Positions 1 to 64,000 of a DNA stretch of 64,000 bases are shown here, in pieces. Both the position numbers and the translations under genes were made by a program. Origin of the DNA: Euphorbia lathyris (lineage: Eukaryota; Streptophyta; Magnoliopsida; Malpighiales; Euphorbiaceae). The stretch's first letter is position 1. Each line of letters begins with the position of its first letter. The DNA lies in contig NC_088917.1 in NCBI RefSeq assembly GCF_963576675.1, forward strand, positions 74,200,610 to 74,264,609. The letters are read 5' to 3'. A model generated the notes under the pieces. It worked only from the letters and a program-made list of their open reading frames with translations. It did no database searches and was not told where the DNA came from.

Positions 1-22
1 TAAATGGGCTGGACCCATAACA
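1..22 (-). repeat. start of the 3' LTR of the copia element
   Basis: On the minus strand this begins TGTTATGGGTCCAGCCCATT, identical to the start of the 5' LTR at 4875. It defines the element boundary just after the polypurine tract. Confidence 0.85.
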
Positions 23-40
23 ATCTCCCCCTCCAGCCCA
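23..40 (-). other. polypurine tract of the copia element
   Basis: On the minus strand the sequence GGGCTGGAGGGGGAGAT lies directly before the 3' LTR. This is the usual position and composition for plus-strand priming in copia elements. Confidence 0.8.
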
Positions 41-67
41 TCACGGAAAGGAAGGAACACAAATTCT

Positions 68-1567
68 TTAATTTTTGAATCTCATCCCGGAGAGCTTACT
101 AGAAAGCTCAAGCTTACTTCCGGGAACCACCTTGGTTAACATGTCTGCTGCATTTTTATCTGTGTGGACTTTCTTTAACAACAATTCTTTCTCTTCAATC
201 ACATTCTGTAACCAATGATATCTAATATCAATGTGCTTAGTACGAGCATGATACATGGTATTCTTGCTCAAGTCCATAGCACTCTGACTGTCACAGAATG
301 TCACATACTCACATTGCTTCAAACCCAACTCTTAAAGAAACCTCTTCAGCCAAATCATCTCCTTACACGCTTCCACAGCTGCTATATACTCTGCCTCAGT
401 AGTGGACAATGCTACACACTTTTGTAGCTTGGATTGCCATGAAATGGCTCCCCCTGAAAATGTAAACACATAACTTGAGGTAGACTTTCTATTATCAAGA
501 TCACCAGCCATATCTGCATCTGTATATCCCTCAAGAATCGGTATGCCACCTCCATAACACAAACTCAATTTGGAAGTACCACGTAAATATCTGAAAATCC
601 ACTTAACAGCTTCCCAATGAACCTTACCCAGATTGGATAAGTATCTACTCACCAAACCAACAGCCTGTGCAATATCTGGTCTAGTACAAACCATAGCATA
701 CATCAAAGAACCAACAGCAGATGAATAAGGAACAGAAGACATACTTGCTTTTTCTTCATCTGACTTAGGACAAGCTCTATTACTCAACTTGAAATGAGCT
801 GCTAAAGGTGTATTAACTGGCTTGGCATTCTTCATATTGAACCTTTCAAGCACACGTTCAATATACTTTTCTTGTGATAACCACAACTTTGCAGCTTTCC
901 TATCACGAACTATCTCCATGCCTAAGATCTGCTTAGCTGGACCCAAGTCTTTCATGTCAAATGACTTGGACAAATCCTTCTTTAAGTTGGAATTCATCTC
1001 TGCATCTTGTCCAACTATCAACATATCATCCACATATAAAAGAAGGATAATAAATTTACCTCTAGGGAAATTTCTAAAATACACACAAGGATCTGCTGAA
1101 GTTCTATTATAACCATTCTTTGTCATGAAAGAATCGAACTTTCGATACCATTGCCTTGGTGCCTGTTTGATCCCATAAAGACTCTTCTTCAACTTACAAA
1201 CAAGCTTTTCTTTTCCCTTCTCTTCAAACCCTTCAGGTTGCTCCATATATATCTCCTCATGCAAATCACCATGCAAGAAAGCAGTTTTCACATCAAGCTC
1301 TTCCAACTCCAAATCAAGACTTGCAGCTAAACCCAAAACAGTTCTTATAGATGTCATATTGACAACATGAGAGAAGATCTCATCAAAATCAATGTCCTTC
1401 TTCTGATTGCAACCCTTTACCACCAATCTAGCTTTGCGCTTCATTATCTTGTCACCATCTTTTTTGTTCTTGAAAACCCATCTATTTTTCAAGACCTTAT
1501 TGCCTTTAGAAGGATTCACAAGCACATATGTCTCATTCTTTTTCAAGGAATCCATCTATTCCTTCAT
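68..1567 (-). pseudogene. copia reverse transcriptase and RNase H, two nonsense breaks
   Basis: The reverse transcriptase copies element RNA into DNA and the RNase H removes the RNA strand. The long open part (1555-332) shows the copia signatures ARLVVKG, the catalytic LLYVDDM, and the C-terminal RNase H block DADMAGD, STSSYVF and LSTTEAEYIA. Reading continues in the same frame through a TAA near 332-334 (a codon between WLKRFL and ELGLKQ) into 328-68, which holds DSQSA, ARTKHIDIRYHW and ADMLTK, the normal end of copia pol. A TAG just upstream of MDSLKKN (about 1561) separates it from the integrase tail. The domains are otherwise well kept, which suggests a fairly recent death. Confidence 0.93.
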
Positions 1568-3530
1568 AGCATCAAGCCAAAGATTTTTGTCTTTACTAGA
1601 CAACACTTCTTCAAAGTTCTCTGGCTCCCCCTCATCAGTGACAAGAATAAACTCTGAGCTTGGATATTTTGTAGAAGGTTTTCTTTCTCTAGTTGACCTT
1701 CGAATCGGTGCTTCTTCCACCAAAGGAGATGGCTGCTCCCCCTGCTCATGAACATCCTCTACATCATTCTGGTCATCATATGGAGCATCATCAAATTATG
1801 GTACACCACCACCATCATTATCAAATTCTGGTGCATCACCATCTTCATTTGGTTGTACCTCCTCAACACCATCAAGTGTTGCTTCAACATTCTCATTTGT
1901 TGGCTGCTCAATAGGAATAGGAGTAGAAACAGAAGACACATCAGTAGTATCAAAAGACAATATATGAGTAGAATTGTACCTTGTACTTAGAAGTTCTGCA
2001 CCCATCTCATGCTCAAAGAATACTACATCTCTGCTTCTAACTATCTTCTTCTTCTCTGGATCATAGTGTCTAAAACCATATTCCTCATCACTATAGCCAA
2101 TAAATACACAAGGATTAGTCTTGGAATCAAGCTTTGATCTCTGTTCTTTTGGCACATGCATGTATGCCTTGCATCCAAAGACTCTCAAATGTGAATAAGT
2201 AAGATCTCTACCCTTCCATGCTTTCTCGGGTATCTCAAGGCCAAGAGGAATTGATGGTGAACGATTGATCAAGTACACTGAAGTATTAACAGCTTCAGCC
2301 CAAAATGTCTTTGGAAGATTAGACATTCTAAGCATACATCTCACTTTCTCCACAATTGTTCTGTTCATTCTCTCTGCTACACCATTGTGTTGAGGGGTAC
2401 CGGGCACAATTTTTATATGTCTAATTCCATGGTGTGAGCAATAATTCTGAAATTCTTTAGAAGTGTACTCACCACCATTATCAGATCGAAGACACTTCAA
2501 TTTTCTTTCTATCTCCCTTTCTACCATGACATGAAACTTCTTGAAAGTTTCAAACACTTCACTCTTTGTCTTCAACATGTAAACCCAATTTCTCCGAGTA
2601 GCATAATCAATAAAAGTGACAAAATATTTACTGCCACTAAGAGACTCCACCTCTAAAGGACCACAAACATCAGAGTGTATCAACTCCAACTTTCCTTCCT
2701 TCTTTGTAGACTTCTTAGAAAAGTAAGCTCTATGTTGCTTTCCTGCTAAGCAATAATCATAAGGGTCAAAAGAAACAGATTTATCAACAGGAATAAGAGA
2801 TTTACCTGCCAAAAGCTTTAACCCTTTATCTGTCATGTGTCCCAATCTTATATGCCACAAATTTGGAGAGTTCTTTTCTTCAATTGTATTTAGCTCACCA
2901 GAACATATATTTAAGTATGTTTTATACAAAGAACAACACAACTCGCCACGAGCAACTGTCAATGAACCCTTGGACAATCTCCATTTGCCATCTCCAAAGG
3001 TATGCTTGAAGCCTTCTTGATCAAGAACATTTGCAGACAACAAGTTAAGGCGTAAATCGGGAATATGACGCACATTCTTCAATATAAGCATGCACCCAAC
3101 ACTTGTCTTCACCCGAATATCACCCATGCCAACAATGCTTGCCGAACTCTGATTTCCCATCTTGACACTACCAAAATCTCCTGCTTTGTAGTTCAAGAAG
3201 TATTCCTTTCTAGGAACACAATGATAAGAAGCTCCTGTATCAACAAGCCATTCTGTGTCTGAACCATCAACATGATGACACTCACTAGTTGCACAAATCA
3301 AAGCAACACCATCATCACTTTTAGCAGTGACAGCTGCAGTATTTTTATCATCTCCATCCTTTTGAGAATCTTGCTTCTTGCCTTGTTCTCTTTTCCAACG
3401 ATAACAATATTTCTTTATGTTACCCGGTTTGTTGCAGTGATGACATACCATAGACTCGTTCCCATCTCTGGACTTAGACCTACCTCTCGAGTTACCACCT
3501 CTTTGGACCTCTACTCTTGCCTCTACCTCT
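1568..3530 (-). pseudogene. copia zinc knuckle, protease and integrase
   Basis: In order on the minus strand: a basic RGRSKSRD linker, a CCHC-type knuckle reading CHHCNKPGNIKKYC, a protease with WLVDTGASYHC, and an integrase. The integrase has an HHCC-like start (LWHIRLGH), the catalytic D (HSDVCGP), D (LRSDNGGEY) and E (NGVAERMNR), then the C-terminal KAYMHVPKEQRSKLD region. Two metal-ligand positions look mutated: the knuckle His is Asn, and the first Cys of the integrase CxxC is Tyr (PYDYCLAGKQHR). An in-frame TAA near 1796 separates it from the 1755-1564 tail (IRRSTRERKPS), which continues in the same frame. Confidence 0.92.
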
Positions 3531-4169
3531 GTACTCAACAACAAGAGCTTGTGAATTATCAACTCCCATCTCCTTTCTTCTTATCTCTTCATTAAACATA
3601 CTCTCTTTGATCACATCCAAAGAAAGTACACCATCTGGAGTAGAGTTACTAATAGTCACAACAAGAGTTTTCCAACTATCTGGCAATAAACTCAACAGAA
3701 ATAAAGCCTGCAACTCATCATCAAGAATAATCTTCATAGTGGTAAGTTTGTTGATTATATCTTGAAAATCACTAAGATGTTCAGAAACTGACTTCCCACT
3801 TTTCAACTTCAAATTAACAAGCCTCTTAATCAAAGAAGCCTTGTTATGAGCAGTCTTTCTTTCATAAAGACCCTCTAATTTCTTCCACAAATCATATGGG
3901 TTGGACTCTTGAGAAACATGGTTGAAAATGCTAATATCAACCCATTGTCTGATAGTCCCTAAAGTCTTTCTTTTCAACTTTTCCCATTCTCTATCTTCCA
4001 TCTTTTCAGGTTTAACCGGTTTAGACACACTACCATCCTCTTTAATTTCTTTATCAATTGGGTCATACAAGTCTTTGCAAAAAAGCAAATCTTCCATCAT
4101 AGGTCTCCATATAGAATAATTGGTTGATGTCAATTTAACCATGGAACTAATACTGCTATTAGACTCCAT
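3492..4169 (-). pseudogene. copia gag, frameshifted from pol
   Basis: The likely start is the ATG at 4169 (MESNSSISSM), shortly after the primer binding site. An open frame runs further upstream into the LTR but that part is untranslated leader. The protein has the copia gag pattern: KLTSTNYSIWRPMM near the start, then DLWKKLEGLYERK and LKSGKSVSEHLSDFQDIINKL. It ends in a basic GRGKSRG tail in a different frame from the zinc knuckle, so an indel near 3510-3530 breaks the original gag-pol frame. Confidence 0.92.
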
Positions 4170-4190
4170 AGTTAACTTCAAATTAACCTT

Positions 4191-4202
4191 GCTCTGATAC
4201 CA
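4191..4202 (-). other. primer binding site, initiator tRNA-Met
   Basis: TGGTATCAGAGC on the minus strand starts two bases inside the 5' LTR end. This is the standard plant copia primer site. Confidence 0.9.
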
Positions 4203-4204
4203 AT

Positions 4205-4875
4205 TGCAGGACCCAAAAGACGGGTTACCAATAACACGCGGAATACGAATAACAACACCACAATGATCAATCTCACAAGGATCAACTAAAGCACAACCCA
4301 AGTTCCAAATCAAAACAGCAACAATAACCGCAAGGATAGAAATCTAAACCACAATCAACAACACAAGATTTATACATGGAAAACCTCTTCGGTGTGAACA
4401 GTAAAAACCACGGGACGTTTGAGGAGTCCACCCTACTTCTCTTATTATGATAAAATTGAGGGAAAAAAAACCCAACAAAGTTCTTACAAAAGGTTTATAA
4501 CCCACCAACAATCATGAAACAATAAGAGATTTTAAGAAGTAGAAAATACCACAAAAGAACAAAGAATCTGCTAGCAAACTGATCCCTATACGAACAGCCC
4601 TTAATGACCTCCAAATCCAATCTCCAACGGTCGAAGTGAGGATACAGATGTTAAGAAGGTTGTGTCCAAAAATCACGCAATTGTGACGGTCGGATCTCAA
4701 GATATCACCGAATTCGTGGGACTGCTCAAGAAGAAGAAATGCTGATTTCGGATTTCACTTTTGTGGTGGCTACTCTCTCTTTCTTTCTTGCTCAAAGACT
4801 CTAAAAATAACCCTTAAATACCTAGGGTTAAACCACACAAATAAATGGGCCTAAAAATGGGCTGGACCCATAACA
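4205..4875 (-). repeat. 5' LTR of the copia element, 671 bp
   Basis: The LTR starts TGTTATGG at 4875 and ends CCTGCA at 4205, with TG...CA ends. It is followed by the primer site and flanked outside by TTACA. Confidence 0.88.
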
Positions 4876-4880
4876 TTACA

Positions 4881-7256
4881 AGCATTAGGCCTATATGAAT
4901 TTAATTTATTAATGTCTAAACTCTTAGAAATAGAATTTTAATGATAAATATATGAACAACTTTAAATGATTTTGGTTTAAGATTGATTGATTTCCTAATG
5001 ATGTATGATTTCCAGAATCAATTGTAATATCAACACTTACATTCCAGGACTATGAGTTCATAGCATGTGGCATGTTATGTATGGAAGTTGTTTATAGCTT
5101 GAAAGAGTAAGTTTACCTAAATTCTAATTTTCCTTAAATCAATACTAATAGTTGCTAATTTCGAGCTCTCTCTTTTTCTTCTTTTTCCTATTTAGTAATC
5201 TTGCTCTTGGATTTTATTTCAATTGAACAAAGTTCAAAGTTTTATGAAAGATCATATTATGGTAACACAAAATGAACAATTTTTTAGAATTCTTTAAGTT
5301 GCTTAACATGTTTCATGAGTTCTGCAATTATGTCATGTACTAATTAAATGTCTTCTTTTAATGATCTCTAAATATAAATCGAAATAATTTATTAACTGGT
5401 TTTTTAAAATTATAATGAATTGTTTCTCTGTTTTGGCTATGATGGAAGTTGTATTTAATTTTTCGGGTTTGTCTATTTACGAAGCTTCAGTTGTTTGTCT
5501 CCCTCTTTTCCATGCTCTTCAATTCTGCTGTAAGTTGTAAAGGCACCTCCCAACTTGCTTCCTCTATTCTGAGTGATTATGTTCTTTCCTCTATTATTAA
5601 GAGATAAACTATGTGTTCCTCTTCTTTAGATTTTTTTTATGTTAAATGACTTCGGTTTCTTATTGTTTGTTTTCTCTTTTAGGATTAGGATTCTTATTTT
5701 CTCTTATTGATTCCTAACTCAATAAGCTTTGAAGCATGGAGGTTTAAGGCCAACGGAGTTCACCAAGTGCTGAGAATATAACTTTGAAATGCTCTCTATT
5801 TTTGCTTCAGTTTTCTTTCTATGTCATATCAGGTGAGTCTATTTTTCATGAGAAGATTCAAATGCAATTATTGAGGTCAATATTAATAATTCCATATATA
5901 TATCTTTCAAAAGGGTAAAATCGTATTTCATAGGGGTGATATTCAAATGTTCTGGTACTTTCAGGAGTATCTCCTTCTTCCTGGTCTTTATCTTTACTAT
6001 CCTCCTTTGTAGCTTTGAAGCTAGAGATGAAGTAGTTATTGTGTTTTCGGTTGGTTCTCTCCATCCTCTGTCAAAGTTAAGGTCTAGAGCTCCTCCTACT
6101 TTAAGTGATTGTAATTTTCTTCCTCTTCTTGCTTGTGAATTGCTGGTTTTTTTTATCTACAACTGCACATACAAATGTGCATTATGTCAGTAATATGCTT
6201 TGATTAATGTGCTTGATCTTGAATTAGCATTTTGGCTTTTACTATGATATTATCATTAATATATTAATGCGGTTTTTTTTCAAGAATATGACACCGATCG
6301 GTATAGATATTTTTTTCAAGAATTCTGAAGGCAAAAAACATGGTTTGGACCCCTATAGATATTTCTACTATCCAATTTATCAACTAAATAATAAAGGGAC
6401 TTTAACAATGTATCGGTTAATCCTTTGATTAATATGCATGTTATTATTAATTTTATTTTTTACAGGAAAAAGAGAGACATGGTGATTGTAAAGGAAAGAA
6501 GAAATGGGAGCTAAGCCAAAAGATTTTAGCTAATGTAAATCAAAGAATAGCCACAATGTTTTTCTCATAATATATGTATGTTTTTTTTCTATGTATTAAC
6601 TATTAACAAAGTGTCTTGAATAATCTATTTTCCTAAACTATGTATTGAATAAGATTTTTCTCAAATAAATTAGCACTATAAAAAATCTATAAAACTATGA
6701 AATTGGGATGCCAATATTGTAGATGCAGTATTTTGAAACACACATTTATTTAAAAAGATTAATGTTTTATTTATATATTTATATTTTTTTTGATAAGTTC
6801 TATAAAAGGTAAAATAAATAATTAAAAGATAATAATTCATATTTAAATAAATACATGTGATAGGTACCGGATGAGAATATAATTCTCCTCTTGGGTATAT
6901 GCTATTTGCCATGTTTATAATTATTTGATTTATTTATTAATTTTTGATGGGTAAAGATATGTTACCTGTTGGTACTCGCGAATTAAATGAAATAATAATG
7001 GAACTCAATATATATATATATATATTAATGGAATGGAACAATAGTTCCATTAAACCGGTAAAGATATGAGTGTGACATTAACGACGGATTATCGGTTGTC
7101 ATTCCTAATTTTACCTATTTTATACTGAAATATTTAACAAGTTAATAAAATATTTTTCTAGAATATTAAAATTGGCAACGCTATGTTATTAGAGCTAAAT
7201 TAGAAAAAAAAATAATTAATACAAACAAATAGTTACATTCTCTAGAAAATTTTATA
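4881..7256. other. AT-rich DNA, possible Helitron interior; no gene assigned
   Basis: No protein domain is recognised. A 59-nt stretch at 5048-5106 lies between an AG and a GTAAGT and could be a captured exon, but its translation is not identified. The ORF at 5858-6064 (minus) and its overlap on plus are unsupported. Because a Helitron 3' end closes this stretch at 7287, it may be Helitron cargo interrupted by the copia element; no 5' TC end was found. Confidence 0.4.
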
Positions 7257-7258
7257 AA

Positions 7259-7287
7259 CCCGGTGCAATTGCACCGGTCTAAACTAG
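7259..7287 (+). mobile_element. Helitron 3' terminus
   Basis: An 18-bp perfect palindrome, CCGGTGCAATTGCACCGG (7260-7277), is followed by TCTAAA and then CTAG at 7284-7287, with a T immediately after. Palindrome, short spacer, CTRR and host T are the structure of plant Helitron 3' ends. Sequence just outside (TTTCAACT...) matches the interior of the repeat seen at 46, 52 and 61 kb, as expected for insertion into that repeat. Confidence 0.75.
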
Positions 7288-9100
7288 TTTTCAACTCTAG
7301 GAAGTGACAACTATTGCAAGTAAAATGAATTATCAGATTCCATGTACAAGGAAGAATTTCCTAATTTGATTTTTTATTATTTAATTGGTACATTTCTACT
7401 CCAAATAATATATATTTGGAAGCGGAATCACCAAATATCCAACAATTTATAACCATGCCATTTTTAGTCTCATTTTCTAATATTTCCAAATTAGATTTCA
7501 CCAAGTTTGAGTTTGTTTAAGTTCATTACTGTCAAGTTTATCCTAGAGATAAGGTGCCTAGAGATAAGGTGCAAAAATACCAACTTTTACGATCAGGAGT
7601 AATTTTACCCATAATACTTAAAATGGTACAATTTTATCCCTAACATTAGCAATTAAGAGCAATTTTACCTCTAACGTTGACAAGTTAATTTAAAAAATTA
7701 TTCATCTACGCTTCACATGTGCATCATTTATCACTCACTAATTATATATCACAGTCATATGATTAGACGTGAATTTTTTTTTTAAATTTAAAAAATATAT
7801 TATCCTTCATACGAGTTGGAAAAAAAAATCAAATATTTCGCGAATTTTTTTTATCTTTAGTTTCATTATTAAATCACAAAAATTATGACATATACGTGTT
7901 TTATAATAATGTCTAAAATTAACCCAACGTATGAACATTAGGGGTAAAATTGTTCTTAGCTGCTAAGATAAGGATAAAATTGCATTATTTTAAACGTTAG
8001 GAGTGAAACTGCTCCTGGCTATAAATTGACCCACCTTATGCCTTATTCCTACCTATAAAACGTCACTTTTATATGACAAGGCTTTTGTGAATTGTATTAC
8101 ACGTACTAGATTTAATACGTGACTATACATTCATTTTTGCAATTATCAACAAAACACTGATATAGGTATACATACAAGTATCGGTATGCATACGGGTACA
8201 GTAAACAACATTTTTGAAAAAATATGAGAAACCCATAAATAACACTTGTAATAATTCACAAGTCGTCAGTTCATAAAAAGAACGTTTAGTACTTCAAATT
8301 ATTTAAACTATAAGTCTAAATATTAGAATACATTTTCAGATCTTTATGTAGAAACATTTAATAATGATTAGATTTTAGTTATTTATTTATTTATTTATTT
8401 TTACAAATAAAAGGATGAGTGCAAACTGGTTTTCGATTAATTATTTATATTAGAGATTTATATATGTTAAGAATGTTATTTCTAGTTTTGTATTACACGT
8501 TTGACCAAAATAAATATTATATTACACGTGATTTTTTACCTAGTTCAAACTATGTATAGTTATTGGTTCTTCTAGATAGAGTTAGATTAGGTTTCTGTTA
8601 GTTGGTCTAGGAATGGTTTTTGTAAGTATATATTTGGACAATTCCGTCAAGGAATATAATAGTGAATTATTTCAGGATTCAACCCCTTTCAATATATTAA
8701 ATTTTTTATATTAACTCGTATTTTTATAAAGTTATTTAAAAAAAATCCCCTAAATTTTACCTAATTTATTATGAAACATATCCCCAACGTATCCCCATAA
8801 TTAAAATAAAAAAGAAAAATAGGATATTTGTTTTTGCTGTATCGTACGTATTTTCGGCGTATCGTATCTCTGGAGTATCCGATACGCGTACGTCAACCAC
8901 TTAAAAGTATCTATGCTTTCATAGCTAATTATAGTTTTAAAAAATATGTTGTCTGTGTCATTAGACCTATTACAGTACAATTAGTGGAACAAAATATATT
9001 AATGTACTTAGTTCTATCATATCATAATTAATGGGATATTTTATGTCATGTCCGTGTCTAAATTTCTAGAATTTATACCTTGATATTAATATATATTATA
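7288..9100 (-). repeat. inverted partial copy of the block C repeat
   Basis: The reverse complement matches parts of 43.6-45.6 kb and 51.9-53.3 kb: the segment ending in the TTCCTTATACATGGAATCTGAT region, the stacked ATACGGGTACG-type motif region (near 8160-8200) and the TTGACGAAGTTGTCCA region (near 8635). It carries its own MITE. No coding sequence is seen. Confidence 0.75.
7553..8037. mobile_element. MITE of the AACGTTAGGGGTAAAATTG family
   Basis: Inverted ends begin near AAGGTGCAAAAATACC and contain stacked copies of a roughly 28-bp unit (variants of AACGTTAGGGGTAAAATTGC). Other members are at 17.2, 42.6, 44.9, 46.0, 60.2 and 61.1 kb. The member at 42561 shows a 9-bp target duplication, pointing to a Mutator-type origin. 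Confidence 0.75.
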
Positions 9101-9502
9101 ATTATTGGGTGTGTGATTTTTATTTGGTGCTATAGGAAAAGTTTGGAGTTAATTTGATGGTTTTATGTGTAAATTAAAAGTTTAGGATATTTTTTAAAAG
9201 ATTATATAAAGATGGAGGACCCAGAACATACGATTATGTTCTTCTCTTTTCTTTTTCTATTCCTTTCATCTTCATCTTCAGTTTTCTCTGAACCATTTCT
9301 CCACTGTTTCTTTGATTTACGGAGTTTCGACCGTCTGAATCACTTGAAATTTAAACCATATCATCCTTATGCATAGTTCTAAGTTCCAACAGAATAGTTT
9401 TTGAGTTTCGAAAGTGTTTGGAGGGAAAACGTTTTAGACAGAATTTAGAGGAGAATTGAACGGATGTGTTTTCTTCAATTAATAGCCAAGGTAAGTAACT
9501 AT
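9101..9502. other. unassigned flank left of the CACTA element
   Basis: Pyrimidine-rich then mixed DNA, continuous with 13957 onward once the CACTA element and its TAT duplication are removed. It includes AGGTAAGTAA just before the insertion, which resembles a splice donor, but no protein or LTR could be identified. Confidence 0.3.
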
Positions 9503-9840
9503 CACTAGTACAGAAATGCTCACTTGTGTCGCACCTCTTGTGTCGCGCCTGAAGAGAAGGCGACACAACAGAGCAACTAGTGTCGCGCGTTCTTTAAACG
9601 CGACACAACTAAGTATTTTGTGTCATCACTTGTGTCACGCTTGAAGAGCGTGCGTCACAAATGAGTTACTTCTTGTATCGCTTGTCTTTCAGTGCGACAC
9701 AAGAGTAAGCTTGTGACGCGCTTTTACTAAAACGACACAAGGAGTGTTTTATCTTTGTGACACGCTTTTATAAAAGCGACACAAGTAGTGCGTTATCTTT
9801 GTGTCGCTCCTTTCTAAAGTGCGACACAACTAATACGAAC
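9503..9840. repeat. left TIR and subterminal repeat array of the CACTA element
   Basis: Repeated TGTGTCGC and GCGACACA motifs occur in direct and inverted order, often as facing pairs 12-20 bp apart. Such arrays are the binding sites for the element's TNPA-type protein in known CACTA elements. Confidence 0.85.
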
Positions 9841-10079
9841 TACTATTTGAATATAAATATTTTTTCTTCATATTTTTTTTTCTTAGTTTCTACATATTTC
9901 TTAAAAAATTACAAAAATGATGAAAATTAAATATCCTGTACATATATATATATATATAAACTTATAAACTTATCCCATATAAATTAATTAAAAATAAAAT
10001 GAGCTGAAAAATATATACTTAAAGTGTAAAAATGGAGGATCGAACTTAATTAAAAATAAAATGAACTAAAATGTAAATA

Positions 10080-10241
10080 CGGAGGTTCGAACCTCTAACC
10101 TGCCAAAACATTACCTAATATCTTAACCATCTAAGCCATTATATTTTTTGTCAATCACTCACTGATTTTAAACTTATCCCAATACATTAATTAAAAATAA
10201 AATGAACTAAAATATAAATACAGAGGTTCGAACCTCTAACC
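10080..10241 (-). repeat. tRNA-like modules with A and B box
   Basis: On the minus strand TGGCTTAGATGG (about 10140) matches the Pol III A box and GAGGTTCGAACCTC (about 10085) matches the B box. A second B box copy lies at 10224-10238 in a near-duplicate segment. No cloverleaf of a real tRNA can be formed. Similar modules occur in the hAT elements at 27, 34.6, 42.4 and 48.9 kb. Confidence 0.55.
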
Positions 10242-10340
10242 AGGGGCGGAACCAAGGGGTTGAGTGGGGCTCGAGCCCCGGCGGGGGAAAAAAAAAAATT
10301 TTTTTCTTCCAAAACGATGTGGTTTTGATTTTAATGAAAA
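10242..10340 (+). mobile_element. hAT-like terminal sequence
   Basis: CAGGGGCGGAACCAAGG followed by GGGGCTCGAGCCCC is a typical plant hAT end. The opposite end was not located before 13956, so the extent is unknown. The GC-rich stretch 10380-10600 may be its former 5' leader. Confidence 0.5.
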
Positions 10341-10861
10341 TAAATCAAATTAAAAGGCACAGACAGCACAGCACCTAATTAAGACCTAAATCCCTAATTT
10401 GAGAAGAGGAGAGCAACGCGAGAGTTACGATTCTTCTACGCACTCGCACACCGCCGGCTCAACTCAGGGGGAATCGCACAACTCAGTTCACCGCCGGCCA
10501 CTAGTCAGTCAGTCGCTGCTTGCAAGTCAGTCTCCATCGCCGCCGGCCACCGTTCAGTTCAGTCGCTGCGCAAAACGCAAGGTCAGGGGAAAAATTAATT
10601 TTGATTTTATGCCTTTGCTTTGCTTCATCTTTTTTGTGCCTTTGCTTTGCTTCATCTGTTAGTACCTCTACTTTTCCTTCTTCATTTACCTTCAATAACC
10701 CCTGTTTTAATATGCATATCAATTACTTCACATAAAAATGTCGAAATGAGTAAAAATGGGAGAAGTCTAGTAGAAACAAAGTTCAAATTTTTGGATTGAC
10801 TTGCTTTGACTTGCTTTGACTGACTCGTCTAATTGCCACTCACTTTATTGTGTAATCAAAG

Positions 10862-11328
10862 AACAAGGATAGTATTGAATCTGTGGTGATGGAACACTTA
10901 AGAATGAATGGAGCATACTGGGGATTGACCACTCTAGATCTTTTATGGGAAAGCTTGATGCAGTTGATTCAAATGAAGTAATTGAATGGATTGTGCAATG
11001 GCAACATGAATCTGGTATTTAAAGCATGTTCCCCTTTGATTTATTTGCTTGCATTTATGTATTTTTTGTTGGAAAACTAGTTGTGGAGATAATACATGCA
11101 CAATGATCTATTAAATATAGTTAGAACATTGACTACACACTTTGTGATTTAGGTGGTTTTTCTGGTAATATTGGACATGATCCCCATATATTGTACACGC
11201 TGAGTGCCGTCCAAATTATAGTTCTTTTCGACAGGCTAAATGCTCTTGATGCTGAGAAAGTGTCAAACTGTATCCTTCATGCCTTGTGTTTGGATGCACT
11301 CCTGGTGGGGAGTCTCATGCTGGACAGA
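10862..11328 (+). pseudogene. captured fragment of Rab geranylgeranyl transferase beta subunit
   Basis: The parent enzyme (RabGGTase, type II geranylgeranyl transferase) prenylates Rab GTPases. Exon 10862-11014 encodes [18 protein letters not shown], then after a small indel the frame of [16 protein letters not shown] and QHESG, ending at a GT donor. Exon two starts after AG at 11153 with [20 protein letters not shown], then [16 protein letters not shown]. The next piece jumps to the codons for [11 protein letters not shown], ending at another GT near 11329, so an intron and part of an exon were lost. Frame breaks and missing ends make it a pseudogene. It sits inside the CACTA element in the same orientation as the kinase fragment downstream, which indicates transduplication of genomic, intron-bearing DNA. 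Confidence 0.85.
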
Positions 11329-12510
11329 GTATGTTTCCAAGTTCCCGTTTATATATTAAAATTCTTTCTTAAATTGTGATTCAGAAAAGTCTTATTTATA
11401 AGGGTGCTGGGAATTGCATTGTTTAAATCGTTTAAGGACATTTAAATATTGGATAATTTCCTTTTGCAAAAAAGAGGAAGTTCCTTGAGATATTTGTGTG
11501 GATAAGGAAAATGCCACTTATGATTTGTTTGACAGTGGCCTTTTGTTCTTGCTAATAAAACAACTTGCATTAACTTAATGCATGCACACAGATTGATTAT
11601 ATAAAATCTCCATATCAAGAAATTGTCTGTACGGTTTAATAGTGTTGGAATATATAAAAGACCATTTTAAGTATAATGTAATTAAGATCATACTTTCGGC
11701 CTCAGATTGAGCTTTTTCAATTTTATATTATATATATGCAGATAACGATTTCTTTGGCTCTAGATGGAGGAGAATAATTCACACTTTGTTGATATATTAT
11801 TTAATAATCTAATTTGGAGAATGTCAAAGGCCTTCATTTCATTTCATTTTAGAGGTTAAGTCTAGAATTTCTATTCCTTTGGCTGCAATATAATAGGCGA
11901 TGAAGATGCTGAGTAGCCTTGAATATGATTCATCTAGTTATTAAAAAGCTAATGAGAATACGTATATTTAAGTGTGATAATATTGCATGCATCTGATGTG
12001 GAGTTGGGTAGAGTTTATCCAATTCCTCCTCCTGTAATATGGTTAGTGGTCCTATCTTCTTGCTTGCTGATGCCATAAAAAATTGACGACACATGGGATG
12101 TTAAATTTCAACTTTCTCAACCGAACATTCTAACCATATATCATACTGAATAGTTTTTTCACTAACCACAATTACATAATCCCTAAAACCTATAGACAAC
12201 ACAATTCCTAATTAATAGAACTCGGCTAGTTTAGGCATGGAAGGAGTAGTGTAGTCTAAGTAGTATTAAGTCTCCTCTTCCATGATACACCAGTTTCTGA
12301 ATTATTTAATTATATGAAAGTTGGTTATTAGGTGGTTTGTGTTCATGTACAGGAAAATGTAATTAGGCAGATTATATTCAGTGGAGCGGAGTACTGTAGT
12401 TGTCAAATAACATAACCATACCATACGGCCTTAGGAAGAGAGGAAAGGGCATGTATATATATTGGATTGAGAAATAGATTGGAGCGGAGTACTGTAGTTG
12501 TTCCAATATA

Positions 12511-12990
12511 TATTGGTATACCCTCAAAGAGCTTGAGGTCTCTACTAATGGTTTCACTGATGAAAATGTGATAGGTATAATTTCTTAATTATATTTCTGC
12601 TTCTTTCGTTAGTGGTTTCAAAAATCTGGTTAAATTTTGTTGCTTTGATGTAGAGGACAATCATGGATGAACTTTAAGGTAGAAGTAGAACCAATTGGAG
12701 GCTCTTCAAAAATTTGGTGAGATTTCTTTCTTATTGTACTGAAGGAGCTCTTAAATTTCTTATTTTGATTATACTGCAATTTAAAGTTTTCACCTTTACT
12801 GCTTTGAATCTGTGAATCCTCGAAGTAATTAATTTTCCAAGCATTTCTAATTTTGTTGTCTTGTATTAGGATGCTTGATTACGAGTATGTTCACAATAGA
12901 AACTTGTAACATTGGCTCCATGGAGATGTTGGGCCTTGCAACCCTCTTACATGGGATATTCAAATGAACATATTTCTGGGAACAACAAAA
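12511..12990 (+). pseudogene. captured fragment of a receptor-like protein kinase
   Basis: Three exon-like pieces are in order. 12511-12574 encodes YWYTLKELEVSTNGFTDENVI and stops at a GT donor just where the glycine-rich loop should begin. About 12673-12702 encodes FKVEVEPIGG. About 12868-12990 follows an AG and encodes MLDYEYVHNRNL, a stop, then HWLHGDVG and NPLTWDIQMNI. These match the juxtamembrane and N-lobe region of plant RLKs with the WYTL-RELE-ATN-ENVIGEGGYG signature. The catalytic loop is absent. It lies in the CACTA element downstream of the RabGGTase beta fragment. Confidence 0.82.
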
Positions 12991-13119
12991 ACGTACTGAT
13001 TTTTATTGTCATTTAGAATTCAAAATTAAGTCTTATTCATATCTGTTTGTGAACTTTACATTTGTTAGTTTTTATTATTGTTAAGCTCTATTTTGCAGTG
13101 GTACCAGTAATTATGAGTG

Positions 13120-13459
13120 GGGATAAGTTACCAAAATAGGTCTATGGTTGTTAGGGAAGTATCAATTTAGGTTCCACTTACAAAATAGCACACATATAGG
13201 TTTAACGTTTAAAAAATGTACCAATTTAGACCTCGATAACGGAACGAGACACGATGTTGATATTACTCTGTTAAGTTTTGTCAATTATATGTGGAGGGAA
13301 AGTCAAAACTTAACGGAGTAATAGGAATGACGTGTCCAATCCGTTCTTGACGCCTAGATTGATACTTTTTTAAACGTTAAGCCTATATTGGTACTATTTT
13401 GTACATGGGTCTAAATTTATTTCTACAAAAACCATAGGCCTATTTTGGTACCTTATCTC
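13120..13459. mobile_element. Mutator-type MITE, about 340 bp
   Basis: The two ends are inverted copies containing TACCAAAATAGG and CTATGGTT. They are flanked by TTATGAGTG on the left and TCATGAGTG on the right, an 8-of-9 match to a 9-bp target duplication. It is non-coding and nested in the CACTA element. Confidence 0.75.
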
Positions 13460-13654
13460 TCATGAGTGTGTAATTACTGTTAAATAATTTTCAATGAATA
13501 TAAAAGAGACTAATAAAGTAAAAATGCTAGCTAGCCATGATTGTTAATACAATGTACGTGTAATTATTGGTAATATTTATGCTTGATTATAGTTCAATAT
13601 TAGAGCTCCATTAAATCCAAAAAAAATATTTTTTTTAAAAAAATATCAATATTT

Positions 13655-13956
13655 TGCGTCGCGCGTAAGGAAGGAGCGATACAAAGTGTACTAGATTAAT
13701 CAGGGAGCTTGTGTCGCGCACCCTTGGAGCGCGTCACAAGAATATCATATGTTGTGTCGCGCACTCTAGAAGCGCGTCACAAGAGTTATCGCTCTATTGT
13801 ATCGCGCGTTTGACAAGTGCGACACAACAGATGAGTAGTTTGTGTCGCTCTCAAGAGCGATGCAAAATTCTTGTGTCGCACCCCTGTTGTGTCGCACAAA
13901 AGTGCGACACAACAACATGAAAAAGTGCGACACAAGTAAGCATTTCTGTACTAGTA
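13655..13956. repeat. right subterminal array and TIR of the CACTA element
   Basis: TTGTGTCGCGC and GCGACACAA motifs repeat as at the left end, finishing with GCATTTCTGTACTAGTA. The last base should be G; the TAT duplication follows at 13957-13959. Confidence 0.85.
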
Positions 13957-13972
13957 TATATATTTTGAGTTT

Positions 13973-13975
<3 letters not shown>

Positions 13976-14004
<29 letters not shown>
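13976..14004. repeat. TA microsatellite
   Basis: Uninterrupted TA dinucleotides, just outside the CACTA right end. Confidence 0.95.
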
Positions 14005-14314
14005 ATCAAAGAATTTTCAGAAATTGATATCTTAGGGTTATACATGAATTTTGTAAAATCGGGGTTTTTCACGATCTTGCTTTTTATTGTGGAATTATAG
14101 TTCAAACGAAACTATTGACTATACTTATATGTGAATTTCAGATTTTATCTGGTTATATTGATTTAAGGTTTCATTTGATTAATTAACTTTGGAATTTTTA
14201 TTGATTGATGGTATAAAGGATTGATATTTTGGAGAATGGAAAATTTGTGAGTTTGATTATAAAGAAGTGAAGTCTATATATTTACATATATATATACATA
14301 TATGTTTTGGGTTT

Positions 14315-14318
<4 letters not shown>

Positions 14319-14352
<34 letters not shown>
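14319..14352. repeat. TA microsatellite
   Basis: Uninterrupted AT/TA dinucleotides, about 17 units. Confidence 0.95.
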
Positions 14353-14354
<2 letters not shown>

Positions 14355-14970
14355 AATAAAATGTTTGGTATCCATTAAGAGTAGTCCGGTTGGGTGGTTT
14401 CGAATCTAAAGACCATATTTAGTGAGAAATATGGACTGTGTACACAATCTGAAGACCTATTGGGTAGGGCAGTAAAGTGTCGGGTAAGACTATATGGGAT
14501 AGGCAATGTTAAAGAGACGTTTCGTGTATGTTGTGAATTCTGATTCAAATAAAATGGGATGAACTCAAAAATTGATACAAGATTATAAGTTTTTGGTTTT
14601 TGGTTTAGTACCTTGACTATATTATGAACTTAAGTTTTGAGTATATTTTATAAGATTTTGATTAAATCTTTTAAAAATGTATATATGTAGTTATGTTAAG
14701 TAAAGTTGGTTTTTATAGCTGATAGTTTCTTATCGAGATTTTTGTCTCATTTTTTCCAAATGTTTTTAATGTTTTTTTTAGGCGAAGAAGTGCAAGGTAA
14801 CGAGAGGGGTACTCGATCCTAGGGCGAGGTTCGGTTACAGCTACGAGGTTCAAGTCGTCTCTAGGATATTGCATCCATTTTGTTCATGTACATATATGTG
14901 GATAGTATATGTTTGAAGACACTTGTATAACCTGTGTTTGGTAGTGTCTTTTTGTTTGGTATGTATTATC

Positions 14971-14976
<6 letters not shown>

Positions 14977-15010
<34 letters not shown>
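14977..15010. repeat. TA microsatellite
   Basis: Uninterrupted TA dinucleotides, about 17 units. Confidence 0.95.
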
Positions 15011-15014
<4 letters not shown>

Positions 15015-15539
15015 GCTGAAGTGTGATATGAGATATGAGTAAATTATATTGAGTTGAGATAGTAGAGAATTGTCTATATAGGTGCTGCGGAAAAATCCGA
15101 TTTGTGTTGGAACCTTGTGCTACATTTTTCGACCAGATATAGGCTGAATCTATCATGGAGTCTCTAATAAAAGTTCTTTATTTTTGTCTTACGTTTCCAG
15201 AGGTTTTTTAATCACCTTAATTGGACTCTATATGGAGAAGTTAGGCTGGAAACGACATATGTTGGTCATTTTAGCTATAAACCGGAATTTGGTTTTTGGT
15301 TTAATTTTTCTCCTTATTTTAGAGACACTGCAACTAGTTTATATAATAAGTCAGTGGTAATGTCTCACCGTCTTATCTGATCTTATTTTAGGCCGGGTTT
15401 GACATTTTAAAATCACATTATTGAATTCATATTCGTAGATTTATGAGTTTTGTAGCAATTCTGTTTGTAAGTAGACATTTAAGTACAATGGTTATAATAA
15501 CTCGTTAAAATGATGAGTTAGTGTAAAAGAGGGAAAAAC

Positions 15540-15761
15540 TGTTGGAATTCAAGATGAAGACCATGATAAGAGGAGCAATGTGCAACCACATAAGATCAAA
15601 AGGAAATAGGCGAGGAATTTCATTTTCAGCATTTTGTACTATTAACTGATATGCTTATGTGGCAGATCAATATATTAGATTCTAGTCTATCAATTCATGT
15701 ATAAATACGTGTGTAATCTAGATATTTTTAATCAATGGAAAAATAGAGACAATTGTTTCCA
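15540..15761 (+). repeat. LTR of a second copia element, about 222 bp
   Basis: Starts TGTTGGAATTC and ends TTGTTTCCA. It is followed directly by TTATGACATAAGAGC, a decayed tRNA-Met primer site. No partner LTR is seen in the window. It differs in sequence from the LTR at 23168. Confidence 0.65.
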
Positions 15762-16122
15762 TTATGACATAAGAGCTTTCTGGTTCATGATCCAATTTTT
15801 TGCATTCTTTATTTCTCTCTTATTCTTATCTATAATGTCGCACAGAAGTTACCTATATGTTGCTTTGAACACTATCGATTCTAATTCATAGTTGGACGAA
15901 TCGAAGAATTTATTGAACAAAAGTGTCGATGGAAATCGCATCAAGCAGACAAATAAGGATAACTCTGGAAATGATGGAATCAATTTATGAGGAGAGAATC
16001 GCAAAGATCGAGCTAATAATGCAGGTTTACTGCTTGTTAATAATCCTTTAAATAGGAAAAACTATATTTCCTGGAAGCGATCTGTAGATTTCAAGCCTCA
16101 TCCGAAAGACCCGAGGGAATGA
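15762..16122 (+). pseudogene. copia gag N-terminal fragment
   Basis: A frame across 15945-16122 encodes NAGLLLVNNPLNRKNYISW followed by KRSVDF. This is the LxxxNYxxWxR start of plant copia gag proteins. At least one in-frame stop precedes it and another follows at DPRE. The rest of gag is not recognisable before the tandem repeat and the CACTA insertion. Confidence 0.65.
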
Positions 16123-16236
16123 AATCGTAGGTCGACCGTGTGTTATCGAAGCGAATTCAATGTGGGAATCAAACAACTTGGTTCGCGACTCTTTATACGC
16201 GTGCGAATCCTGATGTCACTCAAGTTTGAGCTCAAG

Positions 16237-16350
16237 TTGCCATTTTTTGAGCATAAGTGAAAGTGAATGCCATTTTTTGAGCATAAGTGAAAGTGAATGC
16301 CATTTTTTGAGCATAAGTGAAAGGCAGTGCCATTTTTTAGCACAAGTGAA
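16237..16350 (+). repeat. 30-bp minisatellite, four copies
   Basis: The unit contains TGCCATTTTTTGAGCATAAG and GTGAAAGTGAA. The first three copies are nearly identical and the fourth is diverged. It lies in the copia gag/leader remnant. Confidence 0.9.
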
Positions 16351-16806
16351 AGTCAAGGAAAAATGATGAATACCAACGACATCATGTCGTTGGTAAATTC
16401 TTTTTTCTTGTAGGGAAAGTTAACCGGAGATAATGATGGTGGCAGACGCGCCAGCTCTCACAAACATGTTGATCGATGCAGTGGCTTCCTCCTGGTGATG
16501 GCAGCGAGTCAAAGGGAAGTCTCACACTTTAAACGCTCTAATGTCTGCCCTCACGGAAAGAGAAAGGTGAACCATAATGGAAAAAAATAAAGAACAAATC
16601 TAAGACTACTCATAAGGGCAGCTCTGATAATACGTAATCAGAATGTACGGATTATAGAAAAGATACAAGTATTTATGTAGAGAAAATTGAACATAATTGG
16701 GACAAAAAATACTAATTAATACCTATACTAACTCCTACAACTATTCATAAATATATTCACATAGATATATTGACCGATAAGATTGTATCTTCATATATGT
16801 TTACAT
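16351..16806. other. unassigned, probably copia remnant
   Basis: Mixed sequence after the minisatellite, up to the CACTA-like end. No reading frame or repeat could be assigned. Confidence 0.3.
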
Positions 16807-17166
16807 GACTATTCACCATAGATGGTCTTTTGCAACCTAAAATACATGTGTTGCACTATTTATGGTTTTTTTTGGATCTTTTGCAACATGGTTTATAGAA
16901 TGTTGCAAAAGAGAAGGGGAGTTTCACTGTGAAAGGCAATCCGGTAATGCTGGATCGGAGTTACGGATGTGATCCATGTCAAACTCACATAAATTTGAAA
17001 TTTTAGAACACTAATTATAAAGTGTTGCAAGAGATATGTTGAAACACCTTTTTATGTAAATAATCTTCCTTAATTCAATTTGATGCAAAACAACGTCGTT
17101 TTGTATATTTCAGGATTAAAAAAATAATAAAAAATAAAATTGTTTTAAGGGGCACTACAAAAAAAG

Positions 17167-17754
17167 GGGTTAAGGTGTAAAAATACCCCTAACGTTTTGG
17201 GTCACGAGCAATTTTACCCCTAACGTCTAAAATGGTGCAATTTTACCCCTAACCTTGGAAGCCGATAACAATTTTACCCCTAACGTTAATAAATTGGGTC
17301 AATTTGAGAAATAATTAATCAAAACTGTCTTCTCGGTTATGAAACTTGTCATCTACACTTCATATTGTGTCATTTTATCAGTAACAAATCACAAACATTT
17401 GTTGGGATGTGAAAAAAATAAAAAAATAAAAAAATATATTGTCTTTTTGTGCGAATTAGACAAAAAAAAAAGGAAAAAATCCACCGAATTTATAAATATT
17501 AATCTCAAATTCTATCATTAAATTATAAAAAACATGAAATCCTTTTTTTACAATGAATTATTATGCAATTGGTGCATAATAATGAACAAAAATATATGTG
17601 TTTTATAATAGTGTCTGAAATTGACCCAATTTATCACCGTTAGGGGTAAAATTGCTCTTGGCTTCCAACATTAGGGGTAAAATTGTACAATTTTAGACGT
17701 TTAGGGTAAAATTGCTCCTGACCTATAACGTTAGGGGTATTTTTACACCTTAAC
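17167..17754. mobile_element. MITE of the AACGTTAGGGGTAAAATTG family
   Basis: Inverted ends GTTAAGGTGTAAAAATACCC and its complement enclose stacked CAATTTTACCCCTAACGT units on the left and the reverse on the right. It is flanked by A-runs, so the target duplication cannot be read. Confidence 0.85.
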
Positions 17755-17879
17755 AAAAAAAAAAATGGTTTTACCAACATTATTGTAGCAACACCTTAAA
17801 ATAGTGCAGCTACAAAATACACTATTTTATTTTTTATTTGAGATAAAAAGAAAATATAGTTGGGCTTTGAAATATAGAT

Positions 17880-18640
17880 GGGATTTGTAAAACCCAACCC
17901 ACTTATGTGACTTCTCTACTACTAACCCTAATTCATCCCACATCATTCTTTGCTACTGTTTACTTCGACTTCTCTTCCACCTCTCACTCTCAACCTCTTC
18001 TTCATCGTTATCTTTTCCTTCTTTCAACTCCGATAAACCACTCCATGTCTCCTGTTTCTCTCAAATCTGGCGATTCTCTGCCTCATGGTACACGAAGAGC
18101 GAAGAAAAATTGCAAAAATCGGGTGACGATGTTGATCCGATCCGGTCATCGAAATGCTGGCCGCTCCAGAACTTGTGCCGCTCCCAAGAGGTAGCACTTC
18201 TGATCATGGAGACATTGTGAATTTAAGTTTCTACCCTTTCTCTAAGTTCTAGAATGTAGTTTGTGATTTTACCTATAAGTTGAAATTATAGAATTAAGGT
18301 CGTCTTAGGGCTTGAGATTGGCTATGTTGTGAATTTTAATTACTTTTTAGGTTTTTAATTTGAGTATATTGTGATTTCACCTATCCTTTTTGCTTTCAAA
18401 TCTATCTGAAATCCCTCTGTTTCTTAATCCGAAAATTGGGTTCCTTTCAGAAATGAGCATCCTATTATTCCAGTTAACAAGGAGCACAGGACATCAGCAA
18501 AGCTTTTAAACTCCACACTTGGTTCAATCTTTTCACTGGCTAGGTTGTCTATGAAGATGGAAAGCTACACACTATATGGTTATTAGCTTCAGATATACAG
18601 CAATAGGGCGTCTATCAAGTGAAGAACCTAATCTCTTCAG
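17880..18640 (+). pseudogene. degenerate 5' part of the CACTA transposase-like gene (tentative)
   Basis: A leader-like pyrimidine-rich stretch precedes an ATG (MSPVSLKSGDSLPHG) and a basic segment ending AAPKR, followed by GT. A second exon-like piece after CAG at about 18450 encodes [19 protein letters not shown]. The position, and the similarity of the downstream piece at 20461 to Ptta/En-Spm plant transposases, suggest these are exons of one gene. I do not recognise the N-terminal protein on its own. Confidence 0.35.
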
Positions 18641-19114
18641 GTTGGTGTTGTGCCTAATAATTTCTTTTCTATATTAAATTGTATTATCATTAGGCTGAAT
18701 TGTAACTGTAAGTTAAGTTAAAGTTATCAACTCATCTTATTTATTTAAATTAATCTTAATTGTTGGACCAATTACTAGCATAGGTTCGTTCAACCACCTA
18801 CCCTCTTATGACATTGAAATTACTCCAGTTTTAGGGAATATGTTGGATGGGAAGATTCTTAAATTGGTGTTTACAGTTGCTAATGCTTTGAATGTTTAAA
18901 ATTAACCACATGGTTGCCTTTTACTGTTTCTTTTTTCTAAAATGGATTTGAATTCATGGTTGCCTTTTACTGGTTGTTGGTGCACTTATTATATGACAGG
19001 GAGTTATGCATACCTCTGAATATCCAAAAAACAACTAATGCACTATCCATCAATTAAATGTTCTCATAAGTGTGTGATTCTGCCCTAGCTCAATATTTTG
19101 CATTAATTGTTATA

Positions 19115-19552
19115 GGCTTAAAGCATTATTTGGCCCCTAATCTATCCAAAATTATGTCATTTGGCCATGATCTATTATTTGGTCACATTTGGCCCTTGGC
19201 GTATCCCATTTGGTGAAATTTCACCCAATTTGTATGAATGCTTAACAGAATCATTATCTCATTGATAAGTAACGATATTTTGACACTTATACTTAAAACG
19301 TGATATTTCTTAAAGTTTTTTTCCCCACATTATGTGGAAATAATTAATTAGATTAAAAAAACAAAAAAACAAAAAACAAATCCTAAACTAAAATCTATTA
19401 AGTTCAAATGTCAAAATATCGTTACTTATCAATGAGATAATGATTCGGTTAAGTTTGAATCCAAATTGGGTGAAAGTTCACCAATTTGGGATAGATCATG
19501 GGCCAAATGATAAAATTTTGGATAAATCAGTGGCCAAATAGTATTTTAAACC
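19115..19552. mobile_element. Mutator-type MITE, 438 bp, TSD ATTGTTATA
   Basis: The inverted ends start GGCTTAAAGCATTATTTGGC and GGTTTAAAATACTATTTGGC. A perfect 9-bp duplication ATTGTTATA lies at 19106-19114 and 19553-19561. The internal halves also mirror each other (TATCGTTACTTATCAATGAG). Non-coding. Confidence 0.93.
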
Positions 19553-20460
19553 ATTGTTATATGACAGAGAGTTGCATATATTAATTTTCCTTAGTTTACT
19601 CACTGTTAGCAACTTAATATCTGGCAGACTACTATTACAAGTTAGTGGAATGTCAGAGAAGGCCTCTATCAAATCCTTCAAATCGCTGCAAAAAGTCTCG
19701 GTGTCAAGTGAGTTCTTCTCTTCTAATGAAGTTGTAATTCTAACTTGATGTAAATCCGGTATATAGTTTATGATATTATTTCCTTTAGTGCTTGTGAAAT
19801 TATGGAGGGAACAAATATTTTATTAGGAGTAATGTCCTTTGTATAAGTTGTTGATTAGGAGTAATATCCTTTGTTTGAGGAGTTTGGAATTTGATATGTG
19901 CTCATTTTTCATTTGTTATTTGTTGGAATTTGTACTTGCCTATAGTATGATTGTCTCTACTTATGGAAAACTCAAGGAGAAAAAGGTATTAATTTAGCAG
20001 AATTTTTTTTCTAGGTGTTAGCTTATGAGTATTTGATGCCATTAGATTAGAGAATGAGGCTTTTTTTACTGCTGGCTTGAAACTTGGCTTTCCTATAATG
20101 ATATGGATTACTCCATTTCTTTACCATAATTTTTCTTTTTGGTATCTTTCTTGAAACATTAATCAAACTTTCCTCTTTTAGTTAACATTTTAATTTCTTT
20201 CCATGTCCGTGTTAGGACCATCTACTCTATGGAATCGACAATAAGCATTATAGTCCCTTTAATATTTTTCACCCTTCTTTCTAGTGCTACAAATTTTTAT
20301 GATATTTTCTCCTAAAATTGGGTAGAACCATGAGTTTGTTTGGTTCAGTTATTAGATTATAACTGTTGTAATTAGCTATTCATGTTAGTTATTAGATTTT
20401 AGCTAATTCATAACTTAACACGATTTATTCATGTAATTCATTTTTTTATAGTCCACAATT

Positions 20461-20850
20461 GAAGAGATGTGTTCGTATGGAGCAACTAGTGAGAATGTTG
20501 AGCAGCTTATTTGTGGTGACACATCACATGGACTCTCTTGGCTTATTGGCAGACATGTAATACCTAAGAAATTGAAGGAACAGTCAATTGGAAATGTTTC
20601 TGATGCCTATGTAGAGGATTAACAAAGATAAAAAAACCAATTGCAAAGTGAAATGGAGGAGAAAGTTATCCAACTTGAAGACGTAATGGAGGAGAAAATG
20701 AAACAAGTGGATCAAAAAGTGAGGAAGAGCTTGACATTAATCATAAACAAATTGGTAGAAGTTAATTCCAATCTCAACATTGATATTGAGGATATATATG
20801 GTGACATTTCAAATGAAAATGAGAATGCTACTGTGGAGTTTGAAGGATAG
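20461..20850 (+). pseudogene. Ptta/En-Spm plant transposase C-terminal remnant
   Basis: An open stretch encodes SENVEQLICGDTSHGLSWLIG and then VIPKKLKEQS. After two stops comes a heptad-like acidic/basic coiled coil (MEEKVIQLEDVMEEKMKQVD) in 20653-20850. A GD-HG-G motif followed by KLK and a Glu/Met/Lys-rich coiled coil is the C-terminal layout of the plant Transposase_24 family found in CACTA elements. Two stop codons and the missing centre make it non-functional. Confidence 0.6.
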
Positions 20851-20999
20851 ATTACATTATGACTTTATTATACTTTTTATTATGTGTTTTGGATCATTTG
20901 AGAATTTTAAATTTCATTGTTAATATATTGGCCTATTATGGATTTATAATTGCACTTAAGGGTTTTTTATGCTATTATTTAAATTCAAAATTTTCTTTT

Positions 21000-21601
21000 A
21001 ATTTTTTTTAGTGTTGCACGAGTTAAAGATTATGTTGCATATAACAGTGTTACATTAAATATCGTTAAAATTTCAAACAAAAAGCGTTGCTATTAACATA
21101 ATATAAAAAAATTGCTAAAAAATATTAAATTAAAAAGTGTTAAATTAAATAGTTGCTTAAAAAGTGTTAAATTAAAAAATGTTGCAAATTATATACGAAA
21201 GAGTTGCTTGAAACAAAAAAATGTTAAATTAAAAAGTGTTGCAATTCTATATAAAAAGAGTTGCAAATAAAAACCATGTTGCATAAAAACTTGTTGCAAG
21301 AAAGTTCAAAGGTGTTGCTTATAATTTTATTCGATAATAGTGTTATCTGTTCTACGATATAGGCAACGCTTTCATTTAAGTTGCTATAGGATAGTAAAAT
21401 GTTGCCACCGATACGTGTAGCAACATTTGTATCAATGTTGCTAAAAATGTGAAAAAAATGTTGCTTAAGATATCTTTAGCAACGTGCAAAAAATCAACTC
21501 TCTTTTTTGACAAAAACTGTTGCCAAAACTTCTTTAGCAACACAATAATGACTTTAGCCAACACTTGCTTGGAGTTGCAACAGACCATCTATGGTGTAGT
21601 G
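21000..21601. repeat. right subterminal GTTGC array and TIR of the second CACTA-like element
   Basis: GTTGC, GTTGCAA and TTAGCAAC occur every 15-40 bp up to the terminal GGTGTAGTG. Confidence 0.8.
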
Positions 21602-21639
21602 ACATTATATGTTCATATATGTTCACAATTGTAAACAAT

Positions 21640-23167
21640 TATGAGGAGAAGCGAACTCACTTTCCCAATACAACATGATGTTAAATGCATGCAAGATGAG
21701 GATGATCGTATATTTCTTCTTGGCTTTCTAGAAGGCCTTGGTCCTGAGTTTGAGATAGCACACAACTAGATATTGACTAGTGGGAAACTTCCCTATTTCT
21801 CTGCTCTTTATAGTCGGCTTCTTCCTATTTGTAAGAATGCTGAAAAGACTCCTAGTATAGTCTCTTAAGAGATAAAGGCCCTTTGTGAGCAATGTGAATC
21901 AAGGGGTTAAGGGAGGTTCTCAAAATTCCACTAGTAACCGTACATCTCAGAATCCTAGGATATGCCAACACTATGAAGGTGAGGGACATATCAAGAAGTA
22001 CTGTTGGAAACTGCATAGCCGCCCTGGGTAGAACAGTTCAAAGAAATTTGTAAATGTGGCTACTCATGATGATATACTACCATCCCCTTGACATTTTGCT
22101 CCCAAACATCACAATTTCAATTGATGAATATCCTTGACTTCAATAGAGTCATGGTGTTCCTTAGTCTTCCACCATCGTTTTGGCTGACACAAGTAATCAT
22201 AATGCTTGCCTCTCCACCTCGTCCTGTAGTTGGGTTATTGTGTTATAGATCGTAGGACTGACAACACATGTATTATTTCTTCTTTAAATGCTTATGCCAA
22301 TCTTCCATCTGTTACTTTAGCCAATGGGGCTACTACTCTTATAGATGGACATGGAACAACTCATCCAACCTCCACAATTTCCGTATCATTTGTTTTGTGT
22401 TTGTCTCAATTTCCGTTTCATTTACTATATGTTAGTCAACTCATCAAAGTTCTTAATTATTCTGTTGTTTTCTTTCCCACTTATTTGCATCTTTCAGGAT
22501 CTTGTTTCTTATTTGCATCTTTCAGGATCTTGGGATGAAACATACTATTGGTAGAGGGAATCTGGTGCATGACTTGTATGTTCTTGACTCCTCTATATCG
22601 ATGACAATACTGATTGCATGAACAAGCTCCTCCATACTACAACATTATCATTTTGTCATATGTCTCTTCATATGTTGCAGAAAATATGTCCTAGTTTTCA
22701 GCGAGAATCTACAAAACATCACAAAGTGGTGTATTCCCCTAGAATAAATAACTGTGTTGAGTCTGTTTTTTATTTGGTTCACACCGATGTGTGGGGTCCT
22801 TGTCCTATTGTGTCTAAACTTGGGTATCTATATTTTCTGACCTTTGTGGATGATTTTTCTAGAGCAACATGGCTTTATCCTTTAAAACATCATTCTGATT
22901 TATTCACTATTTTTTTTTACTTTGATGCTGAAATCAAAAACTAATTTAATAAGAATATTTGCTTTTTGCTAAGTGACAATGTCAAAAAGTATTTATCTAG
23001 CACTTTCCAGTCTTACCTCTCACAACAGGGTATTATTCATCAAAATCGTGCACCATATTGCAAAAAGTTTCACATATGTGTTCACTAAAGTTTTACCAGG
23101 TACGCGGATCAACTACATTCTACCAAGTTGGGCATCATAAGTGTCTATGCTCCAACTTGAGGGGGAG
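21640..23167 (+). pseudogene. third copia element: gag to integrase remnant joined to the pol 3' end
   Basis: Recognisable blocks in order are gag (DEDDRIFLLGFLEGLGPEFE), a zinc knuckle CQHYEGEGHIKKYC whose second Cys is Tyr, the pre-integrase region (YANLPSVTLANGATTLIDGH), the integrase start (LVHTDVWGPCPIVSKLGY, FVDDFSRATWLYPL), then LLSDNVKKYLSSTFQSYL and QQGIIHQN. The sequence then jumps straight to the end of pol (VFTKVLPGT, KLGIISVYAPT stop), so the rest of integrase, reverse transcriptase and most of RNase H are deleted. Many frameshifts and stops are present. A GAGGGGGAG tract precedes the LTR. Confidence 0.85.
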
Positions 23168-23396
23168 TGTTATATGATAGACTGTTGTTAGAGAACATAT
23201 TGTATTTCACAGTATGTTCTATTGTAAAGTGCCCAACATGTAAGGAGCATGTATTCCCCTACCATGTCTCCTTATCATTAGCATTGGTGTGTGTAATTAG
23301 ATGTATATAAATAAGAATCGAAGTGTAATGTTGAAGTATGTAGTTTGATTCTTTATCTCTTGAATTAAAAAAAATATTTTCCTGTGCACTCCAACA
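23168..23396 (+). repeat. copia LTR, 229 bp
   Basis: TGTTATATGATAG...CACTCCAACA, preceded by the polypurine tract. A second copy lies at 32383-32615 in block B. Includes a TATATAAATAAG TATA-like box. Confidence 0.88.
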
Positions 23397-23426
23397 GTAA
23401 ACGAATAAAAATCATTATAATATATG

Positions 23427-25122
23427 GGGGTAAATTACATACGTGGTGTACAACCTTTACCTGTTATCACACTTTGGTGTACAACCTTTAATTTTGCACA
23501 CTAAAGTGTACAACCTTCTGGTGACCTCCCACTAAAGTGTACAGCCGGTATTTGTGACCGGTCAACGCAAGTCAACGTTGCCACGTCAGCATTTTGACCA
23601 CTTTAAAAGTCAAAAATTCACCTCCCTAACATGGATTTACTAAAATACCCTCATCATTTCCAAATTGAAAAAAAAGTATAACCCATCCCCTCTCTCCCTT
23701 CCATTTCTCTCTATTCTATATAAGCTTTCAATCTCTCTATCTTTCACTTTCTCTCTCTAACTGTTTTCTCTCTAAAAGCTTTCAATCTCTCTCCCTTTCC
23801 ATTTCTCTTTCTAATTTTTCTCTCTATATATCTTATTCTTACAACAAGTTACAAAACTAAAAGGCATAAAGCCTATTTCAGCCCTTAACCTATGCATCCA
23901 ATTAAGCTCCCCAGGGAACAACAATTAATCATTTTCCTTGAAAAATAGTTGCAAGTCCATTTTCTGAAAATAATTCTTTCCACACACACACGAATCCAAG
24001 GAAAATAAAAACTTTACAATTAATCAAGTAAATCTCATCATACGAAACTCAAAAGCAATCAAATGGAACAAGAAAGCAACTGCATATTATCATAAACTAA
24101 AGATATCCATATAAATCTTTCAATACAGTGAGAAAATATTAGAAAGGAAAGAAAGGAAACTCGCTCAAATTTAGAAGAGTTATTTGGGGACGAAATATAC
24201 AAGAGAAAAGCAAAGAAATTATATTACCTGTTGATCTGAGCAATGGCGCCATCGGAGAAGATAATAGAAGTGTCATAGAGACCTTCAAGAGCATACTCTC
24301 GAGCCAATTTCCAGTGATCTTGTATTCCAGGGAGCGAAGTCCCCACCATTTTTACTCCTCAGAATATCAATTTCACTTCCCAAACTCAAATTCTAGGGTT
24401 TCGTACCCTCTCTCTTTCTTCACTGTGAATTATCTCTCCCTCAAAAGAATGGCTTGGCCTTCCACGGTCGCTTCTCTCTCCAGCTAGCTACGCTTGGCCG
24501 GGCAGTGAACTTTGTACTCTGACGATGACGTTTAAACAATCCAGAAACCAGTAGAGAAGAAGCAGTTGATGAAATGACTAGATTATCCTTGTATAGCCTC
24601 TATTTCGCCATTAACCTATTCCCAATAAGGTCTCAAATCTTTACCATCAAAATCCAGAATGAGGTTAAGGGCTGAAATAGGCTTTATGACTTTTAATTTT
24701 GTAACTTGTTGTAAGAATCAGATAGATAGAGAGAAAAATTAGAGAGAGAATTGGAAAGGGAGAGAGATGGAAAGCTTTTAGAGAGAGAAAGTGAAAGATA
24801 GAGAGATTGAAAGCTTCTAGAGAGAGAGAGAAGAGTTAGAGAGAGAAATGGAAGGGAGAGAGGGAGTGGGTTATATTTTTTTCAATTTGGAAGGGATGAG
24901 GGTATTTTAGTAAATCCATATTAAGGAGGTGAATTTTTGACTTTTAAAGTGGTCAAAATGCTGAAGTGGCAACGTTGACTTGCGTTGACCGATCACAAAT
25001 ACCGGCTGTACACTTTAGTGGGAAGTCACCAGAAGGTTCTACACTTTAGTGTGCAAAATTAAAGGTTATACACCAAAGTGTGATAACAGGTAAAGGTTGT
25101 ACACCACGTATGTAATTCACCC
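23427..25122. mobile_element. Pack-MULE carrying katanin exon 1
   Basis: Terminal inverted repeats of more than 400 bp begin TAAATTACATACGTGGTGTA on the left and TGAATTACATACGTGGTGTA on the right. The 9-bp target duplication TAATATATG lies at 23418-23426 and 25123-25131. Block B has the uninterrupted site at about 32636, so this is a clean insertion after the block duplication. Long inverted ends plus a 9-bp duplication indicate a Mutator-like element. It encodes no transposase but holds a host gene fragment on the minus strand. Confidence 0.95.
24228..24349 (-). pseudogene. KTN1: captured first exon of katanin p60 ATPase subunit
   Basis: The parent protein is the AAA ATPase that severs microtubules. 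Minus-strand ATG at 24349 opens MVGTSLPGIQDHWKLAREYA, followed by LEGLYDTSIIFSDGAIAQIN and an AG before a GT donor at 24227. This is the conserved plant katanin p60 N-terminus, and the exon ends at a plausible natural splice site. Upstream minus sequence to about 24480 resembles a 5' leader (GAGAGAG-rich, CCCTAGAATTTGAG). The rest of the gene is absent. A transcript would give a 40-residue start without the ATPase domain. Confidence 0.88.
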
Positions 25123-25131
25123 TAATATATG

Positions 25132-25605
25132 GATCCCAGAGTTCTCATTCTCTCATGCATATCCTAAAAATCAATAAACCAAATATTTAAAGACACGTAA
25201 ATAAGTAGACATAAAACAATTGGAAGATTGCAAACCTTGTACTGAGGACAAAAGGAATAATATTTACAACCCCTAAATGAATATACAGAATTAAATAGTT
25301 TAAAGAAGCAATAAAAGTAAGCCAATACTTTTTTTTAGTAAAAGTGGAACAACCACTTCTACGGATGAAGTACACTTTAAAATTATACATAAACAACAAG
25401 GGAATAAGATGAGCTAAAACCAAATGAAACCATTATTAATGTATAGCTCAGTACACCATAAGAACAAATTATAATACTGAATGGTTCAAATTCAAAACAC
25501 ATAATAGTGAGTTATTCCAACATCCTTGAAAAAAATTATATATATTTCGAGGAATGAAAGAATTGGACCTTCACATATATAATCCTCTAATTCATAGATG
25601 CAAAT
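25132..25605. other. block A non-coding DNA
   Basis: AT-rich, colinear with 32646-33104 of block B. Nothing coding seen. Confidence 0.5.
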
Positions 25606-27019
25606 TCCAATCACTTCAGTTTGAGTTATGTCTCAAAAAATTTATTGACATATAAGATTGTCTACGTTAAAGGTCATGAGTTTACAATTTAAAAATAATT
25701 TTTTTCCAATTTGTATTTCTCAAAAAGTCCATGAGATCCATTGGATAAGGATGGATAGATACACATCAGTTGAAGATGCATACTCTGATGGTCTTCGCCT
25801 ATTAAAAAAAATTGGTTGCAGGGCTGCAACACTTTGATTTGTGAGTTATTGTTTCCTTATATTTGTACCTCTAAACTAATATGGCATTTTTCCTTGAATG
25901 TTCAATTTTTAGTCCAAACTATATCTAGTGGACTTATACAATTGGAGACTCCTAATTTTGGCCCGACTTTGACCAATTCAAATGTGCAACAGAAAGATTA
26001 CTTGAAATAGTTTCTAAAGCTAAAGAGCACATAGTTGCAGGAGACATATTCCAAGTAGTTTTAAGTCAAGAACGTAGAACATTTGTCGACCCATTTAAAG
26101 TCTACAAGGCCTTACGAGTTGTAAATCCAAGCCCTTACATGAATATTTGCAAATATGCTTTTTTTTGTCAAGACTATATAGTGCAATACATGGAAATACC
26201 TTTTCAATTTTATTGCTTGTAGAAGTAAAGCAATGAACACCCATAGCACTAAAGGAATATAAAGTTTATGGCGTGTTCATTGCTTTGCTTCTTTAATATG
26301 TTCAAGCAATAAAATTGAAAGGTATTCCCATGTAATGCATTATATAGTCTTGACAAGAAAAAACATACTTGCAAACATGTCATGTAAAGGCTTGGGTTTA
26401 CAACTCGTAATGCCCTATAGACTTCGAAAGGGTCAGCAAATGTTCTACGTTCGAAACATTGACTTAAAACTACTTGGAAAATGTCTCTGGAACTATGTGC
26501 TCTATAGCTTTAGAAACCAGTTTCAAGTGATCTTCTCGTTGCACATTTGAATTGGTCAAAGTCAGACCAAAGTTACGAGTCTCCGATTGTATATAAGTCC
26601 ACTAGATACACAGTTTGGACTAAAAATTGAACATTCGAGGAAAAGATATATTAATTTAGAGGTACAAATAGAAGAAAACACTAACTCATAGGTCAAAGTC
26701 TTGTTGGCTTGCAACCAATTTTTTTAATTGGCGAAGACGATCAAAGTATACATCTTCAACTGATGTGTATCTATCCATCCTTACCAGCGCCGGTCCTGTC
26801 AATTTAGGGGCCCTAGGAAAAATAAGCAGTAAGGGCCCCTTTAATATAAAATTGACAATTTTAGGGTCCCTGTAGAAAATATTAAATATTAAATTGATTT
26901 TTATTCATGTCATTATATAAATTAATTTTCAAATTTCAAATTTATTAAGGTAATAAAATGAAACTTTTTTTTCAAAAATAAGGTAATAAAATGAAACTTG
27001 TCTTCTTACACTTAACTAC

Positions 27020-27021
<2 letters not shown>

Positions 27022-27051
<30 letters not shown>
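27022..27051. repeat. TA microsatellite inside the hAT element
   Basis: About 15 TA units. The block B copy at 34511-34556 has about 23, showing length change since duplication. Confidence 0.9.
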
Positions 27052-27053
<2 letters not shown>

Positions 27054-27084
27054 TTTATATATTAAAAAAAATTAAAAAGGAAAA

Positions 27085-27170
27085 CATCATAAATGTGGGA
27101 ATCGAACACATGCCCTCTTTAGTTGAAAACCAAGGTAATATCATTCTGCTACTTTGAATTTTTTTTATCA
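27085..27170 (-). other. tRNA-like module in hAT copy A
   Basis: Minus-strand TAGCAGAATGAT resembles the A box and TGTTCGATTCCC the B box, about 40-50 bp apart. No true tRNA fold. Confidence 0.45.
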
Positions 27171-27529
27171 TACTTAAAACATAAGGTATTTATTTATAAT
27201 TCTAAATTTTTTTTGGCCCCCTCAAGCCGTGGGCCCTAGGCCGGCGCACCCCGGGCCTAGGCCCAGGGCCGGCCCTGATCCTTACCTAATAGATCATATA
27301 TAGACTTTTTGAGAGATACAAATTAAAAAAAAAGTGATTTTCAAATTGTCAACTCATGACCTTTAACATTGACAATACCTTCTTTACATGGTCAAGTACA
27401 ACCACATCCTCATACAAGCCAAGGTGTATGTCAAATAGGTTTCTATCATCCTTAGGCGCCCTTGAAAATGGAAGCTTTTTGTTCTCTACATATCGCACCG
27501 TATCAAAGAGAAATATCCAACCCAGCCAC

Positions 27530-28715
27530 CTAATCATGAAATATTATTAGCAAACTCATAGAAAAATGGTAAGATATGTACAATTATGTCTATCTGGAAT
27601 GATTAATAATTTGTTGGAATTCAACACACTCCAACTGTTTCCAATAATGGGAAATCAATCATAAATTCCAAAAACTGTTTCATCGTCCTAACTCTAACCA
27701 AATACATAGAGATTATCCAAATGATCATCATCAAGATTTGAAAATTATCACGATAAAAAGCAAAACAGAAAAAACATCCAAGCTTAGAAGTTTCACTTGG
27801 ATGGTAGGGGCACCATAATTGACAGCCCAAACATTGACCCCTACCTACAAGAGGCGGAAGTAGATGGCATAAGATAATGCAAACTATACTACCAAAGTAG
27901 ATTGCATTTAATTGAAAATAAGCAAATGACTGAATTGACTAAACAAAATCAACATAAAAGAACCGTTAAACTAAAATTTGAAAAACACAAATTTTATAAA
28001 CTCACATCTAATTCAAAACATATTAAGTCCATGAATGTAAATAAAATAGTTCTCTATGAAACACCAAGTATTCGAATGTATACATCTCTATATACATTTT
28101 TGTCTTTAGTTAAATTTAGGGGAGAGGAAATAATTTTAGTAAACTGTCATCAGTATACATCAAGATTCAGATTTAAGAGATAATTTGCACATGTGCACTC
28201 AAGAATGTGAAAACTGGAGCAACGCAAAAAAATTACTCAACATCTAACAAGTAACTTTCTGGTTCGCTTAACATGTGGCAATGCACTGTTAAATGACCAA
28301 GTGCCAAAAACGACAGGAAACATGCATAAGCTCTTAAAACACAAAACTAAATATAAAACAATTTTAAAATGTTACAAACTATTCTAAAATATATTGATTA
28401 ACAGAATAAAAATATGTTAAAAACTATATGAACCGCAAGATAACATATATTCCTTTTGATTAGTTTTTTGTAATTGATATATTAAAACCTTTATTTTTAA
28501 TGTATGTAAACTAACTAAAAGATATCTAAAAAACTAACTAAAAGAAACCACCGATTTAAAATAAACTAAAAGAAACCATCCGACATTAATATTATTAATA
28601 AATGAAAACAATATGAGTGTAAGTTAAAAAAATAGGCACCACAAAATAAGTAGAAAAAAATATCAAAAATCAACTAAATTGATAGAAAATATGATAGCTC
28701 GTTAAAATGGTCTTT
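27530..28715. other. block A non-coding DNA, possible decayed anthranilate synthase exon
   Basis: The minus strand near 27860-27800 contains GTAGG..CAATGTTTGGGC, which could be a decayed copy of the VGRYSVVGAQP exon of anthranilate synthase; weak. Otherwise AT-rich intron-like DNA, colinear with block B. Confidence 0.35.
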
Positions 28716-28771
28716 TTTTTTGGTAGAAAAGGAAAGGAAAGCAAAGCAAAACAAGCAACTACATCGGGATT
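28716..28771 (-). mobile_element. ultra-short LINE 3' end insertion, 56 bp
   Basis: The insert is a T-run followed by GGTAGAAAAGGAAAGG, the reverse complement of the LINE 3' tail seen at 37060 and 38080. It is flanked by the 20-bp duplication AGCTCGTTAAAATGGTCTTT at 28696-28715 and 28772-28791. Block B has a single copy of the target, so this is a severely 5'-truncated insertion. Confidence 0.92.
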
Positions 28772-30706
28772 AGCTCGTTAAAATGGTCTTTAATTATGCT
28801 TAATTCCACTTAAAACCAAAGCAGTTTATTGATTTTGATGGAAACCCAATTACTTTTTGTTTCTATGTATGTATATATATATATATGCCTTTTATGAGTC
28901 TCTACACTCACTCATAATATGAAAATACACGATTTACAAATTATAATAGAGCTTAGAATATTTCTCTAATTTGGATTTTAAGAGTATGATACACATCAAT
29001 GGCTAGAGGTTAGATTTTATTCTTTCGTATTATTTTTTGTTATTTCATGGTAGACACAAATATTTGTCTTATAGTTACTATCAAAGTTCTTTAAACCTTT
29101 GCATTGATGTATGTTTTTGTTTTTTGGAATTTGAGGTTTGAAAAATATGAAGATTTTGGTTTTCTATTTTTCGACATTTCTAGAGGCTTTTTCAGAAAAA
29201 ATAAATTTTTTAAACTAACGAAATTAAATTCTGAGTAAAATAGTTTTTGGAATGTTAAAAACAAAGTTATATAACTCTAGATATAGGCATGTCATTTAAT
29301 AGGTCATAAATTGAAGTAATACAAAAATGAGAAAAATAAACAGAAAAGCACATTCCATGAAAATTTTATGGTTATGCAATTCTTATTATTTTGAATTTTG
29401 TCATTAGAGAAATTACCAATAACTAATTATTTTTAAGAAGGTTTATGACATTTCTAAAATAAAAATAAGTCTATCGGATATAATAGAAATAAAAATTATT
29501 AATTTGATTAAAGCCAAAAAATTATATTAATTTGTGATGTTTATGTAAAAAACCCATACAAAAATTAGCACAATTTTATTTTATTTTACTATATTATGTT
29601 TTCTTTTGGGATTTTTTTCTTTTATTTATGGCCTTATTTGAGTTGGGTTTTATTAAGTATCTTATTCCTTAATTTTATATATATTCCAAATCAAAATTCT
29701 TTGAGAACCGTATATATTCAGACAATTAAAAAAGATTAAGTTATTAAAGTTTGTTGGTGTCTTTTCCTTTTGATAAGTGAATGAGATTTTATATATACAT
29801 CATTTTTGGCTAAATTTGTATTTATCTAAATAATTGTTTGAATTTAATGTTAATGTTAGTTTGCATTAAAGACACTTTTATTATATATAAAATTCAATCA
29901 ATTGCCTAGTGGTCTATATAATTAGAAATTAGTCACAATAATTCTAATTTACAAAATTATATATTAAGTTGTGTTTGGACTATATTTGGTATAAGGATAT
30001 TAATTGTAGTTAATATTTAATGTAATAAATTTTGTCCCACGCGAGCTTTTGTTGTATCTGAATAATTAATTAGGATAAAATATCAAATTATGTTTCCAAT
30101 TGACCCATATACATTACAAATAGGAAAGTAAATTAAAAGTTTTAGCATACAGTTTAATAAACATATATATATATTTTAGATGAAAATTTGGCACACATGT
30201 CCTTTTTTTTGTGATGGAAGCTTTATCATTATTAACAGCACAAAAAATGGCAACCTTCAATGTGTACGCGTATTATCATCTAAAAGTGCATCTCTTAATT
30301 TCACATTCTTTTGGGTTTCACGAATAATCTCAACAAGAGCATGAACCCCCACATATGTTAAAATCATATATTCATATTACATAAGCTGCAAATAACAAAA
30401 TAAAGTAAAATTAAATACAATACAATATAAAAACTCGGTGCTCAAGTTACCTAGACTTATCCATCTTCTTCAGTCATGTTGTTACTAGATGAGCACGAGG
30501 GCAAGGAAACATGGATGAATAAGTCATGTTGTCCAAGTTGGACCTGATTTTGATAATTTGCACATCGAAAAATATGATCAAATAGCTAAAAACCTCTTCG
30601 GAATTGTTATATGCAGTTATATACAGGACACTGATTGGACTCCCAAATCTTCCAGAAAACATAGGGAGTGATGGTGGCGGTTTGAACTGAAACGGGGAAA
30701 ATGTAC
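28772..30706. other. block A AT-rich non-coding DNA
   Basis: Colinear with 37240-40470 of block B apart from the LINE there. No gene recognised. Confidence 0.5.
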
Positions 30707-30974
30707 CTTAGTGACAACCAATCAAGGTGTGTTCGTACAAAAGGATACCATTTAGGGATCCGATCAAGAATCCACGATACACCAAACCATATTTCACAAA
30801 TTTCAGATGTCAACCACAAACAATAAACATCATTAACCGGGTGGAGAAGTCTATAATGGAAAAAGAATCCAAGAATCACAAGACGGAGAATGATTATCAA
30901 TCTGCAGGGATTTATTTTGCTCAATAGTACTGATAACTTCCTTGAAAGGGGCTGCCTGTCGTCATCCATCTTGA
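30707..30974 (-). pseudogene. cellulose synthase (CesA) exon fragment, copy A
   Basis: CesA is the plasma-membrane glucan synthase. The minus-strand exon follows TTTCAAG, starts [13 protein letters not shown], continues [20 protein letters not shown] and [10 protein letters not shown], then [20 protein letters not shown] and [17 protein letters not shown], and ends at GT (30706). This is the region around the first transmembrane helices (residues roughly 250-360 in a full protein). No catalytic exons are found nearby. [10 protein letters not shown] has lost the usual RETYLD residues. It is a duplicated gene fragment, not a gene. Confidence 0.88.
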
Positions 30975-31085
30975 AAGAGTGATAAAGAAAGCTAAAAAAA
31001 TCCCAAGTAAATGAATAAAAAAAGTTTCCATAAACAAACAAGTTACTAATACAATTATACAATTGCCACTTCCAGATATCAACTA

Positions 31086-32147
31086 AAATATCACTTTGTC
31101 CAATCTAGGCTTGTATGCAGGGCCTTCAACATTTAAAAATTTTAGAGGCACCATCTTAAAGGGAAAAAAGTTAACAGGGGAAATCAAGCATTGAGTAATG
31201 ATGCTTTAGAAGTTTGGGCAGGAAAGGATCTATTTTGCTAGTAACACCAGCAGTGAGAACTGTAACTCAAAATCTTACAACAGTAAAACTTAACACAGCT
31301 TCTCACGAACGGACAAAAGTATATATTTAAGACTGCATGCAAGTATGTAATATGCTCACGGTCTACAACGAAACCCCTTAAATATCTAAACCCCCAAACT
31401 ATACCTAAATACCAAATCAATTTCACTCAAAATCATAAATTTGACTAATATACTACAATCAAACCAAATTTTCTAGTCATAATTATAATGTCCCTCAATT
31501 TCATATATAATTTGCTAATTTTTTTATAAAAAAATACCTTAAATCTGAAGATGGAAACCCTAGTTTCTCCTTCCCTTGCTAAAGTTTGGTTTGTCTCTCA
31601 TTCGCTCGCCAGAATTCGGTTCTTCTCTCCTTCACTCGCTAGATACAAAGATCAAAGCATGACACTTTTGACTGAGACAAATAAATCTGGAAATCCAAAT
31701 AAAAAAAAGCATGATAGTAAATTTCTTTTGTTTTGAGTGAAGATCTCCGATCTAGAGATACTTTGATAGCTGAGCAAATACACATAATTGATTAGGAATG
31801 GAGGAAATATATACAATAAAAACAGTGCATTTTAAGGAAATCTCTGCTAAAGAGGGAAAAAAACTGAAATGGGGATATCTAACGTGCAAAAAAAACAGAG
31901 AAAAATTAAGAAGAAGAAGTTTGGGGATGGGAGAGAGAGAATTGAGATTAGAGAGAAGAGAGAGAAAAGAAAACCTATTCATTGATAGATTGTCATAGCA
32001 TCGGCATGGCCTCTTAATACAATGAAGTCATAGAAACGGTTACAAAACAGCTCAGCAAGGAATGGCACTAAACAGAAATTAATATTAAACTTTGAAGTTG
32101 CAGCATGTGTCTTCTCTCTCTCAACAAGTGTTCAATTGAAAAAAAAA
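31086..32147. other. unique spacer between blocks A and B
   Basis: Not shared by the blocks. It contains a T-rich then GA-rich stretch (31800-31970) and short ORFs with no recognisable product. Confidence 0.5.
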
Positions 32148-32382
32148 ACAAAAACCTATTTAATAAGAATATTTGCTTTTTGCTAAGTGACAATGTCAAA
32201 GAGTATTTATCTAGCACTTTCCAGTCTTACCTCTCACAACAGGGTATTATTCATCAAAATTGTGCACCATATTGCAAAAAGTTTCACAGATGTGTTCACT
32301 AAAGTTTTACCAGGTACGCGGATCAACTACATTTCTACCAAGTTGGGCATCATAAGTGTCTATGCTCCAACTTGAGGGGCAG
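32148..32382 (+). pseudogene. copia pol 3' remnant, block B copy
   Basis: Encodes SDNVKEYLSSTFQSYLSQQG then the jump to VFTKVLPGTRINY and KLGIISVYAPT, the same internal deletion as at 22940-23160. This shows the deletion predates the block duplication. Confidence 0.85.
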
Positions 32383-32615
32383 TGTTATATGATAGACTGT
32401 TGTTAGAGAACATATTGTATTTCAACAGTATGTTCTATTGTAAAATGCCCAACATGTAAGGAGCATGTATTCCCCTACCATGTCTCCTTATCATTAGCAT
32501 TGGTGTGTGTAATTAGATGTATATAAATAAGAATCAAAGTGTAATATTGAAGTATGTAGTTTGATTCTTTATCTCTTGAATTAAAAAAAAGCATATTTTC
32601 CTGTGCACTCCAACA
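32383..32615 (+). repeat. copia LTR, block B copy
   Basis: TGTTATATGATAG...CTCCAACA, about 97% similar by eye to 23168-23396. Confidence 0.87.
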
Positions 32616-34306
32616 GTAAACGAATAAAAATCATTATAATATATTGGTCCCAGAGTTCTCATTCTCTCATACATATCCTAAAAATCAATAAACCAAATAT
32701 TTAAAGACACGTAAATAAGTAGACATAAAACAATTGGAAGACTGTAAACCTTGTACAGAGGACAAAAGGAATAATATTTACAACCCCTAAATGAATCTAC
32801 AGAATTAAATAGTTTAAAGAAGCAACAAAAGTAAGCCAATACTTTTTTTTAGTAAAAGTGGAACAACCACTTCTGCGGATGAAGTACACTTTAAAATTAT
32901 ACATAAACAACAAGGGAATAAGATGAGCTAAAACCAAATGAAACCATTATTAATGTATAGCTCAGTACACTATAAGAACAAATTATAATACTGAATGGTT
33001 CAAATTCAAAACACATAATAGTGAGTTATTCCAACATCCTTGAAAAAAATTATATGTATTTCGAGGAACGAAAGAATTGGACCTTCACATATATAATCCT
33101 CTTATTCAGAGATGCAAATTCCAATCACTTCAGTTTGAGTTATGTCTCAAAAATTTTATTGACATATAAGATTGTCTATGTTAAAGGTCATGAGTTGACA
33201 ATTTAAAAATAATTTTTTTCCAATTTGTATTTCTCAGAAAGTGCATGAGATCCATTGGGTAAGGATGGATAGATACACATCAGTTGAAGATGCATACTCT
33301 GATGGTCTTCGCCTATTAAAAAAAATTAGTTGCAGGGCTGCATCACTTTGATTTGTGAGTTATTGTTTCCTTATATTTGTACCTCTAAACTAATATGGCA
33401 TTTTTCCTTGAATGTTCAATTTTTAGTCCAAACTATATCTAGTGGACTTATACAATTGGAGACTCGTAATTTTGGCCCGACTTTGACCAATTCAAATGTG
33501 CAACAGAAAGATTACTTGAAATAGTTTCTAAAGCTAAAGAGAACATAGTTGCAGGAGTCATATTCCAAGTAGTTTTAAGTCAAGTTTCGAACGTAGAACA
33601 TTTGTCGACCCATTTAAAGTCTACAAGGCCTTACGAGTTGTAAATCCAAGCCCTTACATGGTATATTTGCAAATATGCTTTTTTCTTGTCAAGACTATAT
33701 AGTGCAATACATGGAAATAGCTTTTCAATTTTATTGCTTGTAGAAGAAAAGCAATGAACACACCATAGCACTAAAGGAATATAAAGTTTATGGCGTGTTC
33801 ATTTCTTTGCTTCTTTGATATGTTTAAGCAATAAAATTGAAAGGTATTCCCATGTAATGCATTATATAGTCTTGACAAGAAAAAACATACTTGCAAACAT
33901 GTCATGTAAAGGCTTAGGTTTACAACTCGTAATGCCCTATAGACTTCGAAAGGGTCAGCAAATGTTCTACGTTCGAAACATTGACTTAAAACTACTTGGA
34001 AATGTCTCTGCAACTATGTGCTCTTTAGCTTTAGAAACCAGTTTCAAGTGATCTTCTCGTTGCACATTTGAATTGGTCAAAGTCAGACCAAAGTTACGAG
34101 TCTCCGATTGTATATAAGTCCACTAGATACACAGTTTGGACTAAAAATTGAACATTTGAGGAAAAGATATATTAATTTAGAGGAACAAATAGAAGAAAAC
34201 ACTAACTCACATGTCAAAGTCTTGCTTGCTTGTAACCAATTTTTTTTAATTGGCGAAGACCATCAAAGTATGCATCTTCAACTGATGTGTATCTATCCAT
34301 CCTTAC

Positions 34307-34508
34307 CAGGGCCGGTCCTGTCAATTTAGGGGCCCTAGGCAAAATAAGCAGTAAGGGACCCTTTAATATAAAATTTACAATTTTAGGGTTCCTGTAGGAA
34401 ATATTAAATTTTAAATTGATTTTTATTCATGTCATTATATAAATTAATTTTCAAATTCCAAATTTATTAAGGTAATAAAATGAAACTTGTCTTCTTACAC
34501 TTAACTAC

Positions 34509-34558
<50 letters not shown>

Positions 34559-34782
34559 TTTATATATTAAAAAAATTAAAAAGGAAAACATTATAAAGGT
34601 GGGAATCGAACACATGCCCTCTTTAGTTGAAAAGCAAGGTAATACCATTCTGCTACTTTGAATTTTTTCATCATACTTAAAACATAAGATATTTATTTAT
34701 AATTCTAAATTATTTTTTTGGCCCCCTCCAGCCATGGGCCCTAGGCCGGCGCACGTCGGGCCTAGGCCCAGGGCCGACCCTG
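34307..34782 (-). mobile_element. non-autonomous hAT element, copy B, 476 bp
   Basis: Ends CAGGGCCGGTCCTG and CAGGGTCGGCCCTG (inverted), duplication ATCCTTAC at 34299-34306 and 34783-34790. Orthologous to the insertion at 26785. Confidence 0.92.
34511..34556. repeat. TA microsatellite inside hAT copy B
   Basis: About 23 TA units, longer than in copy A. Confidence 0.9.
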
Positions 34783-34945
34783 ATCCTTACCTAATAGATC
34801 ATATTGACTTTCTGAGAAATACAAATTGAAAAAAAAAGTGATTTTCAAATTATTAACTGATGACCTTTAACATAGACAATATTTTATGTCAACAAATTTT
34901 TTGAGGCATAACTCAAACTGAAGTGGTTGGAATTTGCATCTCTAA

Positions 34946-35420
34946 AATAAGAGTCCTTTAGAGCATCTTTAGTGGTCTCTTTTATGGGCCATTCTCAAAG
35001 TTTTATACTTTTGAAAAAACAGTCTTCAATCATTAGAGCGGTTGGTTTGGACCCAAATAAGAAGACTCTTTGTAGATGGAGACTATTTTGCTCTGTAAAA
35101 GCAATAATAAATCCAAGGATAGGATTGGAAAGGGAAAGAGACGCGATGATGTGGTAGAAAATTATTGGAGAGTGAAGTTCGATTGCTACTTATTGGTGTG
35201 TGGAAGTTTGGATTCAATCTCCTTTTTCCGATTTCTGGCCCCACCAAGAATCTGCACACAAATACAAATGGCAAGAATATTGAATATAAGCGAGATTTAT
35301 TTTTTTAATGATTTTTTTTTTATTTGGTGATGTAATGTGATGAAAAATATTTAATGAAAAATATTGAATAAACAATCTCCTTTTTTTTATTTTTTTAAAG
35401 ATGATCTTAGCTTTGCAGAA
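34946..35420. other. block B specific segment, possible MITE
   Basis: Absent at the corresponding place in block A. It starts near TTAGAGCATCTTTAGTGG, a common start of plant MITEs, and ends near AAAGATGATCTTAGCTTTG, a weak inverted match. No clear duplication and no coding capacity. Confidence 0.4.
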
Positions 35421-35583
35421 AAATGACAATACCTTCTTTACATGGTCAAGTACAACCACATCCTCATACAAGCCAATGTGTATGTCAAATAGGCTTCTAT
35501 CATCCTTAGGCGCCCTTAAAAATGGAAGCTTTTTGTTCTCTACATATCGCACCGTATCAAAGAGAAATATCCAACCCAGCCAC

Positions 35584-36641
35584 CTAATCATGAAATATTA
35601 TTAGCAAACTCATAGAAAAACGGTAAGATATGTACAATTATGTCTACCTGGAATGATTAGCAATTTGTTGGAATTCAACACACTCCAACTGTTTCTAATA
35701 ATGGGAAATCAATCATAAATTCCAAAAACTGTTTCATCATCTTAACTCTAACCAAATACATAGAGCTTATCCAAATGATCATCGTCAAGATTTGAAAAGT
35801 ATCACGATAAAAAGCAAAACAGAAAAAAAAATCCAAGCTTACAAGTTTCATTTGGATGGTAGGGGCACCATAATTGACAGCTCAAACATTGACCCCTACC
35901 TGCAAGAGGCGGAAGTAGATGGCATAAGATAATGCAAACTATACTACCAATGTAGATTGCATTTAATTGAAAATAAGCAAATGACTGAATTGAGTAAACA
36001 AAATCAACATAAAAGAACCGTTAAACTAAAATTTGAAAAACACAAATTTTATAAACTCACATCAAATTCAAAACATATTAACTTAAGTCCATGAATGTAA
36101 ATAAAATAGTGCTTTATGAAACACCAAGTATTCGAATGTATACATCTCTATGTACATTTTTTTCCTTAGTTAAATTTAGGGGAGAGGAAATAATTTTAGT
36201 AAATCATCAACTGTCATCAGTATACATCAAGATTCAGATTTAAGAGATAATTTGCACATGTGCACTCAGGAATGTGAAAACTGGAGCAACGCAAAAAAAA
36301 AAAAAAAAAAAATACTCAACATCTAACAAGTAACTTTCTGGTTCGCTTAACATGTGGCAATTCACTCTTAAATGACCAAGTGCCAAAAACGATAGGAAAC
36401 ATGCATAAGCTCTTAAAACACAAAACTAAATATAAAACAATTTTAAAATGTTAAAAACTATTCTAAAATATATTGATTAACAGAATAAAAATATATTAAA
36501 AACTATATGAACCGCAAGATAACATATGTTCCTTTTGATTAGTTTTTTTCGTAATTGATCTATTAAATATTTTTTGAATGAAATTGATATATTAAAACCT
36601 TTATTTTTAATGTATGTAAACTAACTAAAAGGTATCTAAAA
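35584..36641. other. block B non-coding DNA
   Basis: Colinear with 27530-28530 of block A. An A-run at 36293-36312 is expanded relative to A. Confidence 0.5.
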
Positions 36642-37079
36642 CTCAGAATTTGGGTATGGGCTCTTCCTTCTCGGCTGAGCTTTGGGGGATCCTTTCCGGC
36701 CTCAAGCTTGCTAAGAATCTTGGCATGAAGAATTTGAGTGTGGAATCTGATAATAGTGAAGCTATCAAAATGATCTCTGAGAAGAGTGCTATTTGTTTGA
36801 AAAGCCAGAATTTAGTCAAAGGGATTAGAAGGATTTGCTCGTCCTTTGATTCCATGAGTTTCTGCCACATCTTCAGAGAACAGAATAAGGTGGCGGACCG
36901 TCTTGCGGCTGAGGGCCACAGAAGGATTTTGGGTGTCTCTACATTTTCTTCTCCTCCGGAGTCCCTGACTTCTCTGCTCTTGGATGATATGGTGGGGGTT
37001 AGCTTCCCTAGGCTAATCTCGGGTTAAATCCTTTGTTTGTTTTTTGCTTTGTCTTTCTTTCCTTTCTTACCAAAAAAAA
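36642..37079 (+). mobile_element. 5'-truncated L1-type LINE 3' end
   Basis: Encodes the last part of a plant LINE RNase H domain: SSFSAELWGILSGLKLAKN, VESDNSEAIK, FREQNKVADRLAAEGH and a stop at 37025-37027, then a T-rich 3' UTR ending CTTACC plus A-run. The first catalytic Asp motif (NTDGS) is lost by truncation. Block A lacks this insertion. The target duplication is obscured by A-rich flanks. Confidence 0.9.
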
Positions 37080-38073
37080 ACTAACTAAAAGAAACCACCG
37101 ATTTAAAAAAACTAAAAGAAACCACCCGACATTAATATTATTAATAAATGAAAACAATATGAGTGTAAGTTAAAAAAAATAGGCACCACAAAATAAGGAG
37201 AAAAAAATATCAAAAATCAACTAAATTGATAGAAAATATGATAGCTCGTTAAAATGGTCTTTAATTACGCTTAATTCCACTTAAAACTAAAGCAGTTTAT
37301 TGATTTTGATGGAAACCCAATTACTTTTTATTTCTATGTATATATATATATATATATATATATGTATTTTATGAGTCTCTACACTCACTCATAATATGAA
37401 AATACACGATTTACAAATTATAATAGAGCTTAGAAGATTTCTCTAATTTGGATTTTAAGAGTTTGATACACATCAATGGCTGGAGGTTAGATTTTATTCT
37501 TTCGTATTATTTTTTTTTATTTCATGGTAAACACAAATATTTGTCTTATAGTTGCTATCAAAGTTCTTTAAACCTTTGCATTGATGTATGTTTTTGTTTT
37601 TTGGAATTTGAGGTTTGAAACAAATATGAAGATTTTGGTTTCCTATTTTTCGACATTTCCAGAGGCTTTTTCAGAAAAAATAAATTTTTTAAACTAAACG
37701 AAATTAAATTCTGAGTAAAATAGTTTTTGAAATGTTAAAAACAAAGTTATATAACTCTAGATATAGGCATGTCATTCAATAGGTCATAAATTGAAGTAAT
37801 ACAAAAATGAGGAAAATACACAGAAAAGCACATTCCATGAAAATTTTATGGTTATGTCAAATCTTATTTTGAATTTTATCATTAGAGAAATTATCAATAA
37901 CTAATTATTTTTAAGAATGTTTATGACATTTCTAAAATAAAAATAAGTCTAGCTGATATAATAGAAATAAAAATTATTAATTTGATTAAAGCCAAAAAAT
38001 CATATTAATTTGTGATGTTTATGTAAAAAACCCGTACAAAAATTAGCACAGTTTTATTTTAGTTTACTATATT

Positions 38074-39334
38074 TTTTTTGGTAGGTAAAGAAAGAAAAAC
38101 AACAAACAAAGAAACCTAACCCGGGATCAACCTAGGAAGGCTGACCCCAATCCTGTCCTCAAGAAGCAGGGAAGTGAGAAAGAGGGGAGGGTCTGAAAGG
38201 GTAGAAACACCTAACATCCCCTCATGGCCAGCTTCCGCCAAGCGATCCGCAACCCGGTTCTGCTCCCTATAGATGTGGGAGAACTTCCAGAACTCGAAGG
38301 AAGGGAGAAGCCTTAAAATGGCTTTGATAAGATTCTGGCTTTTAAGACAAATAGCCCGGTTATCTGAAATCCTGTTGATCGCCACCAAGTTATCAAATTC
38401 AATAGAAAGCCTGCTAACCCCCAGGCTAATGGCGAGCTTGATACCAGAGAGGATACCCCAAAGTTCCGCAGAGTAGGAGGAATCCAACCCTAGATTATGA
38501 GTGAAGCCTGCCAGCCAGGGACCACCTGCATCACGAAGAACACCTCCTGCAGCAATCTTCCCATTGTTAAGGCAGGAGCCATCTGTATTCAGCTTGACAA
38601 CCCCTTCACAAGGTTTACTCCAACCAATAAGATGGACCTCTCTCTTCTGGGTAGCTCCAACCAGGGGATCCCCTTTAAAGCTCTCGGTGATGATAGAGAG
38701 CTTTTTAGAGAAGAAATCAAATAAATCCGGAATAAAGACAGTTTTCTCAGCAAAGATCTCCTCATTTCTCCACTTCCAAATTTGGTGACAGATTATAGCA
38801 AAGAAAATATCACCATTGTCCATGTTTGCCAATAACTTCCCACTAGCTCCTTCCGAGAACCAGTCAGCCTCAGAATGAGCCATAAAGGAAGGGAGAACGT
38901 GGTGGGGCAGAACCTTACTCCACACCTCTTTACTTTTGGGGCAATCCCTAAGAGCATGACACAAGGTTTCAACATGGTCTCTACATCTAGTACAGGCTCC
39001 CGAAACCGCCAAGTGCCTTCTCTGTCTATCCGAATTAGTAAGCAACCTGTTCTTGACTCCCAGCCAAAGGAAACTCCTAATACGGTAAGGGATTTTAAGG
39101 GCCCAAATAGACTTCCAGATATCCGATGGAGGATCGTCCCTGTTAGGAATAAAGGCTTCATAGGCAGATTTACAAGAATAAGCACCATTATTGGTCAGGG
39201 CCCAGCAGTGCTTGTCCTTATCTTCCTCTTGATTACTAATTTTCACTCCTCTAATTTTCAGGAGGGTCTCCAGGTTAAAGAAGGTATCAAACTTAGACCA
39301 GATCCAGTCACCCTCCGAGTTCACCACATCGGCA
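38074..39334 (-). mobile_element. 5'-truncated L1-type LINE with zf-RVT and RNase H
   Basis: Minus-strand insertion with a T-run at the left end and the 18-bp duplication ATTTTAGTTTACTATATT at 38056-38073 and 39335-39352. Block A has one copy of the target. The size and polarity fit target-primed reverse transcription. It is the longest member of a family also inserted at 36642, 28716 and, as tiny tails, at 44410 and 60991. Confidence 0.97.
38116..39327 (-). CDS. LINE ORF2 C-terminal part, open but truncated (403 codons)
   Basis: The frame is open from the truncation point to the natural stop. An N-terminal piece (WALTNNGAYSCKSAYEAF) leads to the reverse-transcriptase zinc-binding domain: KIPYRIRSFLWLGVKNRLLT, CTRCRDHVETLCHALRDC. 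A linker (residues about 150-235) follows, then RNase H with KLNTDGSCLNNG, YSAELWGILSG, EFDN and QNRVADRLAEAGH, the four acidic positions being kept. The reverse transcriptase and endonuclease domains are missing, so this is an immobile fragment. Lack of stops suggests recent insertion. It has no promoter of its own; the listed start is only where the frame opens. Confidence 0.88.
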   Translation of the reverse strand: MVNSEGDWIWSKFDTFFNLETLLKIRGVKISNQEEDKDKHCWALTNNGAYSCKSAYEAFIPNRDDPPSDIWKSIWALKIPYRIRSFLWLGVKNRLLTNSDRQRRHLAVSGACTRCRDHVETLCHALRDCPKSKEVWSKVLPHHVLPSFMAHSEADWFSEGASGKLLANMDNGDIFFAIICHQIWKWRNEEIFAEKTVFIPDLFDFFSKKLSIITESFKGDPLVGATQKREVHLIGWSKPCEGVVKLNTDGSCLNNGKIAAGGVLRDAGGPWLAGFTHNLGLDSSYSAELWGILSGIKLAISLGVSRLSIEFDNLVAINRISDNRAICLKSQNLIKAILRLLPSFEFWKFSHIYREQNRVADRLAEAGHEGMLGVSTLSDPPLFLTSLLLEDRIGVSLPRLIPG

Positions 39335-40470
39335 ATTTTAGTTTACTATATTATGTTTTCCTTTGGGATTTTTTTTTTCTTTTATTTTATGGCCTTATTT
39401 GAGTTGGGTTTTATTAAGTATCTTATTCATTAATTTTATATAGATTCCAAAACAAAATTCTCTGAGAATCGTATATATTCAGACAATTAAAACAGATTGA
39501 GTTATTAAGGTTTGTTGGTGTCTTTTCCTTTTGATAAGTGGATGAGATTTTATATATACATCATTTTTGGCTATATTTGTATTTATCTAAAGAATTTGTT
39601 TGAATTTAATGTTAATGTTAGTTTGCATTAAAGACACTTTTATTATATATAAAATTCAATCAATTGCCTAGTGGTCCATATAATTAGAAATTAGTCACAA
39701 TAATTCTAATTTGCCAAAATTATATATTAAGTTGTGTTTGGACTATATTTGGTATAAGGATATTAATTGCAGTTAATATTTAATGTAATAAATTTTGTCC
39801 CACGCGAACTTTTGTTGTATCTGAATAATTAATTAGGATAAAATATCAAATTATGTTTCCAATTGACCCACATACATTACAAATAGGAATGTAAATTAAA
39901 AGTTTAAGAATACAGTTTAATAAATATATATATTTTTTTAGATGAAAATTTGGCACACATGTACTTTTTTTTGGGTGATGGAAGCTTTATCATTATTAAC
40001 AGCACCAAAAATGGCAACCTTCAATGTGTACGCGTATTATTATCTAAAAGTGCATCTCTTAATTTCACATTCTTTTGGGTTTCACGAATAATCTCAACAA
40101 AAGCATGAACCCCCACATATGTTAAAATCATATATTCATATTACATAAGCTGCAAATAACAAAATAAAGTAAAATTAAATACAAAACAATATAAAAACTC
40201 GGTGCTCAAGTTACCTAGACTTATCCATCTTCTTCAGTCATGTTGTTACTAGACGAGCACGAGGGCAAGGAAACATGGATGAATAAGTCATGTTGTCCAA
40301 CTTGGACCTAATTTTGATAATTTGCACATTGAAAAATTTGATCAAATAGCTAAAAACTTCTTCGGAATTGTTATCTGCTGTTATATACAGGACACTGATT
40401 AGAATCCCAAATCTTCCAGAAAACATAGGGAGTGATGGTGGCGGTTTGAAATTAAAGGGGGAAAATATAC

Positions 40471-40732
40471 CTTAGTGACATCCAATCAAGGTGTGTTCGT
40501 ACAAAAGGATACCATTTAGGGATCTGATCAAGAATCCACGATACACCAAACCATATTTCACAAATTACAGATGTCAACCACAAACAATAATCATTGACCG
40601 GGTGGAGAAGTCTATAATGGAAAAAGAATCCAAGAATCACAAGACGGAGAATGATTATCAATCTGTAGGGATTTATTTTGCTCAATAGAACTGATAACTT
40701 CCTTGAAAGGGGCTGCCTGTCGTCATCCATCC
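40471..40732 (-). pseudogene. cellulose synthase (CesA) exon fragment, copy B
   Basis: [52 protein letters not shown] and [17 protein letters not shown], bounded by TTTCAG and GT. It retains residues closer to functional CesA (YRL, SVIC, LDQ) than copy A but has a codon deletion after HPVND. Same orientation and context as copy A. Confidence 0.88.
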
Positions 40733-40848
40733 TGAAAGAGTGATAAAGAAAGCTCAAAAAAAACCCAAGTAAATGAATAAAAAAAGATTCCATAAACAAA
40801 CAAGTTACTAATATAATTATACAATTAGCACTTCCAGATATCAAATAA

Positions 40849-41122
40849 ATTGCAATTGAAAGCGACATATATTTTTTACGTTCTTTCTTATTGTGTTTAT
40901 ATGTTTGATAAATTAAGTCATGAGTCAGGTCATCTTTCAATTTCTATTTGATGCTTATTCAGGATTGGATGGTGTTTCTTTATACTTTATTAATTCATTA
41001 CGGTAGCAGGTAGAGTACCTGCAAAAAGTGTTTTACATGTTCTTGAATTTGTTCAACATTGATACATTTCTATCCCCTCAATTAATAAGCACAAATAGAG
41101 GAAAAAGGAATGGCTTATTAAC
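40849..41122. other. unassigned
   Basis: Short AT-rich stretch after the end of block B homology. Nothing recognised. Confidence 0.4.
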
Positions 41123-42211
41123 GGGATTTTATAACAGGTCCGGGTGTTCCATGTAACAAAAAAGACCTGCCATATATGTGCCGACACCTGTTAATTAAAA
41201 CAATTTTTTAATTTATTAAAAACCCAAATAAAAAACTTATAACACTGATCCAGAAAACCACCGATCAAGAAAACCACCGATCAACTCTGCCTCCGTTCGT
41301 GATCATCTATCTTTGTAATTCATAGGAACCCAAATTAAAAGCTTAAAAAATGATTCCCAGGAAAATAACGCCGACCAAGTGCCTCATTCTCCATCACATC
41401 TGTCGCCGATCAAGAGCCGATCGGCACGGTTCTCCTTCTGTTTGTTCATCTGAGTAATTATGGGTCTGTTCTCCTTTTTCTAATTTTTAATCTACTTCCT
41501 TCTCACATCATCTTTGTTGAATTGAATCTAATAGTCAATAATTTCTTTGTTTGATTCCATCCATTTTTCTCAATGAATCTGAAACTTAATTTTGTTTTGG
41601 ATCAGTTTAGCTTGATTAACAATTATATGATGCTTTGAAAGAAGTTCCAGAAAAATCAAAACCGCCGACGGACTGCGAAACTTAATCAACGGTATAGGAA
41701 CTTGATCGGAACATATAGAATAGAAGCTATGGAGGTGGAGTTTTTTTTTTCTTTTGAGTTGATCGGTGGTTTTCTGGATCTGTATTTTAAGTTCTTAATT
41801 TGGGTTTTTAATAAATTAAAAAAATGTTGATTAATTCATTTGCAGAACAAAAAAGAGGCAGATAAATGGAACCGAAAACTTGAGAACGGCGGTCGGACGG
41901 CATGGATATGGAAAGTGGAGAGCTTGAGTTCTGTTTTGCTGCAAGTGTTTTAACTGATATTAATTAAGTTGTATTTTTTAATTAAAAGTGGAGAGCTTGA
42001 GTACTTGATGCCGATAGTGAAGATCGGTTGATTCCGGCAGTGAAGATGGGTGGAGGCGGTGGGTATGGGTAGTGGAGATCAAACGATGATGGAGATAATG
42101 GTATTAATTGGATTAAATTTTTTTTTAATTAAAAGTGTTGTACAGGTGTCACAAGGTGAATGGAAGGTCCTTTGTCTAAGTTGGAAGTCCAGGCTCCTAA
42201 TATAAAATCCC
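41123..42211. mobile_element. inverted-repeat DNA element, probably non-autonomous
   Basis: Ends GGGATTTTATAACAGG and GGGATTTTATATTAGG face each other. A second mirrored pair lies inside: AAAACCACCGATCAA near 41270 and TTGATCGGTGGTTTT near 41760, with mirrored ATTAAAAACCCAAAT beyond. A target duplication is not clear. Short purine-rich blocks resemble captured leader DNA, but no protein is identified. Confidence 0.55.
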
Positions 42212-42354
42212 CTATTTTAGAGTATAGTAATAGACAGGGCCGCCCCTGGGCATAGGCCCGGGGTGCGCCGGCCTAGGGCCCAAGGCCGAAAGGGGTCCAA
42301 AAAAAATTTAACTTTGTAAATAAATTGCATATGTTTTAAGTATTATACATAAAT

Positions 42355-42425
42355 TCAAGCTAGTATAATGGTAATGAATTGTCTTCCCACTAAAGAAGGT
42401 ATGAGTTTGATTCTTATCTTCGTCT
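42355..42425 (+). other. tRNA-like module in hAT copy at 42.2 kb
   Basis: TAGTATAATGGTAATG matches the A box well and GAGTTTGATTCTT is a decayed B box about 45 bp later. Same place relative to the element end as in the other copies. Confidence 0.45.
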
Positions 42426-42560
42426 TTTTTTTGATATTTTTTTGATGTATTTTTAATATATAAATGTTATGCATAGTAAGAAGACAAGTTTCATTTTATT
42501 ACTTTGATTAAATTTGAAAATTAAAAATTAATTTATATAATGATATAAATAAAAATCAAT

Positions 42561-43136
42561 GGGTTAAGGTGCAAAATACTCATAACGTTTTGGGTGAGGA
42601 GTAATTTTACCTCTAACGTCTAAAATAGTACAAATTTAACCCTAATGTTGGCAGCCAAGAGCAAATTTACCACTAACGTTGATAATTTAGGTCAATTTCA
42701 GACACAATTATAAAAACAGATATTTTTGTCTCTCATTTTGCAACAATTGCATATCAATTCGTTCTAAAAAAAAGATTTCATGTGTTTTATAATTTAATAA
42801 TAGAACTGGAGATTAATATTTAAAAATTCGGTGAATTTTTTGATTTTTTTTGTCCAATTCGTACAAAAGACGATATATTTTTTTATTTTTTTACATCCCA
42901 ACATATGTTTGTGATTTATTAGTGATAAAATGACGCTTGTGTGAAGTGTAGATGCCAAGATTCATGATCGAGAAGACAGTTTGATGAAATATTTATCAAA
43001 TAAACCAAATTTATCAATGTTAGGGGTAAAATTGCTCTTGACTTTCAACGTTAGAGGTAAAATTGCACCATTTTAGACATTAGGAGTAAAATTGCTTCTG
43101 ATCCAAAACGTTAGAGGTATTTTTGAACCTTAACCC
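42561..43136. mobile_element. MITE, 576 bp, TSD AAAATCAAT
   Basis: Ends GGGTTAAGGTGCAAAATAC and GGGTTAAGGTTCAAAAATAC (inverted) with the 9-bp duplication AAAATCAAT at 42552-42560 and 43137-43145. This is the best-defined member of the AACGTTAGGGGTAAAATTG family and shows it to be Mutator-type. Confidence 0.93.
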
Positions 43137-43851
43137 AAAATCAATTAGTAAATTTTATATTAAAGGGGCTCTTACTACTTGTTTTGCCTAGGACCCTTAA
43201 ATTGTGAGGACCGGCCCTGGTAATAGATAATAGATAGATATGGACTATATTCATATGGAAAACAATGAAAGATATAATTGTCGAAATAATTGATTGGTAA
43301 TCAGTTCTTCTATTTGCCTATATAAAGTGGGTAAATTTCAAGTCCTAGAGCTAGTGCAGTAGGCGCAAACAAAAACGCATCAGCTAAATCTTTAGATAAA
43401 GAGTTGTTTATCTATGAAAAAACCATGTTATTATTTTCTTCCCATTTTAGAAACTCATCTGAGGTAGTTTCCTCAGGTTCAGTATCTTTTAGCACAAAAC
43501 TAATTTTCTTTTTGCGCTTAGCGCAATCATGTCGATCTCTACGAATCTCTCCTCTGAATTGATTTCGTCATAGGGATACGCAGGGATACTTTTGGGAATG
43601 TGTTTTGGAATAAATTAGGTAACATTTAAGAGATTTTTTTAAATAACTTTATAAAAATAGGGGTTAATACAAAAGAAATTAATATATTGAAAGAGGTTGA
43701 ATTCTGAAATAATTCACTAGTATATTCCTTGACGAAGTTGTCCAAATATATACATACAAAAACTATTCCTAAACTAATACTAATTCGGAAAAACAGAAAC
43801 CAAACCTAACTATACCTAGGAGAAAGGACACCTATATGCATGGTTTGAACT

Positions 43852-44372
43852 AAGGCTGCACAAAACTAACCGAAAAACCGAATTTTGAAACCGAAACCAA
43901 ACCGAAAAATAGGTTAACCGTAACCGATGGACTAGTTTACGGTTTTTATTTTAAAAACCGATGGTTAACCGAAACCGAAAAATAAATTGATTATGTATTA
44001 ATACACATAAAACTAGTATAAATATATGTAGAAATTTAATTATCAATTTATAAACATACATATTTATATTTAATTTTTAAGTTAAAAATATCAAAATAAC
44101 TTAAAACTTATTTGTTTTGACAATTTTGTTAATTAAATTTGAAGTTACATATTTTTATTTAATATTTAAATAATTATATATTTATTTTAAAGTGAATAAT
44201 TATAGATGTAAAATGATATTTGCTACGAAAAGTCACTAATGGTTAACCGGTGGAAATATATATAGGTTAACCGACCGAAGTTTATATTAACCGAAATATG
44301 GTTAACCGAATTAAATGGACTGGTTAATGGTTTTTGTTAATGGACTGGTTAACCGACCATATGCACCCCTAG
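43852..44372. mobile_element. hAT-like MITE, about 520 bp
   Basis: Starts AAGGCTGCACAAAAC, ends ATGCACCCCTAG, and is filled with GGTTAACCG and its complement. Flanked by GTTTGAACTA on both sides; block C2 at about 52597 shows the uninterrupted GGTTTGAACCAGG site. Confidence 0.88.
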
Positions 44373-44409
44373 TTTGAACTAGGTAAAAAACCACGTGTAA
44401 TACAAAACT

Positions 44410-44427
44410 TTTTTTTTTTTTGGTAAA
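44410..44427 (-). mobile_element. minimal LINE tail insertion, 18 bp
   Basis: A T-run plus GGTA between two copies of ACGTGTAATACAAAACT (44393-44409 and 44428-44444). The related site in C2 also has a duplicated ACGTGTAATA, so this is an older event. Confidence 0.65.
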
Positions 44428-44885
44428 ACGTGTAATACAAAACTAGGAATAACATGCTTAACATAAATAAATCTCTAATATAAATAATTAATAAAAAACT
44501 AGCATGCACCTCCCCTTTCATTTGTAAAAATAAATAAATAAATAAAAACTAATCATTATTAAATGTTTGTAGATAAAGATCTAAAAATGTCATTTCGTAG
44601 TTTAAATAGTTCGAAGTATTAAATGTTCTTTTTATGAATTGATGACTTATGAAGAGTGTTACTTATGGTTTTATAATTACTTATTAGTGATTTATGATTT
44701 TCTCATATTTTTCAAAAATATCGTTTACCGTACCCGTACGCTTACCGATATCCGTATGCGTACCCATATCGGTAATTCGTAGATATTTGCAAAAATGAAT
44801 TTACGGTCACATATTAAATCCAGTGCATGTAATATAATTCACAAAAGCCTTGTCATATAAAAATGACGTTTTATAGGTAGGAATA

Positions 44886-45373
44886 AGGTATAAGGTGTAA
44901 AAATATCCCTAACGTTTACAGTCAGAAGCAATTTTACATCTAACGTCTAAAATGTTGCAATTTTACCACTTATCTTAGTAGCCAAGAACAATTTTATCCC
45001 CAATCTTCGCAAATTGGGTTATAGAACATATATATGTCATGATTTATGTGATTTAATAATGAAATTAAAGATTAATATTTATAAATTTGACGAAATATTT
45101 GATTTTTTTTCCAACTCGTACAAAGGACTTTTAAATTCTTTTTAAAAAAATTCACGTCTAATCATATGACTGTGATATATAATTAATGAGCGATAAAATG
45201 GCGCACATGTGAAGCGTAGATGAATAATTTCTTAAATTGACCAAACTCTTCAACGTTAGGGGTAAAATTGCTCTTAATTGCTAATGTTAGAGATAAAATT
45301 GTACCATTTTAAACATTAGGAGTAAAATTACTCATGATTATAAAAGTTGGTATTTTTGCACCTTATCTCTAGG
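44886..45373. mobile_element. MITE of the AACGTTAGGGGTAAAATTG family
   Basis: Inverted ends AAGGTGTAAAAATATCCC and AAGGTGCAAAAATACC with stacked units. The orthologous copy in C2 is at 60213-60724. Confidence 0.82.
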
Positions 45374-45904
45374 AATAAGCTTGAGAGTAATGAACTTAAA
45401 CAAACTCAAACTTGGTCAAATCTAATTTGGCAATATTAGAAAATGAGACTAAAAAATGACATGGTTATAAATGGTTGGATATTTGGTGATTTGTCTTCCA
45501 AATATATATTATTTGGAGTAGAAATGTACCAATTAAATAATAAAAAATCAAATTAGAAAATGTTTCCTCATACATGGAATCTCGTAATTCATTTTACTTG
45601 CAATGGTTGTCACTTCCTATATTTGAAAATATGGACTATATTCATATGGAAAACAATCAAAGAGACATAGTTGTTGAAATAATCCATTGGTCCCTGAGCT
45701 TCTGCATTTACACTAATTAGTCCTTCTATTTGCCAATATAAAGATCCGAAAATGTCTTAGAATAGTATTTAGACTAGATAGTTTAAATAGTTTGAAGTAT
45801 AAAATTTTCTTTTTTATGAATTGATGACTTATGAATTATTAGGATTGTTACTTATTGTTTTATAATTACTTATTAACATGATTTCTGGTTTTCTCATATT
45901 TTTC

Positions 45905-46166
45905 AAAAAATTCATGTCTAATCATATGACTGTGATATGCAATTAATGAGTGATAAAGTGACGTACATATGTGAAGCGTAGATGATGAGATTCATGATCG
46001 AGAAGACAGTTTGATGAATAATTTCTTAAATTGACCCAACATGTCAACATTAGGGGTAAAATTGATCCTAGTTGCTGACGTTAGGGGTAAAACTGTACTA
46101 TTTTAGACGTTAGGAGTAAAATTGTTTTTGACGGTAAACGTTAGAGTATTTTTGCACCTTATCCCT
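45905..46166. mobile_element. half of a MITE of the same family
   Basis: Only the right half is kept (ACGTTAGGGGTAAAACTG units, ending TTTGCACCTTATCCC). The C2 counterpart is 61120-61383. Confidence 0.75.
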
Positions 46167-46526
46167 AGGAATAAATTTGACAGTAATGATCTTAATTGTA
46201 TCAACCTCAAACTTGGTGAAATCTAATTTGGCAATATTAGAAAATGAGACTAAAAATGGCATGGTTATAAATTGTTGGATATTTGGTGATTTCGCTTCAG
46301 GATATATATTATTTGGAGTAGAAATGTACAAATTAAGTAATAAAAAATCAAATTAGGGAAATTCTTCCTTATACATGGAATCTGATAATTCATTTTACTT
46401 GTCACTCCCTGTAGTTGAATATATGGACTATATTCATATATAAGTTCCAGTTTCAAAATTTAAGTTAAGGGTAAATAATTAATTGGTCCCTGAGCTTCTG
46501 CATTTACAATAATTAGTCCTATTTGC

Positions 46527-46536
46527 CTATATAAAG
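46527..46536 (+). promoter_or_regulatory. TATA box upstream of the MIR168-like hairpin, C1
   Basis: CTATATAAAG about 50 bp before the hairpin stem. The same box with flanking sequence recurs at 43319, 52084 and 61742, so it belongs to a repeated promoter-like segment. Confidence 0.5.
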
Positions 46537-46578
46537 AAGGCAAATTTGCCTTGAAGAACATATCTTTCTTCCACCAAA

Positions 46579-46692
46579 TTTCACAGTGGGATTGAATTTG
46601 CTTGGTGCAGCTGCGGGAATGTTCTCTAGTGTCTTGTAATGAGCAAGAAGATTCCCAGCTGCACCAACCAAATGCTATCCCTCTGTGAACCA
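46579..46692 (+). ncRNA. MIR168-like hairpin, copy C1
   Basis: The 5' arm (46579-46621) and 3' arm (46651-46692) pair over about 41 bp with four mismatches and a one-base bulge, around a 30-nt loop. The 5' arm contains GCTTGGTGCAG then CGGGAA, shared with plant miR168, but differs at position 2, at the G after CAG, and by one inserted base. The 3' arm keeps ATTCCC and GCACCAAC, like the miR168 star strand. In known plants miR168 targets AGO1 mRNA. This could be a diverged MIR168, a pseudogene, or an unrelated hairpin locus. The predicted small RNA would be about 46598-46618. Confidence 0.5.
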
Positions 46693-47755
46693 TACCAAGG
46701 AGTAAAGCTGCAGATTGAAATTCTCTGTCCTTATTATCATTTTATTCATGTTCATGCTATGTTATTGAATAAGTAATGTTCATCTCCACTCTGTCATTCA
46801 CCGTTATATCTAGGTTTTTGTTTTACCTACTGTTTGTCTGCTGTTGCTGTTGCAGTTGCTGTTTGCTATTAGGGTTTGCTGTTTGAAAAAAACTGTTTTC
46901 CAAAAAATAGAGATTCTCTGCTTTTATAAGATGTTACTTTTCAGGTGTAAAAGGCAAAAAAGAGATGACCAACCAAACACCTAAAACTCTCTATTTTGAA
47001 GTGAAAAGCAAACACCCCTTGGTTATTCAGATTACAGGTCAACACTACAGCTTCTTGAGTTGTTAATCTAAACCCTCAATTAGACCAAACAAAATTGGAG
47101 CCTAAAGAGAGAATGCTCTTTCTGATCCAATATCAATGCTACTGCTGGTATTAACATCTGATCTAATTTCTCAAAAAACCAGAAAAAACAAAAATTTAAT
47201 GCTATATGAAATGAAAACTTACAAGCTTTAGTAGATTGAAACCTTTACTGATTGATATTTATGTTTTTCTTCAATTGGGTTTTTAGGGTTTGGTCGTTCT
47301 TGTTTATCTCAATTGGGTTTTGGGGGGTTTTTAGGTTATAGATCATCGTTTTCTTCATGTTCATGCTATGTTATTAAGTAATGTTCACCTCGAAACTGCC
47401 ATTCACCGTTATATCTAGGTTTTTTTAGAATCCTAGGAAGGTTCAAAACATCTTAAGGCTTAGATTTAATAACCCTAAATCTAACTCTGACCATTCAGAT
47501 TCACACAGAGAATCTTATTTCTGATCCAATATCAATGCTATTGCTGGTATTAACATCTGATCTAATTTCTGAAAAAACCAGAAAAAACAAAAATTTGATG
47601 ATATAAAAGAAAACCAGAGAGGAATGGGAACTTTTAATTGTTATATGAAATGAAAAGTTACAAGCTTTATGATTGATGTTTATGTTTATCTTCAATTGGT
47701 TATTTAGGGTTTGGTGATTCTTGTTTATCTCAATTGGGTTTTTAGGGTTTCAGGT
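46693..47755 (+). other. leader-like region between hairpin and MDHQ ORF, C1
   Basis: Contains repeated TAGGGTTT and CAATTGGGTTTTTAGGG motifs, typical of plant 5' leader introns, plus two tandem near-copies of a roughly 400-bp unit (around 47090-47410 and 47500-47720). No coding sequence. Confidence 0.4.
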
Positions 47756-47974
47756 ATGGATCATCAAAGGCATAAACAGCCTTCTGCAGGCAGTGGAGTT
47801 CCTGTTTCATATCAGCCTAGCCACATGATGAGACCTTCCCTGACCGGACCACCACTTCAATCTCTACCTCAGGCAGCCGGAGTCCCTGCTGCATCTCCTT
47901 TGACCCTATTATGGTCTTTTGAATTTCAAATCTGTATATTACCAAAGACATTGTATTGGACAGCTTGTATATGA
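47756..47974 (+). CDS. short Pro/Gln-rich ORF starting MDHQ, probable gene fragment, C1
   Basis: The ATG follows TTTCAGGT in a leader-like context. The product is 72 residues: MDHQRHKQPSAGSGVPVSYQ, then PSHMMRPSLTGPPLQ, LPQAAGVPAASPL, then a hydrophobic tail that looks like read-through into intron or junk. The sequence is low in complexity and resembles N-terminal tails of plant transcription factor subunits, but I cannot name the parent. The first 50 residues are almost unchanged in C2 while the tail diverges and ends earlier. Likely the first exon of a captured or duplicated gene. Confidence 0.4.
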   Translation: MDHQRHKQPSAGSGVPVSYQPSHMMRPSLTGPPLQSLPQAAGVPAASPLTLLWSFEFQICILPKTLYWTACI

Positions 47975-48216
47975 TCCTAATATTTGTTAGATGCCATTTA
48001 CTAATTTATATTAGGTTAATTACACCAAGGATACTCCAATTATCAGAAATGAAATGCCATGTATTTCTTTTTATTATTATTTAAACTATGTGTAAAAATT
48101 TGGTTTACTGATCATCTGTATGTCCTTTCGATAACTGTTATTGTCAAAATTTGGACAGAGAAATCAAATATAAAATAAGATGAGTTTAATGTTAATAAAT
48201 TAAGTTTTGTGGTACT

Positions 48217-48721
48217 GATGTCCATTCTTGATACTCAAAGGACCATAGGTGTAATTAGCCTAATTTGATTTGTTCATAGAACTTTATGGTTGTGACAGTA
48301 TTTTTCACATGGACCCTGATAACCATAGGTGTAAGTACAAAAGAAGGAATAGAAATAACTTATCGGAATGTAAAAGCTGTGTCGTGGACAAAATCACTGC
48401 GTTGAAAACGATTACGGCAGACTCTGGTGCAATCTGGAAGTCCGATCGTCAACCAAGGTTTACACAGCGAGCGTCGCACTAGTGCACTCTAGGACGAAGC
48501 TTTGGAACAACAAAATATTTAATTGCCCACTAAACACAATTTAATAACTCTTTTGGCCCAACCCAATATAAACCCTTTAACCAACTCAAAAGTTTCCCAT
48601 GTGAGATACTTAAAGTCACAAAAGACAAGCAAAGACTAAAGAGTCATTTTACCAAAATCTCCAACACTGATGTCCATTCTTGATACTCAAAGGACCATAG
48701 GTGTAATTAGCCTAATTTGAA
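48217..48721. repeat. 54-bp direct repeat flanking an unassigned 400-bp segment
   Basis: A 54-bp sequence starting ACTGATGTCCATTCTTGATA occurs at 48217-48270 and 48668-48721. C2 has one copy near 63790. The enclosed segment (48271-48667) is not in C2 and holds no recognisable gene, so it is either an insertion or a local duplication. Confidence 0.7.
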
Positions 48722-49046
48722 AGAGGTTTGAACTCTCAATCTCAATAAATGGAAAAAATATATATTTGATAGTGATAAAATAAGGTGGTGGAGGAAAAAA
48801 AATTTGAAAGTAATTAAAAAATGTGAAGGAGGGGGTTCGAACCCTCAACCTCCGGCTAAAATGAAATCAATAGATAAATCCTCCTACCAACTGAACCAAT
48901 TACTTTTAATGTTATATATTCATATCTGTATTTATATATACACTATAAAATATTTTATAAATACACTATAAAAATATTTTTTTGGGCCCCTTATCGTTAT
49001 GGGCCCTGGGCGGGCGCCCCTCGTTTCATAGCCCAGGGCCGGCCCT
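48722..49046 (-). mobile_element. hAT end with tRNA-like module
   Basis: The right end is GGCCGGCCCTG preceded by GGGCCCTGGGCGGGCGCCCC, like the hAT copies above. On the minus strand TGGTTCAGTTGGTAGG (A box) and GAGGGTTCGAACCCC (B box) lie at 48905-48835. The left terminus was not found. Confidence 0.6.
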
Positions 49047-49200
49047 GGTCCATGTGAACACTACTGATGATTGTGATCACAAGTCGAAAAATAAAAATGA
49101 AACATATAATGGAAGATTAAAGGTAAAATGCACTAGTTGTTAATAAGTTTAGAGTTATTACCTGAAAGTCATCAGAATTTCGTTTTCGTTCAATAAAATT

Positions 49201-49530
49201 AGTGAACTTCACATTTAACTTTAATTAAATTAACACGAGCAATTTGTATATCAAAATTCATTGGAATCTTAACGTGGCATATATAAAATAGTTTATTATA
49301 TGCCAATTAAAAGCTATATCAGATATGTCTGACTCTTATGATTGATGTCATTACTATCAAACTCGTATGAATAGATTCAAGTTGGCTAAATTTCGATCTA
49401 TCTATATGGGGAGAATCAAACTCGATGAAATCAACAAGCATATGCAAAGGAAAGAAGGACGAAGTCTTGAGATATGATTGCAATATTTGAGACATATCTG
49501 ATTCAAGTTGGCCAAATTTCGATATATCTA
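49201..49530. other. unassigned, includes a partial copy of the palindrome arm
   Basis: 49425-49490 repeats GAAATCAACAAGCATATGCA and GAAGGACGAAGTCTTGAGAT, the core of the adjacent palindrome arm. Nothing else recognised. Confidence 0.5.
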
Positions 49531-49951
49531 TAAGAGGAAGAAAAACTATTTTGCAAACTAGAAAAAGAGAAGAAGAAGAAGAAAAGGAGGTCAACTCAGA
49601 TGAGATTCTGGATGGAATTTAATCAAATTTGCAAAGAACTCTCACATTCAAATATTGCAATCATATCTCAAGACTTCGTCCTTCTTTCCTTTGCATATGC
49701 TTGTTGATTTCATTGTGCGAATCGGGAGAGTCTTAAAAAAGGTGAAAATAGAGAGTCTTAAAAAAGGTGAAAATAAAATGAAATCAACAAGCATATGCAA
49801 AGGAAAGAAGGACGAAGTCTTGAGATATGATTGCAATATTTGAATGTGAGAGTTCTTTGCAAATTTGATTAAATTCCATCTAGAATCTCATTGATCTCCT
49901 TTTCTTCTTCTTCTCTTTTTCTAGTTTGCAAAATAGTTTTTCTTCCTCTTA
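49531..49951. repeat. near-perfect palindrome, arms about 175-183 bp
   Basis: The left arm 49531-49713 is nearly the exact reverse complement of 49778-49951. The 64-bp spacer holds two tandem GAGAGTCTTAAAAAAGGTGA units. The arms encode the same short peptide on opposite strands (MQSYLKTSSFFPLHMLVDFI), a by-product of the symmetry and not evidence of coding. Confidence 0.93.
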
Positions 49952-51640
49952 TTTCTTCAACTCACAAATTGATTAAAAAGCTAAAAGGAAACATTGGAAA
50001 GAAAAATACCGATTATATTCACACGTAAATAATTAAGTGAAGAAAAAGAAATTGGGATAAAAGAGTAGAAGATGTTATGTATGGATTTTCATTTTTCGGA
50101 CGCCATTCACAAATTGGATGGAAGCATAGTTGTCAAATTAAGATTCACGTGAATCGAAATTCTAGTTTTGTGACTCATGACTCGTGATGCATAATATTAT
50201 CGAAAATAAAATATGTATCACCTTTACAACAAATCATATTACATATATGATTTTTTTTGTTTGTTTTTGTTTTTTTTAAACTATTAAAATGCTACATTTT
50301 TTTTAAACTCAAGTCAACTTAATATGTATTGTTATAAATTTAAGGAAAAATTATAAAACTAGGTCAAATGGATGCCCATTTATATATTTAGACCAATTAT
50401 CCAAACCATTACCTATCTAGATTATTTATTTGTGACTTTCCCAAAATGCCCCAAACCTTTCATCTTCTCCTTTTTTTCTATCGGTATCATCGTTCCATCT
50501 CCCCCTTCTTATGTATCATTTCATCTCTCCCCTTCCTTTATATTTTGCGAATCACCTCCATTTTTTTCATCATCTTGTCTCGTCTTTCTCTCTTTGTCTC
50601 TCTGTTTTTGTGAAGACATGGTTCTTCATCTTCCTGTTTCATGTTCGTCTCTTGGTTTTTTTCTTCTTTTGCGAATCGAAGGCATTATTATTTGACGTTC
50701 TTCTGCGTTTATCATATGTTTATTGTCGATTTCAATGGAAAAAGGCAGAAATAAGGTAAGTATCTACTGTTTCATCTTCGTATTTTTTTTTCCAAAAAAT
50801 GGCTTCACAAAATGAGTTTGGGTCACATTTTTTGAAGTCTGTGAACAGAAATTCATATGGAAAAGGATAATTTTGCTTCGTAGAAAGCGAATATGCTAAG
50901 CCTGCGAAGCAAACTCATCCTTTTTTAGCTTATTTTTTCTCTTCACAGATTCACTTCTGCAAAGCAAAATCATCATTTTCTAGGTGAAATTATCTTCGCA
51001 GACTTTGTAAAATGTGATGTAGTCTCATTTTGCAAAAGTACAAATCATCATTTTCAAATATCTTTTTCTTCACAGACTTCGCAATTCTCTGTCTGTGAAG
51101 CGTTTCTTTCATCATTTCCCTAAAATGACTTAATTTTTGTGAAGATTGAATACAAAAGCATCAATCATAGTGATCTGTTTATCTTGAATACAAAGATATT
51201 AATCAGAGTGAGGGGTGATTTGGATGTGATGAAGATGGTGAACCTGCCGATTTTTCTTGCTTCTGAAAAGAAAAGACAAATCACCATTATTATCCCAAAT
51301 GCCATAATTTCTGTATGACACTGCCAACTCTTCTTGCTTCTATAAGATCTGGAAGCACTTCAATGTTCTAGTTTCTTCTGCTTCTGAACTTCTTAGTAAA
51401 ATGTTCTCGAATCACACTCTCACCCGAATGTCTTGGGAAGTACACTAGGGAGAGAGTGTGCTTTCAGAATATTGTGCTAATCATTCTGTTCTAGAAGCAC
51501 ATTCCTGGGGTTTAAGGTTTGAATTATTGTTGCAATCTTGTTGTAAATTTTGATAATGTTATGATTTTAATGTTATAATTATGGTTGCACTCTTGTTGAA
51601 AATTTTGACAATGTTATGATTTTAATATTATAATTATTTT
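49952..51640. other. unassigned region between C1 and C2
   Basis: 50340-50760 is pyrimidine-rich with short ORFs of no recognisable product. 50860-51130 contains scattered CTTCGCAG, CTGCGAAG and CTTCACAGACTTCGCA motifs in both orientations. No gene recognised. Confidence 0.4.
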
Positions 51641-51689
51641 TGCAATCTTGTTATGATTTTAATGTTATATACCACTTTGCATTTTTCTG

Positions 51690-51892
51690 GAAACTGCGAA
51701 GCTTGTGAAGATAATACTACTCAAGTGCATGACTTTTTCTTCGCAATTTGCGAAAACTGCGAAGAAAAAGTCACTCTCCGAAGTAGTGTTGTCTTCGCAG
51801 GCTTCGCAGTTTGCGAAAAATGCGAAGAAAAAGTCATATACTTAAGTAATATTGTCTTCGTAGGCTTAGTAGTTTACGAAAGTGCGAAGTAA
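51690..51892 (+). repeat. 63-bp tandem repeat with CTTCGCA/TGCGAAG motifs
   Basis: About three diverged 63-bp units (cores at roughly 51700, 51760 and 51823). In one frame each unit reads CExCEEKV followed by a hydrophobic stretch, giving a 21-residue CxxC repeat. There is no promoter or domain context, so coding is doubtful. Confidence 0.65.
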
Positions 51893-52891
51893 AAATCAAA
51901 TTAGGAAATGCTTCCTTATACATATGGAATCTGATAATTCATTTTACCTGCAATAGTTGTCACTTCCTATAGTTGAAAATATGGACTATATTCATATGGA
52001 AAACAATGAAAGACATAGTTGTCGAAATAATTGATTGGTCCCTAAGCTTCTGCATTTACAGTAATCAATCCTTCTATTTGTCTATATAAAGTGGGCAAAT
52101 TTCAAGTCATAAAGCTAGTGCAGTAGGTGCAAACAAAAACGCATAAGCTAAATCTTTAGATAAAGATATGAAAAAACCATATTATTATCCTCTTCCCATT
52201 TTAGAAACTCATCTGAGGTAGTTTCCTTAAATTCAGTATCTTTTAGCACAAAACTAATAATTTTCTTTTTGCGCTTAGCGCAATCATGTCAATCTCTACG
52301 ATTCTCTCCTCATGAATTGATTCTGTCATAGGGATACGTGGGGATACTTTGGGAATACGTTTCAGAATAAATTAGGTAAAATTTAAGGGATTTTTTTAAT
52401 AACTTTATAAAAATAGGGGTTAATACAAAAGAAATTAATATATTGAATGAGGTTGAATTCTGAAATAATTCACTGGTATATTCCTTGACGAAGTTGTCCA
52501 AATATATACATACAAAAACCATTCCTAGACCAATACTAATTTGGAGAAAGAGAAACCTAGCCTAACTATACCTAGGAGTGGACAAATATGCACGGTTTGA
52601 ACCAGGTAAAAAACCACGTGTAATATAAAACTTTTATTTGTTTCGTAAAACGTGTAATAAAAAAACTAGGAATAACATGCTTAACATATATAAATCTCTA
52701 ATATAAATAATTAATCAAAAACTAGCATGCACCCACCCTTTCATTTGTAAAAATAAATAAATAAATAACTAAAAACTAATGATTATTAAATGTTTGTAGA
52801 TAAAGATCTAAAAATGTCTTAGAATAGTATTTATACTTCGTAATTTAAATAGTTGAAGTATTAAATGTTCTTTTTATGAATTGATGACTTA

Positions 52892-53173
52892 CAGAGGTAG
52901 ATCAGGGTGTGCAAGGAGTCCTTCCGCACATGGCCTTAAAATTATAAGTGCCCCAAAATTTAAGACGTGGTTAGTTAAATATAAATGTTAGCTTAAATTG
53001 AAAAAAATAATAATATAATATAATAAGATCTATTTACCTTATTTCACTCTATTGAATGCATATGTGATTTAAATATTCAATCATCCAAAATTGATCTTAA
53101 TACAAAATTCTATTAAATATTAAGGGTTTCATAACAATTTAGCAGAGGGGTCCCAAAAAGTTTAAGACGACCT
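52892..53173. mobile_element. hAT-like MITE, about 282 bp
   Basis: Starts CAGAGGTAGATCAGGG and ends AAGTTTAAGACGACCT, flanked by TGATGACTTA at 52882-52891 and 53174-53183. C1 has a single TTGATGACTTATG site near 44640. Confidence 0.85.
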
Positions 53174-53535
53174 TGATGACTTATAAAGAGTGTTACTTAT
53201 GGTTTAATAATTACTTATTACATGATTTGTGATTTTTTCATATTTTCCAAAAATATCGTTACCGTACCCGTAAGCGTACTGATATCCGTATGCGTAACTG
53301 ATAGGGGTATTTTACCCCTATCTTTTAGCGTGATTTACGGGTTAATTTTAGAAGAAATAAATAAGTTTAATTGCAAAATAGAGTGTTTTGAATAAAATAG
53401 CGAAATAATAATAAATTTCGTATTTTCGGATAATTTCCCTTGTTTTTGATGTATTTAGGAAATAAAAACGTCAGGCTAACTCGGCTCTCAAGAATTGTAT
53501 TTCAGGTACAAGGAAGAAACAAAATTCATGCCAAT

Positions 53536-54006
53536 ACGCAGGGCGTATCATCCCATACGCGGGGCGTGAAATATCAAGTCAGAAATGATTGCTCTATCCA
53601 TAGACACCACGTGGGATCGAGTCAGCATACGCGAGGCGTATGCCAACCTACGCGAGGCGTATAATCAAATGTCAGAAATGATTGCCTAATCCTGAAAAGT
53701 CAGACCGCATGGTCTCCCCGAGGCAACGACCTATACGCAGGGCGTACCACCTTACACGCGGGGCGTGTAAGGGAATTCTTCAGTGCAAAAAGTCCAGAGA
53801 CTCATCTATGCGGGGCATGCCTCAAGCTACGCACGGCGTATGGAGACCAAAGCAAGCGATAAAAGGTCAGAATCTCAAACACGCCATGCGTATCCCAGTC
53901 TACGCAGGGCGTATTTGAGACAACAAATCTAGAATTGGTCCACATGCAGAAGATTTCTAACGAAATAGGCATCTACGCGAGGCGTGCCACACCATACGTG
54001 GGGCGT
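53536..54006 (+). promoter_or_regulatory. six paired 11-bp CpG dyads, 21-bp phased, left LTR
   Basis: Consensus ACGCRRGGCGT, a 4-3-4 quasi-palindrome. Pair starts are 53536/53557, 53629/53650, 53735/53756, 53808/53829, 53881/53902 and 53975/53996: always 21 bp, while the 10-bp spacers differ in sequence and pair-to-pair distances vary from 73 to 106 bp. The array ends about 79 bp before the TATA box. The layout suggests cooperative protein binding on one face of the helix. The binding factor is unknown. Confidence 0.85.
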
Positions 54007-54084
54007 ATTATGGGATTTCTGCACAAATAATGTTGCTCCATACTTGTACCTTGCAAAGTTACAATTCTGCCCTAGCTTGATATG

Positions 54085-54092
54085 TATAAATA
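54085..54092 (+). promoter_or_regulatory. TATA box of the left LTR
   Basis: TATAAATA followed by GGCAGCTC, inside a conserved part of both LTRs. Transcription would start about 30 bp downstream. Confidence 0.7.
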
Positions 54093-55102
54093 GGCAGCTC
54101 TTGATACATCTTGAACACATCATTAGAGAGAGCAAAACTATACTTGTTTTGATTGTTGTAGTTTTAGATTTGTTTTTAGGCTTTGTGTAACTAAACTCTT
54201 CCATCTCGAGAGCTTGTCCGTTGCTCCCGGCATTTCATCAAAGTCCCGCTCCATCTCCGCACACCAAGCTCGAGAGCTCCACCATTCAAGTCCTTAGAGA
54301 CGGCTTTTGAGTCCGGTTAGCTAGTTCCGAAGGTGGATTCTTCCCTTTACACTTGCTAATTAGCTTGATCTCATTCTATATACTAGGCTTGTTTGTAATC
54401 CATATTTATAATTTATGATTCATAACCTCTTTTTCTATATATGTGTTGATGTTTGTTGCTTGTTTTGATACTCGTAATTGACTATTGTGTAGGGGAACGC
54501 GATTTCCGACGCCATTCGGGCTATCTTTAGGGATTCATATAGGTGTTGCCTTACCGGAAGTGACGCTCCGGAAACCGTAGGAATTGACAAGCCACGGAAC
54601 TTACGGGCCCTAATTTCTGGTCCCAAGCATTAGACACGCCTTGACTAGGAACCACATAGTCTAAGTACTTCACGGGTCGGTCGAACTACACGTAGTCGTC
54701 TTTACAAGAGCAAAACATTAACCATATATGTATTAGGAGTCGTTATTTGTCATAGTTATAACTTATCGCCAACCGTATCACTTCTTAAGAGTTTCGTCAT
54801 ATAAATTTGCCTCACCCGTAGTTTGGAATAGTTTGTAGTTGGTTCCCATATCAACCTCGGAGTATTTACCGCTTAAATAAAGTATAAAACCGAGTCGTTT
54901 AATACTTGCAGTTATAAATCCCGTGGATTCGATACCCGATCTTGACCGGATTATTACTTGATACGACGGGGTACACTTGCCCCTAAGTAGTGACGTCTAG
55001 TAGATACAAAGCACTTAGAAAGAGCACATCCATAGTCATAGCGCACTTATCATAATACACATTATATCCTAAGAAAACACTACGCTAGACATCGCCCCAT
55101 CA

Positions 55103-55122
55103 AGTTTTTAGCGCCGTTGCCG
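55103..55122 (+). other. primer binding site, tRNA-Asp
   Basis: TAGCGCCGTTGCCGGGGA, one mismatch from the standard TGGCGCCGTTGCCGGGGA used by Athila/Tat-type plant elements. A few bases separate it from the LTR end. Confidence 0.88.
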
Positions 55123-55253
55123 GGGATTTATAATTTCTTGCAATATTAGACAAAAAGGTTTTATTGTTAGTTTAAGCATTTGTAAATATTACTTTCTTTT
55201 TGTGTGAATAATTTATTTTGTTTCGTGTTGTTACTAATGATTTGTTTCATGGT

Positions 55254-55676
55254 ATGATGCCTCATAGTCGTCGTCTGTGGGATGACCTCATGGATGACGA
55301 ATGTTCGCACCTACCACCAACCTCATAATTCGATGTGGTAATCTCTATGCTTAAAGACATTCATGAAAGATTATCTAACACTGAGGCATATTGTAGGGAT
55401 TTGGGAAATCTACTTGCCAGATTGAAGTCTCGTCTTGATTCAGCCGCGGACGAATCAATTCGAGATACCAATCCGGTTGGTCAAAATGGAAAGCTCGAGT
55501 TAATTGAGTTTTCTCAAGAAGATTCTCCAAATAATAAAGGTTGTCTCAGTTGCGAGGAAACGGACATCGATGAGCCGGTTGTGTGCGGACCCATGGAAAT
55601 AAATCCAAAGTTAGAAGAGTTTGAGGTTCCTTCTACCTCGGAATATTTCACTCTTTTTGAACTACCAAATGAGTAA
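55254..55676 (+). pseudogene. small gag-like ORF remnant with one nonsense codon
   Basis: From ATG at 55254 the frame reads MMPHSRRLWDDLMDDE, reaches TAA after LPPTS, and continues in frame to 55676: MLKDIHERLSNTEAYCRDLG, then acidic stretches (CEETDIDEPV, NPKLEEFEVPSTSEYF). No zinc knuckle or other domain is recognised. By position it replaces gag. The 113-codon open part could still be translated from an internal start. Confidence 0.45.
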
Positions 55677-55863
55677 AAAAGGGAGCAAACTACACTCTTC
55701 ATTAATTTCTGCAAATATAGTTTTTGGTTTTTGTTAAATTTTTTTGAAGCTAACAATCTGTTTTGTAGGTACGGATTCTTTATTCAAGAATTTGCATTTC
55801 TAACGCGTATGGAAGCATACACCTAGGAGGAAATTCTAAGTCGAGCTCACCGACTATAAAGTA

Positions 55864-55892
55864 GCGCTTCTTGGGAGGCAACCCAAGCTCGA
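55864..55892 (+). other. conserved retrotransposon hairpin
   Basis: CTTGGGAGGCAACCCAAG forms a 6-bp stem with a 6-nt loop. From memory this GGGAGGCAACCCA element recurs in plant Athila/Tat-type internal regions. The role is unknown; packaging or translation control is possible. Confidence 0.5.
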
Positions 55893-56188
55893 ATAAAGTT
55901 TAATTTTATGTCTTTAATTTACCTTTTAAGTTTTTACATTTAAGTTATTATCGTGTGATTAATTATTCTTTTTTTTTACATTTTATTAGGTGTTCGTGTA
56001 ATTTGTGTCAATTCGGTGGGACGATTTGGAAGGGAATTGTAATTATTGACGTTGGCAAAAATAAAACAAAACAAAAAAAAAATTTGAAAAAAATTATGTT
56101 ATTTTATTTTATTTTATTTTACTTTTTATTTTTGGAATATATATAATATATATGTTGATTTAAAATAAAAAAAAAACAAATATTTGCT
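55893..56188. other. AT-rich interior of the LTR element
   Basis: No coding sequence recognised. Confidence 0.5.
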
Positions 56189-56385
56189 GCCGCAGCCCAC
56201 GCCTCGCGTGCGTTGCTGCGGCAGTGCCAGAGGCTCGGGCCCGCGGGGCGTGCCGCAGCCCACGCCTCGCGTGCATTGCTGCGGCAGTGCCAGTGGCTCG
56301 GGCCCGTGGGGCGTGCCTCAGCCCACGCCTTCCGTGCGTTGCTGCGGCAGTTCCAGAAGCTCGGGCCCGCGAGGCGTGCAGCGCC
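56189..56385 (+). repeat. 63-bp GC-rich minisatellite, three units, with the LTR dyad
   Basis: GCAGTGCCAG (or GCAGTTCCAG) recurs at 56221, 56284 and 56347, a period of 63. Each unit contains ACGCCTCGCGT, the reverse complement of the LTR dyad ACGCGAGGCGT, at 56199, 56262 and (mutated) 56325. CCGCGGGGCGT-type copies lie at 56241, 56304 and 56367, each of the first two exactly 21 bp before the next inverted copy. GC content is far above the surroundings. Open frames through it come from composition. Confidence 0.85.
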
Positions 56386-58271
56386 TGGCTGGCCGCCCAG
56401 CGCTGGGCACCTCCGCTGAGCGACGCCCGCCGGCCGCAACGAGTTGAAATTTTATTTTTATTTTTATTTTTATTTTCTTTCTTCTCTAATTTTATTTTAA
56501 TAAAAAATTATATATATATATATTTAATAATAAAAAAAAATCAAACAATAAATTAATTAATAAATTAATAAATTAATAAAAATATTTACATTAATAATCT
56601 TACACCCAATTTAAATTTTCAATTTTATATTTTAAATAAATGCCAACCAAGTTCGAGAATTGATACCTCGAATACTTCACAAGTCATTTCTTTCGGGAGC
56701 GGAGCATGTCATATCCACCACCATCGGAAGATGTTTGAGGGAGTTTTCTCTACCTTACTCTTTTTCTTTACACCTTGTGCTTCAAATTTCTTTCGCAATG
56801 TCGGAACTTATTGCGTTTTTAAGTGTGAGGAGGGATAGGGTAGATCACCCTCTATCTTTCAATTTAAATGCTATCTTTCTTTTTGTTTTTGTTTTCTTTT
56901 CTTTTGCGACGTCCTTGGAATAGACGTCATTTTAATAACGCGGAGGGCCGTGCAACCCCGCACCTTCAGTTTGTTTTGCACTAACAAAAACAAAAATAAA
57001 AATCAAATAAACAACAAAATAATTAAACTAATTTATTGATCCCTAAAATTTTTCCCGACACACTAATCTCCCTCGGAAATTATTTAAATGTTCCTATGTT
57101 TGTCCTTAAATGTAAATACCGTCGGAACACAAAGGATCGGTTTTAGTAAGAAATTTTAGTCTTAATTTTGAAGTTATAGAATTTATGCAAAGCCTAGGTT
57201 CGTACCAAACAAAAGCATTGAGTCCTAACCCATAAGTTATCTCCATAATGAAATTTAAAAAGGTAATAAAAACGTGATGTTTGAAAATTTAGCGAAGATT
57301 CGATAGTACACAATTTAAACCCGAATCTTTTGTGAGATATTTTTGAGCCTAAAAGAGTTCGTACGAGAACTCTATTTCTTTCACAATTTTCGAGAGCTTT
57401 GACTTCACTCGACTCATAGAGTTTGCACCTAATGCCGGGATTAGTACACTTATTTTGGTTAAAATGGCAATAGATGATGAAACGAACTCACTTAGTCTAA
57501 TTCTTTTCTTAACTTATTTTTCTCGTTTTCATTTACCTCTAGGAAACCCCCTTTGAGCCTATTAACCAACGTCTTTGTTTTTAATACCCTTTTTAGCATT
57601 TAACCCTTTGAGCCTAGGAAAGCCTTGATAAGTAAACACCTTAAACCCTCGAAATCGTTTTTGTGCCGCTCTCAAAACAAAAAGAAAATAAAAATACAAT
57701 AAAGAGCAAAAGGCATTCTCAAGCTCCACCCGAGCAATTTCGAGTATATCTTATGAACTCGCTAAGGCCAAAATAAAAATACGGTGCGATCACCAAAATG
57801 GTATTTAAACTCGAGTTTCCAAAAATTAACCACTAAAAAGCCACCCACATTACAACCCCCCTCCGGGTTCATTTTTAATATTGTCTAAAACCATAACATA
57901 GGAGGAAAAATCCGGATGAAAATGCAAACTCAACGTGATCTCAAGTAAAGTGCAAAGAAGAGTGCTAAAACACCGACCCACCAAAGATTGAGCGTAAGAG
58001 TGAAACCCCTTGGTGAGGTGCAATCGGGTTCTCAAAAGATAATCGACCCCCGTTAATATTGCCTATTAGTTTTGATAATGGAGGTTTCAAACAAGTTTTG
58101 GTCACTCGATTGCTTGCGTAGGTACTTGCCGAAAACTTTGCATAAAACTTCAACTTTGAAATCACGCACTTGGTAAAACCAACCGTCGGTTTGTTTCTTA
58201 ACAATCTCAATCCCTTGTCTTTCGATTTCTTTTACTTGAGGACAAGTAAAACTTTAAAGTCCGAGGAGGTT
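56386..58271. other. non-coding interior of the LTR element
   Basis: GC-rich to 56445, then AT-rich with moderately complex stretches (56640-58270). No retrotransposon protein found in any frame. CCGAGGAGGTT before 58272 is the likely polypurine tract. Confidence 0.55.
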
Positions 58272-58509
58272 TGATAGGGGTATTTTACCCCTATCTTTTA
58301 GCGTGATTTACGGGTTAATTTTAGAAGAAATAAATAAGTTTAATTGCAAAAATAGAGTGTTTTGAATAAAATAACGAAATAATAATAAATTCCGTATTTT
58401 CGGATAATTTCCCTTGTTTTTGATGTATTTAGGAAATAAAAATGTCAAGCTAACTCGGCTCTCAAGAATTGTATTTCAGGTACAAGGAAGAAGCAAAATT
58501 CATGCCAAT

Positions 58510-58980
58510 ACGCGGGGCGTATCATCCCATACGCGGGGCGTGAAACATCAAGTCAGAAATGATTGCCCTATCCACAGACACCACGTGGGATCGAGTCAGC
58601 ATACGCGAGGCGTATGCCAACCTATGCGAGGCGTATAATCAAATGTCAGAAATGATTGCCTAATCCTGAAAAGTCAGACTGCATGGTCTCCCCGAGTCAA
58701 CGACCTATATGCAGGGCGTACCACCTTACACGCGGGGCGTGTAAGGGAATTCTTCAGTGCAAAAAGTCCAGAGACTCATCTACGCGGGGCGTGCCTCATG
58801 CTACGCACGGCGTACGGAGACCAAAGCAAGCGATAAAAGGTTAGAATCTCAAACACGCCATGCGTATCCCAGTCTACGCAGGGCGTATTTGAGACAACAA
58901 ATCTAGAATTGGTCCACATGCAGAAGATTTCTGACGGAATGGGCATCTACGCGAGGCGTGCCACACCATACGCGGGGCGT
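58510..58980 (+). promoter_or_regulatory. six paired 11-bp CpG dyads, 21-bp phased, right LTR
   Basis: Pair starts 58510/58531, 58603/58624, 58709/58730, 58782/58803, 58855/58876 and 58949/58970, again always 21 bp. Differences from the left LTR within the motifs are C/T or G/A changes. Confidence 0.85.
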
Positions 58981-59058
58981 ATTATGGGATTTCTGCACAA
59001 ATAATGTTGCTCCATACTTGTACCTTGCAAAGTTACAATTTTGCCCTAGCTTGATATG

Positions 59059-59066
59059 TATAAATA
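59059..59066 (+). promoter_or_regulatory. TATA box of the right LTR
   Basis: TATAAATA at the same place relative to the dyad array as in the left LTR. Confidence 0.7.
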
Positions 59067-60212
59067 GGCAGCTCTTCATACATCTTGAACACATCATTAG
59101 AGAGAGCAAAACTATACTTGTTTTGATTGTTGTAGTTTTAGATTTGTTTTTAGGCTTTGTGTAACTAAACTCTTTCATCTCGAGAGCTTGTCCGTTGCTC
59201 CCGGCATTTCATCAAAGTCCCGCTCCATCTCCGCACACCAAGCTCGAGAGCTCCACCATTCAAGTCCTTAGAGACGGCTTTTGAGTCCGGTTAGCTAGTT
59301 CCGAGGGTGGATTCTTCCCTTTACACTTGCTAATTAGCTTGATCTCATCCTATGTACTAGGCTTGTTTGTAATCCATATTTACACTTTCCATATTTATAA
59401 TTTATGATTCATAACCTCTTTTTCTATATATGTGTTGATGTTTGTTGCTTGTTTTGATACTCGTAATTGACTATTGTGTAGGGGAACGCGATTTCCGACG
59501 CCATTCGGGCTATCTTTAGGGATTCATATAGGTGTTGCCTTACCGGAAGTGACACTCCGGAAACCGTAGGAATTGACAAGCCACGGAACTTACGGGCCCT
59601 AATTTCTAGTCCCAAGCATTAGACACGTCTTGACTAGGAACCACGTAGTCTAAGTACTTCACGGGTCGGTCGAACTACACGTAGTCGTCTTTGCAAGAGC
59701 AAAACATTAACCGTATATGTATTAGGAGTCGCTATTTGTCATAGTTATAACTTATCGCCAACCGTATCACTTCTTAAGAGTTTCGTCATATAAATTTGCC
59801 TCACCCGTAGTTAGGAGTAGTTTGTAGTTGGTTCCCATATCAACCTCAAAGTATTCACAGCTTAAATAACGTATGAAACCGAGTCGTTTAATACTTGCAG
59901 TTATAAATCCTGCGGATTCGATACCCGGTCTTAACCGGATTATTACTTGATACGACGTGGTACACTTGCCCCTAAATAGTGACGTCTAGTGAACATAGAG
60001 CATTTAGAAAGACCACATCCATAGTCATAACGCACTTATCATAATACACATTTCGTCGTAGAAAATACGACCCACTAGACATCGCGCTATTAGTAACCAT
60101 ATCGGCAATTCGTAGATAATTGCAAAAATGAATTTACGGTGACATATTAAACCAGTGCGTGTACTACAATTCACAAAAGCCTTGTCATATAAAAGTGAGG
60201 TTTTATAGGTAG

Positions 60213-60724
60213 GAATAAGGCATATGGTGTAAAAATATCCCTAATGTTTACAGTCATGAGCAATTTTATCACTAATGTCTAAAATAATGTGATTTTACCC
60301 CTTATCTTAGTAGCCAATAGCAATTTTACCTCTAATGTTCGCAAATTGAACCGATTTTAGACATTATTATAAAACATAGATATGTCATGATTTATGTGAT
60401 TTAATAATGAAATTAAAGATTAATATTTATAAATTTGGTGAAATATTTGAATTTTTTTTCCAACTCGTAGAAAGGACAATATATTTTTAATTTTTTTCAA
60501 AAAAAATCCACGTCTAATCATATGGTTGTTATATATAATTAATGAGTGATTAAATGGCGTACATGTGAAGCGTAGATGAATAATTTTTTAAATTGATCAA
60601 ACTTGTCAAACGTTAGGGATAAAATTGCTCTTAATTGCTAATGTTAGGCGTAAAATTGCACTATTTTAAACATTAGGAGTAAAATTACTTCTGATTGTAA
60701 AATTTGGTATTTTTGCACCATATC
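60213..60724. mobile_element. MITE of the AACGTTAGGGGTAAAATTG family, C2
   Basis: Orthologue of 44886-45373 with the same ends, more decayed. Confidence 0.8.
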
Positions 60725-60990
60725 TCTAGGAATAAACTTGACACTAATGAACTTAAACAAACTCAAACTTGGTCAAAAATCTAATTTGGCAATATTAGAA
60801 ATGGTTGGATATTTGGTGATTTGGCTTCCAAATATATATTATTTGGAGTAGAAATGTACCAATTAAATAATAAAAAATCAAATTAGGAAATGTTTCCTTA
60901 TTTGATTCTATTTGCCTATATAAAGATCCCAAAATGTCTTAGGATACTATTTAGACTAGATTGTTTAAATAGTTTGAAGTATAAAATTTT

Positions 60991-61014
60991 GTTTTTATTT
61001 TTTTTTTGGTAGGC
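60991..61014 (-). mobile_element. minimal LINE tail insertion, 24 bp
   Basis: T-rich run plus GGTAGGC between two copies of ATAAAATTTT (60981-60990 and 61015-61024). C1 at about 45800 has a single copy. GGTAGG is the same junction as in the LINE at 38080. Confidence 0.85.
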
Positions 61015-61119
61015 ATAAAATTTTCTTTTTATGAATTGATGACTTATGAATTATTACGCTTTTTACTTATTGTTTTATAATTACTTATTAACATGATTTA
61101 TGGTTTTCTCATATTTTTC

Positions 61120-61383
61120 AAAAAATTCATGTCTAATCATATGATTGTGATATGCAATTAATGAGTGATAAAATGACGTACATATGTGAAGCGTAGATGA
61201 TGAGATTCATGATCGAAAACACAGTTTGATGAATAATTTCTTAAATTGACCCAACATGTCAACATTAGGTGTAAAATTGTTCCTAGTTGCTAACGTTAGG
61301 GGTAAAACTGTATTATTTTAGACGTTAGGAGTAAAATTGTTCTTGACGGTAAACGTTAGGGTATTTTTGCACCTTATCCCTAG
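61120..61383. mobile_element. half MITE, C2
   Basis: Orthologue of 45905-46166. Confidence 0.72.
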
Positions 61384-61741
61384 AAATAAACTTGACAGTA
61401 ATGATCTTAATTGTAACAAACTCAAACTTGGTGAAATCTAATATTAGAAAATGAGACTAAAAATGGCATGGTTATAAATTGTTGGATATTTGGTGATTTG
61501 GCTTGAGGATATATATATTATTTGGAGTAGAAATGTATTAAGTAATAAAAAAATCAAATTAGGGAAATTCTTCCTTATACATGGAATCTGATAATTCATT
61601 TTACTTGGTAGAACTTGTCACTCCCTATAGTTGAATATATGGACTATATTCATATATAAGTTCCAGTTTCAAAATTTAAGTTAAGGGTAAATAATTGATT
61701 GGTCCCTGAATTTTGCATTTACAATAATTAGTCCTATTTGC

Positions 61742-61750
61742 CTATATAAA
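61742..61750 (+). promoter_or_regulatory. TATA box upstream of the MIR168-like hairpin, C2
   Basis: CTATATAAA about 50 bp before the hairpin, same context as C1. Confidence 0.5.
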
Positions 61751-61793
61751 GAAGGCAAATTTGCCTTGAAGAACATATCTTTCTTCCACAAAA

Positions 61794-61906
61794 TTTCACA
61801 GTGGGATTGAATTTGCTTGGTGCAGCTGCGGGAATGTTCTCTAGTGTCTTGTAATGAGCAAGAAGATTCCCAGCTGCACCATCCAAGTTCTATCCCTCTG
61901 TGAACC
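61794..61906 (+). ncRNA. MIR168-like hairpin, copy C2
   Basis: The 5' arm and loop are identical to C1. The 3' arm differs at a few clustered bases (CACCATCCAAGTTC against CACCAACCAAATGC), so the stem has extra mismatches in the part opposite the 5' end of the predicted small RNA (61813-61833). Same caveats as for C1. Confidence 0.48.
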
Positions 61907-62959
61907 ATACCAAGGAGTAAAGCTGCAGATTGAATTTCTCTGTCATACTATCATTTTATTCATGTTCATTCTATGTTATTGAATAAGTAATTTTCATTTC
62001 CACTCATATCTAGGTTTTTGTTTTACCTACTGTTTTTTCTGTTGGTGTTTGCTGATTGCTGTCAGAGTTTGCCGTTTGAAAAAACTGTTTTAAAAAATTA
62101 GAGATTCTCTGCTTTTATAAGATGTTACTTTTCAGGTGTAAAAGGCAAAAAGGAGATTATCAACCAAATATCTAAAACTCTCCTTTTTGAAGTGAAAAGC
62201 AAACAGCCCTTGGTTATTCAGGCTACAGGTGAATACTACTGGTTCTTGAGTTGTTAATCTAAACCCTCAATTAGACCAAGCAAAATTGGAGCCTAAAGAG
62301 AGAATACTCTTTCTGATCCAATATCAATGCTATTGCTGGTATTAACATCTCATCTAATTTCTGAAAAAACTAGAAAAAACAAAAATTTAATGATATATGA
62401 AATGAAAAGTTACAAGCTTTAGTAAATGAAAACCTTTACTGATTGATATTTATGTTTATCTTCAATTGGGTTTTTAGGGTTTGGTGGTTCTTGTTTATCT
62501 CAATTGGGTTTTTAGGGTTTTTAGGTTATAGATCATCGTTTTCTTCATGTTCATGCTATGTTATTAAGTAATGTTCACCTGGAAGCTGCCATTCACCGTT
62601 ATATCTAGGTTTTTTAGAATCCTAGCACTGTTCAAAACATCTCAAGGATTAGATTTAATAACCCTAAATCTAACTCTGACCAGATTCATTTGGTCATTCA
62701 TGTCCACGCAGAGAATCCTATTTCTGATCCAATATCAATGCTATTCCTGGTATTAACATCTGATCTAATTTCTGAAAAAACCAGAAAAAACAAAAATTTG
62801 ATGATATAAAAGAAAACCCTAGAGGAATAGGAACTTTTAATTGCTATATGAAATGAAAAGTTACATACTTTAGTGATTGATGTTTATGTTTATCTTCAAT
62901 TGGATATTTAGGGTTTGGTGATTCTTGTTTATCTCAATTGGGTTTTTAGGGTTTCAGGT
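61907..62959 (+). other. leader-like region, C2
   Basis: Colinear with 46693-47755, with TAGGGTTT motifs. Non-coding. Confidence 0.4.
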
Positions 62960-63163
62960 ATGGATCATCAAAGGCATAAACAGCCTTCTGCAGGCAGTGG
63001 AGTTCCTGTTTCATATCAGCCTAGCCACATGATGAGACCTTCCCTGACCGGACCACCACTTCAATCTCCACCTCAGGTAGCCGGAGTCACTGCTGCATCT
63101 CCTTTGACCCAATTATGTTCTTTTGAATTTCAAATCTGTATATTACCAAAGACATTGTATTAG
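62960..63163 (+). CDS. short Pro/Gln-rich ORF starting MDHQ, C2
   Basis: 67 residues, nearly identical to the C1 ORF for the first 45 (MDHQRHKQPSAGSGVPVSYQ onward), with SPPQVAGVTAASPLTQL later. It ends a few codons earlier because of a TAG after TLY. Parent gene not identified. Confidence 0.4.
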   Translation: MDHQRHKQPSAGSGVPVSYQPSHMMRPSLTGPPLQSPPQVAGVTAASPLTQLCSFEFQICILPKTLY

Positions 63164-63184
63164 ACAGCTTGTATATGATCCTAA

Positions 63185-63540
63185 TATAGAAAAATTTCTT
63201 GTCTTAATACATCATTTGCCCCCTTAACTTAACTTGTCCTAAAAACTTGGTTGGCCCCCTAAATTTTCAAAGTATCTCGATAGCCCCTGAACTTGCATAA
63301 AATATTCAGTTAGCTTCCTAAACTTACGTAAAATGTAATCAATTAATTACTCAGTTGTAAAAAAGTAAGTTAAACGCGGAAGATGTGTTGCACGCATCTT
63401 AAAAAAAAAAAGTAAATTTACCAAGGTTAGGATATGCAATTCTAATTTTAGAGAAGAAAAAGTTTTATAATTAAACAAGTAAAAATTTGGTTTACTGATA
63501 TAGACAGCTTGTATATGATCCTAATATAGAATGATTTCTT
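63185..63540. other. C2-specific insertion flanked by a direct repeat
   Basis: AGACAGCTTGTATATGATCC occurs at about 63157 and 63502 around a segment not in C1. The segment contains TTGCCCCCTTAACTTAACTT and GGTTGGCCCCCTAAATTTTC, typical of one half of a plant MITE. Either an insertion or a slipped duplication. Confidence 0.55.
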
Positions 63541-64000
63541 AGATGCCATATATGGATGGTACCATTAATTTATATTAGGTTAATTACACTAAGGATACTC
63601 CAATTATCAGAAATGAAATGCCATGTATTTTTTATTTGTATTATTTAATTCATGTGTAAAAATTTGGTTTACTGATCATCCATATGTCCTTTCGGTAACT
63701 GTTATTGTCAAAATTTGGACAGAAAAATTGTAAGAAAAATCAAATATAAAATTAGATGAGTTTATGTTAATAAATTAAGTTTTATGGTAGTGACGTCCAT
63801 TCTTGATACTCAAAGGACCATAGATGTAATTAGCCTAATTTGATTTGTTCATAGAACTCTATGATTGTGATCACAAGTCGAAAAATAAAAATGAAACATG
63901 TAATGGAAGCGTAAGGGTAAAATGCACTAGTGGTTAATAAGTTTAGAGTTATTCGATAAAAGTCATCGAATTTGGTTTTCGTTCAATAAAATTAATGAAC

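Follow-up and report, generated by a model that had tools for sequence, protein, structure and literature searches.

Paired CpG-rich dyads at a near-fixed 21-bp spacing in the long terminal repeats of a probably Athila-like retrotransposon family of Euphorbia lathyris

Palindromic boxes in plant LTRs

Plant elements of the Tnt1/Tto1 type carry tandem U3 enhancer repeats, short boxes upstream of the promoter in the long terminal repeat (LTR) that may bind host factors. Their boxes are few and unrelated in sequence to those described here, where each LTR holds twelve dyads in near-fixed geometry. The Sireviruses (Ty1/copia) come closer. The sections of PMC2829016 on their repeated motif (RM) boxes describe many palindromic, CpG-bearing copies in the LTR shortly upstream of the TATA box, with further clusters inside those RM elements that possess an ENV gene, and propose a cis-regulatory role with no factor named. 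According to passages in PMC10760457 and PMC5311732, maize Sireviruses have a cis-region rich in palindromes, which lie in fast-changing LTR DNA and are small-RNA hotspots (work credited to Bousios et al. 2016).

We analysed a window of 64,000 nucleotides of E. lathyris DNA (the term denotes this whole stretch), in which an LTR retrotransposon carries a comparable array. As in the RM sections, a palindromic cluster lies upstream of the LTR TATA box and further copies are found in the interior. The arms are ACGC and GCGT here, whereas the RM core is given in those sections as CGG-CCG. Sireviruses are Ty1/copia, whereas the protein domains of a related element here are of Ty3/gypsy type (Retrotrans_gag, Ty3_capsid and ATHILA models), and the element is therefore not a Sirevirus. 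A 21-bp pairing and a 73-bp module are features of the present array, and we found neither pairing nor fixed spacing in the RM sections of PMC2829016. Our best reading is that the dyad array is similar to, yet distinct from, the Sirevirus repeated motif. A literature search, with most subscription journals outside its scope, found no description of Athila LTRs with paired dyads at a fixed spacing. A lettuce repeat contains the dyad as well, since the FISH probe Oligo-ls350 includes TACGCGGGGCGTG (as given in an excerpt of PMC11598091). The portion of the Sea-ATI main text (PMC10681729) that was searched for a binding factor contained no ACGC or GCGT string. IMG/VR yielded one stretch with the exact pair (L001), a single pair in 14.6 kb, which we read as a chance match.

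The host element, its family and its surroundings

The array belongs to an element of 6.8 kb (53299-60092) with LTRs of 1.8 kb each, in an assembly of 1.02 Gb. The locus displays the features of an LTR retrotransposon insertion, namely two LTRs, a 5-bp target-site duplication and an empty-site paralogue. The empty site is known because both flanks of the element match a single uninterrupted stretch at 44639-45568 (identity 91% and 86%). The inverted repeat TGATAGGGGTATTTTACCCCTATC opens both LTRs (53299-53322 and 58272-58295). The parts of the element are as follows.

53294..53298 and 60093-60097, no strand assigned: target-site duplication GTAAC, 5 bp, left and right copy
53299..55102, + strand: left LTR, TG...CA, with the inverted repeat at its start
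55111..55126, + strand: primer-binding-site-like GCGCCGTTGCCGGGGA after the 5' LTR, which we take to be of tRNA-Asp type
58263..58271, + strand: purine-rich, polypurine-tract-like GAGGAGGTT before the right LTR, presumably functioning as a polypurine tract
58272..60092, + strand: right LTR, with GTAAC directly after it

The two LTRs were 95.5% identical over the BLAST match, and their K2P distance was 0.041. At the substitution rates of 1.3e-8 and 7e-9 used for dating, this divergence would place the insertion about 1.6 to 3 million years ago. The window copy lacks any open reading frame of at least 130 aa in the ORF list of the window, and is a non-autonomous member of its family. A related element (L018) encodes an ATHILA ORF-1 domain (PF03078, 25.9 bits vs. 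a cut-off of 20.2, positions 110-205 of 458) and a Retrotransposon gag domain (PF03732, Retrotrans_gag, E = 1.5e-21). On these domains, which were read in the relative, the family is best read as Athila-like (Ty3/gypsy). Long LTRs, and gag together with ATHILA ORF-1 in the relative, are points of likeness to the Athila clade, with which the window element presumably also shares its tRNA-Asp-type primer site.

Around the insertion site, repeats related to one another form a dense mosaic in which both orientations occur (42560-46537 and 60093-63187). Elsewhere in the window, a block of approximately 8 kb is duplicated (22931-31087 and 32145-40849; pieces 94.6-97.9% identical), and each block copy contains one frame, at 30607-31062 and 40452-40940, which we take to be a CesA-like N-terminal part. 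Three open reading frames at 332-4313 on the - strand are presumably of Ty1/copia type, with integrase, reverse transcriptase and RNase H motifs.

Dyad pairs, their spacing and their phase

Each LTR contains six pairs of dyads. An earlier note on this DNA had reported that the members of every pair start 21 bp apart, and this was confirmed in 12/12 pairs of the window. The constant part of the dyad is ACGC-NNN-GCGT, and a 10-bp spacer separates the two members. The pairs and the adjacent promoter element are as follows.

53536..53567, + strand: dyad pair 1, left LTR
53629..53660, + strand: dyad pair 2, left LTR
53735..53766, + strand: dyad pair 3, left LTR
53808..53839, + strand: dyad pair 4, left LTR, left member off the motif at two CpG sites
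53881..53912, + strand: dyad pair 5, left LTR, left core CAT
53975..54006, + strand: dyad pair 6, left LTR
54085..54092, + strand: putative TATA box TATAAATA (TATAAATAGG), assigned on its letters; at 59059 in the right LTR
58510..58980, + strand: six right-LTR pairs, starting at 58510, 58603, 58709, 58782, 58855 and 58949, second member at +21

The motif ACGCRRGGCGT, as it was originally worded, was exact in 16 of the 24 motif copies of the two LTRs and the remaining eight had one or two mismatches; the wording is too narrow in its core, which reads CAT in the copies at 53881 and 58855 and ACG in those at 53829 and 58803. The distance from the end of the array to the TATA box start at 54085 was 79 bp, close to the 80 bp previously estimated. 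Pair-to-pair steps of 93, 106, 73, 73 and 94 bp were identical in both LTRs. The pair-to-pair distance is thus not constant inside one LTR, as had been noted, but each step is conserved between LTR copies. The motifs of the two LTRs differed at 6/132 sites. All six differences were transitions, and in each case the affected C or G is part of a CpG in one LTR (five in arms, one in a core), as would be expected from decay of methylated CpGs after insertion. The DNA around such LTR CpG boxes would normally be methylated.

The hypothesis that the array reflects chance or an assembly artefact is practically negligible, and no point in its support was found. At up to two mismatches the motif ACGCRRGGCGT matched the window 42 times, a count reached in none of 100 shuffles (mean 6.79, largest 13), and both window LTRs agree with 29 further LTR copies. 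Reversed-pattern controls of the genome-wide search for exact dyad pairs with any core yielded 0 pairs at spacers of 0-8 bp, 0 at 9 bp, 0 at 10 bp and 2 at 11-25 bp. The search itself returned 23,368 pairs at spacers of 0 to 25 bp. The 10-bp spacer (21-bp step) accounted for 19,187 of these (82%), the 9-bp spacer (20-bp step) for 3,763 (16%), and the other 24 spacers for 418 (1.8%; 127 at 0-8 and 291 at 11-25 bp). For the strict motif, 12,448 exact pairs (6,079 + 6,369) had a spacer of 10 bp and 1,095 a spacer of 0-9 bp; among the matches listed, the latter had a spacer of 9 bp in all but five. These genome-wide counts refer to the whole assembly, not to loci selected for pairs; statements on individual places hold among the matches listed. 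The 21-bp spacing is near-fixed. It is not invariant as the earlier note had it, a description which holds in the window LTRs and fails genome-wide on the 3,763 pairs at 20 bp and the 418 at other distances. Nor do the counts display free variation of the 21-bp distance.

Distances between dyads also clustered on the helical phase. Genome-wide, 9,206 distances were 50-54 bp, 1,499 were 40-44 bp and 811 were 61-65 bp, against 96 off phase at 45-49 bp and 75 at 55-59 bp; reversed controls gave 0, 6, 1, 1 and 0 for these five classes in that order. The counts are not independent events, because many listed rows at 42 and 63 bp hold runs of 21 bp and the 52-bp distance is inherited with a module. 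When distances were collapsed to sequence classes, 1 of 20,000 nulls was as good as the data with 26 classes and 0 of 5,000 with 49 classes. At a looser collapse threshold (17 classes) the signal was gone, with 2,328 of 5,000 nulls as good. For the six pairs of the window LTR, the start positions gave R = 0.964 at 10.46 bp. Two runs on these positions, each with 20,000 jittered arrays, produced 45 and 32 arrays that did as well. Steps of 80-81 bp in some internal arrays are off phase. The strength of helical phasing as a proof of geometry depends on how distances are collapsed.

The interior of the window element contains two further pairs, with inverted cores and 10-bp spacers, inside the following repeat.

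56188..56379, no strand assigned: internal 63-bp GC-rich tandem repeat, three copies, with inverted-core pairs at 56241/56262 and 56304/56325; unpaired dyads at 56199 and 56367

Dyad starts in this repeat alternate between steps of 42 and 21 bp, and similar sequence was present at C1:45763179 and C1:55669876 among the matches listed. In internal arrays of related elements, 54 of 70 inverted-core pairs were spaced at 21 bp and 12 at 20 bp. Where a pair comes after an interval of 50-54 bp, a box close to CAGRRRCTC lies upstream of it and ends 4 bp before the dyad. With at most one mismatch, CAGNNNCTC occurred at a fixed place in 26/39 collapsed flanks of direct pairs (shuffles 1.24) and in 18/72 flanks of inverted pairs, seen from both strands (shuffles 1.87). 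Two such boxes lie in the window array.

53795..53803, + strand: CAGAGACTC box preceding pair 4; at 58769-58777 in the right LTR
53867..53876, + strand: TCAGAATCTC, a variant of this box, preceding pair 5; in the right LTR TTAGAATCTC at 58841-58850

LTR and internal arrays thus seem to share a 73-bp module (52 + 21 bp). Because direct and inverted pairs seem to have the box and module in common, the inverted pairs are weaker as independent evidence on spacing. A second dyad class with the core TCC/GGA (ACGCTCCGCGT) was present at L033-L036, L038, C1:18829384 and other places, with pairs at 21 bp as well as steps of 22 and 30 bp. The loci L033-L052 and L053-L072 had for the most part been picked for specific or uncommon spacings. 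Dyads 49 bp apart around a recurring CCTCTACGTGGCATTTATT-like stretch were found in approximately 14 places among the matches listed, C1:4510866 being one of them, and represent a further layout.

Conservation, duplication and possible function

We aligned 31 LTR arrays. Two belong to the window, and the other 29 come from 20 loci out of 23 taken from the first 3.3 Mb of contig C1; the remaining three loci (L011, L012 and L025) had no array above the length filter. Copies were 72.6-100% identical to the window array. By our own tally of the table, 150/173 detected pairs were spaced at 21 bp and 23/173 at 20 bp, in a sample biased towards 21 bp since loci were picked for at least one exact pair with a 10-bp spacer. 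Divergence was computed over 455 copy pairs, with pairs from the same locus left out. The p-distance was lowest in the dyads (0.071, 91% of differences being transitions), followed by the cores (0.191), the DNA between pairs (0.201) and the spacers (0.352). Spacer divergence exceeded between-pair divergence in 430/455 comparisons. Slot by slot, the spacer was faster than the following interval in 5/6 cases, with the order reversed in slot 3 (0.232 vs. 0.260). The previous claim that spacers are not conserved thus stands in that they are overall the least conserved DNA of the array, with the exception of slot 3 and of a skewed composition: among 72 distinct LTR spacers, G made up 40/720 letters and the terminal base was C or T in 70. 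The alignment indicates that dyad letters are held while the linker sequence runs free.

Comparisons within and between slots gave 0.072 vs. 0.075 for dyads, 0.192 vs. 0.248 for cores and 0.350 vs. 0.576 for spacers. Rampant homogenisation between motif slots as the source of dyad conservation is weakened by these values, since cores and spacers retain some slot identity.

The constancy of the dyads and the variation of the linker suggest a docking site for a putative plant protein. Most likely the array is an enhancer-like, factor-binding array. In its full form, a U3 array of an Athila-like family built from composite paired-dyad sites for a putative dimeric host factor, we give this reading about an even chance of being right. 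Its unit would be two CpG-rich dyads two helical turns apart, often preceded at a fixed offset by the CAG...CTC box. Each dyad may bind a dimeric host DNA-binding protein, as its symmetry suggests, and the 21-bp step suggests that two dimers could sit side by side on one face of the DNA. Cooperative binding by such a factor, as first proposed for this locus, would fit this arrangement. Once bound, the dimers might assist in recruiting transcription to the TATA box, which lies 79 bp further downstream. The dyad letters would be kept by selection on the replicating lineage, the 10-bp linker would provide length more than letters, and the arrays would lengthen or shorten as units of 21 bp and 73 bp are duplicated or deleted between near-identical dyads. 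Whole units have indeed been lost, L014 and L030 each lacking one 73-bp unit.

The strongest rival is descent alone, in which the spacing is the inherited period of duplicated 21-bp and 73-bp units, the dyads are functional and the distance between them is not read. It is compatible with the sequence evidence by itself, and we regard it as possible while leaning against it. In relatives there are stretches in which three to five motifs follow one another at exactly 21 bp, in some cases with almost identical spacers, and the LTR copy of L020 contains an exact 21-bp duplication. Relative to shuffled pairings, spacers were similar to the 10-bp flank preceding the pair (z = 3.0) and to the one following it (z = 3.8), as compared with z = 1.0 for a control of the preceding against the following sequence. 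On this evidence, 21-bp tandem duplication is a real generator of pairs. Among the matches listed, the 20-bp variants of the strict motif recur with few spacer sequences, also as expected from descent. Distances of 21, 42, 52, 63 and 73 bp can descend from a few ancestral duplications, which argues against geometry.

Spacer length is informative in the same direction. Length was compared in those 20 of the 31 copies whose six pairs were all detected. Three of the six slots had spacers of variable length (9 or 10 bp), and four of the five intervals were variable too. Length heterozygosity per bp was 0.0145 for spacers and 0.0052 for intervals, and length variation per substitution was 0.0305 and 0.0220, respectively. 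The spacing is therefore not specially protected on the time scale of homologous copies, its length being no more constrained than that of the intervals. Against descent alone, divergence between slots has reached 0.576 in the spacers, yet they still measure 9-10 bp, and genome-wide only 291 and 127 of the 23,368 pairs have spacers of 11-25 and 0-8 bp. Inverted-core pairs share the spacing, and direct duplication of a 21-bp unit does not make them. Moreover, most pair classes are no longer flank-like, since a likeness of at least 6/10 was found in only 12/80 classes before the pair and 9/80 after it. The earlier idea that geometry is what is constrained gains from the thousands of copies that keep 21 bp and from the inverted-core pairs, which mostly do the same, and loses on the length comparison, on the common 20-bp form and on the tandem duplication seen in relatives. 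Likewise, a decayed 21-bp tandem repeat was borne out as far as duplication in relatives is concerned, while the spacers have diverged in the window LTR. A simple long tandem repeat with conserved spacers was rejected for this LTR, whose spacers are overall its fastest part.

Motif CpGs lead to a further rival. In the aligned array 36/43 majority CpGs lay in motifs, with a retention of 0.88 vs. 0.70 for the seven outside. Retention of this kind would also be expected if the dyads were nucleic-acid hairpins or targets of small RNAs and DNA methylation, kept as an aid to replication or as a cost that cannot be shed; such roles have been proposed for the palindromes of maize Sirevirus LTRs. RNA folding of the right-LTR array exceeded shuffles on the two strands (z = -3.6 and -5.1, 0/100 each), and the Sirevirus palindromes are small-RNA hotspots according to the passages in PMC10760457 and PMC5311732. 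The stems measure just 4-6 bp by inspection, however, and a hairpin has no obvious need for a linker of fixed length. Compensatory change was not seen in the dyad arms, with 106 single-arm changes against 3 symmetric ones, a test weakened by post-insertion decay, which probably accounts for most of the changes. We consider this explanation distinctly improbable.

A bolder version of the factor-binding reading is that a plant retrotransposon clade has fixed a helically phased dyad lattice, with pairs at two turns, pairs of pairs at five or seven turns, and direct cores in U3 and inverted ones inside, whose geometry would be read by a dedicated oligomeric factor of the host or the element. Fast linkers would then perhaps evade homology-based silencing. 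We think this unlikely.

If the geometry is read, the approximately 19,000 natural copies that a single genome contains of this 32-bp composite site, with their varied spacers, would form a ready-made library for the spacing code of a plant factor. The family would then show a retrotransposon keeping its promoter signal while the surroundings diverge. Even if descent alone is responsible, the family shows LTR enhancer-like arrays built by 21- and 73-bp steps, and provides a clean case of conserved CpG boxes in DNA that would normally be methylated.
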